In this document: positions 1 to 64,000 of the stretch, one piece after another
Position numbering within the stretch: the stretch's first letter is position 1
Layout of the letters: each line of letters opens with the position of its first letter
Assembly (NCBI GenBank): GCA_030272585.1
Contig: BSYQ01000001.1
Location: 6,324,001-6,388,000, forward strand
Length of the DNA stretch: 64,000 nt
DNA from: Bryopsis sp. KO-2023
Lineage: Eukaryota > Chlorophyta > Ulvophyceae > Bryopsidales > Bryopsidaceae
Reading direction: 5' to 3'
Notes under the pieces: model-generated
Told to the model about the DNA's origin: nothing
Seen by the model: the letters and a program-made list of their open reading frames with translations, nothing else
The model's database searches: none
Translations under genes and position numbers: made by a program

Positions 1-116
1 CAAATCGTTGAGAACCCACCCATCTCCCAGTTTGCTACACCTATATTTCATGAGATCTATCCCCCCCCTTGGCCAACGAAAAATTCTTTCCTCCTTTTTT
101 TCCCTCTGTGGCCCCA
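1..116. other. 3' flank of the BLTP2 gene
   Basis: Sequence beyond the BLTP2 stop codon, expected to be its 3' untranslated region on the minus strand. I see no separate feature here. Confidence 0.5.
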
Positions 117-3100
117 TCATGGCTCCCCGAGCAACATCTTTTTGCCTTTCTGCTCGATTCGAGATTCCTCACTGATCACCATTGCATCGGCCGGGCATTC
201 CTCCTCTTGGCCACCATGGGAGGCTGTTTTCTTCCTCCTGCCCAACTCTCTGATGCGCTCCCTCACCCCTTTCCTCCGCCGTTCCTTTTCCCACTCTTCG
301 TCAGGTTCATACCTTCTGCCCAAAAACTGGGCCGCAGACTTCAATATCGACGTTATGACGTTCTTTTTGTATTTGTTGAGAATGTCTCGGAAATGGCCTT
401 GTACGTTGTTGTACTCGTTCATGCGCAGAATGATCTGCAGATTGGAAATGTGGAAGGGTCGGCCCTTGTAGGTGATCTGAGTCGACACCTTGTTGAACCG
501 GACATGCACGAAATGCACTTTTCGCCGTTTCGCGAGGCCCTTTTTCTTTCTCCTCCTCCTTTTGCCTTTGGCTTCTGGTTCCATGAGAGGCTCCAGGGGA
601 TCCCCCTCGGTTTCGGTAATACTTTTGGACAGGGATGACATTCTCGACATGCCAAACATGGAAGCCCCAGCATCCGATGTAGAAGTGCGAGTGTGGTGGT
701 GCCCTCCACCCGTTTCAACTGCATGTCACATCAAGGATCAAAAAAAAAAAAAAAAAGGTGGTAACTATATGATGATGGGTGGATTTTGGTGCCCAAACAC
801 GAAGCTGTCAAACAAGTTTGGCTTTCTATTCTCAGTTTTAATGAATTCTCAGGGTAAGACAGCATTGACACATCCTCTAATGAACCGTGCATTCAACACC
901 TAACAGAGGGCTCATGAAACAGAAACAGAAACAGAAACCAATTGTCTTCCAATCCGATTTCCATTTTAGCACAAACTCTCATAATAATAGTCGATTCTGC
1001 TGCTTACTCTTGGACACAGAAGGATCCACCCTGGTGTCGTCATCCATCTCCCCATCCGAGTCCGAATACGAACGATTATTGCTGCCCATCCTCCTGAGGT
1101 TGGTCCTCGTTTCAACGCCTCGAACGAAATCCTGCTGCTCTTTTTGCAGATCTCCTTCATCTCCCCCGAAGAAATATGCCGCCAAATCCCTCGCATTCTT
1201 TTCCGAAAACTGAAGAAACAGTGGATGGACCCAAACCTATCGAGAAAGCACCCCACAAAAACCAAGGTTCATTCATCATTTCTGCTTTCGGCCCGAAACA
1301 TAAATACCTCCTCGTCCCACACACACGGAAAAAAAAGGGAAAAGTGCGCAGATATGCTCCCTTACTTCGATGTGCTCATAGTAGACATGGGATGATGTCT
1401 GACAGCCTCTCACTGCCAAGCCACGCAGCATTTCTTCTTCGGAGCTCTCTGGATTTAAAACCGACAGGACGACACCTTGCTCCGGCTCCCCCACTCTGGC
1501 CGCATCCAGAAGCTGGATGCGATGGACAGAGACTTTCGACTCCCCAGAAAGATCCTTGTTTTGAGAACTGATTAAAGCAAGGAAAGAGAAAATGGTAATG
1601 TTATCAGTTTCATTACAGCGACACAAAAAAAAATGCAAAATGTGAAAATCAGGAATTAAAGCCCCCTCCCCTCCCCAACTGACGAGACGATTACAACACA
1701 GGATATTTGACCAGTTCTTGCGACTCCTACGCATGACAGCACACGGCATTACCTGTAGTATGTGACTCCCTGAATGTGAGCTTGCATGAAATCGGCCCCA
1801 TCTTTTTTCAGCCTCCACGACACTTGATCCACACCAAAACTCATCGTCATGGACTTGAACAACTTCTTATGCTTATTCGCCTCCTCGATTTCATTCCTGG
1901 TGACTGCCAGATGCTGTGCGCTTTTCACACAGCTTGTCCTTGCAATGCTGATCTGGAGAAGCAACCAAGCCATGAGCAATTTTTTTTTTTCTCTTACAGA
2001 TCACATCAAGCAACCTCAACACGATGATTGTGAGGTCATCAAATCCAGGGGAAAACTACCAACACAACGAAACCGGTAAAAAAACACAAAAAAACACAGC
2101 CATGATGATGGTTATTTTGAGCCACTCACTTGATCATCCAGCAGCAGCAACAGCAATGCCATTGCATTTTTCCCCAGGGCTGATGACTGCTGCTGTTTGA
2201 CTGAGCCGCTGAACGACTGAATGAATTGCACCATCTCGCTCTGTATGGTATCGCTCTCTTTGGAAGTAGCATCCCTCATCCGATTTGGAGCACCATCGTC
2301 GAACAGCATGGACCCCGAATTCTCGGCAAAACCTCCACCCGATGCACACCACACAGCATAAGCCTGCGAACAGAGGACACCAAATCAACTCACCCCCAAA
2401 GCACGAGATCAACCAAGGCGGTTGAATGGTTGAGTGGCTGCTGAGTGGTTTTGTATCCACATCTGGCTTTCCAAAGGCTTTTTTTCTTTTTTTTTTCTTT
2501 TTTTTTTCTTTTTTTTCTGTGGTGACTTCTCAGTCGAGTGTTTTACATCAGCCATTGGGCAAAACCAAAAGCGACTGCTACCAAAAGAACATCATCTGGA
2601 TCCACTGTTTTCATTTCAGGGGAGAAAAATGCCACTGATCTGTAACTTGTTTGCAAGAGAATATCTGGGATGGCTCAGCATTAGCCAAAATCCCCCAGGC
2701 ATCTTACCTCTTGCCTGCGAGCATTGAATTCGACATAGACTGCCCTGAGCATATCTTTTGCCTGGAGAATATCCTCGTTTGTGTCTTCAATTGCAGAACC
2801 AGTCGCCCCCAGAATAGTATCAAAAAGGAGTTTAATTTTTGGCAAGGGTGGTGTGGCCACGCTGTGCACAACATCCACCAACATATCGTACTGAGCAGAT
2901 TCCGTCACAGCCTCGATCATTGGAGATTGGAGTTTCAGCTCTTCTGCTGCCCGTCCCGGGTTCAGCACCTACCCCGGAAAACACACATATGATAAATTCA
3001 TTATGTCTGAAAGAAAAATTGCTGTAAGGGAAAAAAAACATTCAAAGATGTGAGTTTCACCTGCCCCATGACCAGCAGCTGCGCATCGGAGAGTTGGACT

Positions 3101-6100
3101 TTGAATGGTTTCACAATCCTGGTCAGAATGCCAGAGCTATCTTGTGGAATTTGCAGTCTGCCATCCAGCACCTCCAGCCAGCGCACAGGATTCAATGGAT
3201 CGATCGATGTGTCCATCGCATAACATTGAACCTAAATGTCCAAAAATGCAAAAAAAATGTGAGGAGAGAAAAAAAAAACAGCAATGCAGTCTTGTTTGAA
3301 ACTGGACATCAAGAGAGAAAATCGTTTTTTTTCCTGAATTTCACCCCACAAGGTGGCATAAAAATGGGCTTTCAAATCTTACATGATCCACATTCAAGCT
3401 CATCATGCGGACGTGGTGCGTTTGACTCAAATGTTCATGCAGCATTCCGCTGTCCAATGTCAGCAGCACAGCACCCTCCGAAATATCAGAAACCAGGCCT
3501 AACTGAACGTGCACGAATTCGAGCTCCAATATCATTTTCGAGTCGGGGGGTGGCTGATCGACAGACTGGCTGGAGAGGGGTATCTCGGGCTCCTCCACAG
3601 CGGCACTGCTGGAGGATTCTTGCTGAGCCAGCAGCTTTCGCAGCAGGGAGCTGTCCCGGGTTACTTTTGCTGTGGCATTAACAAATAATGTTACAGATAT
3701 GCCTGCAGGTACGTATACGTTTGCATCTTTGGTCGTTTTGTCCAAGTTCCTCTTTTGGACTGATGGATGTGTGTGGCCGGAAGAAACTAACGAATTTTAC
3801 AAAGCTTCTACTTGAGTGATCGACACAAGGCCCAAAACCACAAAAGGACAGCACTTGATTCTTGATTCCATGATGCCGATTCATCAGAAGTATTTTTAGA
3901 TCCATCCACACCTTGTGCAGGATCCTCTTTTTCCTTTTGTTTTTCTGTATCCTCCTTGGGCTTCTTTTCCTGACGCATATCGCTCTCTGTTTTTCGGGCG
4001 GCATCAGCCATTTCGGCAGACGCCGGCTTAGGGGGTCCAGTGAATGCAGCAAACATGTGCATGTACACCCCCAGCACCGCATTTCGAACCTCCACCGGCA
4101 TCAGCACTTTGACATCTTCGATCATGATTTTGAGAGGCCTGTTCACCAAAAAGCAAAAAAAATCCTCAAAACTCCAATTATAAGTCTTCCATCTTCTTTG
4201 CTCCTGCTTTGGTTCTGGAGGGTCAACATCGTCGATGTTTCAAACTACGATATTTTGAGGAATTTTTTACATCGACTTTCACCTACCTCTTTTTTTGGCC
4301 TCCTGGCAGTGTCACAGAGACGTCGGTTCGTCCACTGGGGTTACCACCCAATTGCCTCAGCCAAAAGCAAGACGCTGACATGATGTGGCCATCCACTCCT
4401 GAGGGTGGGGGAGTCGTTAGGTCCGGAGCTTGGTTCACAGATCTCGACGACTTTCTGTGCAGCAAGTGCAGCAGAAAGGAACTGTGCTGAGCTTCCGGCT
4501 GAGTCCTGAGAAAAATAACAAAAAGACTGCATTTCAACACCAGGAATACTCAAGGTGCAGCACTGTTTACAATGATCTTTCTCAAAAAACATTGCACACC
4601 TGTGGAGAAGAGGGTTCGTTGCGTGCTTATCTGGCAAGAAACCTTGGATTTGAAACGCTTCCACCTCGAGCTTCTCCATGTCAGGGGGTTGCCTCGCCCT
4701 GAACACACATACGTAATTGTCAAACATCAGTATCTCATAAAAGCAGAATTTATCTGCGGGTAGTCCAGTGAACTCCCAGCATCTGTACCTCAATCACTCA
4801 CCCCCGCACACGCCTCCACACCCCATCATCAAACTCTTTCCAGCGAACCTCAGTCACATCGATTCCTTTCCGAGCTTGCACCGCCCGCTCAATGTTCTTC
4901 ACGAATGCCCAAGTGCCAGCAACCCTCACGGATTCGCAACAAATCAACATGTCCGAAGAAGGGTCATCGGGTTCCAGCGTATGGTGCCGGATTTCCATAG
5001 CCCTGGACGTCACCGCAATTTCCAGCCTGTGAAGGAGATTCGGCATCTCTGGCCCCACCGAATTCTTTTTCTTTTTCTTGAAAAAATACGTCCCTCGTTT
5101 CCAGCAACCACGTACGTGTATGGGTGCATCTTCCATGAGCTTCACGAAAGCAACCAAAAACCGAATCTGCGGTTCACCTGTTTTCATAAACAATCCAATC
5201 CATGAACAATGCAGCACCCTTTTGTACGGCACTCTCCACACACAAACGGAGCTTTGCCAACCCCCCCCCCCCCCACACACACACATCATCATCCTCCGTG
5301 TCGAAATCGCCATCTTATTCAGTCCAGCAGCTTACCCAAAGTAACTTCTGGGACTTCTGCCACCCTGTTCGCCTCCCCTTCTGTGTCCAACTCTGCGTTG
5401 ATTCTCATCGTGTAGCCCTCCCCCACAAAATCCTTCGTCAAGTCCACAGGAGCCAACCGAATCCCGGGGTCTGGCTCAGTCACCATCGGATATGCATAGT
5501 GATCCAATGGGCTGCGGTTTTGCGGCATCAGCCAATCGAACCTGAAGTTGATGTTGGCGTCTGGAAGGTACCCCAGAGGAAGCTCCAAGAGGGCATCCTC
5601 AGGGGCACTCCTCAACCCTGACATGAACATGGTTATACGCATGCCGACAGCATGCAGGTTGACCGCTCCAGCCAAAACCTACAAATCAACACCCCCATCC
5701 AGGTCATTTTGAATTACCATCATTGGCATACAAGGGAACGCACTTTTTCACACCGATGCTTTGTTGATTCACTATTGTGCTTTACCTCAATGTCCAGTTC
5801 ATCGGCAGTGAGCTCGACTCTTTCGGACTGGATAGTCACGACTGGGTTGACTGTGGCACCCATGGCGGCCTGCATCTGGCGAATGCGAACCCTCATGCAC
5901 CCTCGCCAAGTGTTCCTCATCTTATCCCAAGGGTGGAGAGTCAGCCCAGTTTCTCGCAATGTGCCATCGCTGTTGACTCCAGACGGCGGTGTCAAACGAT
6001 TGAAGGCATTTGCCAACTGTAATCAAAAACCAAAAAAAAGAGTCAGATCGACTTGATCAAAACAAGGAACACGGTCAGGATACCTTCCATGTGAATATGC

Positions 6101-9100
6101 AAAACAAAAAGCCCCCACAGTCAGACAAAAATAGGCAGTCAGGGTCAGTAAGTCATGCATGCTATCAAGCGATATACTTGCCTGCGCCCAGATGGGTTCC
6201 AATCCAATGCTTGCTTGAGCCCGCATTCCATTCAGCGTAGCTTCTATTTTCGTGTAAGCCTTCATAGTCGGTCTGGCCCCCTTTATTGGGAGCTCCCGTG
6301 CGACACTGTGCCACCGCCCAACCTTGAAAATTTCTGCTTGTGTCTGAGGATGGTGTGTCATTTGACGGCCTCGCACGATCAATCCTTGAAACCCGATATC
6401 TGATATGTTTGCTGCGTGCTGAAACCAAACGCCATGATGTGAATAATCAACTTTTTTTTTTTGAGTAACAAGTGAAAATCGATGTGTATAGATTGGAACA
6501 TATCCTGGTGCTCCAGGGATCTATGATATGGAGGTTTCAACAAAGGGAAGCCAAATTCCTGACAGCCAGCAGTCCATTCTTTGACAAAAAGCAATTGCAA
6601 ACTTCCATGTGGAGTTTTTCTAAGCTCACCTCCCCACCGAAATGCGCCACAACGTTCGACAGCTTTGCATCGACGTACACTGGCTGAACCCTGGAGAACT
6701 CAACGTTGTCACTCGTGGGTTTGTCCAGTTCCCTGATGTTTTTCACGCTCGCCTCAAATACCTTCGGATGAGATTTCTCGCCAATCATTATGAGGGCATC
6801 CAGAGCCCCCGAGGCAACACTCATCCAAGCACCTCGATTGTGCAAATCTTCTTCACATTGAGCCTTGATGTACGTACATCGCTGCCGGTATTTACGGAAA
6901 AGCTCGTACATGATCTGCATTTGGATACGAAAAAAACCTAGATCAACAATCAGCATGCAGACATATACTAAAAAAAGAAATGTTTAACTAAATTGTTGAA
7001 TTGAACTCTGACCATAACTGTCCACTACCCTCAGGGATGCTTTGGCCACATGCAACATGCATGAACATGAATATGCAGCAATGTTATTAAAACCGTGGAA
7101 ACTGAACTACAAGTGTTGCACATACGAGAAAGCCACCCAGTCCCAGTTTCGAAGCAGGGTGAAAGAGGTGCTGTGACTGACTGAGTTCGATTTAATTGAC
7201 ATTCGCCTTCTTTCCTCACCCAGCATGTAGCTTCTTTGGCAGCGTATTCGCTGACATCATCCTTCGACACGTCCATTACGATCGTGTCGACCCCAGCTTT
7301 CCATGCCCTCTGCTGGACAACGAAAGATCTCAGCAGACGGCCATGAAGAGCCAGCCATGCCTCCATGGGGTGTGCCTCCAATTTAAAGGACATGTTCTGG
7401 GACTTGATGGCCACCTCCACAATATCGGGGGGTGACGATTTTTTCTTTGTCGGCTCGTTTCCCCTTGGAGGGGCCTTGCCCAAAGCAGTTTTCATCCGGG
7501 ACACGAATCCAACCACTACCTGATCTCAAAGAAAACGCAATGCTTAGAACTTGCCATCTTTCCATTCCAAAAAGAGACTTTGTGAAAAAAATTGCTTTTT
7601 TCGGGCCAGACACTGAGAGAGTCCACGTGTTTTTCAAACAAAAAGGGATAGGGTGTCACTCTACCTCTTTCACAGCCTCGACCCATAACTCCAGAAACAT
7701 TATCATTCGCCCAAAGTGCTGGTCGTGGGGCAACGTGACGCACACCGTGCCCATTTCGATATCCACAGCCAAAATGTTTAATTCCGGTGTGCCATCCGCA
7801 TGGGGCCCCTGCGCCCATCGCAGCAATCCCATCTCTTGCAGAGCATGCCTTCTTCTCGACTTGACAGCAGCTGGTCCAGAAGACAGACCCTTGCTTGACT
7901 GCATCACATCCTCCCCCTCAGTCGACGTCCTGGATTCAAGTTCAGCAACAGATCCAGGTGCTGACGAGGGTGTGGGCGTTGCATCTGGTGCCATGTTCGA
8001 TAGTTTCGTGGAAAGCGGACTTGGCTGGCTGAGATCCAGCCCCTCCATATCGACAACGATGTTTGGAGGGACCCCCTTCTCTCCACGACCCCTCAGGACG
8101 ATGCTACGTTTCAGCCGGGAATGGGACTTGGACTTCTCCTCCAGTTCCATGAGCGTGTAAGATGGCCGGACAGTCAGGTCGACAGCTTTGCATTCCACCA
8201 ACTCGGCATCGTTCATGAAGACACCCACTTGTTTGGCATACACCCGTGGATGCAGGTTTCGGGTGTCCGTGTTGGCTTCCAATATGACCACTGAAACGCG
8301 GTCCAGCTCCCCGATGCTTGCAGTGACAGTGAGGTCATGCACGCAGACAGTCACTGCAAAAGGTCGGCCAGTACTCTGAGGTTTCTTGGGAACATCAGGC
8401 AGGACAGATGGCACGGTCTCATCCCCAATGGAGGACAAGGACCGGTCCTTCTTTCCTAAAGCCAAGAACTGCTTCTTGAAGTCACCGATGTCGATCCCAA
8501 CTTGCAAGGCAAACAGAGCCATATCAATTTCAGCCATCGCCCTCCCATGATCACCGATGATCTGCATGCCCAAAGCACCCCCCCTGTCCTCCATCTTCAT
8601 TTGCAAACTTTCCAGAACCAACAAATTGACAGGCTTGTCCGTCGACTCCGCGCTTGGGTGGAAATGCACCACCAAATTCTTGACCGCGACTTGGCCTCCG
8701 CCCCAGTGTTGCCAAGGCTCCCCTTCCATGCTATCCAAGGACACCAGCATTGCTGAGCTTACGTCCGTGGCCACATTGGAGTGCTCAGTCAAGGGGCTGA
8801 CCGAGGTTTCATATCGAACCGAAAGGCCAACCAGTCTCGCCTTCCATCCCGAAGGCTTCATGGAGTATTGTCTCTGGAGTTTGTTCGGACTTGCTGGAGC
8901 TTTCGATTTCTTTCTTTTCGGCAAGGCTCCAGCCAATGGGCCCAGATTTTCCAGCGTCTTTTCACAAATGTCAAACCCTGCATAGACCGCCTTTGAACTG
9001 ATTTCAACATTCAGATCCTTCAGGAGAACGTCCCCCTCTGCCTCCACGTCGACTATGCTCGTTCTAATTCCATGAGGAAGAGTCACGGAAGACTCTATGG

Positions 9101-12100
9101 AGACCTCCCCCAGTCTGACGAGCTCGAAACAAGCCTTTGTCGCTGTTGATATTGAGCAGCCGTCGTCAATTGCCACTTTCAATACTCTCAGTCCCAGGTT
9201 CAAATCCACCTTCTGGTAATTTTCACCACATTCACGTTGCGGATTCATTTTTGCCTCCGCCCATATGGCCTCCAGAGATACCGACACAAGCGGGCGAGCT
9301 CCTCCACCCATCACATCAACCACAACAGCCCTGGACAGCTTAACTTGAACGTCCCAGGCCACATCGACTCGCCAAGCATCCCTGCCTTCTTCTTTCCTGT
9401 CCTGACCAGAATCCAAATCATTCGATGGATCTCCATCATGTTCGCTGCCCTTTGGCTCCTTACCGCCATTCTTTCCATCCGTGATTTCTGAAGCTACCAA
9501 CCCCACCTCCCCCCCAGCTCCAGAACATTCCGCTAGTTTCGAAAACAGAGCATCCGTTTCAGCGAGCAACGGATCCCGTGAAAATAGCTTTTTCTCGGGG
9601 TGATCTTCCCGCTTGACCGCAACACCCGGGTCATCTTCTTCCAGGGGCTTGCCGTCCTCCACCTCCGTCACAGCCTCTGTTTCTTGAGGTTGCTTACTTG
9701 CCTCCAAGAATCTTTCCTTCCACAACTCCCCAAGCTCCAATCCTGATTTTGCCACCTTCCACACCTCGTCGTTTTGCATGGTCACAGATATCCCTTGGAC
9801 ATCAAGCACCCCGGCAGAGTCAAGAGCAACACATTTCAAAGATTCTTCCTTTTCCTTGAGTTTCGCCACCAAATCCGCACAGATCTTTGGTAGACCAATG
9901 TCGATGGCACTCATCCCTTCTGAACCCCCGGCAGAAACCCCCACTGGCCCGACGGAGACCTTCACTTGGAGCTCTTCCCGGGAACTGTGCTTCTGGGAGG
10001 TGATGGTCAACTTTTCCAGAGCCACCCCAGCATGCATGGGCACCGGCATTACAATCCCACGAGTTTCCACCCCTATCTTGGAAATCGTCACGCCAACCTG
10101 ATGCAGGAAGAAACCAAAACGACTGAATTTCATGCATCATCGGAGGTCGACAAGTGAGATTTTTTTAAGAAGAAAAAAGCGCCCTCTTTCTTAAAAAAAA
10201 AGGATGGCAAAAACTCACCTCACCAGGGATCAGCTCCATGAGCTTGTCGGGCGTGAGTTTTGTTGAAGTTTTTCTTTTTTTGTCTAGAACTGGCGTTGGG
10301 AGTCTGGTGCTCTTGGCTGAGGACTCCACAACCTTTATTCCCAGTTGGAAGAGCGCCTCGGATAACACCACAGCGATGTCATTTAGCTCCAGGTGGACAG
10401 AATCGATCCTTGGGAAGGAGCCCCTGCACACACAATCGGCAAAATAGAAATCCTGTTGCCCTGCTCATCGAACCACAGCCCTTTCCCATATTTCAGAGCT
10501 GGAACTGCTACCGATGCCATCAGAAAAATGCCTGAGAATATCTAACCACTGCACTCACTGCTTGACAGCGACCGCCACCGTTAATGCAACTTCTGAAACA
10601 ACCACGGGGGTGAGCTCCTCCAGGGATGTGTCTGTTACAAAAACAAACCCCCTCAACTAAAAAAAAAAGAACGCTTCAAGCGGAAAGAATTTTTGACAGA
10701 CATGGGCGAAGCCTGAACATGTGTAGAAAAAAAGCATCAGTCCACACCTCACCTGAGGTACCCTCTTTGTCGCCAGAAATAAAAGTCACCTTCACTTCAG
10801 GAATTTTTAGAGCAGCTTTGAGCTCATTTTTGTCCGATTTGAATAACAGCGCAAGTCCGGGGACTGTAACGATCACGCCCAAATCCTAGGAAGGCAACCA
10901 AGACACCCTCAATTTCACCAAAATAGTTATTATTGTTATTATTTCATGAAAAAAAATGCCAGTATGTCTCAGCTGTCGCATGTCTACAACAACACATTTT
11001 TGTTATGTCAATGTATCACACTTTGTTTTGGAGTGGACTTCAACAAGGTGGTTGAGGCAAAAAAAAAGTTTCGAGGTAAGGGAAAAAATCGAAAAGAAAA
11101 ATTCCCATACCACTCGTTTTCTTTTTCCCCCTCCGATCGAAGGCATATCCATTTCACACCTCCAAACGAATTTGGATATCGTAAATCATCAACGGGATCC
11201 TTGGTAAAATTCCCAACAAACATCGTGCGATCGCTCCGGCCACCCAAGGATTCATGCCTCGTTTTTCCCGAGCTGATTTTTTCGTTTTTTTTCCGGCATC
11301 CTGTGCTTTTGTGTTTTTTTGCGTGTTTTCCAAAGCTTGCAAAGTGACCGAGGGGCCCCCCAGATACACCGGAAATAGCCCATCTCGAAACCAGGATTCA
11401 AAGGTTTTCCCCCAGGTGACATCCCGGAAGAGCCGTAAATCTTTGAAAGCTAGCCGTGAAAGAGGCCCCTGGACAGCATGCATTTCGTTATCGCCCGATT
11501 GATTAACCATTAAATTTTGAGTGAATTTTTATTTTTTTTCAACGATTCCAAACAAACAACCAATTTTATTTTTACTCTGTTTTGTGGAGATGCGGTTTTC
11601 CTATTACAATGTGTGTTTTTTCTTTCTTTTGGTTTCGTCACACTCTAGGCTGCATATTTGGTCTCGATTTTAAAATTAAAATGTTTGTAAACAAGTGCCG
11701 TTGGCAAAATTGAATGATGAATTTCCACCAAAGCGTTGTCCTTGTGCCACCGATCAATGGCAGCAGAAGGTGCAATTCATTTTTATTTTATTTTATTTTT
11801 TTTTTGGGGGGGAAAGAGCAACAGTGGCTGGCATCATCTCAAAATGATCAACATCCTGCATCAACGGCGGTCGCCCGCCCCCGAAATCGATCCCAACCCC
11901 ACCCTCCCACGCCACCTTACTCATGTACAATATCGTTTTAGTGTGCACCCACCTTGTCGAGACTCAGCCCGAAACCAGTAAACCTCAGCAGCGAAAAGGG
12001 GTCCACGCAGAGAACGGCTCCCTTACGTTTCGCAAGCAGAACAGCAGCCAACGACACAATCCTGAAAACCCGATACAACCCAGTTTACAGCTTCCGTTTT

Positions 12101-12226
12101 TGAAGTGAGGGTGAACCAGTGAAGGTTTTGCTGCAAAGTTTCAGCAGCTTTTCTTGGGTACCTCCCGGAGAGGAGAGTCGCCACGGAAACGACACAGCAG
12201 AGCACTATCCATCCTATGAGCGCCAT
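117..12226 (-). CDS. BLTP2: BLTP2/SABRE/Hobbit-family bridge-like lipid transfer protein (multi-exon)
   Basis: Very large protein of the BLTP2 family (plant SABRE/KIP, fly Hobbit, yeast Fmp27). Members form a hydrophobic groove that moves lipids between the ER and plasma membrane or other membranes. I start it at the ATG at 12226-12224, which opens an N-terminal membrane anchor (MALIGWIVLCCVV...), typical of the family. Exons by splice and frame: 12226-12162, 12061-11951, 11468-about 11160, about 10888-10750, 10633-10560, 10425-10219, then one uninterrupted exon of about 2.4 kb (about 10101-7668), then smaller exons at about 7.5-7.2, 6.9-6.6, 6.4-6.2, 6.0-5.8, 5.7-5.3, 5.2-4.8 kb and on to the stop at 117. 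Family hallmarks seen: the HPWDKMRNTWRG segment (about 5.93 kb) and the conserved C-terminus with ITYKGRPFHISNLQI followed by KKNVITSILKSAAQFLG (about 0.5-0.35 kb). The tail is rich in Lys/Arg. Small exons between 1 and 5 kb are only roughly placed; total length is over 2,000 residues. Family assignment is firm. Confidence 0.88.
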
Positions 12227-12372
12227 CGTGAAGCGCTGCTCGCGCCACTCTGATCTAGATTTCTGCTGCTGGGGGGAGAGGAAGAGAAAGGAGTGATGCA
12301 GCTGAGTGGGGAGTGACAGTGCCAGTACCCCCACAATCGAATCAGGTGCGTCATTGACGGACTGGCGCCTGG
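12227..12372. promoter_or_regulatory. Divergent promoter/5'UTR region between BLTP2 and the WD40 gene
   Basis: Only about 150 bp separate the BLTP2 start (minus) from the first possible ATG of the WD40 gene (plus), so the two transcripts probably share a bidirectional promoter. The 5' leader of BLTP2 must overlap the first coding exon of the WD40 gene if its transcription start is further upstream. No specific element is recognised. Confidence 0.45.
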
Positions 12373-15300
12373 GTGACAGAATCACGCTCCCCCCCACAAA
12401 GGCAGCCAGCGCAGGATTTCAAAACCCGAGCGACACAGGACATCATGATCCTTTCCAGAAAACGCAAACACAGCAGGACGGTCGCTAGCACCAGCGAGGT
12501 CGATAGGAGGAAACGTGTGCAAGGTGGCAAGGATTCGAACGCTCGCCGGGGACCTCTGTTTAAATATTTCAAGGTCGTCTCGAAAACACCTGCGGCGAAC
12601 GAAGTGGAGATCGTGACTGCGAGGGAAAAGAAGAGGGTCGCAGACAGGGGAAGGGATGGGCTTGGTCGTAGGCGCGAGGAGAGACGTGGCGATAGCGATG
12701 TCGGCAAAATTGACGTCAAGGATTTAATCAGGGAGAACGACTGCGAGCGCGGAAGTGATGGGGAACGAGACACGGCCTTCGAGGAGCCGGATGTTTCGAC
12801 TTCTTCCACCTTCTATAGCTTGCCAACGTCTTTCATAAGGTGAAATAGAGTTTCAGTGCAGGTCGAACGAAGACGCCCCGGAATTTCAATGCTTCTCGCC
12901 CAGCGCGTGCTTTGAAGCATAATGGGGAAAGGTCATAAACGGGCGTTTTTTGCTCTTGTCCCGACGACTTTCAACCTGGCGTATGTCACGACGTCACAAT
13001 AGTTATCCAGCCAAGTACAGGGTGTAGCGTCCTGCGACAAAGCCCAACCTTTTCAGACATGTTCCAAATAGAAAACAGTTCCAGTATTTGTATGGAAATT
13101 CAATCAGCGCCTTGGGGGGTTGGCGGAAATGAACTGAGTCGGACGGGTCGGGACGCTGGCGCTCACTTCCGCAATAATTGTCTAAACTGACATCCCTTCG
13201 CTGTGTGCAGCCACCTCCAGAGGACCCAAATCACTGGAAAGTTTTCAGAACAACTGTTGCGTGGATGTTGGAATCGGGACGTCAAACGATTGAACGAGGT
13301 GAAAATCAACTGAAAATTCTGAGAAATGAAAAAGTCACATGATTGTCAGAGAATGTTGGCATGGGAGCCTGATGCAGCAACCAGATGCATCAGCCCTCAC
13401 CAAAAAATGAACCCTCTTGGGAATTTCTTCGTTCCAAGTAAGAATTTCTTCGTGAATAGGTGGCTGCGGTTGACTGTTTTGCCGGCACCCGAAATGAGGC
13501 AATTGTGGATGTGAAATTCGACGCTTTGGGGGAGCTCTTTCTTATCTGCAAACTGACCGGGGAGTTGGGAGTCATGAATTTCGAGGAGTACAATAATGCT
13601 GCCAAAAGGTCAGCAAAAACCACTGCATCAAATTCCTTGTTTGGAAAATTTCGAACAATGACCTTGGAAGAAGTAACAATGAGGCCCTTTTTGCTCAGTT
13701 TCATAATTCTTCCTGTTGCGGTGATCTTTCCCGGAAACTCCAGAGCTCAGAAAAAGTTGTATTTTCCTCGAAACAATTCCTAATGAAATTTATCCTGGAT
13801 TTCAGAGGTCGGCAGTGGTGGGGCACAATAGCAAACTCTTCAGTCGACCCGATTCTGACGATATATGGGCAGTACTTGCTCCAAGCAGCAAGATGGCACC
13901 CCACAAATCAAAATGTGGTTGCGACAATCAGCAAATGTAGCCGCCAGGTGCCGATATATAACCTGGAGACATACCGGGTAAGGTAATGGAGATCAAGGTC
14001 GAGTTGGCCAGGGCATTGCATGGCCAGTGCATGGCACAAGAAACTAGACTTAATAATTAGAGAGAAACCCTCCCCCAGGATTCGAATGGGTACATATGCT
14101 TAACTTTCGATCTTGTGCTGAAGGGTGTTTTAATTGAGAGGGCGATTTCATTCACCACAGGGACAGCCCAAGCTGGTGCTGGAGGCATCGAATGGAAGCT
14201 CCGCCAGCATTGGCTCTGTGTCCGCTGGTTTCAATGACATGCAATTCTTGAGCAGGAGAACATCGACGATAATGGCAGCTGACCGTGGGGGGCGGGTCTT
14301 CATATGGGACCTGCGATGTGGGCGACACCCAAACATAAGCCTCGTTTCAGAACACCAGCGGAGCGGTGGAGGGTGGCGAAAAGTGGTTTTCTCCTTGTGC
14401 GAAGGACCCGATGGAGAGAATTTTGTGGCTGGAGGAACCAACACAGGCGAGGTAACCCGAGGTGTCATTTACCACCATCCAGCATTAAATGTGTATTTCG
14501 CTGAGGATTGCTATTCCTACCCAGGGCATCGATCACAGACGTTTTCCCTGTGCTGTAGATTCTGAAGTGGGATATCCGGAAGGCGGGGCAAACCTTGATG
14601 CCCCCCACAGGAGAGACTGTCATCCGGGGACCTCGAGAGCCTCAAGTTCTGGTGGGCGATTGTTTACAGGAGGCGGTGGTGCGCTGGTGTGTGCACTCCA
14701 TGGTGCCTTACCCCAGGGACCCCCGCCTTCTGGCCTTCATCGCAGTTTCCTCAAAACGGCAATGGGTGGGTGGATTGGACCTGCATTCTGGTGAAATAAC
14801 TCACCTTTGCAAGGGGGAGGAGGCTCCCCTGGATTACACCCCGGATGAAAACATGAAAAAATGCCAACAGAAAGCTGCGTGGCTCTCCTCATCTCAAACA
14901 CTCGTCACAGGTAGAGGCTGGGCAGATAAACAAGCAGGAAGACCCCAAACCATCTTTTCTTGGATTGATTACATGAACCCAGGATAACCTTTCAGATGAG
15001 GACAAGTTCTTGGAGTTCTTGGAGTTCATTAAGCCAGCCTTGAATCAACAGAAAATAGACAAGCGCATGTGATCTGCCCATGTGCATCCCCGTGATTTTC
15101 CCTAAATTTCCTGTTTCTTTGAACCCCTGAGTTGACTCCACATGCAGGCAACTGCTTCAGATCTTCCTTGTCAGCCATCGATTTCTCCACCTCCAAGATC
15201 CACGACAGCCATGATGACTACGATGGTCATGGAACAGGGGCCTATAATCCTCGCTACGAAGCTCACATTCCCACCACCAGACAAATATCATGCGTTTCTT

Positions 15301-15392
15301 GCCATCCATCAGAAGATACCATCATTGCAGGGACCACACATAACGAGGCAGTTCTAGTACAGAGGGATATTTGTAGCCACAGTCGAACTTAG
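12373..15392 (+). CDS. WD40-repeat protein with two WDxR motifs (candidate CUL4-DDB1 receptor), 7 exons
   Basis: Exons with matching phases: 12373-12839, 13211-13298, 13460-13608, 13806-13977, 14161-14451, 14559-14910, 15148-15392; joined product about 587 residues. A shorter start at 12445 (MILSRKRKHSRT) is equally possible. The N-terminal exon is charged and contains basic clusters suggesting nuclear localisation. The rest has beta-propeller blades: the RWHPTNQNVVAT segment, and blades ending FIWDLRCG (about 14305-14330) and ILKWDIRKAG (14559-14588). Both W-D-x-R endings fit the DWD/DCAF motif by which WD40 proteins bind DDB1 in CUL4 ubiquitin ligases; this role is inferred. I cannot name the orthologue. 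The first splice (AG + C = Ser) supports the 12373-12839 ORF being real on this strand. Confidence 0.75.
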
Positions 15393-16579
15393 AATGTTGA
15401 AGTATCGATGCAGGGGGATGTGGACATTTGATTGGTTTGAGACTGAAGCTATGTGTAATAGTAGCGAATTATTTTTGGTGTGATTTGTTTGTTTGGCTTC
15501 TCAAGGAAAGCTGTAGCTGCAGAGTGGAACCGAATCTTAGTGGAACCAATCGGTCAGCAGGAGACAATATCAATCAATCCCACAAAGAGATACTGAGACA
15601 AAGTTGACAAAGGGTTTTAGTTGCTATCTAGGAATTTAGTCCCAGCCCAGTCCACATGCAAACCATCATGCGTCTCCCTGTTAACTTCCGACATGCAATT
15701 CATAACACATCTCAAAAGGAACCGATCGTTTAGCTTCCCAGAATAAATCCTACAAAAGGCAACGTTTCACATGCATTCTCATTCTGGGGTGCGTTTTTGG
15801 TAACGCCACAAGTTCACGTCTTTCAACAATGCAATCATCTTCAGCCAAAGTCTCCAGTGTCCAGTGGTGGCTGAAATCTTTTCGCTGATCGCTTGCGAAC
15901 CGGTTTCCACCGTGTGTGCATCGGTCTAAGATGCGTCTGATCCATTGTCCATTCCGTGACGCCTGGTGTGGTAAAATCTTGTGACCAATGGAAGGAATGT
16001 GGCCAACGCGCGCGTTGCGCCGCCACCGTAATAACACAATGAGAACACACACAAGCGTCTATCCTCAACCCTAGTAGTGGAGACGCAGATGGAGGACGAC
16101 AAGCGTGATCTGGAGCCGGTCTGGTATGGATGATCATGCCCGCAACTCGAACCGACAGGTCAAATAGTTTTTTTCATGGTGAAGGAAATGCTTTCCTCTC
16201 TCGCTTGGAGTTCAAACTCGATCTGTGGAGACGCAGCGGACCTGCTCTAAACGACGACTCGTCGACGATTCGGATTCGCTCAGAACTTCTATTGGAGCGT
16301 GTGCGATATCTCCTTTGCAACACAAGAAGTGCGAATGGTGCGACGCCGTTTTCAAGAGGTCGAAGAGTTGTTCATTCTCTTTCACGTTTGTTTCCTTGCT
16401 CACGTTCTGGCCATGTGTTGGACTGGAGTGGCTCTTCTATGATTCTTGAGGATTTTCGACCAGGCGTACGACTCAATGTTGTGAAGAATTTGCCACGCCT
16501 TTAACATGTACGGCGATGCCTTTTTCACTGTTTTCTGGGCTTTTGAGCAATCTCTTTCAAGTTAGACTGCGAAGGCGCA
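15393..16579. other. Intergenic region between WD40 and bPH genes
   Basis: Contains the 3'UTR of the WD40 gene and upstream region of the plastid bPH gene. Short ORFs on both strands (for example 15750-16137 minus, 16130-16504 plus) have no recognisable domain and no splice-consistent continuation. Nothing else supported. Confidence 0.5.
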
Positions 16580-18145
16580 ATGCAGGTTCTCAACGGTCGG
16601 CCTTGCGCTCTCGCTCGTCCAACGAACCAACAGCGCCGCCTTTCCACCTCCTTTCAACCCGTCCGTACACACCAGAACACACGCTTCGCGAGATTCGTTG
16701 CGCGGGCAGAAGCCGGTAAGGACGACTTTTCCCTTGGTGGTCAGGTGGAACTTGCCTGGTAGTGAAATACCAACTGTAACCCTCTAATCCTTGAACGAGT
16801 TTCTCAGGGCTGGGGTTTTCCAGACATAAGAAGGATAGGGTGGAGGGGGTGGCAGTGCAGTGGGAAAGATAAAAAAACAAAAAAAACCAGGAATGAGGAT
16901 GAGTATGGTATTAACATGCATGAGGTCTGATAAATGACTGGATACTGATTATCTGATAATTCTCACCCAGAGGGAGACTCGGATGATGCATTTGAGCAGC
17001 GTTTGGCCAAGTTGAAGACGGCCAAGGGAGCCACTCCGATCGGTGAATCAAGGAAGGAGGTTGGCTCAGGTAAACTCCCTCAATGTGCTTGAATCAACAC
17101 CAACAGATGTCTAGGTGTGCTCCAAGATGGCAAATGTGTATGACAGTCCCCAACCTGGCAAGATTAATGATGATATTCACAGAACTGGAAAATCACTGGA
17201 AAATAGTGTTTCTCTTAGTGGAAATCAGTCGAAGGGTCTCGCATGGGGTGGGGAGTTTGGGAAAATGGCTTTGACTGAGGATTTGGATGATTTGGCTGAC
17301 CACAGAACCCAAGAAAAAGTATTACGACTTCTCGGATGAAGTTGTATTTTTTGAGGGACAACCAGCTGTTGGAGACTTGGCTGTCAATGTTGCTTTGGGA
17401 GCAACTCTCCTCTGGTTGCCTCTGACGGCAGCTGCAATTGGTCGATTTGCTTTCGTCAGATATAAATTCACGGACAAGAGACTGACTGTGACCACCAAGG
17501 CACCTTGGCAAGGTGAGCAACAACCTGTGTTACAGGGGGGGGATGAATTTGGACTGTTGGTGATGTTTTGGAAAAAGGGGGGGGGGGGGGGTTACTGGCA
17601 AGTTGATACCAGCAGAAATGAGGCATGGTGGTTGCAATGTTGGTGTTGGATACAGATGAGCAGATCGATGTTGCTTATCAAGAGGTGAGCGATGTCGTTG
17701 CCATTGGAAGGGGTATTGGAGCTTGGGGTGATATGGTCGTGACTCTGAAAAATGGGGACAAGGTGGAGATTCGATCATTGGAGAGGTGAGCTGCTTGGAA
17801 AAAAGAATTCGATGCATCCTTTCGTCTCTCGCATATGTTGAGGCCTAAATAATACAATATGTAGGGAAGACACTGCATGGCTGACTGATATGAGCAGAGC
17901 ATCTTGTTGATGTGTTGAACGGGTCGGTGGTTGGGAGGTATTTTTGGAAAATGTGGATACCATTGGACTGCTGATTTATGGATGGTTTGTGCATGGGGAA
18001 GAAGTAGTTGCCTTTTTTGAGTATAACTCCCTTGAAAAAATACGAATCTTTGCTGTTCAGGTGGCAAGAGCTCAAGAATTATATTTTGGAGAGAAAGGCA
18101 GCCCTCTCTGCTCCAGAGACTGATTCTACAACAGGATTTTTGTGA
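16580..18145 (+). CDS. Plastid-targeted bacterial-PH-domain (DUF304-like) membrane protein, 5 exons
   Basis: Exons 16580-16715, 16971-17069, 17306-17512, 17656-17785, 18061-18145; all phases agree and give 218 residues. The first about 45 residues are rich in Arg, Ser, Thr and Ala with almost no acids and end VARAEAG, as expected for a chloroplast transit peptide. After an acidic linker, a hydrophobic stretch (about residues 102-125) precedes YKFTDKRLTVTTKAPWQDEQ and then VSDVVAIGRGIGAWGDMVV, which is the bacterial PH (bPH/DUF304) pattern of 'differs in how it is displayed, then beta-strands converting local potential'. A short Ser/Thr-rich tail follows. The family is conserved in plants and algae, and I infer a role at an internal plastid membrane; the biochemical function is not visible. 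Exon 3-4 intron carries a 15-nt G run (17577-17591). Confidence 0.78.
17577..17591. repeat. G15 run inside an intron of the bPH gene
   Basis: Uninterrupted 15-G run in the intron 17513-17655. Confidence 0.9.
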
Positions 18146-19499
18146 ACACGTCTCCCAAGCGCTTTTGCCTTGGAGAAAGTGCTTTCATTTTTGATTCCAT
18201 TTTGGTGGTGCATTGCTTCATTCTTTGATGGCCATTCTTTTTCTTCGGGTGGCTTCTTTTCTCGATTGTTTGATTCTTTAAAAGATTCTGTGGATGTAAC
18301 TACATGGAAGAAATCTTTCGGACTTTTTTAAATCGCCAAAGAGAAAACATGCTGTTGGTGGTGGATGTTGAGGGATCTTGCGCCTCTTTTTCCATCAATG
18401 TTGGCGTGAGGTTTCACAGAATGCAGCCCTCTTACAATCCAGCACAACCTTGCATAGCATATCATGATGCAGCCACCACAATTTCGGGGGGCAATCGAGT
18501 CGACCCCTGACTACTGGCCATCAAATTCAACAGCCGCCGCCCCCAAGGTGGGAGGAAGCCAGAAAGTGGGATCTACAACGCCTGACTGACATTAATCTTT
18601 AATCTGTTTGAATCAAGGACTGTTAGAAAATGATCGTTGACGCGGACTTGGCCGAACGGAAGAAAACGAGGGACGGGGCCAAATCGCGATCATATCCAAT
18701 ACGGTTTCATGCGGCCAAAGGGAGACGGCCCGCACAACCAAAGTTTTTTTTTTTTTCATTCGTTGTCACCTTACGAGTTTGTTTTGTGCGCCTGCCTGTC
18801 AAAGGCGGGGCGCGCGTTTTGTCTCATTTAATCATTGTGCGCGGGTAGGGAGGATCGATGCCGAAATTTCGGCGTCGGTTTCTTCGCGCTGCCCGGTGGC
18901 TGGTCGGAGGATGCGGTCGAGGTGAATGCGGATTTATTACATGTCGAACAAAAAGTACAGATTTTCTACCACCTTTCATTGACGACGGAAACTCTGTTCC
19001 AGCGGCGCGCGCGAACTGGTGCTGAGACACGACTGGGCCTCCTCGCGCGTCGCCAGCTTCGGATAAGCGCACAGAAATAACCGACGTAGGGTCTGGCGGT
19101 CAAGTGCAATGGCCAATCGGGACTGGCTCGATAGGGACGGTTAAGAAACGAACGTCGCGCGATCCCGACTCTAGAACGAAAAGAAACCCATTCTTTTTTC
19201 GCTCCAACTCGCGCCAACTTTGCGAGAAAATGGTCGAGTTTTGAGCCACGTGATCGACGGAAGCCCGTGTGAGTCATACATTTCCAATGTCGGACGTCAA
19301 TCGAGAAATCAAGCCGTCGTCGTTGACCCACATTCCGTTTCTTTTTCTGTCATCTCGGCGGAAACCCATTTCGGGCCTTGGGTTTGACTTTCAACGAGCG
19401 CAGCTCTGGAAGCAGTAATTTTCGTGGATTTTATCTACAGGAGCATCTCGACGTGGCAATAAAAAGACTGTCGTTGTTACGGCCGACGAGTTCGACTGG
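18146..19499. other. Intergenic region upstream of GCP2
   Basis: 3' flank of the bPH gene, then the promoter and 5'UTR region of GCP2. Base composition shifts from AT-rich (18.1-18.6 kb) to GC-rich with many CG dinucleotides (about 18.63-19.5 kb), as seen upstream of other genes in this window. Open frames on both strands in the GC-rich part show no domain. Confidence 0.5.
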
Positions 19500-22476
19500 T
19501 TGGAGGAGTGCACCACTCCTGTTGCTGGCGATTTCGTCATGGAGCCGGAGTCTCAATCGCGCAGGCTATCGCATTCTCAGCCGTCGTTCAGCCTTGGTTA
19601 CCCAACGGACTCATCTTCTACACCACGGCCTGGTCGGGCGTCCCTCCAATTCAACCCAGTTTATGACTTCCTCGACTCCACACCCGTCAACAAACTCCGC
19701 TCCCCTCACACGCCGGGCGCTTCGCCGAGAGGCAAAAGGTGTCCGATGGGAGATCTATTTCTGTCCTATGACGAAGAGCGGGGAGTCCAGGGCGATGCAG
19801 AAACTGCCGGAAAAGAAGCTGGCGTTGAAAACGTGGTAACTCCGGCGTGGAACCGCAAGCGACCCTATCTGACAGGGTCGTTTTTGTGGGAAGACACTGA
19901 GGGGGACTCGGAAGACTCGCAAGCAACACGACCTCCGAAAGGGAACGATAAAGCGATCGTTCCTGTGGCGCCAACAGTGGAGCTGACTGTGTCCACACCT
20001 CGAATGATCTCGGAAATATCCGTGCTGGATGATTTACTGTACGGATTCATGGGGTTGGGTGGGCAGCATGTCAGCTTCGAATTCCCACACAATGCATCCG
20101 GGGGCAAGGAGGTGGTGTGCATTTTGGGGGAGGGGTTGGAACCAGGACTGCATGCCTCCGTGTGTCGGGCGCTGCCAGTCTGTGAATACGTGGTGACCTT
20201 GCAGCAATTCGTGGAAACCAGATTGATCATGGAGTGTGGCATGGTCTGTCATGCGGTGGCTTCTTTCATGAGGCAAGTCCTGGACGATTGGATGTTGTTG
20301 GTTACTCAGCTGGAGACCCTGCTGATGACGGGCCGACTAACCATGCAGTCGCTTTGGCACTACGTGAATCCTCCTTTTGGATGGCTGAAATTGCTGGCTA
20401 GCATTGCGAGGAGAGCGGCTTCATCCAGGTTGATGGGCAGTCGGCTGCTCAATCTAATCTACACCGAATTGAGGACCTACACCGGGGATCGGGACGCTCA
20501 CTTCGTGCTTCGGAAGCTGCTGGAGGCCGCCAGCATTCCTTACTTCGAGATAATGGAAAAGTGGCTGTGTGAGGGGGTGCTGGATGATCCATACGACGAG
20601 TTTATCGTTCAAGAGAACCCGAAAGTTTCCATCACAGCCACCACCACGGATCTGCAATCTGCTTACTGGAGGCATCGTTACACGATTCGGCATGTCAGCA
20701 CCCCCCAGGACGAGGATTACGGAATGCCGGCTTTTCTGGAGGAGCACGAGGAAATGATTCTCACCACCGGCAAGTATCTGAACGCGATCCAGGAGTGTGG
20801 GAGGCCCGTCCAGCGACCTCTGGCCAACGACGAACACATCGAATACGATTCTGGAAACCGCTTCGTGCAATACTTCCATAAGGCGCACGAGGTGGCCACC
20901 CGGACGCTGTTGGATTTTTTCATGAAGGATCTCAACTTGTTGCAATGGCTCAAGGGAATCAAGCATTTTTTCTTGCTGGATCAAGGGGACATGATAGGCA
21001 ATCTCATGGACATCGCAGAGGAGGAGTTCGCCAAACCTCCCGGAATGGTTTCTCACACACGCATGCAGTCGCTCCTGGAGCTTGCCATCCGGACGTCGTC
21101 GGTCCCTCAAGGGACCGACAGCGCCGCCTTGGCGTTCGGATTCGACAGTCGATCTCTGTTGGAAATGGCCCGAGCCGTGTTTCAGCGGCGGTCGCCCGAA
21201 TCCACCTCCATCAGGGGTCGCAGGACCGAGGAGGAGAAAAGCAGAATGAGAAATCGATCCGAAGCCCTCAAGGGTTTTCAAGTGTTTGCTCTCTCTTACC
21301 GAGTGGACTGGCCGATGACGCTGGTGGTGCCTCCCAAACACATGCAGCAGTACCAGCTGCTGTTCAAACACTTGTTTTTGTTGAGGAAAGTTGAAAGAGA
21401 TTTGGGGAAAGTTTGGCAAGTGCTGCAGGCGTTGAGGAGACTCGATGCAGACAGGTGAGTTTCACAAAATTCGATCGAAATTCTTGCAGAGATTCGTGAG
21501 GTCATGATGTTTGGGGGGGGGGGGAAGAACCCCTTGATTCGATCTGCGAAAGATTGTATCGGTGGACCTGAACATTTCCTTCAACAATTACATAGGTTGC
21601 ATGTAAATACATGACAGGATTGAGGGGTAGGATTCAGAGAAACACATGAAGTTTTGCAAGTCAAGTGGGTAACTGAAGAATGGTGAATGGGGGTTTCCTG
21701 GCAGGGCTATTGGAGCTCGATCGAAAGGAGTATCGTTGTTATGTCATAAAATGATGCACACGTTCCAGCAGTATATCCGCTACTTGACTGTTGAAACCGT
21801 GGAGCAATCGTGGCATGTCTTGGAAACCGAGCTGGCAAAATCAAAGGATGTCGACAGTGTCATAGAAATCCACAAGGATTTTATCACAAAGGTAACCCTC
21901 ATTGAAAAATGGAAATATGCATGTTATGTCTAAAAGGGATGGTCTTTCCTTGGCAATTGGAAGTCAAGAATTTTGACCATGTATAGATATATACCTTTCA
22001 GCATGGGAAATATCTTGTTTTCTTTTTTGAAGAAATGGTACGTGAAATGGTACCTGCAGGTATTAAAACACAGCATGCTGTGCAAAGCGAAAGTGGTCAG
22101 CCTGTTCGAAAAGCTGGAGCAGCATGCGCTAGACTTCGTTGAACTAGTGTTCAGTGCAATAAAATCGGAGAACGCTGGGCAGCAGCTCACATCCAGGGAC
22201 AACCCCCCTGTCGGTGTCGCCGACACAGGGAATCCTTCCACATCCAGTAGCGACGCCGTGATAAACGCTGCCATCAGCAACGAGGATTTCAACTGCACGA
22301 TTCAAAAAATAGACATGCTGTTCACTCACAACGTCAATGAGCTGATTCGGCAGCTGACGGAGGTGTACGAAAGCAGTACGAGCGATAGAGGGGAGGGGGC
22401 GGCGGTACGGATGGAAACCGGGGAAGAAATCGTGAAACTGCTGAGTCTCATTCAGAGGTTGAGCCTCAGTGGGTGA
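19500..22476 (+). CDS. GCP2: Gamma-tubulin complex component 2 (GCP2/Spc97), 3 exons
   Basis: Exons 19500-21454, 21705-21891 and 22060-22476 join in phase to an 852-residue protein, close to the usual GCP2 size (about 850-900). GCP2 pairs with GCP3 to form the gamma-tubulin small complex, which templates microtubule nucleation at centrosomes or, in plants and algae, at cortical and spindle sites. Residues about 1-165 are a Ser/Pro-rich, probably disordered leader. The GIP/Spc97-98 core then begins at VSTPRMISEISVLDDLLYGF. Diagnostic GCP2 segments include GVLDDPYDEF (about residues 357-366), ILTTGKYLNAIQECG, HFFLLDQGDMIGNLMD (human: YFLMDQGDFFVHFMD) and the C-terminal MMHTFQQYIRYLTVETVEQSW at the start of exon 2. 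The last exon holds a 30-residue low-similarity loop before the final helices. The first ATG in frame is used as start. Confidence 0.93.
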
Positions 22477-23524
22477 CGTGCGCTTGACATGCAGGACGGC
22501 AGCAGGAAGGAAAAGTAAAAAATGACGAAAAAAAAAGAAGAAAGAGCAGGGGTCGCTGACTGGATATATCACTGGCATCAACAACAAAAATAGACATGCA
22601 TGACGCAACTCAACAAAAAGTAGTTTGTTCAAGGAAGGCGGGAGGGGGGGGGAGTGGAACATTGTGGAAAAATGCGTATTTTTGCGAGATGAATGGTCGT
22701 TTGGACTGTCCCTTTAGAAAAAAAAAAAAAAAAAGTGATGGAAAAATGTCGATCTTTATTTTTGCAGGGAGGGGGGTTTGGTTTGGATTTCTTTAACAAA
22801 GGAAGACGGTGGGTGGGTAACTCATGGAGCAGAGTTTTGTTGCAGGAAAATTTTGGAGGAATTAGAAATTGTCGGTGATGTGTTGAAAAAAAAAACTGCC
22901 ATTGAACTGGCCGTCAAATGGAAGGGGAGTTCGATTTGTGAGAAAGAAATCAAAGAAGCAAATTTCAAAGAAACAAATTTTTGGATTTTTTTGGTGACGA
23001 AACCTAAAAAAAGGTCGATAAAAACAAAACAAAACAAAAACATTGAGTTGCATTCAATTGACATGCGGGGGTGGTGGGACCAATTTGACTGATTGGATGA
23101 TTATGGATTAGGGTCGCTCAATGGAATGGAGTGGAATAATGGTGGGATGTGAGTGTGTTAATTCAACTTGTCTGGGAGCCTCGGGAGGTTGCGAAAGACA
23201 GGGCTTGTATTATTAGGATGTAATCGTTTCTCTTGTCGCTACGACACTTCATGATTGTGGAAAGGAGGGTGCGACTTACATTTTCCATTGGAAAACAGAT
23301 TCAGTGATTCAATTGGTATTCATGTCTTGAATTGTTGAAATTAAAATTGACCTGCAATGGCCATCCCCAAAAGTAAAACTAAAATAAAATGAAGAGTTTT
23401 TGCTATCGCCCAAAATCCTAAAACCTGATCCTCCCATCCTAACCCTGAGATTGTCTTTCACAGTGCCCCCCCCCCCGAAACGAAATAATACAGAGCTCCC
23501 TGAACATATAAATACCCTAGCATC
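22477..23524. other. Convergent 3' intergenic region between GCP2 and the RNA-repair gene
   Basis: GCP2 (plus) and the RNA-repair gene (minus) end facing each other, so both 3'UTRs lie here. The stretch is AT-rich with A runs (22719-22734, 22888-22897) and G runs; no ORF with recognisable content. Confidence 0.55.
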
Positions 23525-26500
23525 TTATGCTGTTGCAAGTTCTTGATCAACGAGGCAAGAACACTTGCAAAATTCAAAAGCCTCCACCTCCTCCTTCAAC
23601 ATCAGTAAGGCCTTTTGCACTGCCACAGGTTCTGAACTCTTTTCTTCTACCATAAAACTCATGACTACTGATTCCTTCTCGATGGTGACCTCTCCTGGAA
23701 GCACCATAAAACCACCTGCCAGAATATTTCTCACACACGTCCCAGCTCTTGCTGTCAGATATTGCAACAGCATCCAACTGTCCTCCTCACATTCACAGGT
23801 GCATTTCACCTCGATCGAACTGTACCCAGAAGTAGAAACACAACCATACTCTTTAAACAGCTCTGTCATGGCCTTCCATTTGGGAAACTCCGGATCCTTG
23901 ACTTTGCCCAATGCATGTTTCATGATTCGCTGAAGAGGAGGGACGTATTCTTGCGGGACGAATTCCTTGAACAGTTTCGACCAGTCAGCAGCTTTCATCT
24001 CGGCACATTCCTCCAGAACTGCCACCAAAAACTGCTCACTGGATTCGAGCTCCTCGTTGCGGTTCTTAGCCAGGCACCGGGCCGCCAGTTTCACCAAATG
24101 AAACGTTCTTGGGCAATGGAATGCATTTCCTTTCATGTGGTTCTTAGCCAATATCCTGCTCAGAGCCTCCACCACTACGGCCAACTGCTTCATCCGGGCT
24201 GAATTTTTTGTCACTTTTTGAAGACTCTCCATAAATATGGGTCCTTCCACGGCCACCTTGCTCGGCTCATCTTTCCCTTCGACGCATTTCAGCAGCCCCT
24301 TGGGTGTTTCCACCCCATTTTTCAATACATCGATCGACACGCAGCAGAACACAATATCACACTCCACTGGTAGAGATCCTATGAAGTCAAACTGCACTTT
24401 CAGACGAGGGCACCTCGAACTGTGTCCTTGGTAAATTCTTCGAACTCCCTCCAGCCGGAGCTCCGCCTCCAGGGCTGACATACAGGATTTGTGCGTGAAA
24501 GTGTGAGGAGCCAACAGGCACATGTCAACATCACTCTTTCGTCCTATGGGGTACGATCCAAAGACTGACGCCAGCCGCCGGATAGCTCCGGTGAATCCAA
24601 TCGCTTTCGCCCAGCACCTTGTCACAATATCAATGCCAGCCTTCGTGTTTCGTTTCCAACAATCGTCAGGAAAGCAGCCTAGGGTGGACATATAAGTCGA
24701 CAAGCCGAGCTCATCCCCAACACCCTCCTTTCTTTTCCTGGTAGGCCTCCTGGGACCCTCGAAATGAGGTGGAAAGATAGCAAGCGAGTCGATGATATCC
24801 CACTCAATGTGTTCCCATCGCTTTGACAAGGTGGAGAACCCTGCCAAATTCTCGCACAGATCATCCCATAATTTTATCCTCTTGACCGACCGGAACTCGT
24901 ACAGCAGGTTTCTGACCTCCTCCACCTTGTAAACACTCGTTGTCTTTCCCCCAGTTTTGAGGATCAGCCGGTCAGGTTTAACCCCATAGGAGGCCAAAAC
25001 CGACTCCACACCTTCTCTTGTAGTTTCGATTCGCCCAGTCATAAGTACCGTCAGCGCTCCCCTCCGGCCGCAATGTGTGATAAAGTCTTGGAAAGCAGGC
25101 CCTGGGTATGATTTCAATGGCGGAAGCAAAGAATCCTTCTGCCCCCAAAAACCCCTGTGAGGCCAAGGCTGACCGGTGTGTTGTTCATAGTCCCTTATCG
25201 CTTCCGTGTATAGGGGTGTATCAAACACAGTGTCATCGAAGTCAAAGACGAAAATCTCTTCGACTTGATCAGGTGCTTCGGTTGCTAGAATTGGGGGTTC
25301 ATCCTCATTACCATTAGAATCGCTGTCACTGTGCAGTAGAGATCGAAGCCGCCCTTTGTCCACTACCCGTTCGAGCGGCACCAATCTGGACTCCCCAAAA
25401 CTGACCACGCACGCCACGACACCCTCCAAGTCGATACCTGTGCAAGGCCTGACTTCCGAGCCGTTGTTTCTCGCGATGAGATCATTGGACAGTTTCGAGG
25501 GCACTCCATCCGCAGCGGAAATCGTTATGTGGGGAACTCGCTGAGAGTCTAGCGAATGCTTCGTCAACAGATCCACCGTGGCCGCCTGAATCAATTCATC
25601 GCTGGCGATGCCCGTTACTCGAATCTTTACCGTGCTACCCAAAGGCAAGGAAAATGCATGCGTGGTGGTGGGTCGGAAGGCAATCGTAACGTGATCGACC
25701 TTCACGTTTTTGTGCATCGGTGGGGATAGTCTCAACAGATCAGCTCTCGATTTTCCGGTCAAGAACAACGCCGTGTATAGCACCTGGGCCTGGGGCACAG
25801 TTGGCTTCATTAATTCCATGCACATGCCCGCCACTTCCTCCGAAGGGTCTGAACGTGACTCTCCATGATCAAGGAACGGCTGCACGATAACGGCCTCCGG
25901 ATCGACCTCCCATCGATCGAACATCTTGTTTATGACGGCTAACGAAATGCCATGCACATTCCTTGCGGCAAAATCCTTCAACATGGATATGTTGGTGCAT
26001 GCCATCTCCACCACCTTCACCCGGAACCCCATCATTTTTGCAAGGCGGACGAATAGACCATACTCCCACAGTCTCGAATTGGTGTTGTCTACAGCAATGA
26101 ACGGATGCCGTCTCTCCAGTGCCGAAACAAATTGATCCAGACAGTGCCGGTGGGCATCGGCGAGCTTCCCTAAGTCACACTGATAGCTTTCCCCATCGAA
26201 GTAGGAGTCTGCGCTGCAGACCATGATATCAAAATGCACCTGCAAGTCCCTCAATAAACTCGACTTTCCACTCCCAGAAAGCCCCCGGATAATCAACACC
26301 AACCCACTGCCCGCTTCCCAGTCTTCCCCACCACATACATTCCTCCTTTCAAATGCTTCCTCGATATTCTCCACATCACTGTTTCCATTCTCGATTCGTT
26401 TCCCCAAAGCGTCCGCCTCTTCGAGGGACATCAGGCCCTCTTCAGCCATTTCTGATGCGCGATCTGCCAACAGCTCTGGAACTCCAGGATGGACATCCAA

Positions 26501-28079
26501 GAACTCGTTCTTGACTTCGCACACCCTTTCGTAGAACCCATCTGGCTGAATGTTTTCTCGCCCCGTCGGACACAGCGAAATTCCTTTCACCGTTTGCGAC
26601 CCGAAACAGGTGTTTTGGAAGGGTAGGTAGATGCCTCTATCCAGGAAAGTGACGTTCAGTTTCCGGGCCATCGGTCTGGAAAGGCGCAGAATCGACGCAT
26701 GCAGAGTGAACTCAGGGTGGTTGCCTGGGGTAGGGATTCCTGCATCCTGGAATCGCTTCATCAAATGCTGGGAAAACCAGGTGAACGCCGCATTCTCACG
26801 CCCCTTAACGTATATCAATCGATCCCGGAAGTCCCCAAGCTTCTCGAACTCGACCGCAAGCTGTGGAGAGGAAAATATCGACACAAGCTCCGGAACGATG
26901 CTTTTCATGATTGATTTTGCCTTCTCGATTTCCTCCGGTGTCCTCAGCCTCAACATGCACCAAGTGACATGCAGCAAATTTGGTGGATGGACCCCGGAGG
27001 CCAGACCTGGATTGGTGTCCACAATAGATCGTTGCACCCCCTCAATTCTGGAAAGGACTTCAGGATCATCGATGCGGGTGCAAACAAAATAATTAGGCCT
27101 GGTCGGGTCATTTTTGTATCGACGCTCAACCGTTCTCTCCCCATCTGGCTCGCTCCCCTCCGTGTCTGACTCAGGACTTTCCACCTCATTCCCGATCGGA
27201 GCCTCCTCCACAGCATCCCCATATCGCTCCACAATATCCATGATCTTCAACCCTTTCCCTCGGCTTCCAAAAACGTTATCAAACAGTGGCCCCCTCTTGT
27301 CCCAAATCACTTCATTTTTGTATTTGAAATACTGCACCCTGTGTTGCGGGAACATCAAGTCCTCCCAATCGAAAGAATTGAACGGCCCCTCTATCACCCC
27401 AACGAATCGATCCAAGTATGCTACCGTAAAATCTCGAATGTCGAGGTTGCTGTCCCATCGAATCCGATTGATGACATCTAAGGCAGTTCTCATCGAATGT
27501 TTCGGGGAGCCCTCCTCCTTGGGAAAACCCTGCATCGATGGTTCCGCTTTTTCCCCAGCAGGGTCTTCTCGAACACCTTGCTGGACCCCATTGGAAGAGG
27601 ATTCGTGATCTTGACTTGCCTCTTCCTGCATGTTTTTGCCGTTCGATTCCATCCACTCGGATGCTGCAGATGCTATGTTGAACATGGAAGGTTCTCCAGC
27701 CAGACTCTGAGCTTTGGAGTTTAAGAATTGCGAGATGGATGCAAGCAAGCCGTCTGGCACTCCAGTCAGGGACACTCTCAAAGGCACACCAGGATAGCCC
27801 TCTGCATAACAAATGAATTCATCACACTGTCAATCGCGTGTCTTTTGTTGGCCAATCGAGTGCCTTCTGTGAGCTCGCTGATCCAGCATGGAGAAAATCG
27901 CTCGACACCAAAAACTTACTTGGAACGCACAACTGCAGCTGCAGTTCGTGGAATCGCAAACTTGGTCTGACCGCGATATTTGTCAAGTCTGCGTCGTCTT
28001 GCCACACCAATATGTCCTGGTCGTATATCGCATGGAGGGCTTCCAATTCGCTGGAAAGATCGGAGCCGTCAGCCGCCAT
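23525..28079 (-). CDS. Multidomain 'Swiss army knife' RNA end-repair protein: RWD-MJ1316-2H-kinase-2H-HAD-nucleotidyltransferase
   Basis: Two exons, 28079-27920 and 27801-23525, split by one 118-nt intron (GTAAGT...CAG) and joining in phase to 1,478 residues. Modules in order (approximate residues): RWD domain (8-108; LSSELEALHAIYDQDIL at the start, GYPGVPL in exon 2); MJ1316-type RNA cyclic-group-end recognition domain (155-240; NRIRWDSNLD, FKYKNEVIWDK); a 2H phosphoesterase (280-470) with His motifs HVTW (about 331) and HAS (about 421); a P-loop polynucleotide kinase (548-700) with GLSGSGKS (560-567) and VDNTNS; a second 2H-like domain with HVT (about 757) and HIT (about 810); a HAD phosphatase of the SAK type with DFDDTVFDT (907-915) and MTGR (about 974); a pol-beta/poly(A)-polymerase-like nucleotidyltransferase with GSYPIGRKSDVDM (1135-1147) and a later Asp near 1202. 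Together these would recognise, open, phosphorylate, dephosphorylate and extend damaged RNA ends. No RNA ligase (KxDG) module is seen. Domain families are known from RNA-repair surveys; the ordered activity is inferred. Confidence 0.87.
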
Positions 28080-29280
28080 GCTTTCGTCGACAGTAAGTCT
28101 GAATGAGAAAAAAACTTGCTTTCTTGCCGACTTGGTGCTGATTTTTACCCGACAGCGGAGGAAGCTATTGGGCATGTTGCGGGATGCGTGTGGGAATGCG
28201 TTTATGAGCTGGCAAGTGAGCTCATCCTCACACTTTCCTTCAGATCCGGAGCAACGCTTCCAATATAACGCATGAGTAGAATGAAAAATGAGCAAGGAAA
28301 AGAAAACTGGAAAAAAAAGTACATCGTGGTGGACATACCTTCCGTTGTTCGTCCTCGTCTCTCCACCACCTGGGTCGTGGACAGACGCTTGTTGGTGTTC
28401 TCAACGTGTTATTTAGGATGGTTGCGCAACGCTCGCGCGTTGGCTGCATTACTTCCATCGGTCACAACATTTCACCACAGCAGGCGTCAAGTCAGCAAGT
28501 CACTCCAGATCTCAGCACGTGTTGAGCTTTGCATGGATGCAATGACTGTGGAGCGTCTGGTGTGTTCACAAGAAAATGTTGTTTGTTTGTAAATGTTGTT
28601 TGTTTGTTTGTTCACAAGAAAAGACGATGGTAAACGGTTCGAATTTTCGCATTAATGTGTTTAGCTGGGTGCCTTTTCGTGTGCAATCATATTATGTTTG
28701 GCCAGAAGCTCCCAGCCAACACGCTGGGGGCTCTTCGCTCAACATGATTCCACCCTTGAGAACTAATGCAGTTTTCCAAAACGCAATTGTGGTTTCTTCT
28801 TCCGATGCTCCCATCCATTGATCTTTCCTTTCTTTAAGCAGGCTCTGTTAGGACAAAGGTGGCAGGCATTTATCCTTCTGAGGAACTTCATTGATGTAAA
28901 GGCAGATGCAAAAATATCCTTCGATAGAAAGTTAGTCGCAAAGATCTCATTTTCGGGGTCTGCACCCTCCCTGTAAACATTCAATGTTCACCCCTCAATT
29001 TTACATAAAGGTCGCTCTCGCTTGCAGGACAGTGTTGGATCGACAAGCTCCCTGCTGAATCCAGTTCCCTATTCTCTACACTCCTTTCTTTCTGACCCTG
29101 TCCTCCACAAGTAACCGTGCCCATTTTTCCCCAATTCATCCCCTCATTCGTGCTGAAACCCTTTAACAATGTTGCATAATATTACACCCATCAATCAATC
29201 AAAGTCTCTGACCCCAAATCAACCTAAACAAAACAACAATCGTTTGGTGGTGATGCTTGCTTTTTTTTTCCCTGTCCGGA
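28080..29280. other. Upstream region of the RNA-repair gene and 3' flank of UFD2
   Basis: About 1.2 kb between the RNA-repair start and the UFD2 stop, both on the minus strand. A GTTT-rich patch around 28575-28615 is bracketed by two copies of TTCACAAGAAAA. Open frames (28272-28592 plus) carry no domain. The first 150 nt upstream of 28079 are expected to hold the 5'UTR. Confidence 0.45.
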
Positions 29281-32200
29281 TCACTTTTTCCATTTTCCAC
29301 ATTTCCAGTCTTGAATCTTTTGTTTCAGGTCGATGTTGGGCAGCAGCATGTCCACATTGAGGGCCAGTCTGTTGAAGGGGTCGGTTGGGTCGGAGAGGAG
29401 ATGCCTGGTGATGGTCGAGCGATCCATCGTGTGTCCAGAGGTAGGCAATATCACAGGGTCCTCCATCAATGTGGACAAAATCGGGTCCAGGAACTCGTCT
29501 GGGATATCTCCCATGAGCTGCGCAAGAACAAAAGCGAGAGAATTTTTTTCATCCGAGGTGGCCATTTTCATAAGTGATCATTTTTCTTTCCACTGAATTA
29601 CACCCATGATTGTGAAACAGGAGAGACGGGCATTTGTTTTCGTGGGATGTTTTTTTTTCTCACCTCGTCCTCCATTGCTACAGATTCCGCAGCTTGGAAC
29701 ACTCTGTTCGATAAGGATTCCACCAGAGAAACCTTGTCGGGCGTGAAAAGGCCGAGGTGCTCCACAACTCGTAAGGCTTCAGGGAACATTTCCTCCCTGC
29801 TCATGCACATACCAACACACATCAAATCGCTTTGGAAACCTATGAACACCAACCCTTCCCTGTCCCCCCCCCCAAAAAAAGAAACTGTAACCAGGTCTCA
29901 GGACTGCTGGAAAGTACCAATAGCAGAGTGTTTCTTTGTTTGTTTGCTTTTTTGGGGGAAAGTAATTTCTGTGAGCACCTGTAGCTCCTTCCATCAGCTG
30001 CGATCGCCTTAGAAAAGACACCCTCCCTGTCAGCAAGTGTCAAATGCAGATATATCCCCAAAATTTGTTTCAACAATTCGCCGGGGCGAAAGTTGTATTC
30101 ATCAGGGTTTTTGATTTTCAGCTTCTTCCTCTCCGGACCTTGTAGTACAAAAAAAAAACAACGCCGACTTGAAATCAGTACGCAATCAAAACAAAAACAT
30201 TGCAAGTGAACACCCATTGTTTGCAAAATTCTTGTTAAAAGCAAGGAAAAAGCGCCAAAATAACGAATGCACGTAATTGCTTCTTTCTCTCCGACACAGG
30301 GCTACCAATAAGGTCAGAATTTCGCTGCCTAAAAACGAGTTCCAAAAAGTTATTTAAAAAAAAAAGTCGTCCTTGGTGAATAATGGCACACCTGTTATGT
30401 ACTTGAGAAAATAATTGAGCATCGAAGCTACCCGGTCCACCATTTCCGGCAGGAGGAAAGTTTTCTGCGTTTCTGTGGTGATGTAGTGCATGGTGTCGAT
30501 GCAGCCCTTGGCGAGACCAAGCAGCCCTTTCAACTGTTGTCCTGAAAAAGCAAGCGTGATTGACTTCTTCCAATATATTCAATTCGAGCCCGACCATGCA
30601 CCACCCCTCAAAAAGCATTCACCAAAACAACAACAGGTGGAATTCAAACTCAGCTACGGGGAAGTTAATTTCCTGCTGTTTACAGCGGTTCGCCTGTATG
30701 TTTTTTAATTTTTCACTTTTCAACACTTGAAAGTAGAATTAACACAATGCAATACTAGGGATATATATCCTGTGTTTGATGAACTAGAAAAAATGCACTC
30801 AAAAAACAATGAACCACCAGGTTTCCTCTCATCGACTCAAAAACACTAACCAGATGATCTCAGGTTCGATTGCTGCTCTTCTCGCTCCTCCGAGGTCAGG
30901 GCATCCCACTCCGGAGTGCCCTGCTTTCTTTCCACTTCCCTGATTTCCTCCAGCTTCTTCATGCTCTCGTCCAAAAGGTAAATCGAATCGTTCACCAACA
31001 TGTTACAGAATTTTAAATACAACCCCCGGCCTCCTTCCTGTCAATTCCACACCAAAAAACCATCATCCAAATCTCGAAAAATACAGCCCATGTGAGTGTG
31101 TTTCGGGTTCAAGGGAAAAACTAATTAAGTGCTATTTTTAATTTAATTTTAATTTTTTCCTAAAGCAAAATAGGACTCCAAAACAAAAGCCACAGTAGAA
31201 GATCAATCACTTTTTTTTTAAGTATTGAAAATGAGTGTGGAAAAAAAAATTGGGGGGGGGAATGGGGAAAGAGAAGAGCCTACCTTGGCAGCCACAATTT
31301 TCCAAGCTTGTCTGTGAGTGGGCGAATTCCACAAATGAGCCAGCACCTCCCCGATCACAGTTCGCATGTGAAATTTATCGTGAAACTGACTGTCCCTCCC
31401 AGAAAACTCGATATCCACGTACAGTTGCAACAAGCAGGGTACCAGGTGCTCCCTCAAAGTCGGGTGGCAGTCGAAGATAAAAGAAAGAGAAGAACTCGCT
31501 CCGAATGATGGTTGTCGTCGACGCTGACTGGTGGCCTCGTCAGGCAAGCAAATGTGCAGCACCTGGACATCATTGATTCACACACTCAACCTCACACATT
31601 CGTGGCGCAAATGAGGTAGCACTGAAAACTCTTACTCTTATCATGATTTGGGTGTGGGTGTGGGTGTGGGGGGGGGGGAAGAGAGGAGTTGGGAGGTTAT
31701 TGGGTGCTCTGTCACAGCTGATGTCGAACATTTAAAAGAAATATAGAAATATAGGAAAGAAAATAGTTAGAAGCATCTGTTCTATTAGGACTTAGCATGT
31801 GTACGGGGGCTCTCCACAGTTCTTTCCGTATGGTTGAGCTAGCGCACCTCAGCGAGTTTTGCCCTCAAGTACGGGTTCTTGACGTAGCTGGGGCTCCCCA
31901 TCAAAACGGTCAAGAAGATCAAAACATCGTGAAGTTGTGCAGTTTCTAAAACTCTCGGTGCTGCCCTCCCGACGTAAATGACCAAGTCCACCATATCCTC
32001 CACAAAGTACTCCTGGTGACCACTGACACACAACTGTGAGCCGGACCGTGTCTGACATGCATCGAATTCCTGTTCTGATTGATCCATGAAAAGGCTGTGG
32101 ATCTCTTCAAACTCACGCATACTGTGAGGCCTTATTCTTAGGAGAATGGAAAATCCACTTACATTCCGTGTGTTGGGATGTGTATATGTTGTTGTTTTTT

Positions 32201-34863
32201 GCACAGTTCATTTCAAAAAATTCTGGTCGGGTTTTCTAGCTGCAAAATCCAGACATATTTGCTGCAACTCACTGGCAAAGCGCCGAATCCTTCCGGAACT
32301 GGCAGAGGCAACGGGACTTTGGGCTCAGGCCCATTCGAAACGTATCTCAGCATCCAACTCGCAGCCAGCTTGTAAAACTGCAAGCAAGATGACAGCACTT
32401 CTGGATCGTTTATCAAGGCTTCATGACACAGCCTCTCCTGATGGGCTCGTTGAACCTCCGCTCTCAGCATCTTCAATTGCTGTTTCGCCCGCTCAACCGG
32501 TCCCGATCCACTTCAGAAACCCAACGGAAAAAGCAAGATGTTGAGAAAAAAAAGAACGTTATCTGTGTCTTGGCAGCATTGCCTATTATTTATACCGTTT
32601 TGAAACGTCGAAAAAAGACAAAGCGATGCGTGCGTTGAGAATAAGATTGCAACAGGGTTCGTTCGTTCGTTTGTTTTTGTTTGTTTTTTTTTGAAGCGGA
32701 GTGAGTGCCCCTCCTCACCTTTCTACGATCGCCTCCAGGCTCTCGACATCTTGCATCAGCTGTTGGAGTCTCCTCATTTTGGACATGAATTTGTTGATCA
32801 TCCCCACAACTCCAAGATGGAGACCTTTCAGGGTCATGAAAAAGCACTCGCAAATGAAATGGAACCCAGGCTTGCCCTCCCGTCGTTTCACAGCCGCCTC
32901 CCGAGCTTTCTTGTCTTCCTCCTCATTGAACAGCAGTTTCGTGGTTTTCGAGAAATCGACCCCTGTCGACGCTATGACATAGTCCACATCCAAGTGTTGG
33001 AAAGCTTTCCCTGTGCCCGGATCGATGAAAGGTTCGCACAGCTTCAGGAGAGTGCCGTTCAAATTCATAAAAAACCCATCGGACGCTGTCGTCAGGGGGG
33101 AAGCATTCATCTTGGCCCTGGCTTCGTTGGAATTCAGCGAGGACGCCAACCAGCTGATCATTGCTGCTCGAGTGTCTTTTTTCAGCATCAATCGGGTCAA
33201 TGCATGAAGGTTGGCACAGTATTGGGTCGAGGCGGTTCTCAGGGTTTGCATGGACTGCTCTAGCTCCCGCCGGCTTTGAGATTCGTAGTTTGAGAAGCAC
33301 TGCTCCCACACTTTGGGCTGCGAAAAACTCAAAGGGTCGTACAGACCGGAAACCGCAAAGAAAGGACCCAGGATGGTGGTGATTTGAAATTCTCTGCCGT
33401 TTTGGGTGGATGGAGACCATTTGGGCAGGGCTGCGAAGGCGGCAGCGATTGGGGCTACTTTCAGAAATCCCAGCAGCACTTGTATCGGCTTGTCGAAGGG
33501 TCCGAGAATCGACGAGGAATTTATCCTTCTTGACAGCTCCATTGCTGCATTTGCACAAACGGCAATTTTCACACAATGTTTTTTCGCCCCATCCTTCCAC
33601 AAAAAAATTAGAACATACAGTGAAATATGAAATTAGAAAACAAAAAAACTAGAAAAAGAATCATGAACAAAACTATAAATAGAACTAGAATCGGAAAACA
33701 ATTTTTCTCAGATGCAGAATTGAAGGTCCCTCAGTGGCATTGTGATTTTTACACAATGGCTCCAAAATTCCCAGCCAAATGCTTTTCTCACCGATTGGGG
33801 TAACTATATCGACCAAAACCTCGTGTTCTTGCTTGGCTGCGAATTCATCCAGGAAAAAAGGGGGGAGCGGAGATGCTGTTCCAGCACCGTCTATGCTATC
33901 GAGCAATTGTAACCCCCCCCTCACTTCCACGGCTGGATCCTACACAGAAATAAATCATCCAAACCATTGCATTCCAAAAAACAAAAAAAATAAAATCAGC
34001 TGAATCAGGAAAGTGTATCTTCAAGGCCTCCCCATTAAATCTTGTAGAAAAAATTGAACCGATGCAATTCCTGCAAAAGCACTTGACGATTGAAAAAAAA
34101 AGTGGGGGAGTGGGGCATCAAAAACAAAATTTTCTAAAAAATTGCAATTTTTTCTCACTTGAGGGATGACTCCGCCGGCGAAAAGAAGTCCAAAATAAGA
34201 CACCACCAAGCTCTTTATTTCCTGCAATGCTGGTTGAATTTTCGCTCTGTCGGCTGCATTTTGAAATTTGGAGGACAAGGTGCGGAGCTCATCAGATGCT
34301 CGCCCGTAACATCCAAGCAAATAATTGCATGGCGTTGGCTGAGTTATCTGGCCTCCGTGTTCGATCAATCGAGCAACGAAAACTCGATCGAGAATCTCCG
34401 CAGAAAAAAGAGCCACTCCATCATTTTCGGACTCCAGTTCCTACATCGATCGAAAGAAACAACAAATTAGACGTGAAAAAACAATCAGCCAAATTGCTTA
34501 TAGGAAATAAGCATACAGGAAGGGCAAGGTCCAGTGAACAGACAGTGAAACCTCACTGTATGTTATGGCTCCCAGGGACTGAGCTCTTGACACTGCAACA
34601 GTTTGCCAAAGGCCAAAAGATCCCAAGATGGCCCATTCATTCACAAGGTGTTTTCTTGCTCCAACCTCAAGATAAATATCTGCTATCGATACGTGCTTTG
34701 GGCGATGGCACAGGGTTGATGCAACAACACACGAAAGATGCCCCACCTTTGCGAGACCCTCCAAGAAAACTCCGGCGTCGGTTCCGCCCGGTTTGAGAGT
34801 GACAGAGAGCACTGTGCTGATCAATTCATGTTCGAGCTTCGCGATCGGAGAAACCATTCCAAG
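29281..34863 (-). CDS. UFD2: Ubiquitin chain-elongation (E4) factor UFD2/UBE4 with C-terminal U-box, about 11 exons
   Basis: E4 ligase that extends short ubiquitin chains, normally with the Cdc48/p97 ATPase, in the cytosol and nucleus. Exons read as: about 34857-34747, 34440-34159, about 33941-33793, 33593-32718, 32518-about 32285, about 32190-31848, 31562-31283, 31040-30852, 30543-30391, 30142-29981, 29803-29663 and the last exon about 29523-29281. Clear family segments: VFLEGLAK...[15 protein letters not shown] at the N-terminus; [30 protein letters not shown] and [11 protein letters not shown] in the core; [50 protein letters not shown]; and the U-box [22 protein letters not shown]...[10 protein letters not shown] at the C-terminus (29523-29281). 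Arabidopsis PUB1 and human UBE4B have the same order. The start is uncertain: the frame stays open upstream of the ATG near 34855, so a further 5' exon is possible. Several splice sites are approximate. Confidence 0.9.
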
Positions 34864-36352
34864 CACTGACGCTGGGAACTGAACGGAAGCTCTTTCTTTT
34901 TGCCATCAATAAATCGGGCGATGCGTAAGCGATTCATCGTGGAATCTGGATGGTGAACAGTCCGTGACTGGACAATGTCCGACATGGAGGCCGAGATAAA
35001 TGCTGTCGAGAGCGAACCAGCAGTTGGTTGGCTTCATTGGCTTCATTGGCTGAACATCTCTAATGTTCATTATGGCCTTTAGGTTAACATTCCTAAGGGA
35101 AGAGGGGGGGGGGGTATCTATTCCAGCATCATAGAGGGTGGTGGCTCCCTTTTGCTGTGGGTTGTAGTTATTGATTGATTCATTCATTCAGCAGTTGGTA
35201 GGGGGGGGGTTGTGGATAGAATCTTGGCTTTTCACCTTTGATGCTTTTCTGGAGTGGAGCAAAAAACACACTGATGTCTTAACAACGGTTTGTTCTGAAA
35301 AACCTGGGTGAGCCTGCACAAGGTAATAAGGTCGAACAGTACAAAAAGGGTAACCATGGGAGGCAGTCTTTCTCACTCTTTTTCAGGATTCTTATCAGAA
35401 TTTACATTCTCAACACTGAATCGAGTCAACCACAAACGATCGAGACTCGATCTACGACCCTTTTTACATCCAATGCTTATTATTTTGTTGATCAGCTTCT
35501 TTTTTTTTGGCATTCTGCTTTCATCCTCTTTGCTTGCATCCTAATTTGCTACACCTTTTTTATGCCCCAAATTTAAAACCCCTTCAGCACCTGACCATGC
35601 ATGCTTTCACGCATAGGAATAATAAAGCAGAAAGGGAAAAAAAAAGGCAGAAAATGTTCCAAAAAAATGTTCTCTATGATTATATCACTCCTTTTTTTTC
35701 CCCTCCCCTCTTTCTATTCTTTTTTTTTTTAATCAAAAAATCCTACATTTTTTTTAACATCCACAAAATGTTTCTTTTTCGTTCGTTTGCCTCAGACAAT
35801 CTTTTCTTTTTCCTTTTTAATAACTCGTTGCTTATGTAATGCAAACGAGTGCCCAAAAAAACACACAAACAGAAAAAAGACAAAAAAAACAATCACATGA
35901 AAACCTGGCAAAAATGGAACCAGCACATAACCACCAACCCGGAAATAATCTGATCCAAGCATACAAACGAACAAAAAAAAAAGATAATAGGATTTCCACA
36001 TATCGTTGCTTTTCCTTGTTTCTTGTTCTTCTTTTTTTTTGATACTCTCTTTTCCCAACATGCACACACACACTCAAAGAAAAGCCACATGACACACAAA
36101 CACACCAAAACACACACATATATGGCACACCTGTAATACAAAATCAAAAAACCTGACCCTCCCCCCGACGCACCACAACGAAAAATAAATAAAGAAAAAA
36201 AAAATGTGCATTCTTTCTGGGAGGCTCGGTGACCTCCCTAACTATGATCATTATTAAACAATTACGAATCATCACGAGGGTCGGACCTACGAGAAACACG
36301 TGAAAAATCTGTGCATTAAAAAAAAACGCTGGAGGGGGAAAACAAAAGACGA
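34864..36352. other. Intergenic region, UFD2 upstream and glucokinase 3' flank
   Basis: About 1.5 kb with the putative UFD2 promoter (34.86-35.4 kb) and, from about 35.6 to 36.35 kb, homopolymer-rich DNA (T8-T10 and A8-A9 runs) that probably includes the glucokinase 3'UTR. No gene recognised. Confidence 0.5.
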
Positions 36353-39300
36353 TCAATGAGCGGCCAGGAGCTGAGTGGCAAAGTAGCGAGCCCCGACCAA
36401 ACCCACGTCTTCGTTCAAAACGGCACACAATCGGAAGGTTTTGAGCAAGGGGTGGAATCGATGATCTTGCTGATGCAAGAAACCATCCAGAAGGACACCG
36501 CTCTTCACACGCTCGATGACCTTGGGGGTGATCCCTCCAGCAATGTAGACCCCCCCTGCAAAATCACCAACAGAGCTCAATTGATTATCACGCCCCACTA
36601 ACAGTGTTGTGAAGAGATTGCAAAACAGCCAAAATTTTATGACATTAAAAGTTATTTTTTACCATCGATCGAAACAACATATCCGCACAGAAAGATGACG
36701 AGAAAAATCAACCCTGATGGATCCACAACGCTTGATATGCATGTTCATGCTGGCCAAAAAAAGAATGAAAGCAAGATTTTTGGAAACGAGGCAGAATGGT
36801 ATCTCAGATACGTACCTCTTGCAAGATTGCGCAGGGCCATGTGCCCGCCCTCTGCTCCGATGATGGACAGCATCATGTCCAGTGCTTCCACGGCTACCTC
36901 ATCTTCGCCGCTCAATGCTTTCATTGATATCTCCGGTGCCTGCATTTCCAAAAACAGACCTTTCTTTCTCACATCAATTTCCAAAATCGAGATAAAAAGC
37001 AAATTTCCCAACCCCCTCTCTTTCATAACAAAGAAGGATCAACGAGGCTTCTCGAGAGTGTCTGTTCACAGGGCGGAAGAAAAGAAAAAAATCGATGCTC
37101 TGCGAGGCATTGTCTTGATATTGTGGAAAAGGAGTGGGTGGGGCTGTATGGAAAATTGCTCACCCCCATGATGGTATCATCAGCGGCAGACACCTTGTCC
37201 CCAGCAGCAAGGAAAGTGTAAATTCGCTCCAGCCCCTTACCACACGCAACCTGTTGCGACAAACACAGCATGCTATCCACAAGGTCCCTCCAAAAATAGT
37301 ACTCATACAAAGATACGTACAAAAAAAACCAAAAAAAATCACGAAGGTGGGAAAAAAAAAATTGACTGCACCAAGAGATGCGTAATGATCAGTCCTTCGA
37401 TATGTGGAAAGTCTCATCACACTTTCACACCTTGAGAAACACATATTTCTCACTCTTTTACCTTCACTTACATGCTCGACTTCACAGTAGCCCAAGCCAT
37501 CCACCACCCACTTCATGAGTGCTGTTTGTTTTTCCCCTCGGGGTGCAAAATCTGAGTGCGAGCCTTCCGAAGGCCACACCTTGTACTCTTTTCTTCCCTC
37601 GTCGAACAACAATTGAGCCTCTCCCAGACCCGTCCCAGGTCCAAGGACAGCAATCGGTGCCTTTTCACACACACACCCCAAAAAAACTCGGAAAAAGACT
37701 GGGATGACATGCATGAAAAATAAGAATGGCGTCCCCCTCTCCACACAATAAAAAAAAAGAAAGAAAGAAAAACATGCAAGAACCAATCAAGAGAGAGGGG
37801 TTTTTTTAAGAAAATCAAAGCTACTCTTTTGTTTTTTCATTCTATGAAAGGGGTGCTGTCATTGTTAAGGGATTTTTGTCTTTAGGATTGTCATTACGAA
37901 GTTATATAGAAGCCATTTTTGTTTGCATTGATGGTTTCACACACTTTCTCTTCTGCAGGGACATCGTTGAGAACGATAACTTCCTCCTCATCCAAAATAG
38001 GAACGCCGTAGCCCAAAGCCTCGAAATCATTGATGACAGCAACCCTAAAGCAACACAAGAAAAATAAAAACAATTGCTGGTTAAATTCAATTCTGTTTCA
38101 AGGGTTATTGACACGTAGTCATCACATAATGAGAAAAAAAAACCCTGGCATTGGCAAAACAATGTCAATTTTCACAATATCAACACACCTCCATCGGAAT
38201 TCTTCGGCTATTTCTGGGCCACTGATTGTCCATCCCAGATTAGTCATCGACCCGACGCCATTTTGTACCGGTCCGGCTATGGCAAAGCATGCACTGGAAG
38301 GGTAGTTGTCCCTGACTTCGGGTTCGTTGGTAAGAGCTTCCAAAACGGCATCGAAGCCTGCCTCTCTGTAGTCTGCTGTTTGATACCACTGCAAACAAAC
38401 AGCAGTACATTGTGGCAATACAATTCAACGGAAGAGGTTTTAAAAACGGAAACAGGCAAGAAGGGGGTGGCTGGGTGGGTTCCTTTCTCTTTGAATGGAG
38501 TTATTGCATCTGTACGTCAGGAGAAAAAAGAAAAAAATTGTACATTTTTTTCTCTTTTCCATAGATTTTTGCGCGTATGTGGGTACAACAATTCCATTTT
38601 GTTTTTGGAAATACAAACAAACGGAAGCAAAATGCAAAATGGTATCATTTCTTGTTCGGACACATCAAGAACTCTGGTGCACTTCTAATGTCAGTGAACA
38701 AAAACGAGGTTCCAAAGTCAGGACGGAAATGACAGCTTCCGAAAAATCATCAATCTCTGAGAAAAAACATGCAGCAGCATCGTTACTTCCATACCTTCTG
38801 GAAAACCAAGGTGTAATCCTGGTCTGGCGAAACTCGCCACAGAGATAGCCGAGCATTCGTTCCACCGATGTCCCCAACAAGAACGCAGTCACCACCAGAC
38901 TATAAAAACCACAAAAAAAGGCAACACATTTCTGTTTAATCAAGTACTACACGTTTACAAGTCGGTGGGTAACAATCTATAATTCCAAATTCTGTTCTTC
39001 CTTGCCCCAATTCCTCATTCGCCACAGTTGGAACAACTACGCATTCGCAGGAGCGCTATGTCGATTGTTTCCACTTGGTGTTCGTTTCGTTCTATTTCGA
39101 AGAACTTAGTTGGGAACTTCAGCGCGCGGTTCTAAGCGCAGGGGGGGGGGGGGATTGAGACCGCACAGGGCGTGCTGTATCCGTGAGGTGTCGTCATATC
39201 AACGGACAGAGGCTGGTGACGGGGTAGATGTTTCTTTCTTCTTTCCGCGTCTGGGTCTACTTCACCAGATCACCCAATGTCTCAGACGACCAAGCGCAGA

Positions 39301-39658
39301 CCGACCGTTGAACTTCTACCTCACAAAACTGTTCCTCGAGGGCGGAAATGTTTTCGCAACCAATAGATCCAACCGGATCCCACTATCAACAACAGGCGCT
39401 CAGAGTTTCGAAATTTCGTGTCAACTAGCGAACCTCGGATTTAGTATCTGGTGGAGTAACGATCTTGCTGGGTGCGGCTCGAAGAGCAAGGCTGTTGAAA
39501 ACTCTGTGAAAGCTCCCCGACAGCCGGGTTCTCAGAAAGCTCTGTCCAAACGTTCGCAAGGCCCCCAAGGATGTGGTCAACCTCTGGGGACCCACGACGT
39601 CTTGGAAATGAGCTGCGGACGACTTTCCCGCTCGCGGAGACAATAACACAGACGTCAT
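36353..39658 (-). CDS. glk: Bacterial-type glucokinase with organelle presequence, 8 exons
   Basis: ATP-dependent glucokinase (EC 2.7.1.2) of the bacterial Glk family, converting glucose to glucose-6-phosphate. Exons 39658-39434, 38899-38795, 38388-38189, 38044-37945, 37660-37472, 37250-37164, 36939-36816, 36555-36353 are all phase-compatible, giving 410 residues. Seen motifs: ATP-binding LVGDIGGTNARLSL (about residues 82-95); INDFEALGYG holding the catalytic Asn-Asp pair; GPGTGLG (about 217-223); EGSHSDFAP matching the glucose-contacting Glu and His of E. coli Glk; GGVYIAGGITPKVI near the end. The first exon encodes about 75 residues rich in Ser, Arg, Thr and Ala (MTSVLLSPRAGKSSAAHF...), suggesting plastid or mitochondrial import. 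This exon is the least certain: its donor (GAG/GTTCGC) is weak and the first intron is unusually long (534 nt), but no in-frame ATG exists at the start of exon 2, so an upstream exon is required. Confidence 0.86.
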
Positions 39659-39977
39659 GTTTCAAAACTGCTCACGACAAGGAAAAAACACCACAAGAAG
39701 CGTGCAAGAGCAGACTCGTCAAGCCGTTCGTGCCAACACCCACAATTTCCAACGATGGTTTTTATGGCCCTTTTTGGGCGAGCCAATGGCAGGACGTACG
39801 GCAGTGTTACATCCCGTAGGAGACTCCGAAGCAACAGGAGCAGGGGGACGTCATCGTTGACTGACGTCCCTCCAGATTTCCGCCGTCACTTGACGGCAGC
39901 AACGCGGCTCGTTTGCTCGCCGCCTGCAAGGCCCCCAAACAGTAGGAATGGCAGTCGAGGAGATATAGCGTATCATC
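39659..39977. promoter_or_regulatory. Divergent promoter region between glucokinase and orphan ORF
   Basis: About 320 bp of moderately GC-rich sequence between two head-to-head starts, likely carrying both 5'UTRs. No specific element recognised. An alternative frame open at 39755-40141 (plus) may reflect 5'UTR. Confidence 0.35.
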
Positions 39978-41042
39978 ATGGATCAACGCGGGGGGAGAGC
40001 TCGCGCACTCCAAAACATGCAACCACTGTGCATGACCGCCATTCAATACAGAAGAACTGTGTTGGATCTCAAGGAGGAGCTGTTGATTCAAAGGCTGTGT
40101 CGCAAAGAACCACGAGACACAGATTTCAAGCTCCCACTTGAGCATGGGGAAGTTGGATATTTGCAGAGCAGGCCATCCCCCTCGATGCTTTTTGCCAGCC
40201 CATCCTCGCGAGTCCGCGCCAAGGCGGCGCCTGGGCATATCGACCCGTTTGCCTGGGACAAGCAGCCACACTTGAATCGTTGTTCAGCTTTCAAAGGCGA
40301 CTTCCTGAATCAAGCCAGTTGCAATGAAGACAACTTCAGACCGCAACTCGACCATTTCGAGAAGCGGCGTTCGGAATGTTTCGAACAGCGCCCCACAGGG
40401 TTCAGGAGGGAAGACGAAACTGACAAAACTTCAAGGGAACTACATCTGCAAGATAGTGGGAAGGGGATAGGCCGACAAGCTGAAGAGCGAGGCACCCAAA
40501 CGAATACGTTCTGTAACAAAGCAATTGGAACAACAGACCACCCCGATCTCTCCTTCAAACCTTACGCAGACAATGACAATGAACGTCCCGAAAGCCAGTC
40601 CCGTTTCTGTGGCGCAAACAGCGGAGGAAAAACTGGGAAGGTCTCTTGCCTGCTCTGTGGACAGGCGATCCCCACGAGTAGGAGCCACCCTGCCACTGAA
40701 GCTGGTTCTTTCTCGGAGACAAGCAGTGTAACTTCCAGTGCTGAAGACCAGGCTCTCGATTTCCAAACACCACGGCGGTTTGACAAAAGATCTATGTCAA
40801 CGATCGGCGAGGAGAACAGCCACGCGGACGAGGACAGTAAATCAGCCAAGTCTTGGAAAGTCGAGTCCGGCAGCAACAACAGTGGTGACGAGCACGCAAA
40901 GAGTCCCAAGAGGGAGAGGATGGTGGAAGACACGTGCAAATTGTTGTGTGCATTGCGCGACAGAGTTCTGGCCATGCAGGAAGTGCTGGACACTTTCGTT
41001 GCCGAGTCGCACGCTGAGGATAAGAGCGATGCTGGGTATTGA
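39978..41042 (+). CDS. Hypothetical 354-residue protein, no recognised domain
   Basis: Single uninterrupted ORF. The protein is hydrophilic with many Ser, Glu, Lys and Arg residues and is probably mostly disordered. A Cys pair (CLLCG) sits about residue 227. The final about 45 residues (ERMVEDTCKLLCALRDRVLAMQEVL...) look like an amphipathic helix or short coiled coil, which could be an interaction segment. There is no signal peptide or membrane segment. It is divergent from the glucokinase gene and followed by about 1.1 kb without a supported gene. ORF length and the ordered helical C-terminus argue that it is coding, but I recognise no family and give no function; an upstream exon cannot be excluded. 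Confidence 0.5.
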   Translation: MDQRGGRARALQNMQPLCMTAIQYRRTVLDLKEELLIQRLCRKEPRDTDFKLPLEHGEVGYLQSRPSPSMLFASPSSRVRAKAAPGHIDPFAWDKQPHLNRCSAFKGDFLNQASCNEDNFRPQLDHFEKRRSECFEQRPTGFRREDETDKTSRELHLQDSGKGIGRQAEERGTQTNTFCNKAIGTTDHPDLSFKPYADNDNERPESQSRFCGANSGGKTGKVSCLLCGQAIPTSRSHPATEAGSFSETSSVTSSAEDQALDFQTPRRFDKRSMSTIGEENSHADEDSKSAKSWKVESGSNNSGDEHAKSPKRERMVEDTCKLLCALRDRVLAMQEVLDTFVAESHAEDKSDAGY

Positions 41043-42190
41043 ACGCGCGCTTATTGTGTGTGTGTGGCGGCGACATCATCTTGGGAACTACCTCAAACAG
41101 CAAGTCCATGGACTGACGAGTCTTTTTTACCCTTTCGTCCGCCAATCGACATCTTGGTGAAAACATGGGTCTGTTCTTTGAAGCCGTGAACACACGGGTA
41201 CTGGTTGATTGGGAGAATGATCTGGTCGTGAGATCCTGCCTTTGTGGAATCATCTCCGTCGGTCTGGGCAATAGAAAAGAAGAAAAAAAACAAAAGGAGG
41301 AAGCCGTTTCACCCCACCAAGTGTTAGCTTCTGAGACAAAAAAGTTTGATGGCGCTCTTTTTGGTGGGGTTTGTACGTTTATGGCGATTACCTTTTTGGG
41401 TGACACAAAACAAGGAAAAGTATTAAATCAAAGCAAGACCGGACAAAATAGACAACAAGTCCTTTTGCCTTTTGTTCACGTTGGCGTTTAAGTTGCTCCC
41501 TCATCAACTCTTTTTCAAATAATTGCCATCAAAATCTGACACTGTTGTAGTTGGGACGGAAGAGTGGTCAAAGCAATGTTTGTGGTTATGAACAGCATTT
41601 CTTCTTATTACAAACCAGACTAGTGTCTTACAACAGATACACGGAAAACATAGTCACAACCATCCTCTTCTCTTTCCAAATGCCCAATACATCCCTGAAT
41701 TCCTCTCCATCCCAAACTGCTATCCAGACACATTTTCCCCAGCCACAGTCAGTCTATGGCTCATGTCATGAGTCACTCTTCTATCTCATATCGTTAGATA
41801 ATTCAAGTCATATTGTCCACCTGCTGTGTTCTGCCTTGGTTACCCCTTGCTTCTGAGTGTTCAATTCAACAAGAGGGAGCTGATGGGAGTTCGATAACAC
41901 AGAGATGCGATTTGGGGAAAATGGGGTGTCTTGTGCCAAAAAAAAACAGAGATCATTTGGAGTGCCCTTATTCTTCCACATCTGGACAACCAAATCAATC
42001 AACCTTGATCATTCACTCATTATTACGTTCAGTACATAATACCATCACTCCCCCAGCCCGCCATTACGTCGCTTGCCATGTTGTGTGCTGACAAACTTGG
42101 CAGACGTCTTTTTTGCTTCTTTCGACAGAAAAGAGCGACGCTGCCGAACACCTGATTCATGGAGCGAACGTGGAGTGTTTTTCTTTATTA
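41043..42190. other. Intergenic region before the glycine-rich protein gene
   Basis: 3' flank of the orphan ORF and upstream region of the glycine-rich gene. The part from 42080 to 42190 is closest to the next start. No additional gene recognised. Confidence 0.45.
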
Positions 42191-45100
42191 ATGTCTGGAG
42201 CGATGAAATTCTTTCCACGGCGCGAGCTGGGAGGGGAGGACTACTTAAACATAACCAGCAACCGCAACAAGTAAGTCGTCACTGTGTGGGGACTGACTGG
42301 CTTCTGGATATCCTACCTTTGCCTGGACAAATTTGACGACTTTCGTTTTAAAGAAGGTTTTCCTTCCGTTTCATATAGTTTACGTTGAAAATAGCTGTGG
42401 TGGTATTGGCTTTTTTTTTTAAGGAGAAACTCAAGCCCCCCCCCCCCCAAAAAAAAAAGAGCCTTACACTGACATCGTATGATATTGACATGTTTGTTTT
42501 TGCTGCCAAAGAAACCCATATATTTGTTTATTCAGTTTAATCCATATAAGTCCTTTCCCTCAAACTTTCATCGATGGATAGGCTGCTGGTATATGCAAGG
42601 TGTCCTGAAAAGTCAGTTGGGGAAGTATTGCAGCTTTTTGCTGGCACCGCTCGACCCACCTCCAAGCATCTACCCGTCCATGTGTCGCTGAGCATTATAT
42701 GAAGCTGTTTGAATTTTGCTTTCTTTTTTTCATCTAGATGGGTGGAATGTGCCGAATTCAAAGCTGCTTCAACACCTCCGGTGGTTTCGGGCATCCAATC
42801 TGGAATCACCCTGTGGAAAGCTATCGATGTCGTTTTTGAGCATCACTTGAGGGTGGATCCACAGGAAGAACGGTCCTTTATCTTCGTGGTGGTGGAAGAT
42901 TTTGACATGAACGATAAAGAGTCTTGGAGGAGAATGGGATGGGGCAGGCAGCAAACGCCTTTTCCTTACCAGAAAACCAGCTCTTCGATGAGGATAGTGC
43001 ACCAGAATTCCGGCGATCCTGAAGTCGTGATTTCGGACATGGTGTATGAGAGGACAGATTCGGAAGGGAGAGTAATCAAGGTATAGATTTGACATGAGTA
43101 GAAATGCATCTCATAATGACTGTTTTGTTGTTCTTTCGCTTGAAAAGTGTCAATTTTTTATTTTTTTTTTTGGGGGGGAGTGCTTCAATTCAACTTCAGT
43201 GGTGGGGAATTGTAAAAGAAAGGGAAGGGAGCCTCTGTTCGAAAAGAAGGGGACGGGGGAAGCATACCGTTACAGTTTTGAGTCGATCGCACAGCAACAA
43301 AGTAATCTCTGTTGTTGTTGTTGTTTTTCTTTTATCGGTTGCAGTTCAAGGTGCTGAAAGTGGAGGGTGTGATGAAAAACTCCTCTGGGGTCCATTTGCT
43401 CAAGAGGGTGTGGAAAAATCAAAGTGGGAGCGGCGTACAGTTTGGATTCACTCCGGCAGATCCGTACGCCATCCAAGTTCAGGAAAACAAAACCCTTGTG
43501 ACGGTGGAGGGATTGAATGAAATAAATGGAACGCACGTCGTGACTTCGACAGTGAGCAGCTCGGGGTCCTTCTACGTAGACAAGCAACGAGAGATGGAGG
43601 GGGAAAATACCACAACGTCGGGTTTCACGCAGGACATCTACAACATAGACGAAGCAATCGGGCCTCGACCCATCTTTCGGGAGAGATTTGTGGTGGACCC
43701 CACGCAATGCATGTATCACATTTGGCCGATAGGTGAGTGGAGGATGCCTCCCCCCCGAGCCCCCCTGTCGGGTGAGATCGGATGGACTGGGAGCCAACCA
43801 GCAGAGAGTCCAAGGCATCGTGATGCAATACCAGGGGGATCTGTCGCCTCTGCCTCCACCAGATGCGAGGATATCGATTTCCCACTGCGGAGAGCCAGGT
43901 CCCCTCCCATCCAAGAGGTCAAACGCTTGTCGGTGCTGGAGGATACGCCACCTGTTTCGCGGAATCGTGCGACCTCTGTTGCTTCCCGGGCGTCGAGCGA
44001 TCAGCCGTGGAGCATGCAAGATCGGGTCGCTTGTCAAATGAAGGCCATCCAGGAGTTCACACAGATTCTGAGGAATGGCTTAATGAGCTGTGCCAGGGAT
44101 ATCCTACCGGCAAACCTGGCACCAGAGAAATTTGCCGATCAGCTGCTTTCCGAGATTCCTGAAGTCGGAGAGCATGTTAAGGACAAGGGGGCTCATTTCG
44201 TGCTGGACCATGAACCCTTGGTGTCCAGCATCAAACAGCTGATCACCATAAAATTCCAGAATGAAACCATGTCCCCCATCTTTTGCAAAAGTTTGGATCA
44301 CCACTACAAAGATCTGCCGACCATCGGTCTGAGCATGGCGTCCCAGGAATTGGAGAGGTTGGTTGAACATAGCGTAGATGATTCTCCTCGACCTCAGGCG
44401 TTTGGATCCCCAGCGGATTCGCCAGTTGGGGTTGAAAATGACCAGGAGGGGGACATTGAGGAGCTCTGGCGTTCGTTTTGCAGCAAACCCGAGAGCGTGG
44501 AACGGTTCATCAAAGCCATAAGGGAATGGTATGGGGCACAGAGGGTGCCTGAAATATGTAACGAGCCCTTGCCTCTCGCTGCCGCCGCCGTGAAAGTGTT
44601 GGGGAAAACACAAGTCTCCACTTTGATCGAACATGTGGAGGAGCAAATGAGGAGTTCCACGAACATTGACGCCAGGGGTTCGGAGGGGCATGGTGCAGGC
44701 ACATCTGGGACTGGTAGAGTTTCTGGCGGTGGGGACAGGTTTGGCACAAGTGTCGAGGCAAGAGAGAGAGTTGGGGCCACGGAGAGCTCGATGGAGTTTG
44801 GGAGCAAGCTGGGTCTAGGACAGATGCGAGACCAGGCAGGTGGCGTTCTGTCGATTCCAAGGCTGGGGTCACCAGTGAACCTCAACGAGACTCGGCAAGT
44901 TAGGGGTGTTGGCGATGGAGCCGTTGGATTGGGCATGCAGTCGGGGTCTCTTGGGAGTGGTGTAACGGGGTTAGGCATTGGGAGTGGGGGAGGGGCAAGT
45001 AACGCACGTCTGGGCAACCTAGGTATTGGAGGAACTGAGGGTGCAGGGATGAGTGGTGGACTGGGATTGGGTGGCTTGCCAGGATCCACGAGGCTTGGCA

Positions 45101-45522
45101 GCGTTGGAGGAAGCGGTGTGGGAATTGGAGGCCTCGGGTTGGGGCAGGCAGGCATTGGTGGGGGTGCAATAGGTGCTGGAATCGGTGGAATAGGTGGTCC
45201 AGGGGGAGCTGGAATAGGTGGAATAGGTGCTGCAGGGGGAGCTGGAATAGGTGCTGGAATTGGTGGAATAGGTGCTGCAGGGGGAGCTGGAATTGGAGGC
45301 CTGGGGGCAGGCTTGGGCATTCCATCAAGACAACGGGGGGTTGCTGGGGGTGGAATTGGAGTTCCTGGCATTGGAGCCTTGGGGGGTCCGGGGGTTGGTG
45401 GTGGTATTGGAGGACTTGGAGGTGGCGGCCCTGGTGCAGGTAGGATTGGTTTTTCTGACGATGCATCTCGAGAACAAGATTACATGGCAATGTTTAAGGC
45501 AATGCAATCTTTCAAAAGATAG
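42191..45522 (+). CDS. Unknown 866-residue protein with glycine/isoleucine-rich C-terminal repeats, 3 exons
   Basis: Exons 42191-42270, 42738-43080 and 43345-45522 fit in phase (AA + A = Lys at the first junction; phase 0 at the second), giving 866 residues. The N-terminal about 230 residues are ordered and mixed (RSFIFVVVEDFDMNDKESW, VIKFKVLKVEGV), ending near a PRPIFRERFVVDP segment. A Ser/Pro-rich linker follows, then a helical region (about 390-520; EFTQILRNGLMSCARDIL, SVERFIKAIREWYGAQRVPE). The last about 240 residues are dominated by Gly, Ile, Leu and Ala in GIGGIGAAGGAG-type units. No signal peptide or membrane span is seen. I cannot assign a family. The PRPxF segment and overall order weakly recall ciliogenesis-associated CATIP proteins, but this is only an impression. 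The glycine tail probably forms a flexible or assembling tail. Confidence 0.72.
44930..45455 (+). repeat. Glycine-rich coding repeat array (GIGG / GAAGGAG units)
   Basis: In-frame degenerate tandem repeats inside the last exon of the 866-residue protein. The best-preserved part, about 45170-45310, repeats units of about 30-50 nt built on ggaataggtg, gtgctgcagg and gggagctgga. The antisense frame reads as a Pro-rich ORF, which is a by-product. Confidence 0.8.
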
Positions 45523-46409
45523 CTGAAGGGTTTTTCACGGTTTCGTTTTTCCTTGTTTTCGTTTTGCTTTTTTTTGCTTTTTCTCTGAGGGGGTGGCCGA
45601 TGGGGAGTCTCAATGGGAAATTATGAACGTACGATGTTGAAGCAACATCTATTTATCAAGGGGGCGCAGGCCATTCTAGAAAATAGAATTCTCTTCTTGG
45701 TGTGTTTTTGTGGCTTATTGCTGGGCTCCGGTCGAGGGAATGTTTTTTTTTGAAAAAAAACCAAAAAAATTGTGTCTTGGAAGATTGACGATTTTTTTCT
45801 TTTTCCCCCAGACGAGGGTTGACTTGTAAAAAGACGTAACTTCTTGTTAGAAGGAAATGCATGGGGTTTTTTTTTGCCTCTCTGGCTGAGAGTTCACTGT
45901 CATTTTTGGCCAACCTGGGGCCATTCCTTGAGAAGAGCATTCTCTCCTGAGGGGCCTTCCCTGAATAGAACAGATGTATTTCAGCGAAAGTCGCTGGGGA
46001 AAAGAATAGATTGGGTGTGCATCCCCCATTGAAAAGGTTTGCCATTAGGATTATTCGCGGCCATCTGGACCATCCCCTCTTCCCACCCTGAAGAAAAAAA
46101 GCAAGGAAAGCAAAAAAAATAATAATATTCCAAAAGCGGGGGCAGAAAAAAACACACCACACACACACACATACCATGCCTCTCATTAGACTCCTTGTGC
46201 CGATCCAAAACATTCACAAAACATTCTAGGAAAATCCACCTGAAAAAGCATTTGCACATGCTCAAGATCCTGTGGGTTTTGATTAAGGTATGATTAAAGG
46301 TACGCAATGGCTGAAATGTTGCATGGCACCAAAATTGCTTTACTTCTTTTCTGTTTTTTTTCTTTTTTTTTTTTCTCCAGGAGGACCCATACCTCTGGAG
46401 CTTGCGTTG
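45523..46409. other. Intergenic region and possible 5' intron of the helicase gene
   Basis: 3' flank of the glycine-rich gene, then the upstream part of the helicase gene. A strong acceptor (T/C tract ending CTCCAG at 46380) lies just before the helicase ORF, so a 5' non-coding or short coding exon probably sits in this interval; I could not fix it. Confidence 0.4.
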
Positions 46410-49400
46410 ATGGGCGGCCCAGACAGTATTCGGATGGGTGTGAGTACCCATGGAATCATGACCAAACTGAATGACTACTGTCGGACTCAAAAGAGCGCTG
46501 GGCCTCTGAGGAGATACCAGGAGCGAGCTGTGGCTGAAGCTGAATCTGGGGAGAACATCATATTTGTTGCTCCGACCGGCAGTGGAAAAACGAAGATCTT
46601 TGTGGAAGCTGCCAGGTATTCGCAAAAAATTTTGCTTTCCTTAATGATACCATGGCGGGCATATTGTCGTATTTATATAGAATATGGTTTGTTTCAGGAG
46701 GTGACCGCTACTTCCTTCCCCCCCCCCCCAAAAAAAAAAAAATAGAAACAAGAAAAAATACGCGGTTAGATATCAGCGGGGAATATCACCAACTGGTTTT
46801 GGGAATGGGAAGAGAAAGAAGGAAGTGCAAATAAATTAAAAAAAAAAAACTTGAAAGAAAAGACAACCCCCCCCCCCCCCCCTCAAATCGTTAATATTCC
46901 CATCATCGATCGACATCGATCCAATTTGATTTGCGAGTGTGCATCAACAGGATACTTCTGCGAAAAGATCCCACCAGGAAGGTTGTGGTGCTGAGCCCGA
47001 CGGTGCCTCTGGCCACTCAAAATGCAGCTGTGTTCGTGGTGGAGGGTTTCGTGATGGAGGGCTTTCCGGTGAACTCTTTTTCCAGCGACAATCCTTTGCC
47101 TCTGCAATGTTGGAACCTGCACCTGAAAAGCCACAGCGTCATGACGATGACACCCTCCGTGTTGCAAAACGTCCTGGAACAGGGCTATGGATTGCCAGAA
47201 GATATCGATCTCCTGGTAACCTCTTGCTTTTTTTGGTGGGGGAAAAGGGGGGGTTGCATGTCTGACAAAGAATGGCACCCAGGATTCATCGTTTTAAACA
47301 GATTGCACAGATATATATATATATATATAATATAGGAATGTGTGGGTGTGGAGAAAAATACTTGAGGTATATATGTATATATATATTACCCAAGACTAAA
47401 TCAGCTAGGTTCGACCTGTTTCGTGGGCACCTGTTGAAGAATGCTCTGTTCTTGTAAAACTCAATAATTTTCCATGAATTGAGGTTTTCTAGGTTTCGTT
47501 CAGGGTGCAGCCATAGGGTCTGTGTAAAAATTTATGTATCAATGCATCGAGGTTTTTTATTTTTTTTCCAACCCCCCATACGTTGGGTGCCTTTTTATTT
47601 TTGTTTCGTTCAGAAATGCCTTGGGAAGTGATGGGCATGATCGGTGGAGAACGATTCATAATTTGAATGTGCTTTTTTTGGGGGTGGTTCAGATTTTTGA
47701 CGAGTGCCATCATTGCAAAGGAGAGCATCCTTACGCAAAAATTATGGCTGTTATCAGGAGTAGCTACCAAAATCCAAATCAAAAGCACCGCACGCAGGTT
47801 GGAACGAAAAAAAGAAAAAAAAAACACTTCTTGATTTGGTACTGCTGTGTGTATTAGTGTTTTACCAGATTTGGTTTCTTGGTTTTGCACACCCCCCCAA
47901 AAAAAGCCAATATTTTTCAGAAGACTTTTTCTTGGGACGATGGTTTTTTCGGGGTAAAAAAACCCACAAAACAAAATGCATTCTTTGCCCCAGGAAAAAT
48001 AGTTCCTCTGAGCTTGGCTGGGTTATTATTTTTTTGTTAATATTGACTCAAGAGTGAATGTTTATCGAACTGGCTGTGGATTGATTGCACAATATGCAAT
48101 ACGCAAATTTTTGGGGTGCATTTCTGTGTACAGGTGCTTGGATTCACAGCATCCCCTGCTGCAAAAGAAACCCTGGTGAGGTCCCTCAGTCTGAAAGGCA
48201 CTGTTCGTCGACCTGGTTATAAATGAATACAATCCAGAAAAAAAAAATGGGGGGAAAGATCTGGGACTTTGTTTTCATGGATCGCTCTTTTTTTTTTCTT
48301 TTTTTTTTTTTCCCGGTCGAATCACTGTAGTAGATCCATCAGCTTGGCTTGCGAGTTTCAAGAATCCTCTCCTGTACATGCCGTCTCGTTTTATTTTTTT
48401 TGGTTTGTTTTTTTCAGCAAGAGACGAACAATGTGCTTCTGGAGCTCAGCCAGAACATGTGTGCAATGTGAGTCACGTTCTGAATTATTTCTGAAAAAAA
48501 AATACATATTATGTGTTTAATTTCGAAATTTTTGATGAGAAACGAAATGACCATCATTGTTGCTTTCCGTTCCGGCTCGTTTTTTCCACTTTTACTTTTT
48601 TTCAATGTATTGTTTCTGAATGCTCAATTTTGCTTCCCTGGCTGCTTTTTTTTTTTCCCCTCCAATCAGTTTCGAAATTATTGCTGAAGAGGATGAGGAG
48701 GTTCAACTGTACGCCCCCACGCCGACGGAAGAAACCAAACTGGTTCAATTCAGAAAGGAGGATTACATGTTTATCACGAACACGTCCATTCTTTTGTATT
48801 CCATCTGCTGCACCAAGCTGGAGCTGCTGAGCAGAGAGCTGGAGCTGCCGGAGCTTCCCCAGCAGATCACGGTGGATTTCAACCAAGGCAACTACTGCAC
48901 TCAATTTGAAAATTGGTGCAACAGAGCTTCCAACTGTCTGGTGAAACTGTCCGGACCTGAACAGTGGGATCTGTGTCAGACCCTGCAAAACTTGACTTTC
49001 ATGAACAACATGCTGGGGCTGGTCAAAGAAGCAGGTAACGAGAGTGTCAAAAGTGTTTTTCTTTCTTTCTTTTCTTTTCTGTTTGTTTGTTTTTAGTTTT
49101 AGTTTTTTTTTCTTAAGGGGGAAAGGAGGGGGGAAGGGAACTTATCGATGCACCATTTCTTTCTTTCGTGGAGCAGTTAGATAAATTAAATGCATTAAAT
49201 TAATTTATCTAACAAGTCACGATTGGAAAAAAACATCAGATCTCTCCCCCCCCCCCCTTCACCAACCATTGATTCCGATCTCTGAATTAAAAAAAAGGGG
49301 AAAAAAAACTCTATGCGATGCTGTTTCAGGTGTGGAGTCGTGCCTTCGAGCCATAGCCAAATTCGTGGAAATGCAAACATACGGTAATTTGGCCTCCGAG

Positions 49401-50277
49401 ATCTTTTCGAATTTCATGCAGTTGCCTCCGATGGATGACCCTGAGATGTGGGAAAGGGCGTCGACGGTGGGTTCCTATTCATCCGGAGGTTTTCCGAAGT
49501 TCGTGACCTTGGTAGAGTTTCTGCTTCGCTACAAGGACACCCCCCAAGTGCATGGAATCATCTTTGTGAGAACACGGGATGCGGTTTATCAATTGGGACA
49601 AATGCTGAGGTAAAGTTTTTGAATTTTTGATTTTTTTTTGGGGGAGGGGGTGGGGTGGGGTTATTTTTAGTGATGTATTCGATTTTCTAATTTTCTGGGG
49701 TGGGTGGGTGAAGGCCAGCAACGGAACAACGTTTGAAAATGTCTCTAAATTTTTTAAAATCTTGAAATTTTTCCTTGGGTAACCTGCCAGGGGGCAGGCA
49801 GGTTTCTTTTGCCCGGTGGTTTTTCGTTTCTTGGGGGAATGATGAGGTAAAATTTGGTTGCCACACAGATCCTGTCCAGACATCACATTCATGACGTTTT
49901 TCGAATTCACGGGGCACGGCGCCGCAAGGAAAAAAAACACCCCCAAAACTCTGATCATGGGGAGCATCCCCGGCATGACGGGCAACAGTCAGCAACTGCA
50001 GCTGCAAGGATTCAGTCAGCAAGGCCAACACGTGCTGATCGCCACAAGCGCCGCCGAAGAAGGCATTGACATCCCTTCCTGCGAGTTCGTGGTGCGATAC
50101 ACCGCCAGTGAATCCGGCACCGCCAGGGTGCAGTCCAGGGGGCGAACCAGGGTGCATGGGGGGCTGTATTTGAACATCGTCGAGGCGGAATCGCATGAGC
50201 ACCGTCTGCTCGCCAAATCGGTGAAAGAGGAGCAACAAATGAAACAGCTACTCAAAATCTTACCTTCGGGAAGATAG
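46410..50277 (+). CDS. Stand-alone RIG-I/Dicer-family DExH RNA helicase (DECHH), 8 exons
   Basis: Superfamily-2 helicase of the RIG-I-like receptor/Dicer clade, which translocates on double-stranded RNA. Exons 46410-46615, 46951-47215, 47693-47797, 48134-48175, 48418-48467, 48670-49034, 49330-49609, 49869-50277 all join in phase to 573 residues from the ATG at 46410. Motifs: I, APTGSGKT (54-61); II, DECHH (160-164) followed by CKGEHPYAKIM as in Dicers; III, GFTASP (195-200); an insertion of about 120 residues between the two RecA folds (about 224-345) that matches HEL2i of RIG-I in spacing and helices (FENWCNRASNCLVKL); V, ATSAAEEGIDIP (496-507); VI, QSRGRTR (526-532). A helical pincer-like tail (HRLLAKSVKEEQQMKQLLKIL) ends the protein. 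There is no CARD, PAZ, RNase III or Cys-bearing regulatory domain. An upstream exon is possible because an acceptor precedes the first exon. Role in RNA silencing or sensing is inferred. Confidence 0.88.
46867..46882. repeat. C16 run inside the first intron of the helicase gene
   Basis: Uninterrupted 16-C run in intron 46616-46950, close to the acceptor. Confidence 0.9.
47311..47329. repeat. (AT)n microsatellite in a helicase intron
   Basis: Alternating AT run of about 19 nt in intron 47216-47692, followed by a further TATATGTATATATATAT patch near 47370-47388. Confidence 0.85.
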
Positions 50278-50297
50278 CTCGTTCTTTGGAAACTCTG

Positions 50298-50325
50298 GGA
50301 ATCAGGAATCAGGAATCAGGAATCA
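50298..50325. repeat. Tandem 7-mer repeat (GGAATCA)x4
   Basis: Four perfect copies of GGAATCA in the helicase 3' flank, 20 nt after its stop codon. Confidence 0.9.
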
Positions 50326-50889
50326 GTTTACACTTGAGTAGAACTCTGGGATGTGCGGTGGGTCGATGAGTGGCTCAAAAAGGAGGTCGCAGAGCGGGAC
50401 GGTTTGGGAAATATTGAGTGCTAGTTATGCATCATGTGGTTTTGGATATGGAAGTGTCCATCGACTGTGCGATCGTTCGTGAAATGCATGTTGGGGTGGG
50501 TTGATTCAATTGCATGCCCTGGCTGGAGGGGAGTGACATCAGCACAGGGCTGGAGGAGGGTGGTGGATAATTTGTGAAGTTTTTTTCTTCTTTTAAACAA
50601 CCAACACGTTTGGTACTTTTTCTTTGGGCTTTCACTAATACTTGAGATTTTTTTTGTTGGATCTTGAAGTTGTGTGCTTAATGAGTGATGTTTCATTGTA
50701 CATTCACGAACCTTTGTCTGTCACTACTTTGATTGCTTCTGATCTGACACCCACTTCCCTTTGTCTTTCCTTTGGTGCTCAATTTCCAGATGTCGTTACG
50801 CACGCGAAAGAACGTACATAATTTCGCTGTTAACACCCTGCTACGCAATAGTACATCACAGCCATTCACTGAGTTGTTGCTGGGGCCCG

Positions 50890-51165
50890 TCAAAAGGTGC
50901 ACATGTGACTGCCAAGAACAGTGAAGGAGACACAGTGTCGATGAGTGCTGCTCATCTTGGAGGTCAAAAGCTGGTTCAGTTGATTTTGGACAATGGTGCC
51001 GAAAAAGATGCCCACAATGTCCATGGAGAGGCTGCTATACCCACTGCAGCCTATTTTGGGAATGACGAAGCCCATTGAAGTTCTGATCAAGGCTGGTGCT
51101 GATCCAGACACATGAAGAACCCAGCTGGACAAAAGGCTATAGATGTGATTTGTGGCTGCCTCAGT
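50890..51165 (+). pseudogene. Decayed ankyrin-repeat gene fragment
   Basis: Three consecutive ankyrin-like stretches are visible: VTAKNSEGDTVSMSAAHLGG, then LVQLILDNGAEKDAHNVHGE, then IEVLIKAGADPDT and KNPAGQKAIDV. They lie in different frames: the first two share one frame, which closes shortly after the second; the third starts after a net one-base shift, and the fourth after another shift with a stop between. No intron signals explain the changes. This looks like a host gene remnant, perhaps part of an ankyrin/TPR-type protein. No intact copy is in the window, so the parent is unknown. Confidence 0.65.
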
Positions 51166-52199
51166 GGTAAGCCAGAGGGTCTGCAATGTGGAGAGGGGAA
51201 ATGTGACAAAGGGGGAAAGAACGTCTGAAGGCACTTCTGGAAGGTTGATTGTCCACCCAGTCTCTTCGTATGGATTTCAACCCCAGTGATCTGCACAAAT
51301 TAATTTGCAAAACAACTGGGTGGTATTTCTTGATAATATTTTGCTTCGGAGGTACAGATAGATATGGGAGTTTTTTGGGAGATGTTTGGATCGCTCGCAT
51401 CAGATGCTCGTGGTACCGGACAGGATTAGATCTTTTTGTTTCTTGACCATTTTTTTGTCAGGAAGATGTCATGTGGGTGAAAACATGAGGTTATTTTTAG
51501 ATTCTTGCGTGTGGCAGTTTGGTGATGCAACGCATCGCAAGTTATTGCTGAGTTTTTTTTTGGAGCCACCACATGCTTGGCAATCCAACCTTCCTGATTG
51601 TTCATTCGGTGCGTCAATCTTGACAAAACGAACAAGGCGCAAATGCAAAAACAGAAGAAAAGCTAAAAAATAAATATGAAGAAGCTTCAACACATGCACA
51701 TGCATGCATTTATTTTTGGTTCTCTTTAAAAAAAAGGAAAAACGAAACAGCAGCAAGGCCAAGAAGTACATTGAAGTGTTCACAGATGGATAGAGAAAGG
51801 GGGTGCAAAATCCAATCATAAGTGGTTACGTTAATCATTTCAGGAAGAGGGTACGGGTTTGGAAAAGAATCCACTTTTGTTGGTTGAAAGCTTGCTTGGT
51901 TCGAGCATTTCCATAATACCCAATTCTTTGAGCTCATGAAATAATGTGCTGAAACCCCCCCCCGTTCCCCCCTGTGAATCCCATAGCAGTCTGACTGGTA
52001 GACATCCACCAGTTTCTCTGTCAAAAAACACAGTTCCCCAAGGTCAGCAGGGTCCGTAATGTAATGAAATATGCATACATGTAATATAATACAACGAAAT
52101 TTGGCTTTGTGGTTGTCTGATAATGGTTAGTGTGCAAGCCAACTCTTCGCATATCTGGTATTGTGCATAGCACAAGGGTCGCCTGCACAAGACGCTTTT

Positions 52200-55100
52200 T
52201 TTTTTTTTTTTAGGAAGAGGAAGAGGAAGCCAGACGTGTAAGGGAGTTGGTTACCAACAACATTGAAATGCACATGTGCCAAGACTGCGGACAATTTCCT
52301 CTCTTTGGTTGGAAAGATAAAAACCGTTTGTGGTGGTGGAGTTCTGCCAAGATGCTTTCCACGGCTGATCTTATCGATCAAAATTATTCTCTTCTGCCCC
52401 AAACAAGGGGGAGAGCTAACAGAAGCAAGAAAAAGGAAAAAAAAAACACTCTTTGTGTTGCCTTCAAAATTTTATGTTAAAAATTGCCCAACAATAAGCA
52501 CCGTTCAGGATTCATCCACAAGCAGCATTTTTGCCAAGTGTAGAGAATTGCCCCCCCAACACATTTTCCTCACTCTTTTTTTTCTTGAGATTCATGTCGG
52601 CCATTCGACAGCCATACCACCACATGATTCTGCAGGAAAAGCGACCTCTTCAGCATTTTTTGGGGACCCCATTTTTTTTCCAAAAATAAAAAAAAAATAC
52701 CACTGATATATCCTGGTTTTTTTTTCCCTCTTTTTTTTCCTTTTTTTTCATCCTTTTTTTTCCAGCAAAAAACAATATAAAGGGACTTCTCAAGCTCTTG
52801 AAGAGGATTTTTTTGTTTCAAAAATCGACAGAAAAACATATAATGAGGCTAATGTTTCATGATGCACCAAAAATAATCAACACCAAAAAGAAAAAGGGAA
52901 AAAAATGAAAAAAGAAACCCGATAGGCACAGATATGCATGCATTGGCGGCTCCAGAAATAGAAAATTTGACTAATCGAGGCCATATGACGAAGGAAAGGG
53001 ATTGCAATGTAAAATAAAAACAAAAAAAAAGGAAAAAGAACAAAGAATGGTTTAGAGAACGAGCGGTTTTGGGGGTGGGGCGGGAGGAAAAAGAAAATGG
53101 GTGACCTCAGAAAGGGGTGTAATATTTCAAGGAAGAGCAGACGAGGTATGACAAAGAGTGCCAAAAAAAAGAAAAAAAGAGGGGGAAAAATAATAAAGAA
53201 AAAAATAAAGGGTCGCTCGATTTTACACTCCAACGAACACAATCTTGACCCAAAAAGTTGTTCACTTCACAAATGAAATGTGAATTTTTTTTTCTTGAAA
53301 AAGACACTGCAAGCGCATACGATATTTTCTTGCCCAAAAAATATAAACAAGAAAGCGATATATACATATGTATGCACCCTACAGGGGGAAGGGGGGGGGG
53401 TAAAAGGGAAGGGGGCAAAGCAATAATCTTTTTTTCCCCGTTTTTTTTTTTTTTTTTAAAACCCTTTCCCTTTCTTGCTTTTCTTCTTGTATCGTTGGTA
53501 TGGAAACCCCACTTGCAAAAAAAGTGTATGTGAAAGCCTTGATAACATTTTTTTCTCCCTTTTTTTTTGTAACTTTTTTTGTTCTTTTTGAAAGACATAT
53601 TTTTTTTCCCCTTTCTCTTAACCCTCATGCCCCCCTCTCTCAGTTTTCAAAGATCATATTTTTTTTTTGCTCCTAACCACAAAAAAAAAATAAACACCAT
53701 CACCCCAAAGAAAGATTAGAAATCGTACATGAAAAAAAGCCACTGCCAACTCCCCCCCCCCAAAAAAAAAACAGAGCTGGGGTGTTCTTGCAACCATGAT
53801 TGCCTCCATTACGTTTGGCATGACAAATTCCATCAAATCTTTCTTTCATGTGGGAATTTTTTTTTTTCCAGTTCCTGCCCTTTTTGTCTGCGGTTTGAAC
53901 CTTGTCATCTCTCCCTCTCTTGCTCTCACTTTTTTTTCACACTTTTCTCGACTTTTCTTGCTTCGGTTTTTCGAAAAAAAACCCAAATCTAACCAAGCGG
54001 AATTTGTACAAAAGCATTTTCTTGTAACGTTCAGAATAATCATATTCACACATACTCATAAAGCCTACGTTTTTGTTTTTGTTTTTTTTCCCTCTCTCTT
54101 TTTTTTCCCAACTCCCTTTTCCCTTTTGATTGAGGCAAGTTTCTTCTGTTTTTTTTCGATGTAAATGAGGATCCGTGGGGGCGAGTGGACGTCTCTGCTC
54201 TGGTTTCCCAACGAAATCCCCTCCATTCTCGTACAAACACCAAATGTTGGAAAAAATTGCCACATTTTCTTCATCTATTTTTTTTTCCTTTTCAATTTTT
54301 CTTTGAGGAAAAAAACAAAGATGGTACAATGCGGACATGATATGTATATATGTGTATTTTTCCCCCTTTTTAATATTTTCTATCCCCTTTCTTTCCGTGT
54401 TTACCACACCAACCTTTTTCCCCCCAACCCAACCACTGCCCCCTTCACCCCCACCAAAATTTATAGAACCCGAAATTATATCCAAAAGAAAGGTGGGAAA
54501 AAAACAGAGATAAAACACTCACTTTTGCTATTTAAAAAAAAACGAAAAAACCTGCCACCATTCCTCCATCCATCCATCCTGCAACCAAACCCTAGTTTTC
54601 TTTTTCATAGTGTTTTTTTTGTGGCTTTTTTTCTTTTTTCACCTTTGCAAATATCCACAATGCCACTTTCCCTGGGGAAAACATGTATGTATGTATATAT
54701 TTAAAAAAAAATCATTGAATCAATGGACACCCATTGCCCCCCCCCACCCCCCCTTTTCCCTTCCCCCCACTTTCACCAAGGCAAAGTGGCAAATACAAGG
54801 GGAGAAGCTGGCTAAAATTCGAAAAACATGGACCAAATTTTGGGAGCATCAAACCAATTTTTCTTTTTCTTTTTCTTTCTCTTTTTTTTCAAGCTTTAAA
54901 CAAAAAACATAAAAAAAGATAACAAAAAAAGAAATTTTTTTTACTGTGCCTTGGTGTTTTTGTTTTTTTTTTCGTTTTTTTTCCTTTCCTTTTTCCCTTT
55001 TTTTTGTGTTTTTCTTTTCTTCTTTTGGTGCCCTCTTGCCTCCATCCATTAAAAAAAAAAACAAAAAAAACGCGATACAACATGATATTCACTCTGAACC

Positions 55101-56450
55101 TTTTCCCTTTTTCAACCCACCCACCCACCCCCCTTTTCCCCCCCAGCACCAAAGCAGGGGGGACCAGGTGCAATAAAAAATTCTTTTTATAAAAAGGTTG
55201 CCATCTTCTACACTTCCTTTCTTATCGTATTTTTGATTCCTTTGCTTTTATAACCCCTTTTTTTTTCTTCATAATCTCTACTCCCCCTTTTTCCTGTTTT
55301 CCCACCTCCCCCCCCCAAAAAAACCCAAACCCCTGAAACACATCTTTGAACCCACCCCACATAGCCCCCTCCACATTTCAGCCAAAGCCAAACCACCGTT
55401 AATACAGTGCCAGTAATTTACAGAATCCCTCAATTATATCCTTCCTTTTTTTCTTTTTTTGACCTTGCCTTTCGGTTCTTTTCTTTCCCCCCTCCCCCCC
55501 CCCCCTTGACTTTCCCCTGATTTTTACTACTATTCTTTTTTTCTCTCTTTTTAAAAAGTTTAAAAAGACCTCTTCTTTGGCAGCAATATCCCTCGAACGA
55601 ACAACTCCCGAGAAAACCAAATCAAACAAAAAAAAGGAAAAGCCCACACAGCATATAGCCCAGCAACGCCTATGAAAAACGGAGTTTACAAAAAAAAAAA
55701 AAAAAAAAAAAAGAGTGGGGAAAATACAGCAATATTAAGAAAGAAAAAAGAGAAAAAGAAAAGTTTTTTTTTACTTTGAAAAGGGAAAAAAAAACAAAAA
55801 AAACAAAAGGCTGGAAAAATTATCCACCGGGAGTCGCTACAACGTTGGCTTTACTTTGCTTTTCACACACACAAAAAAAATTCTTTGGCGCTCTTTGTTT
55901 CTTTTTCTTTTTTTTTTGAAAACCCATATTTTATATATGTATACGTATTTCTTCTTCTTCTTCCCTTTTTCTTTTTTTGCTTTTTTTTTTCAAAAGTTTT
56001 TCCTTTTTCTTTTTTTTCCTCTTTCCTTGGAACTTCCCGAATAATTTTTCTGGAAAAAAGGCTACCTATGACGTTAAAAATTTTAGCCCCTCCCCCCGAG
56101 CGAAATATTTTCGAAAAACGCATATATTTTTTTTTCCTCCCCGTACAGCGCTCGCGCAAAGTAAAACATACACCCGATAATCTCAATTTGGCCAACACAT
56201 AAATAGGGGAAAAGAATCGACTTCAGGCCCCTCCCCCCAAGTCTCGGACGACACGGCCAGCGAACTCCAAAAAAACCCAACGCATAGCCATCTCCCATGC
56301 TTTTGTTTTTGTTTTCTTCTTTTTTTCCCTCTCTTTCCCTTCTTTTCCAACGTCTCTCTTTTTCTTTTTCCTTCTTCTTGTGCTTTTCCTCCTCCTTCGT
56401 TTTTTCTCCCCTTTTTCAAAAAACCGGTGCGCCGTTCCATACGTACACTT
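52200..56450. other. Homopolymer-rich, strand-asymmetric non-coding stretch
   Basis: Roughly 4 kb with no supported gene. From about 53.4 kb onward the plus strand is dominated by T and C (runs such as T14-T18, C8-C14) with interspersed A runs, so the minus strand is purine-rich. The longest run is A23 at 55690-55712. Many short ORFs are low-complexity Phe/Pro/Lys translations and are not genes. Lying 3' of the minus-strand A20/AN1 gene, part may be its 3'UTR. Confidence 0.7.
55690..55712. repeat. Poly(A) run of 23
   Basis: Uninterrupted A23 on the plus strand, the longest homopolymer noticed in the window. Confidence 0.85.
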
Positions 56451-56518
56451 AACTTTTCGATACCCTTCGGATAGCGACAGGGACTTTCCCCGGGAGCGCA
56501 ACGAGGGTGGATGGCCCC

Positions 56519-57208
56519 TCACAATTTTTCGAGTTTGCTCGCCTGCACGAGGGGGTTGTCTTCGGCCAACCTTTGCCGCTCGGAGGTCTTATGGTCAAAC
56601 GCACAATCGTGCGCTTCCGCGTAGCGATGCGCACCGCAAAACATCCTCCCGCACTTGCAAGGGAACCCCGTCAACCCCACCTTCTTGCTGCAAACCCCGC
56701 ATTTCTTCTTGGACACTCTCGCGGGAGCGGGCGATGCGGTGGTCGAGGCCGCTGGCGGACAGGGAACAGCAACGGGAGCAGCGACCGATTTACCCGGCAG
56801 AGAGTCAGCAGCGATCGTCGGCGGTTGAACCGGAGCGGCATTTCCTTCCAGCGCTATAGAACCTCCGGAGACATCCTTCTGCTCCGTTTCCTCCTTCACC
56901 TTGCGCTGCTCGCGGGCGGAGATGTCCCGGTAGCACTTGGAACAGAATCCCATGCAGGCCGGGTTTCTGCGAAGCGACGGAAAAAACGCCTGAATTTAGC
57001 CCCATATTCACCACCCAGGAACAAGAGGCTCGCCCCCATCCCCCACCAAGACCCCCGTCAAAGTGCAGCAGCGGGTCGGCATCAAAGCGAACAATTCACG
57101 GAACCGGAAACACGACAGAACTTACGCGAAGAATCCGCAGTTGTTTGCACAGAGGGTCGCCTCCCTGGTCTGCTGGACGCTCTCGTTTTGGTCATGGTGC
57201 GTGCTCAT
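56519..57208 (-). CDS. A20/AN1 zinc-finger stress-associated protein (SAP), 2 exons
   Basis: Exons 57208-57126 and 56966-56519, split by one 159-nt intron inside the A20 finger, encode 176 residues, the usual SAP length. The start is MSTHHDQNES. Residues about 18-38 form the A20 finger CANNCGFFANPACMGFCSKC, and near the C-terminus an AN1 finger has the full C-x2-C-x10-C-x-C-x4-C-x2-H-x5-H-x-C pattern (CGVCSKKVG...HDC). Between them is a Pro/Ala/Ser linker. Plant SAPs act in stress signalling, and A20 fingers bind ubiquitin. The start is well supported by the intact A20 finger and by the joined GC + A codon. Confidence 0.92.
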
Positions 57209-58308
57209 TTTTCCCTCGAGGACTGTCTCTTCTTCCTCGTTGTTTTTTCTTTTCTTTAGTTGTGTTTGTAACGGACAAACGTAGACCCAAAGGCGGTTTT
57301 CTGTTTGAAAAAAAAAAGACAGGGGCAGGCTTCTGTGTTCGGCTGAACTGGAATGCTTTTGCGCTCTCTTTTTTTTGTATAGGACGAAAAGCTATTCGGT
57401 CACGAAACGTAGACAAAGCTGTGGCGAAGTGGTCTCACTGTTCAAATAAGGTAAACTTCGGTCAGCTGTTAATTTCCCTGGGGGGTTGAAGGGGGTGCTG
57501 GAAGGAGGTGGACGTTACGTGATGCCCACGGGGTCGTTTCTGGCAATCTTTTCCCCGCTCAGACGCAGGCACTCTGCCAAAGGTACGGTGAAATTTGATT
57601 GGCCGAGATTGGGCTTTGGACTTTGGAAAACACAAAAAGCCACCCCCCCTCAAAACTCCAGAAGGTTCTGTTCAGATACGAAAAGATTCACCAGACATTG
57701 TTTTGCTCCCACACGAAGAAAACATTGGACTTCACAATAGGTGGGGGATAGCGACCGGGTGGGGGGTGATGCGCTGGGTAGGAATTCCATGAGCAAGTCC
57801 AGAGTTGATTGTGGGCATCAGCAATTAGAAGCCGCATTCGTGGCTGGGAGAGAACGCCAGCGGCCCTTCAAAAGCACTGGGTGCAACGTTTCGCATCGTA
57901 TCATAAATATTAGTGATTTCGACCCACTCTCGTTCAGTTTCAGGGAGGGTTCTGGTCAGGTCCGTTTCCTTCAATTGCGGTGCTGCCTGTCTGTCCGCTT
58001 TGTCCAGTGTCAGACAGAATAATCGGGTTCAAATTCCCACCAAACATTCCCACCAAAAACTACAGGAGCAGAAGCCCGGGCCTGGGCTGTTAGCCAACAA
58101 AACAACAATCGAGCGATTCTGATGCATGCACACTGTCAGAAAAAGTCGCTTTCTTATTGTAATGATCTTTTGGCAAGTGAATTTTGAATGAGGCTTAGCA
58201 CACTCTCAGCAATCTTGAAAAGGGGCTTGAGGTCTGGATGGATCGACCAAACTGGATTCAGTTCTGGTTCGAGCATTTCGCCGGATTCTTTTTCTCTTCC
58301 TGTTCAGG
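57209..58308. other. Intergenic region between SAP promoter and 5-FCL 3' end
   Basis: About 1.1 kb upstream of the SAP gene and downstream of 5-FCL. It contains GC-rich patches near 57.5-57.6 kb. A T-loop-like string near 58022-58045 lacks pairing partners and was not called a tRNA. Confidence 0.45.
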
Positions 58309-60164
58309 TCAAAAGAGACCATCTTGGGTGGCCAGGAGGTCGACTCGTCGATCATCCACCCCCATCGGAATGGAATCTTGGAGTTGGCACTTGAATGCTA
58401 GCGCAACTGCACCAATGCTCAAGAAAATCAACCACAGAATAGAAAGAAAGCATAATCTGGGAATTTTTCCATCAATGAATGCCCACGACGAACAAGGAAA
58501 TGAAAATAAGGCTCAGTTTTGGACAGTCATCGGAAGCATCCATTAGAAAAAGCTCACCCAGCACTGGAGGGCTCCATCCTTTGCTCTTGGCAGTTTCCAA
58601 TGTCCTCGAGACGAACGCATCATAATATCTACAAATTATCGAATAAACTGCTCATGGAGGCAAAATGCTAGAATAAAGCAAGATTGGAGGGATTGCTGGC
58701 CGTGGAAATTGAGATAATTTTTAATTTGCTTCAACTCACGGCTGGCATTTGATCCACCAGAGCAAAGGGTACATGCCAAAAGATATTTTTATCACAGGAA
58801 ATCTGTTTTCCATATTCGTGTTTAGCTGCTACTTGTGATGTTTAGATGTAATGCATTCACACTCCTTACCCTCCTCCACGACCAAGGCGATTCTTGGATC
58901 TGTCAAAAGCTAGGCCAGGCATCACAAGGACGTCCAAGCCACCATCGACATCCAAAGCTGTTCCCAACATAACCACACTCAACCACCAGCCATTAATACA
59001 AGAAATATCACAATAGAATAATGAATGTCTTCCCCTGGTTGTAGATGCTGGCTAGAACAGCAACACCCCTCCTTTTGAGTGACAGAGAAACAAGCTACTG
59101 TTTTTCCATTATGAAGTAGACAGACTGGAATCAACCTTACAATCCTGTCTCGAGGAGCTGTCCGGATGAGTCGCCTCTGGTTCAAGAATGTTGAAGGGGG
59201 GGACTGGCCTCAAGTCCGACAACGATTCTGTATCACCCAACAATTCAAAATCAATCATCGTGCCTTCCCTTCACCAAATTCAATCGGCCAGTTTTTAGAT
59301 ATTCCCTCAGGAAAAGGCCAAGGCAGAAGTCATTGCATGGCGCAGAAATATGAGGGGCCAAATCACTTATCCACACGGTAGACAGTCTACATGAAGCTTC
59401 CGACCTCGAAGTAAAATACATTTGGCGAGACAAAAAACAAAGCAAGAAAGTAGAAATAAACAAAAAGGTCAGGAGGGCTACCATAAGCGGGCAAAACCAG
59501 GAAAGCTCCTCACCGATTTGCACCAAATTCATTTCTCGAGGCCCGGATCCGACAATCGGAACAAAGCATGTTTTCCCTTTATCACGACCACAGCTGTAGT
59601 ATCTCAGTTTACGCTCCCCAATCTAATTCAGAAAACGAGTATCATGCTGGAGGACGATATGCGGGGGGGGAGTACCAGTGGCCAGAGCTTCCTGTATGAT
59701 TGGTGATGTGTCCACTTCGTTGAGCCGATCACAGTGCACGTAGACCCCCAAATTCTTGCACTGCTTGAACCAAGGGCTGCTGGTGACTGCCGAGCAGATT
59801 GCCGAACCTGCAAGCAGCATCTGCATTCCATTCATTTGAACAAACCCCATCATCCTGCCACAAATTTGCACAGATCCCAAACTGCGCACAAATCCACCAC
59901 CCCAATTTCTCGACTCCCCAAGGTTTGGATGGTAATTCTTGTTCATGTGGTCAAGGTGTAAAAATGAACTCGGCCCCTCCTCTCCCCCTCACTTTCTTGT
60001 GCCTTATGCGTCCTCGTCAGACTTTTGAGCGCGCTTTTCACCGCCGTCCTGGCGACTGATTTTGCCTCAACCAATTCGGAATGCGACATGTGGAGTTGAG
60101 CCAACGCTCTCATGAAAAAATCGCGGCCATGCGTCGGGCCCTTCTCCAGCAGCACCCTTGCCAT
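58309..60164 (-). CDS. MTHFS: 5-formyltetrahydrofolate cyclo-ligase (5-FCL/MTHFS), about 7 exons
   Basis: Converts 5-formyltetrahydrofolate to 5,10-methenyltetrahydrofolate using ATP, recycling folate in the mitochondrion or cytosol. Exons 60164-59993, 59807-59676, one or two around 59.5-59.2 kb, about 59205-59136, 58957-58870, 58628-58558 and 58406-58309. Family features: KSVARTAVKSALKSL at the N-terminus, WFKQCKNLGVYVH, FNILEPEATHPDSSSRQ (plant: MNILEPAPVDAQG), [34 protein letters not shown] with the hallmark LGRGGGYYD, and the final VALAFKCQLQDSIPMGVDDRRVD. The middle exon after ALAT is ambiguous: a reading with MYFTSRSEAS...VWISDLAPHI resembles the family but lacks an obvious acceptor. 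The start at 60164 is the first ATG; a shorter start at MRALAQL is possible. Confidence 0.87.
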
Positions 60165-60472
60165 CTCAAGCCGTCATGGAAACAAGACGGTGTGGGGTGG
60201 AGCGGGATGACCAAATTAATGCCTCATTTGGAATCCATGTCAGAAGATCAAAAGAGGAGCAGGACTGGGTTCCAACACACAGACATGAGCAGAACGGGGC
60301 AGCACCCCTGTCTGATAAATTCGAGCGACATCGTGTGAATCCATGCACAAGGATCGGACCTTCAACAAGTAACGACCCCGGCCTTCCCGTTATCATCTCA
60401 GGTTGATTGGAGGAAGGCAGCTCGCATCACCACCAAGCGCATGCCCGCACAGCGATTCGTGCAGAACGGGTC
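60165..60472. promoter_or_regulatory. Divergent promoter region between 5-FCL and TGD3
   Basis: About 310 bp between head-to-head starts, likely shared upstream control. No element recognised. If TGD3 starts at 60407, its leader shortens this region to 242 bp. Confidence 0.4.
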
Positions 60473-63343
60473 ATGGTTGCAGGAATTTGCGTGGGGACGT
60501 CCCAGCCCGAAGCTCGATTCGATCAAAAATCAGCTGACAGGCGCAGGAGTCCGAGAGGGCTCGGTTCTGAAGCGCTCCCGACCTTGCGCCAAGCAAAAGC
60601 GCGTTCAGCAACGAAAAGGTTTTGCTCGGTTTCAGCAGCGGCCAAGCAAGACAAGGGCCTAAACGACGTATTCAACGTGAGCATGACCTATGACTAATCC
60701 CCCCCCTCAAAGAAAAAAAATGAAAGTCAAAATAAAAGAAAAGAAAAGAAAAGAAACAAATACATAAATCATAGTGTTGTTTCTCAACATCCCCACTGAC
60801 TGATTTCATCTCCTGCATCCAGGGCGCAGCTGGTAGGGTTGAACAAAATGGAGCCATGGCCAGCACCAACCCTTACTCTGAGTCCAAGGAGGTCCTGATT
60901 GAGTTCGAAAACGTCCACAAGAGCTTCGGATCCAAGTCCATATTGAGGGGGGCAAGTTTCAGGATATACCGCGGGGAAGCAGTCGGGATTATCGGAGCCT
61001 CGGGAACAGGCAAATCCACCGCTCTCAGATTGGCTGCTGGGTTGCTGGCACCTGACAAGGTAAAAATCTCATATCCTCAAACCTACGATTGGTGATTTAT
61101 ATATTGGGGGAAATTGTCATCACTCTCCCCCCCCCCAAAAAAAAAAGAAAAAAGAAAAGCAAATTCCGACCAAAGGTAGGTAATTGGCTTTGTACTGAAT
61201 TTCCCCACCTGAGTGCTTTTTTTCAACAGAATGAGGTATTTAAATCTCAGTTGAAAAGAAACAAAAACAATAAGATGCTGCGCAGAGAAGTGTAAGTCTA
61301 AGAGGTGCGTGGGATTTCGAGTTCGATGTTTTAATGATGATGTTTTGCGTTGGAATTTCAGGGTAAGATTTTTATCAAAGGGAAGGAGAGGTCGGGTCTG
61401 CTGGCAGATGGTGCCGATGATGAACATCTAAAAATAGGGATGGTTTTCCAAAGCGGGGCGCTCTTCGATTCGCTGACGGTGAAAGCATTTTGGAGTTGCT
61501 GTTTCATATTGTTGATCATCCCGTTGCTAATATGGAAATTTTTCATTTTTTTCTCGAACGCTGTCTGAGGTTGGGTTTTTTGTTGACCAATTCAAAAACA
61601 GTTTACATCCGTATTTACATATCGTTTCTTTATTTATAAATAATTGAAGCTTGCAGGACACCTATGTTTCATTCGTAACAAGTTCGAATAGCTTTTGATA
61701 AAGCAATCATCATGCCTGACCAGGAGTAAAATGTTTGCTCAGGTGGGGGAAAATGTTGGATTCTTGCTGTATGAGCATTCCAACCTACCCGATTCCCGCA
61801 TAAAGGAACTGGTTGCACAGAGCCTGGGAACGGTTGGGCTTACGGTGAGGTCCGAGAGGAATCTGATACGAATATCATATTTCCCCACGATCAATCGGTT
61901 TTGATGTCCCCTTATCTGATATGACAATATAAACGAAAGGACCATAGCCACTCCGAAAGTCAACGTCACTTTTTGAAATCACAGTTGGTGGACGGTGCAA
62001 TTGTTGTTGTTTTTTTCTTTTTCCTGTTTTTGATGGAGTTATGATCCAGTAAGCAAGATCGCCCCTCGCTGGCGGAGAGAAAAAAATTGAAATGATGCCC
62101 ACAAGATTCCTTTACGTGGCAATTTTCCTGAAAATCGCTAGAACTTGTATGGATTCACTTCAGGGTTCACTGTACTGTGGCGTATGAATGAAGTCTTTTT
62201 TTCTGTCTGTTCTATTGTTTTTGCATAGGGTGTGGAAGACTTGTACCCCTCGCAGTTGTCTGGGGGTATGAGGAAACGTGTGGCTTTGGCCAGAGCTGTT
62301 GTAATGGATGATGATAACGACAAAATGGAACAGGTATGGCCAGAATGGTTGACTGTGCAAAAGATGCTGCACGTGAGCAAATGTGTGTACAATGTTCCAT
62401 TCCGTGGAAGTGTTTCTCATTGTTATTAGATTTCCCAAAATAAAAAAGGACGCTTTTGGAGGCCAAGTTCTGGAATGCTGGGAAGGGAAAATGGAGGGGG
62501 GGGGGGGGGGGCTGCCAATTTTTTTATCGACCATAATTGAATGTGGGGACCAAATAGTGATTTTCTGTGCATTTACGGTAAAAAAACTCGTTTTTTTTTT
62601 GAAAATTTTGATGTGCTCAGATATTGATGTACGATGAGCCGACAGCAGGACTGGATCCCGTTGCTTCGACCGTAATCGAAGATTTAATGAGGAACTTGCA
62701 TGAACCTCCTTCGAATGGAAACCAGAATTCCAGAGGTACTTGATCCCCCACACAAATCACCTGAAATTCACTGTGCCGAATTGGCTCCGTTTGAGTTTTT
62801 TCCCATATGATTGGCAGTTATAGCACATGCCCTTTTGATTTGTTCTAGTTTTCCTGTTTGTATTTCTTTGTTTGTTTTTTGGGGGGGGGACTTGTCTGTG
62901 TTTGGCTGTTCCCATTTTTACATCGTCAGTTTCCGTCGCGTCAAATTTATAGACATCAGTGACCGTCCACCGTTGAGAAACAGCATGACTGACATGCAAT
63001 GCACGACTCTACACCACTGTTCATTGCATATGATTTTGAGGAGGGACCCATTCCTTCGAAACATCGGTTCGCACAGAACATTGGCCGTGCACCTTTTTCA
63101 ATCAAAACTTAAATGAATAAAACTCAAAACTCTGAATGTTTTTACCCAGGCGGGGGATTCTCCAGCTACATAGTGGTCACCCATCAGCACTCCACGATCA
63201 AGCGGGCCGTCGACCGCCTGATTTTCCTGCACGATGGAAAAGTGGTGTGGCAGGGATCCACCAAGGAATTCGACACCACCCAAGAGGCCATCGTCAGACA
63301 ATTCGCAACTGGGAGTTTGGAGGGACCCATTCAATACGTGTAA
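60473..63343 (+). CDS. TGD3: TGD3: plastid envelope ABC-transporter ATPase for lipid import, 7 exons
   Basis: Cytoplasm-type ABC ATPase that works with TGD1 (permease) and TGD2 (substrate-binding) to move ER-derived lipid into the plastid for galactolipid synthesis. Exons 60473-60676, 60823-61059, 61362-61478, 61743-61844, 62229-62333, 62621-62735, 63150-63343 agree in phase and give 357 residues. The first about 75 residues are basic and Ser/Ala-rich with a CSVSAAAK-like end, fitting a transit peptide; the second exon then opens the ATPase (VLIEFENVHKSFG). Seen: Walker A GASGTGKST (126-134), FQSGALFDSL (Q-loop), signature LSGGMRKR (230-237), Walker B ILMYDEP (256-262), switch HQHST, and the TGD3-specific tail QFATGSLEGPIQYV. 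The TGD3 identity is secured by the close match of this tail and the middle (VGENVGFLLYEHS) to Arabidopsis TGD3. A start at 60407 would add 22 residues. Confidence 0.93.
62496..62511. repeat. G16 run inside a TGD3 intron
   Basis: Uninterrupted 16-G run in intron 62334-62620. Confidence 0.9.
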
Positions 63344-64000
63344 CAGAGGAAAAATGCCTGTGGGATGTACTATTTGACTTAATTTCACCGTTCTTGTTTC
63401 TCTACCAGGAAGTTTTCCGGTGGTTGCTGGACAAGGGGTGTGTGTGACCATTGATGTTGTGGCGAACGGAATATATCGTTTGTCTGATTGGTTGTGAATT
63501 GCTGGTGGGTTTGTGTGAGGGTATATAAATCAGAGATGGATGGGGGGGGGGATTGTGAAAATAGTGGCTTTTTTGATTTTTTTTTTATTGGTGACGGTAG
63601 TGGGGAGGGGGGAATGGAAGGAATCGAAACTTTTAACATCTGGCTATCATTCATGTTCCCAAATTTGTCTTGATCCATTTGAATGATTGGTTGCTGGACT
63701 TCTTTTTCACTTATGAGGGCCCAAGTGCTGCATCAGCTTCAGCTCTGATTCTGGATATAGAAGTGCAAGTTTGCTGTAACGAATGAATGCATGGGATTGC
63801 CTTTGACCAAAGGACACCATTCCTCGTTTGTTTAATCGAATGTGGCCACCTCATCGCCCAATCTTGTTTCCAACACATGCCAAAGCTGATATACACAGGG
63901 AGTAACTCCAACACATGCCATAGCAGATATGAAAAGGGAGATGTATGTATCTAGGACCATTCACCAAGTTCAGAAGCAGTGTATTTTTTTGTGGCCCATT
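63344..64000. other. 3' flank of TGD3
   Basis: Downstream sequence with G runs (63541-63550) and T runs, presumably 3'UTR and spacer. No gene recognised to the window edge. Confidence 0.5.
63869..63940. repeat. Imperfect direct repeat, two copies of about 34 nt
   Basis: Copies at 63869-63902 and 63907-63940 share TCCAACACATGCCA, then AGC-GATAT and GGGAG, with a 38-nt spacing. They lie near the window edge, so more copies may follow. Confidence 0.7.

Follow-up and report, generated by a model that had tools for sequence, protein, structure and literature searches.

RNA healing enzymes are usually spread across several proteins. The locus described here, in a 64,000-nucleotide stretch of the genome of the green alga Bryopsis sp. 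KO-2023 (the window), raises the question of whether a single gene can encode almost an entire RNA end-repair pathway, as an earlier note on this DNA had claimed. We find that description fair, as the usual steps are represented except for the ligase, and the product is probably a eukaryotic "Swiss Army Knife" (SAK) RNA end-healing protein that repairs broken RNA ends in a stepwise manner. The implied novelty was too strong, since a Pfam family bearing the name of these proteins already exists, and Burroughs and Aravind reportedly named the "Swiss Army Knife" RNA repair proteins in 2016. The family is little-studied and already named by others, and we do not claim that the poly(A) polymerase (PAP) identity, the link to LENG9 or the algal member reported below are unpublished.

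Gene structure and domain architecture

The gene lies at positions 23525..28079 on the minus strand, as do all features given below, and has two exons (28079-27920 and 27801-23525) separated by a 118 nt GT-AG intron (27919-27802). Spliced translation from the ATG at 28079 to the TAA stop ending at 23525 yielded a product of 1,478 aa, reproducing exactly the coordinates originally proposed for a single gene. The GenBank model BSKO_01321 (1,510 aa) is the identical protein downstream of this ATG and starts at an in-frame ATG 32 codons upstream (28175). This GenBank copy, together with a 100% match of the exon 2 frame to its own genome across 1-1431, bears out the suggested algal origin. The defence or repair response to RNA cleavage proposed in the earlier note is a hypothetical role. 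Pfam domains were found in two of the five other long ORFs scanned in the window (gamma-tubulin complex; Ufd2), and the remaining three had none.

The chain carries one recognition domain (MJ1316) and five catalytic domains. The active-site strings quoted as intact (HVTW, HAS, GLSGSGKS, HVT, HIT, DFDDT and GSYPIGRKSDVDM) are all present in the translated protein, in the order of the domains. In a scan of the 1,510-aa BSKO_01321, the matches for RWD, MJ1316, the first 2H (AKAP7_NLS), the kinase (AAA_33) and the HAD domain (HAD_SAK_1) all exceeded their curated Pfam cut-offs; of the other families expected, NTP_transf went unmatched. Pfam scans of the chain revealed no RNA ligase profile.

Identity of the individual modules

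The RWD domain (residues about 8-103; 27653..28058) is split by the intron and matched PF05773 at 8.9e-9 (36 bits against a cut-off of 22.8) in the BSKO_01321 scan. The MJ1316 domain (residues 157-222; 27296..27493) matched PF04457 at 1.2e-21 in the 1,478-aa protein and at 1.3e-21 in the 1,510-aa GenBank model. It had a single genomic match in a profile search of the Bryopsis assembly and is the most conserved module, with a mean pairwise identity of 68% across 20 sequences. We predict that it is a reader of RNA 2',3'-cyclic ends, as MJ1316 is described as recognising such ends and as occurring fused to repair domains (PMC6514570).

The first 2H phosphoesterase (residues 289-482; 26516..27097) is of the AKAP7/LENG9 type. 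It matched PF10469 (AKAP7_NLS) at 7.8e-29 in the 1,478-aa protein and at 8.4e-29 in the GenBank model, and by profile it matched AKAP18/AKAP7 structures at 1.1e-35. Its motifs are H331-x-T and H421-x-S, and both histidines are kept in 20/20 sequences. AKAP7-type 2H enzymes are reported to cut 2',5'-oligoadenylates, including 2-5A, leaving products with 2',3'-cyclic ends (PMC8406329). Given that AKAP7/LENG9 are the nearest relatives of this domain, the protein could conceivably regulate 2',5'-linked or cyclic-nucleotide signals instead of repairing RNA. As an off-switch of this kind, its first 2H would break down an alarm molecule made of 2',5'-linked nucleotides, with the remaining modules recycling the products. 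We consider this improbable, as the kinase-CPD pair, the HAD_SAK domain and MJ1316 indicate RNA ends, and end healing is the function that we favour.

The P-loop kinase (residues 555-680; 25922..26299) contains the motifs GLSGSGKS, SAD, DNTN and RxxH and matched AAA_33 at 1.3e-9 in the BSKO_01321 scan. It carries the GxxGSGKS motif and catalytic aspartate that kinase-CPD healing modules require, and we read it as a putative polynucleotide kinase; its fold resembles gluconate and APS kinases about as closely as RNA kinases. The following module (residues 724-863; 25373..25792; motifs H757-x-T and H811-x-T), previously described as "2H-like", can be narrowed to the CNPase / fungal tRNA-ligase CPD type. 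The match to PF08302 (tRNA_lig_CPD; 4.2e-5) is just above cut-off (23.6 against 23 bits) and arises only when the kinase and 2H are scanned as a separate piece, the module being absent from full-length Pfam scans at E<=1. The predicted structure resembles the CNPase fold (2.4 A/132), and a "fungal RNA kinase" (6u05) aligns across both kinase and second 2H. The order of kinase followed by CPD-type 2H is that of CNPase and of the fungal/plant tRNA ligase Trl1/RNL, and both activities are reported for the PNK/CPDase of yeast and lancelet (PMC5434554). In contrast to Trl1/RNL, the Bryopsis chain lacks a ligase domain preceding the kinase, and relative to both Trl1/RNL and CNPase it has an additional HAD, MJ1316, first 2H and polymerase.

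The HAD phosphatase (residues about 879-1050; 24812..25327) belongs to the SAK family. PF10307 (HAD_SAK_1) matched at 1.2e-6 in the 1,478-aa protein (28.9 bits against a cut-off of 25.6) over residues 967-1050, corresponding to profile positions 74-165 of 203, and at 1.3e-6 in the GenBank model, while the front part with motif I matched Acid_phosphat_B under its cut-off (25.3 against 27 bits). The motif residues are D907, D909, T911, T975, K1002 and D1033-D1034. A profile search of the Bryopsis assembly found a single copy (32.3 bits). In jumbo phages, hydrolysis of linear phosphates, once cyclic ends have been resolved, is the proposed task of a SAK-family HAD, and the family is counted apart from PNK-HAD (PMC7824862). 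T4 Pnkp and Rnl1 are a comparable system in which a kinase and DxDxT phosphatase ready ends for an ATP-grasp ligase (PMC3400036); Bryopsis differs in its HAD family and in having additional 2H enzymes and a polymerase, all on one eukaryotic chain.

As kinase-CPD is the healing pair of Trl1, the protein might serve constitutive tRNA or mRNA splicing (HAC1/XBP1-like) in place of a missing plant/fungal tRNA ligase. Neither PF08302 nor PF09511 matched the Bryopsis assembly in searches in which no control genome matched, but as one of these searches failed to pick up even this gene's own second 2H, a tRNA ligase is not shown to be absent. Furthermore, RtcB-like exons occur in four places in Bryopsis, and RtcB can join tRNA halves with no need of healing enzymes of this kind. 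The HAD would also remove the 2'-phosphate described as typically needed in yeast and plant ligation (PMC3400036). A splicing role is very unlikely in our estimation, and we retain healing of broken RNA ends as the preferred explanation.

The C-terminal module (residues 1084-1478; 23528..24712), previously called a nucleotidyltransferase, can be narrowed to a putative poly(A)-polymerase-type enzyme on the basis of its predicted fold and motifs. It comprises a palm (GS, D1144/D1146/D1202), a central helical domain and an RRM-like C-terminal domain (residues about 1380-1474; window positions 23540-23824), and in the predicted structure it aligns with PAP along its entire length, RRM-like domain included. 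The domains and catalytic aspartate triad are those of canonical poly(A) polymerase, but identity is 10-12% and the Bryopsis module is embedded in a repair chain. Sequence profiles gave no such assignment: neither NTP_transf nor PAP matched in Pfam scans of the protein, and the best polymerase-module profile was MTPAP-like_central (0.022; 15.3 bits against a cut-off of 27). Because a PAP profile match is absent, we class the module as having a PAP-type fold and not as a member of the PAP family. A PAP_central search of the Bryopsis genome listed two other loci and not the SAK gene itself, so this module is not the only PAP of the alga.

Conservation of the architecture

We identified 19 further proteins that are 27-47% identical to the Bryopsis protein; in all 19, coverage reaches at least 92% for each of MJ1316, both 2H domains, the kinase, the HAD and the polymerase core. 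One protein (P0021, Rhinatrema, 876 aa) was excluded from these counts, AKAP7_NLS being its sole domain among the set. Catalytic residues, including the polymerase aspartate triad, are intact in 20/20 sequences (a green alga, an oomycete and 18 other relatives) at pairwise identities of 26-83%, and the domain architecture is not a chance product. SAK proteins are characterised by a HAD_SAK_1 match above cut-off, as found in Bryopsis, and by fusion of the HAD to several RNA-end enzymes, here MJ1316, two 2H domains, a kinase and a polymerase. In the Bryopsis chain the C-terminal module is identified as PAP-type, and no ligase is present.

The Achlya hypogyna protein ACHHYP_07963 (P0020; an oomycete; 27% identity) has the same order of MJ1316, 2H, kinase, 2H, HAD and polymerase, although its HAD_SAK_1 score is under cut-off (22 against 25.6 bits) and its polymerase does not retain the KGNAFHC block. 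Unlike the Bryopsis chain, it has an extra C-terminal RNA ligase (PF09414; 1.2e-27), which was found only in Achlya among the relatives by precomputed or scanned Pfam domains. This fusion suggests what the missing partner of the Bryopsis chain may be. A profile search of the Bryopsis genome found PF09414 ligase loci at C1:8703625 (a 353-aa ORF) and C10:3757k; the former shows no recognisable kinship with the ligase domain of the Achlya protein (28% over 67 aa; E 0.051).

A proposed pathway for healing RNA ends

From these modules we infer the substrates, step order, ligase partner and tailing step as follows. MJ1316 would recognise an RNA 3' end with a 2',3'-cyclic phosphate, such as metal-independent RNases leave behind, with RWD perhaps acting as a scaffold beside it; tRNA, rRNA, mRNA and 2-5A-like oligomers are candidate substrates. 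The CNPase/Trl1-type second 2H would open the ring, giving a 2'-phosphate that the SAK HAD would strip off to leave a 2',3'-diol, and the P-loop kinase would phosphorylate the matching 5'-OH. Sealing would then be carried out by a separate ATP-grasp RNA ligase (in Achlya, on the same chain) or, as an alternative ending, the PAP-type module would extend the freed 3'-OH with nucleotides. The AKAP7-type first 2H probably cuts 2',5'-linked ends, and its 2',3'-cyclic product would feed the later steps. Several points weigh against this reading: the ligase is not on the Bryopsis chain, the C1:8703625 ligase is not evidently related to that of Achlya, the kinase fold fits gluconate and APS kinases about equally well, the PAP-type module matches no PAP profile, and the CPD and HAD would be partly redundant if the HAD, like T4 Pnkp, acts directly on cyclic phosphate.

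The PAP-type ending raises the possibility that tailing is the sole outcome, with the 3' ends of cleaved RNAs readied for a tail added by the protein's own polymerase, as a decay mark or for stabilisation, and no role in ligation in Bryopsis. The conserved triad, the end-to-end alignment with PAP, the two other PAP_central loci and the restriction of the ligase domain to Achlya are in keeping with this. However, a 5' kinase has no evident use for a tailing enzyme, one family member does carry a ligase, and the repair-system syntax proposed by Burroughs and Aravind in 2016 reportedly has nucleotidyltransferases alongside ligases. We regard tailing without ligation as possible but doubtful; it is a narrower form of the end-healing explanation, and the odds of the two overlap.

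Bryopsis is reported to repair wounds, and its protoplasts to live for minutes without a cell membrane (PMC3252328). We speculate that RNases could reach its RNA during this membrane-free phase, linking wounding to RNA repair, and these traits make Bryopsis a good host for the RNA-repair question.

Relationship to LENG9

Animal LENG9 consists of RWD or CCCH, MJ1316 and an AKAP7-type 2H, which corresponds to the N-terminal half of the Bryopsis chain. A search for LENG9-type proteins, which admits candidates up to about 600 aa only, yielded 531 matches at E<=1e-3. Among the 120 matches listed (364-594 aa), MJ1316 and AKAP7_NLS occur in 120/120 and RWD in 42/120, and precomputed Pfam lists show no kinase, HAD or polymerase. 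The Bryopsis protein likewise has MJ1316 followed by an AKAP7_NLS 2H with both HxT/S motifs, but where LENG9 is short and without later enzymes it has 1,478 aa and four more enzyme domains. It is a relative of LENG9, not a LENG9.

An unrooted tree of MJ1316 and 2H was constructed from 60 sequences, namely 20 SAK proteins and 40 short forms picked by name or spread from the 120 listed. The short forms grouped as one clade (38/40; support 99/80) beside the SAK sequences. The SAK label requires three changes on this tree, and of 200 bootstrap trees 0% recovered the SAK proteins together. The tree fits either loss of the back half by LENG9 or its gain by SAK proteins; we lean towards loss because SAK proteins occur in an alga and an oomycete and the organism names that we recognised in the list of short forms belong to animals.

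We tentatively raise the idea that one polypeptide forms a self-feeding line, in which 2',5'-linked or damaged ends are made cyclic by the AKAP7-type 2H, held by MJ1316, converted to a diol by the CNPase-type 2H and the HAD, and then re-extended by the fused PAP-type module, so that broken RNAs gain a new tail (or are sealed with the help of a partner ligase). If true, animal LENG9 would be what survives of the front half of such a machine, and the predicted job of vertebrate LENG9 would be that of a reader and trimmer of cyclic-phosphate RNA ends. Two short proteins (P0022 and P0023) were placed among the SAK proteins in the tree and may be truncated models or genuine short forms.

The SAK gene and its product

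The 91-Mb Bryopsis assembly comprises 28 contigs, and the window, at C1:6324001-6388000, comes from a coenocytic green alga (PMC12509668). The earlier note had described one gene as encoding a chain of RNA-repair enzymes; splicing and translation of its two minus-strand exons (28079-27920 and 27801-23525), separated by a 118-nt GT-AG intron, gave a 1,478-aa protein containing the reported motif strings. Profiles, motifs and a 20-sequence comparison indicate that this multi-enzyme chain is real, complete, conserved and was correctly read. It belongs to the "Swiss Army Knife" (SAK) RNA repair proteins, a family named previously (Burroughs and Aravind 2016). We add a PAP-type ending, a CNPase/Trl1-type second 2H, an Achlya ligase fusion and a LENG9-like front half, some of which the naming paper may already state. 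The GenBank product, BSKO_01321 of Bryopsis sp. KO-2023, starts 32 codons upstream and is otherwise identical; the window region 28079-28175 holds both candidate starts, ours at 28079 and that of GenBank at 28175.

Domain assignments

A Pfam scan of BSKO_01321, judged against curated cut-offs, placed RWD (8.9e-9), MJ1316 (1.3e-21), the first 2H as AKAP7_NLS (8.4e-29), an AAA_33 kinase (1.3e-9) and HAD_SAK_1 (1.3e-6) above threshold. Four of the families anticipated by the earlier note (MJ1316, AKAP7_NLS, AAA_33 and HAD_SAK_1) were recovered. The C-terminal module matched no PAP or NTP_transf profile above a cut-off. HAD_SAK_1 aligned with the C-terminal portion of the HAD alone (residues 967-1050); the N-terminal portion, which includes motif I, matched Acid_phosphat_B at 25.2 bits, below the cut-off of 27. 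The second 2H was not listed by Pfam in the full-length scan of BSKO_01321. A piece spanning the kinase and second 2H matched PF08302, the fungal tRNA-ligase phosphodiesterase (4.2e-5; 23.6 bits against a cut-off of 23), a profile found at E<=1 in full-length scans of 3 of 11 members of alignment A1.

Conservation among relatives

Relatives were drawn from two protein searches as 20 full-length sequences, including the GenBank copy (P0021 was left out as partial); the two organisms named are Bryopsis and the oomycete Achlya hypogyna, and P0004 is a EukProt entry. MJ1316, both 2H domains, the kinase, the HAD and the PAP core were each at least 92% covered in all 19 relatives, and the RRM-like part at least 82%. 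RWD coverage reached at least 70% in 4/19; its profile was matched at E<=1 by 6 of the 11 A1 members, with R3H in five and a CCCH finger in four. All 20 sequences keep both histidines of each 2H, the kinase P-loop, D585, D625, R667 and H670, the HAD residues D907, D909, T911, T975, K1002 and D1034, and the polymerase G1135, S1136 and three aspartates. HAD D1033 is glutamate in three (P0003, P0015 and the Achlya protein, P0020), and threonine and serine interchange at three positions in the 2H motifs. Every module of the Bryopsis chain looks free of apparent decay. The Achlya protein departs from this even conservation: the polymerase KGNAFHC block is not retained, and its HAD_SAK_1 score falls short of the cut-off.

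A search with MJ1316+2H (alignment A4, three sequences) matched 531 proteins. Among the 120 matches listed, all carried MJ1316 and AKAP7_NLS, 42 carried RWD and many were named leukocyte receptor cluster member 9. In a 60-row MJ1316+2H tree, which took 40 selected short forms from those 120, 38 of the 40 clustered together, adjoining the SAK rows. The MJ1316-2H architecture of LENG9 resembles the front half of the Bryopsis chain, which is, judged by sequence, LENG9-like.

Proposed order of reactions

For the SAK protein we infer the whole scheme: its modules would make up a chemically coherent series of steps that leaves a 3'-OH. MJ1316, said to recognise RNA 2',3'-cyclic ends and to be joined with repair domains in proteins throughout the eukaryotes (PMC6514570), would recognise such an end. 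AKAP7 and viral 2',5'-PEs are reported to cleave 2',5'-oligoadenylates to 2',3'-cyclic phosphates (PMC8406329); the AKAP7-type first 2H would convert a 2',5'-linked substrate to the same product, and thus provide a substrate for the second. The CPD-type second 2H would open the 2',3'-cyclic end to a 2'-phosphate, as described for the CPD domains of yeast and plant (PMC3400036); kinase-CPD proteins from yeast and lancelet have both activities (PMC5434554). The HAD would remove the linear phosphate after ring opening, as proposed for SAK-family HAD enzymes (PMC7824862), leaving a 3'-OH for a ligase or the fused polymerase.

Candidate ligases

Profile scans found no ligase domain in the Bryopsis chain. 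The Achlya protein has the same domain order plus a C-terminal PF09414 RNA ligase (1.2e-27, residues 1423-1588), also matched by phage ligase profiles. The clearest clue that an ATP-grasp ligase is the usual partner comes from this fusion. A T4 Rnl-type ligase would fit better than RNL, since the HAD would remove the 2'-phosphate typically required for yeast and plant ligation (PMC3400036), and the Achlya fusion agrees with such a partner. In Bryopsis, PF09414 matches mark two loci for ATP-grasp RNA ligases, at C1:8703625-8704236 (a 353-aa ORF with a T4_Rnl2_C match below cut-off) and C10:3756960-3757794. RtcB-like exons were found at C1:6647505-6649385, C15:346976-349611, C4:2282173-2283476 and C7:1439270-1441676, the last with stops within matched stretches. 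No Bryopsis PF09414 or RtcB-like locus could be linked to the SAK protein; in sequence, the C1 ligase barely resembles the Achlya domain.

Related loci and neighbourhood

Apart from the gene itself, a search of the assembly with the exon-2 protein gave two incomplete matches: one spans 128 residues within a long open frame, and the other is a 52-residue fragment interrupted by one stop. The fragment (C4:1610068-1610223) is 61% identical to the C-terminal domain of the SAK protein and is perhaps a partial duplicate. MJ1316 was found in the window gene only; two further AKAP7-type 2H loci lie at C4:5289446-5290868 and C3:1298239-1298538. Two PAP_central loci occur elsewhere, so the fused polymerase is not the sole PAP-like gene of Bryopsis.

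Locus L002 (C1:8121246-8124626) contains an 889-aa frame (ORF 247-2916, plus strand) with no Pfam match above cut-off (best UBA_4, 0.086). One stretch is 28% identical to the second 2H over 126 aa (E 9e-18) and has both HxT motifs; we read it as a 2H of the CNPase/CPD type that lies apart from the repair chain and escapes Pfam.

A putative defence role of the SAK protein is possible; PADLOC recognised its P-loop alone (two matches). Five other long ORFs in the window were scanned with Pfam. Three (7656-10133, minus; 39978-41042 and 43312-45522, plus) had no match at 1e-3, and two encode a gamma-tubulin complex component (GCP; 19500-21458, plus) and a Ufd2 core ubiquitin factor (32715-33602, minus).
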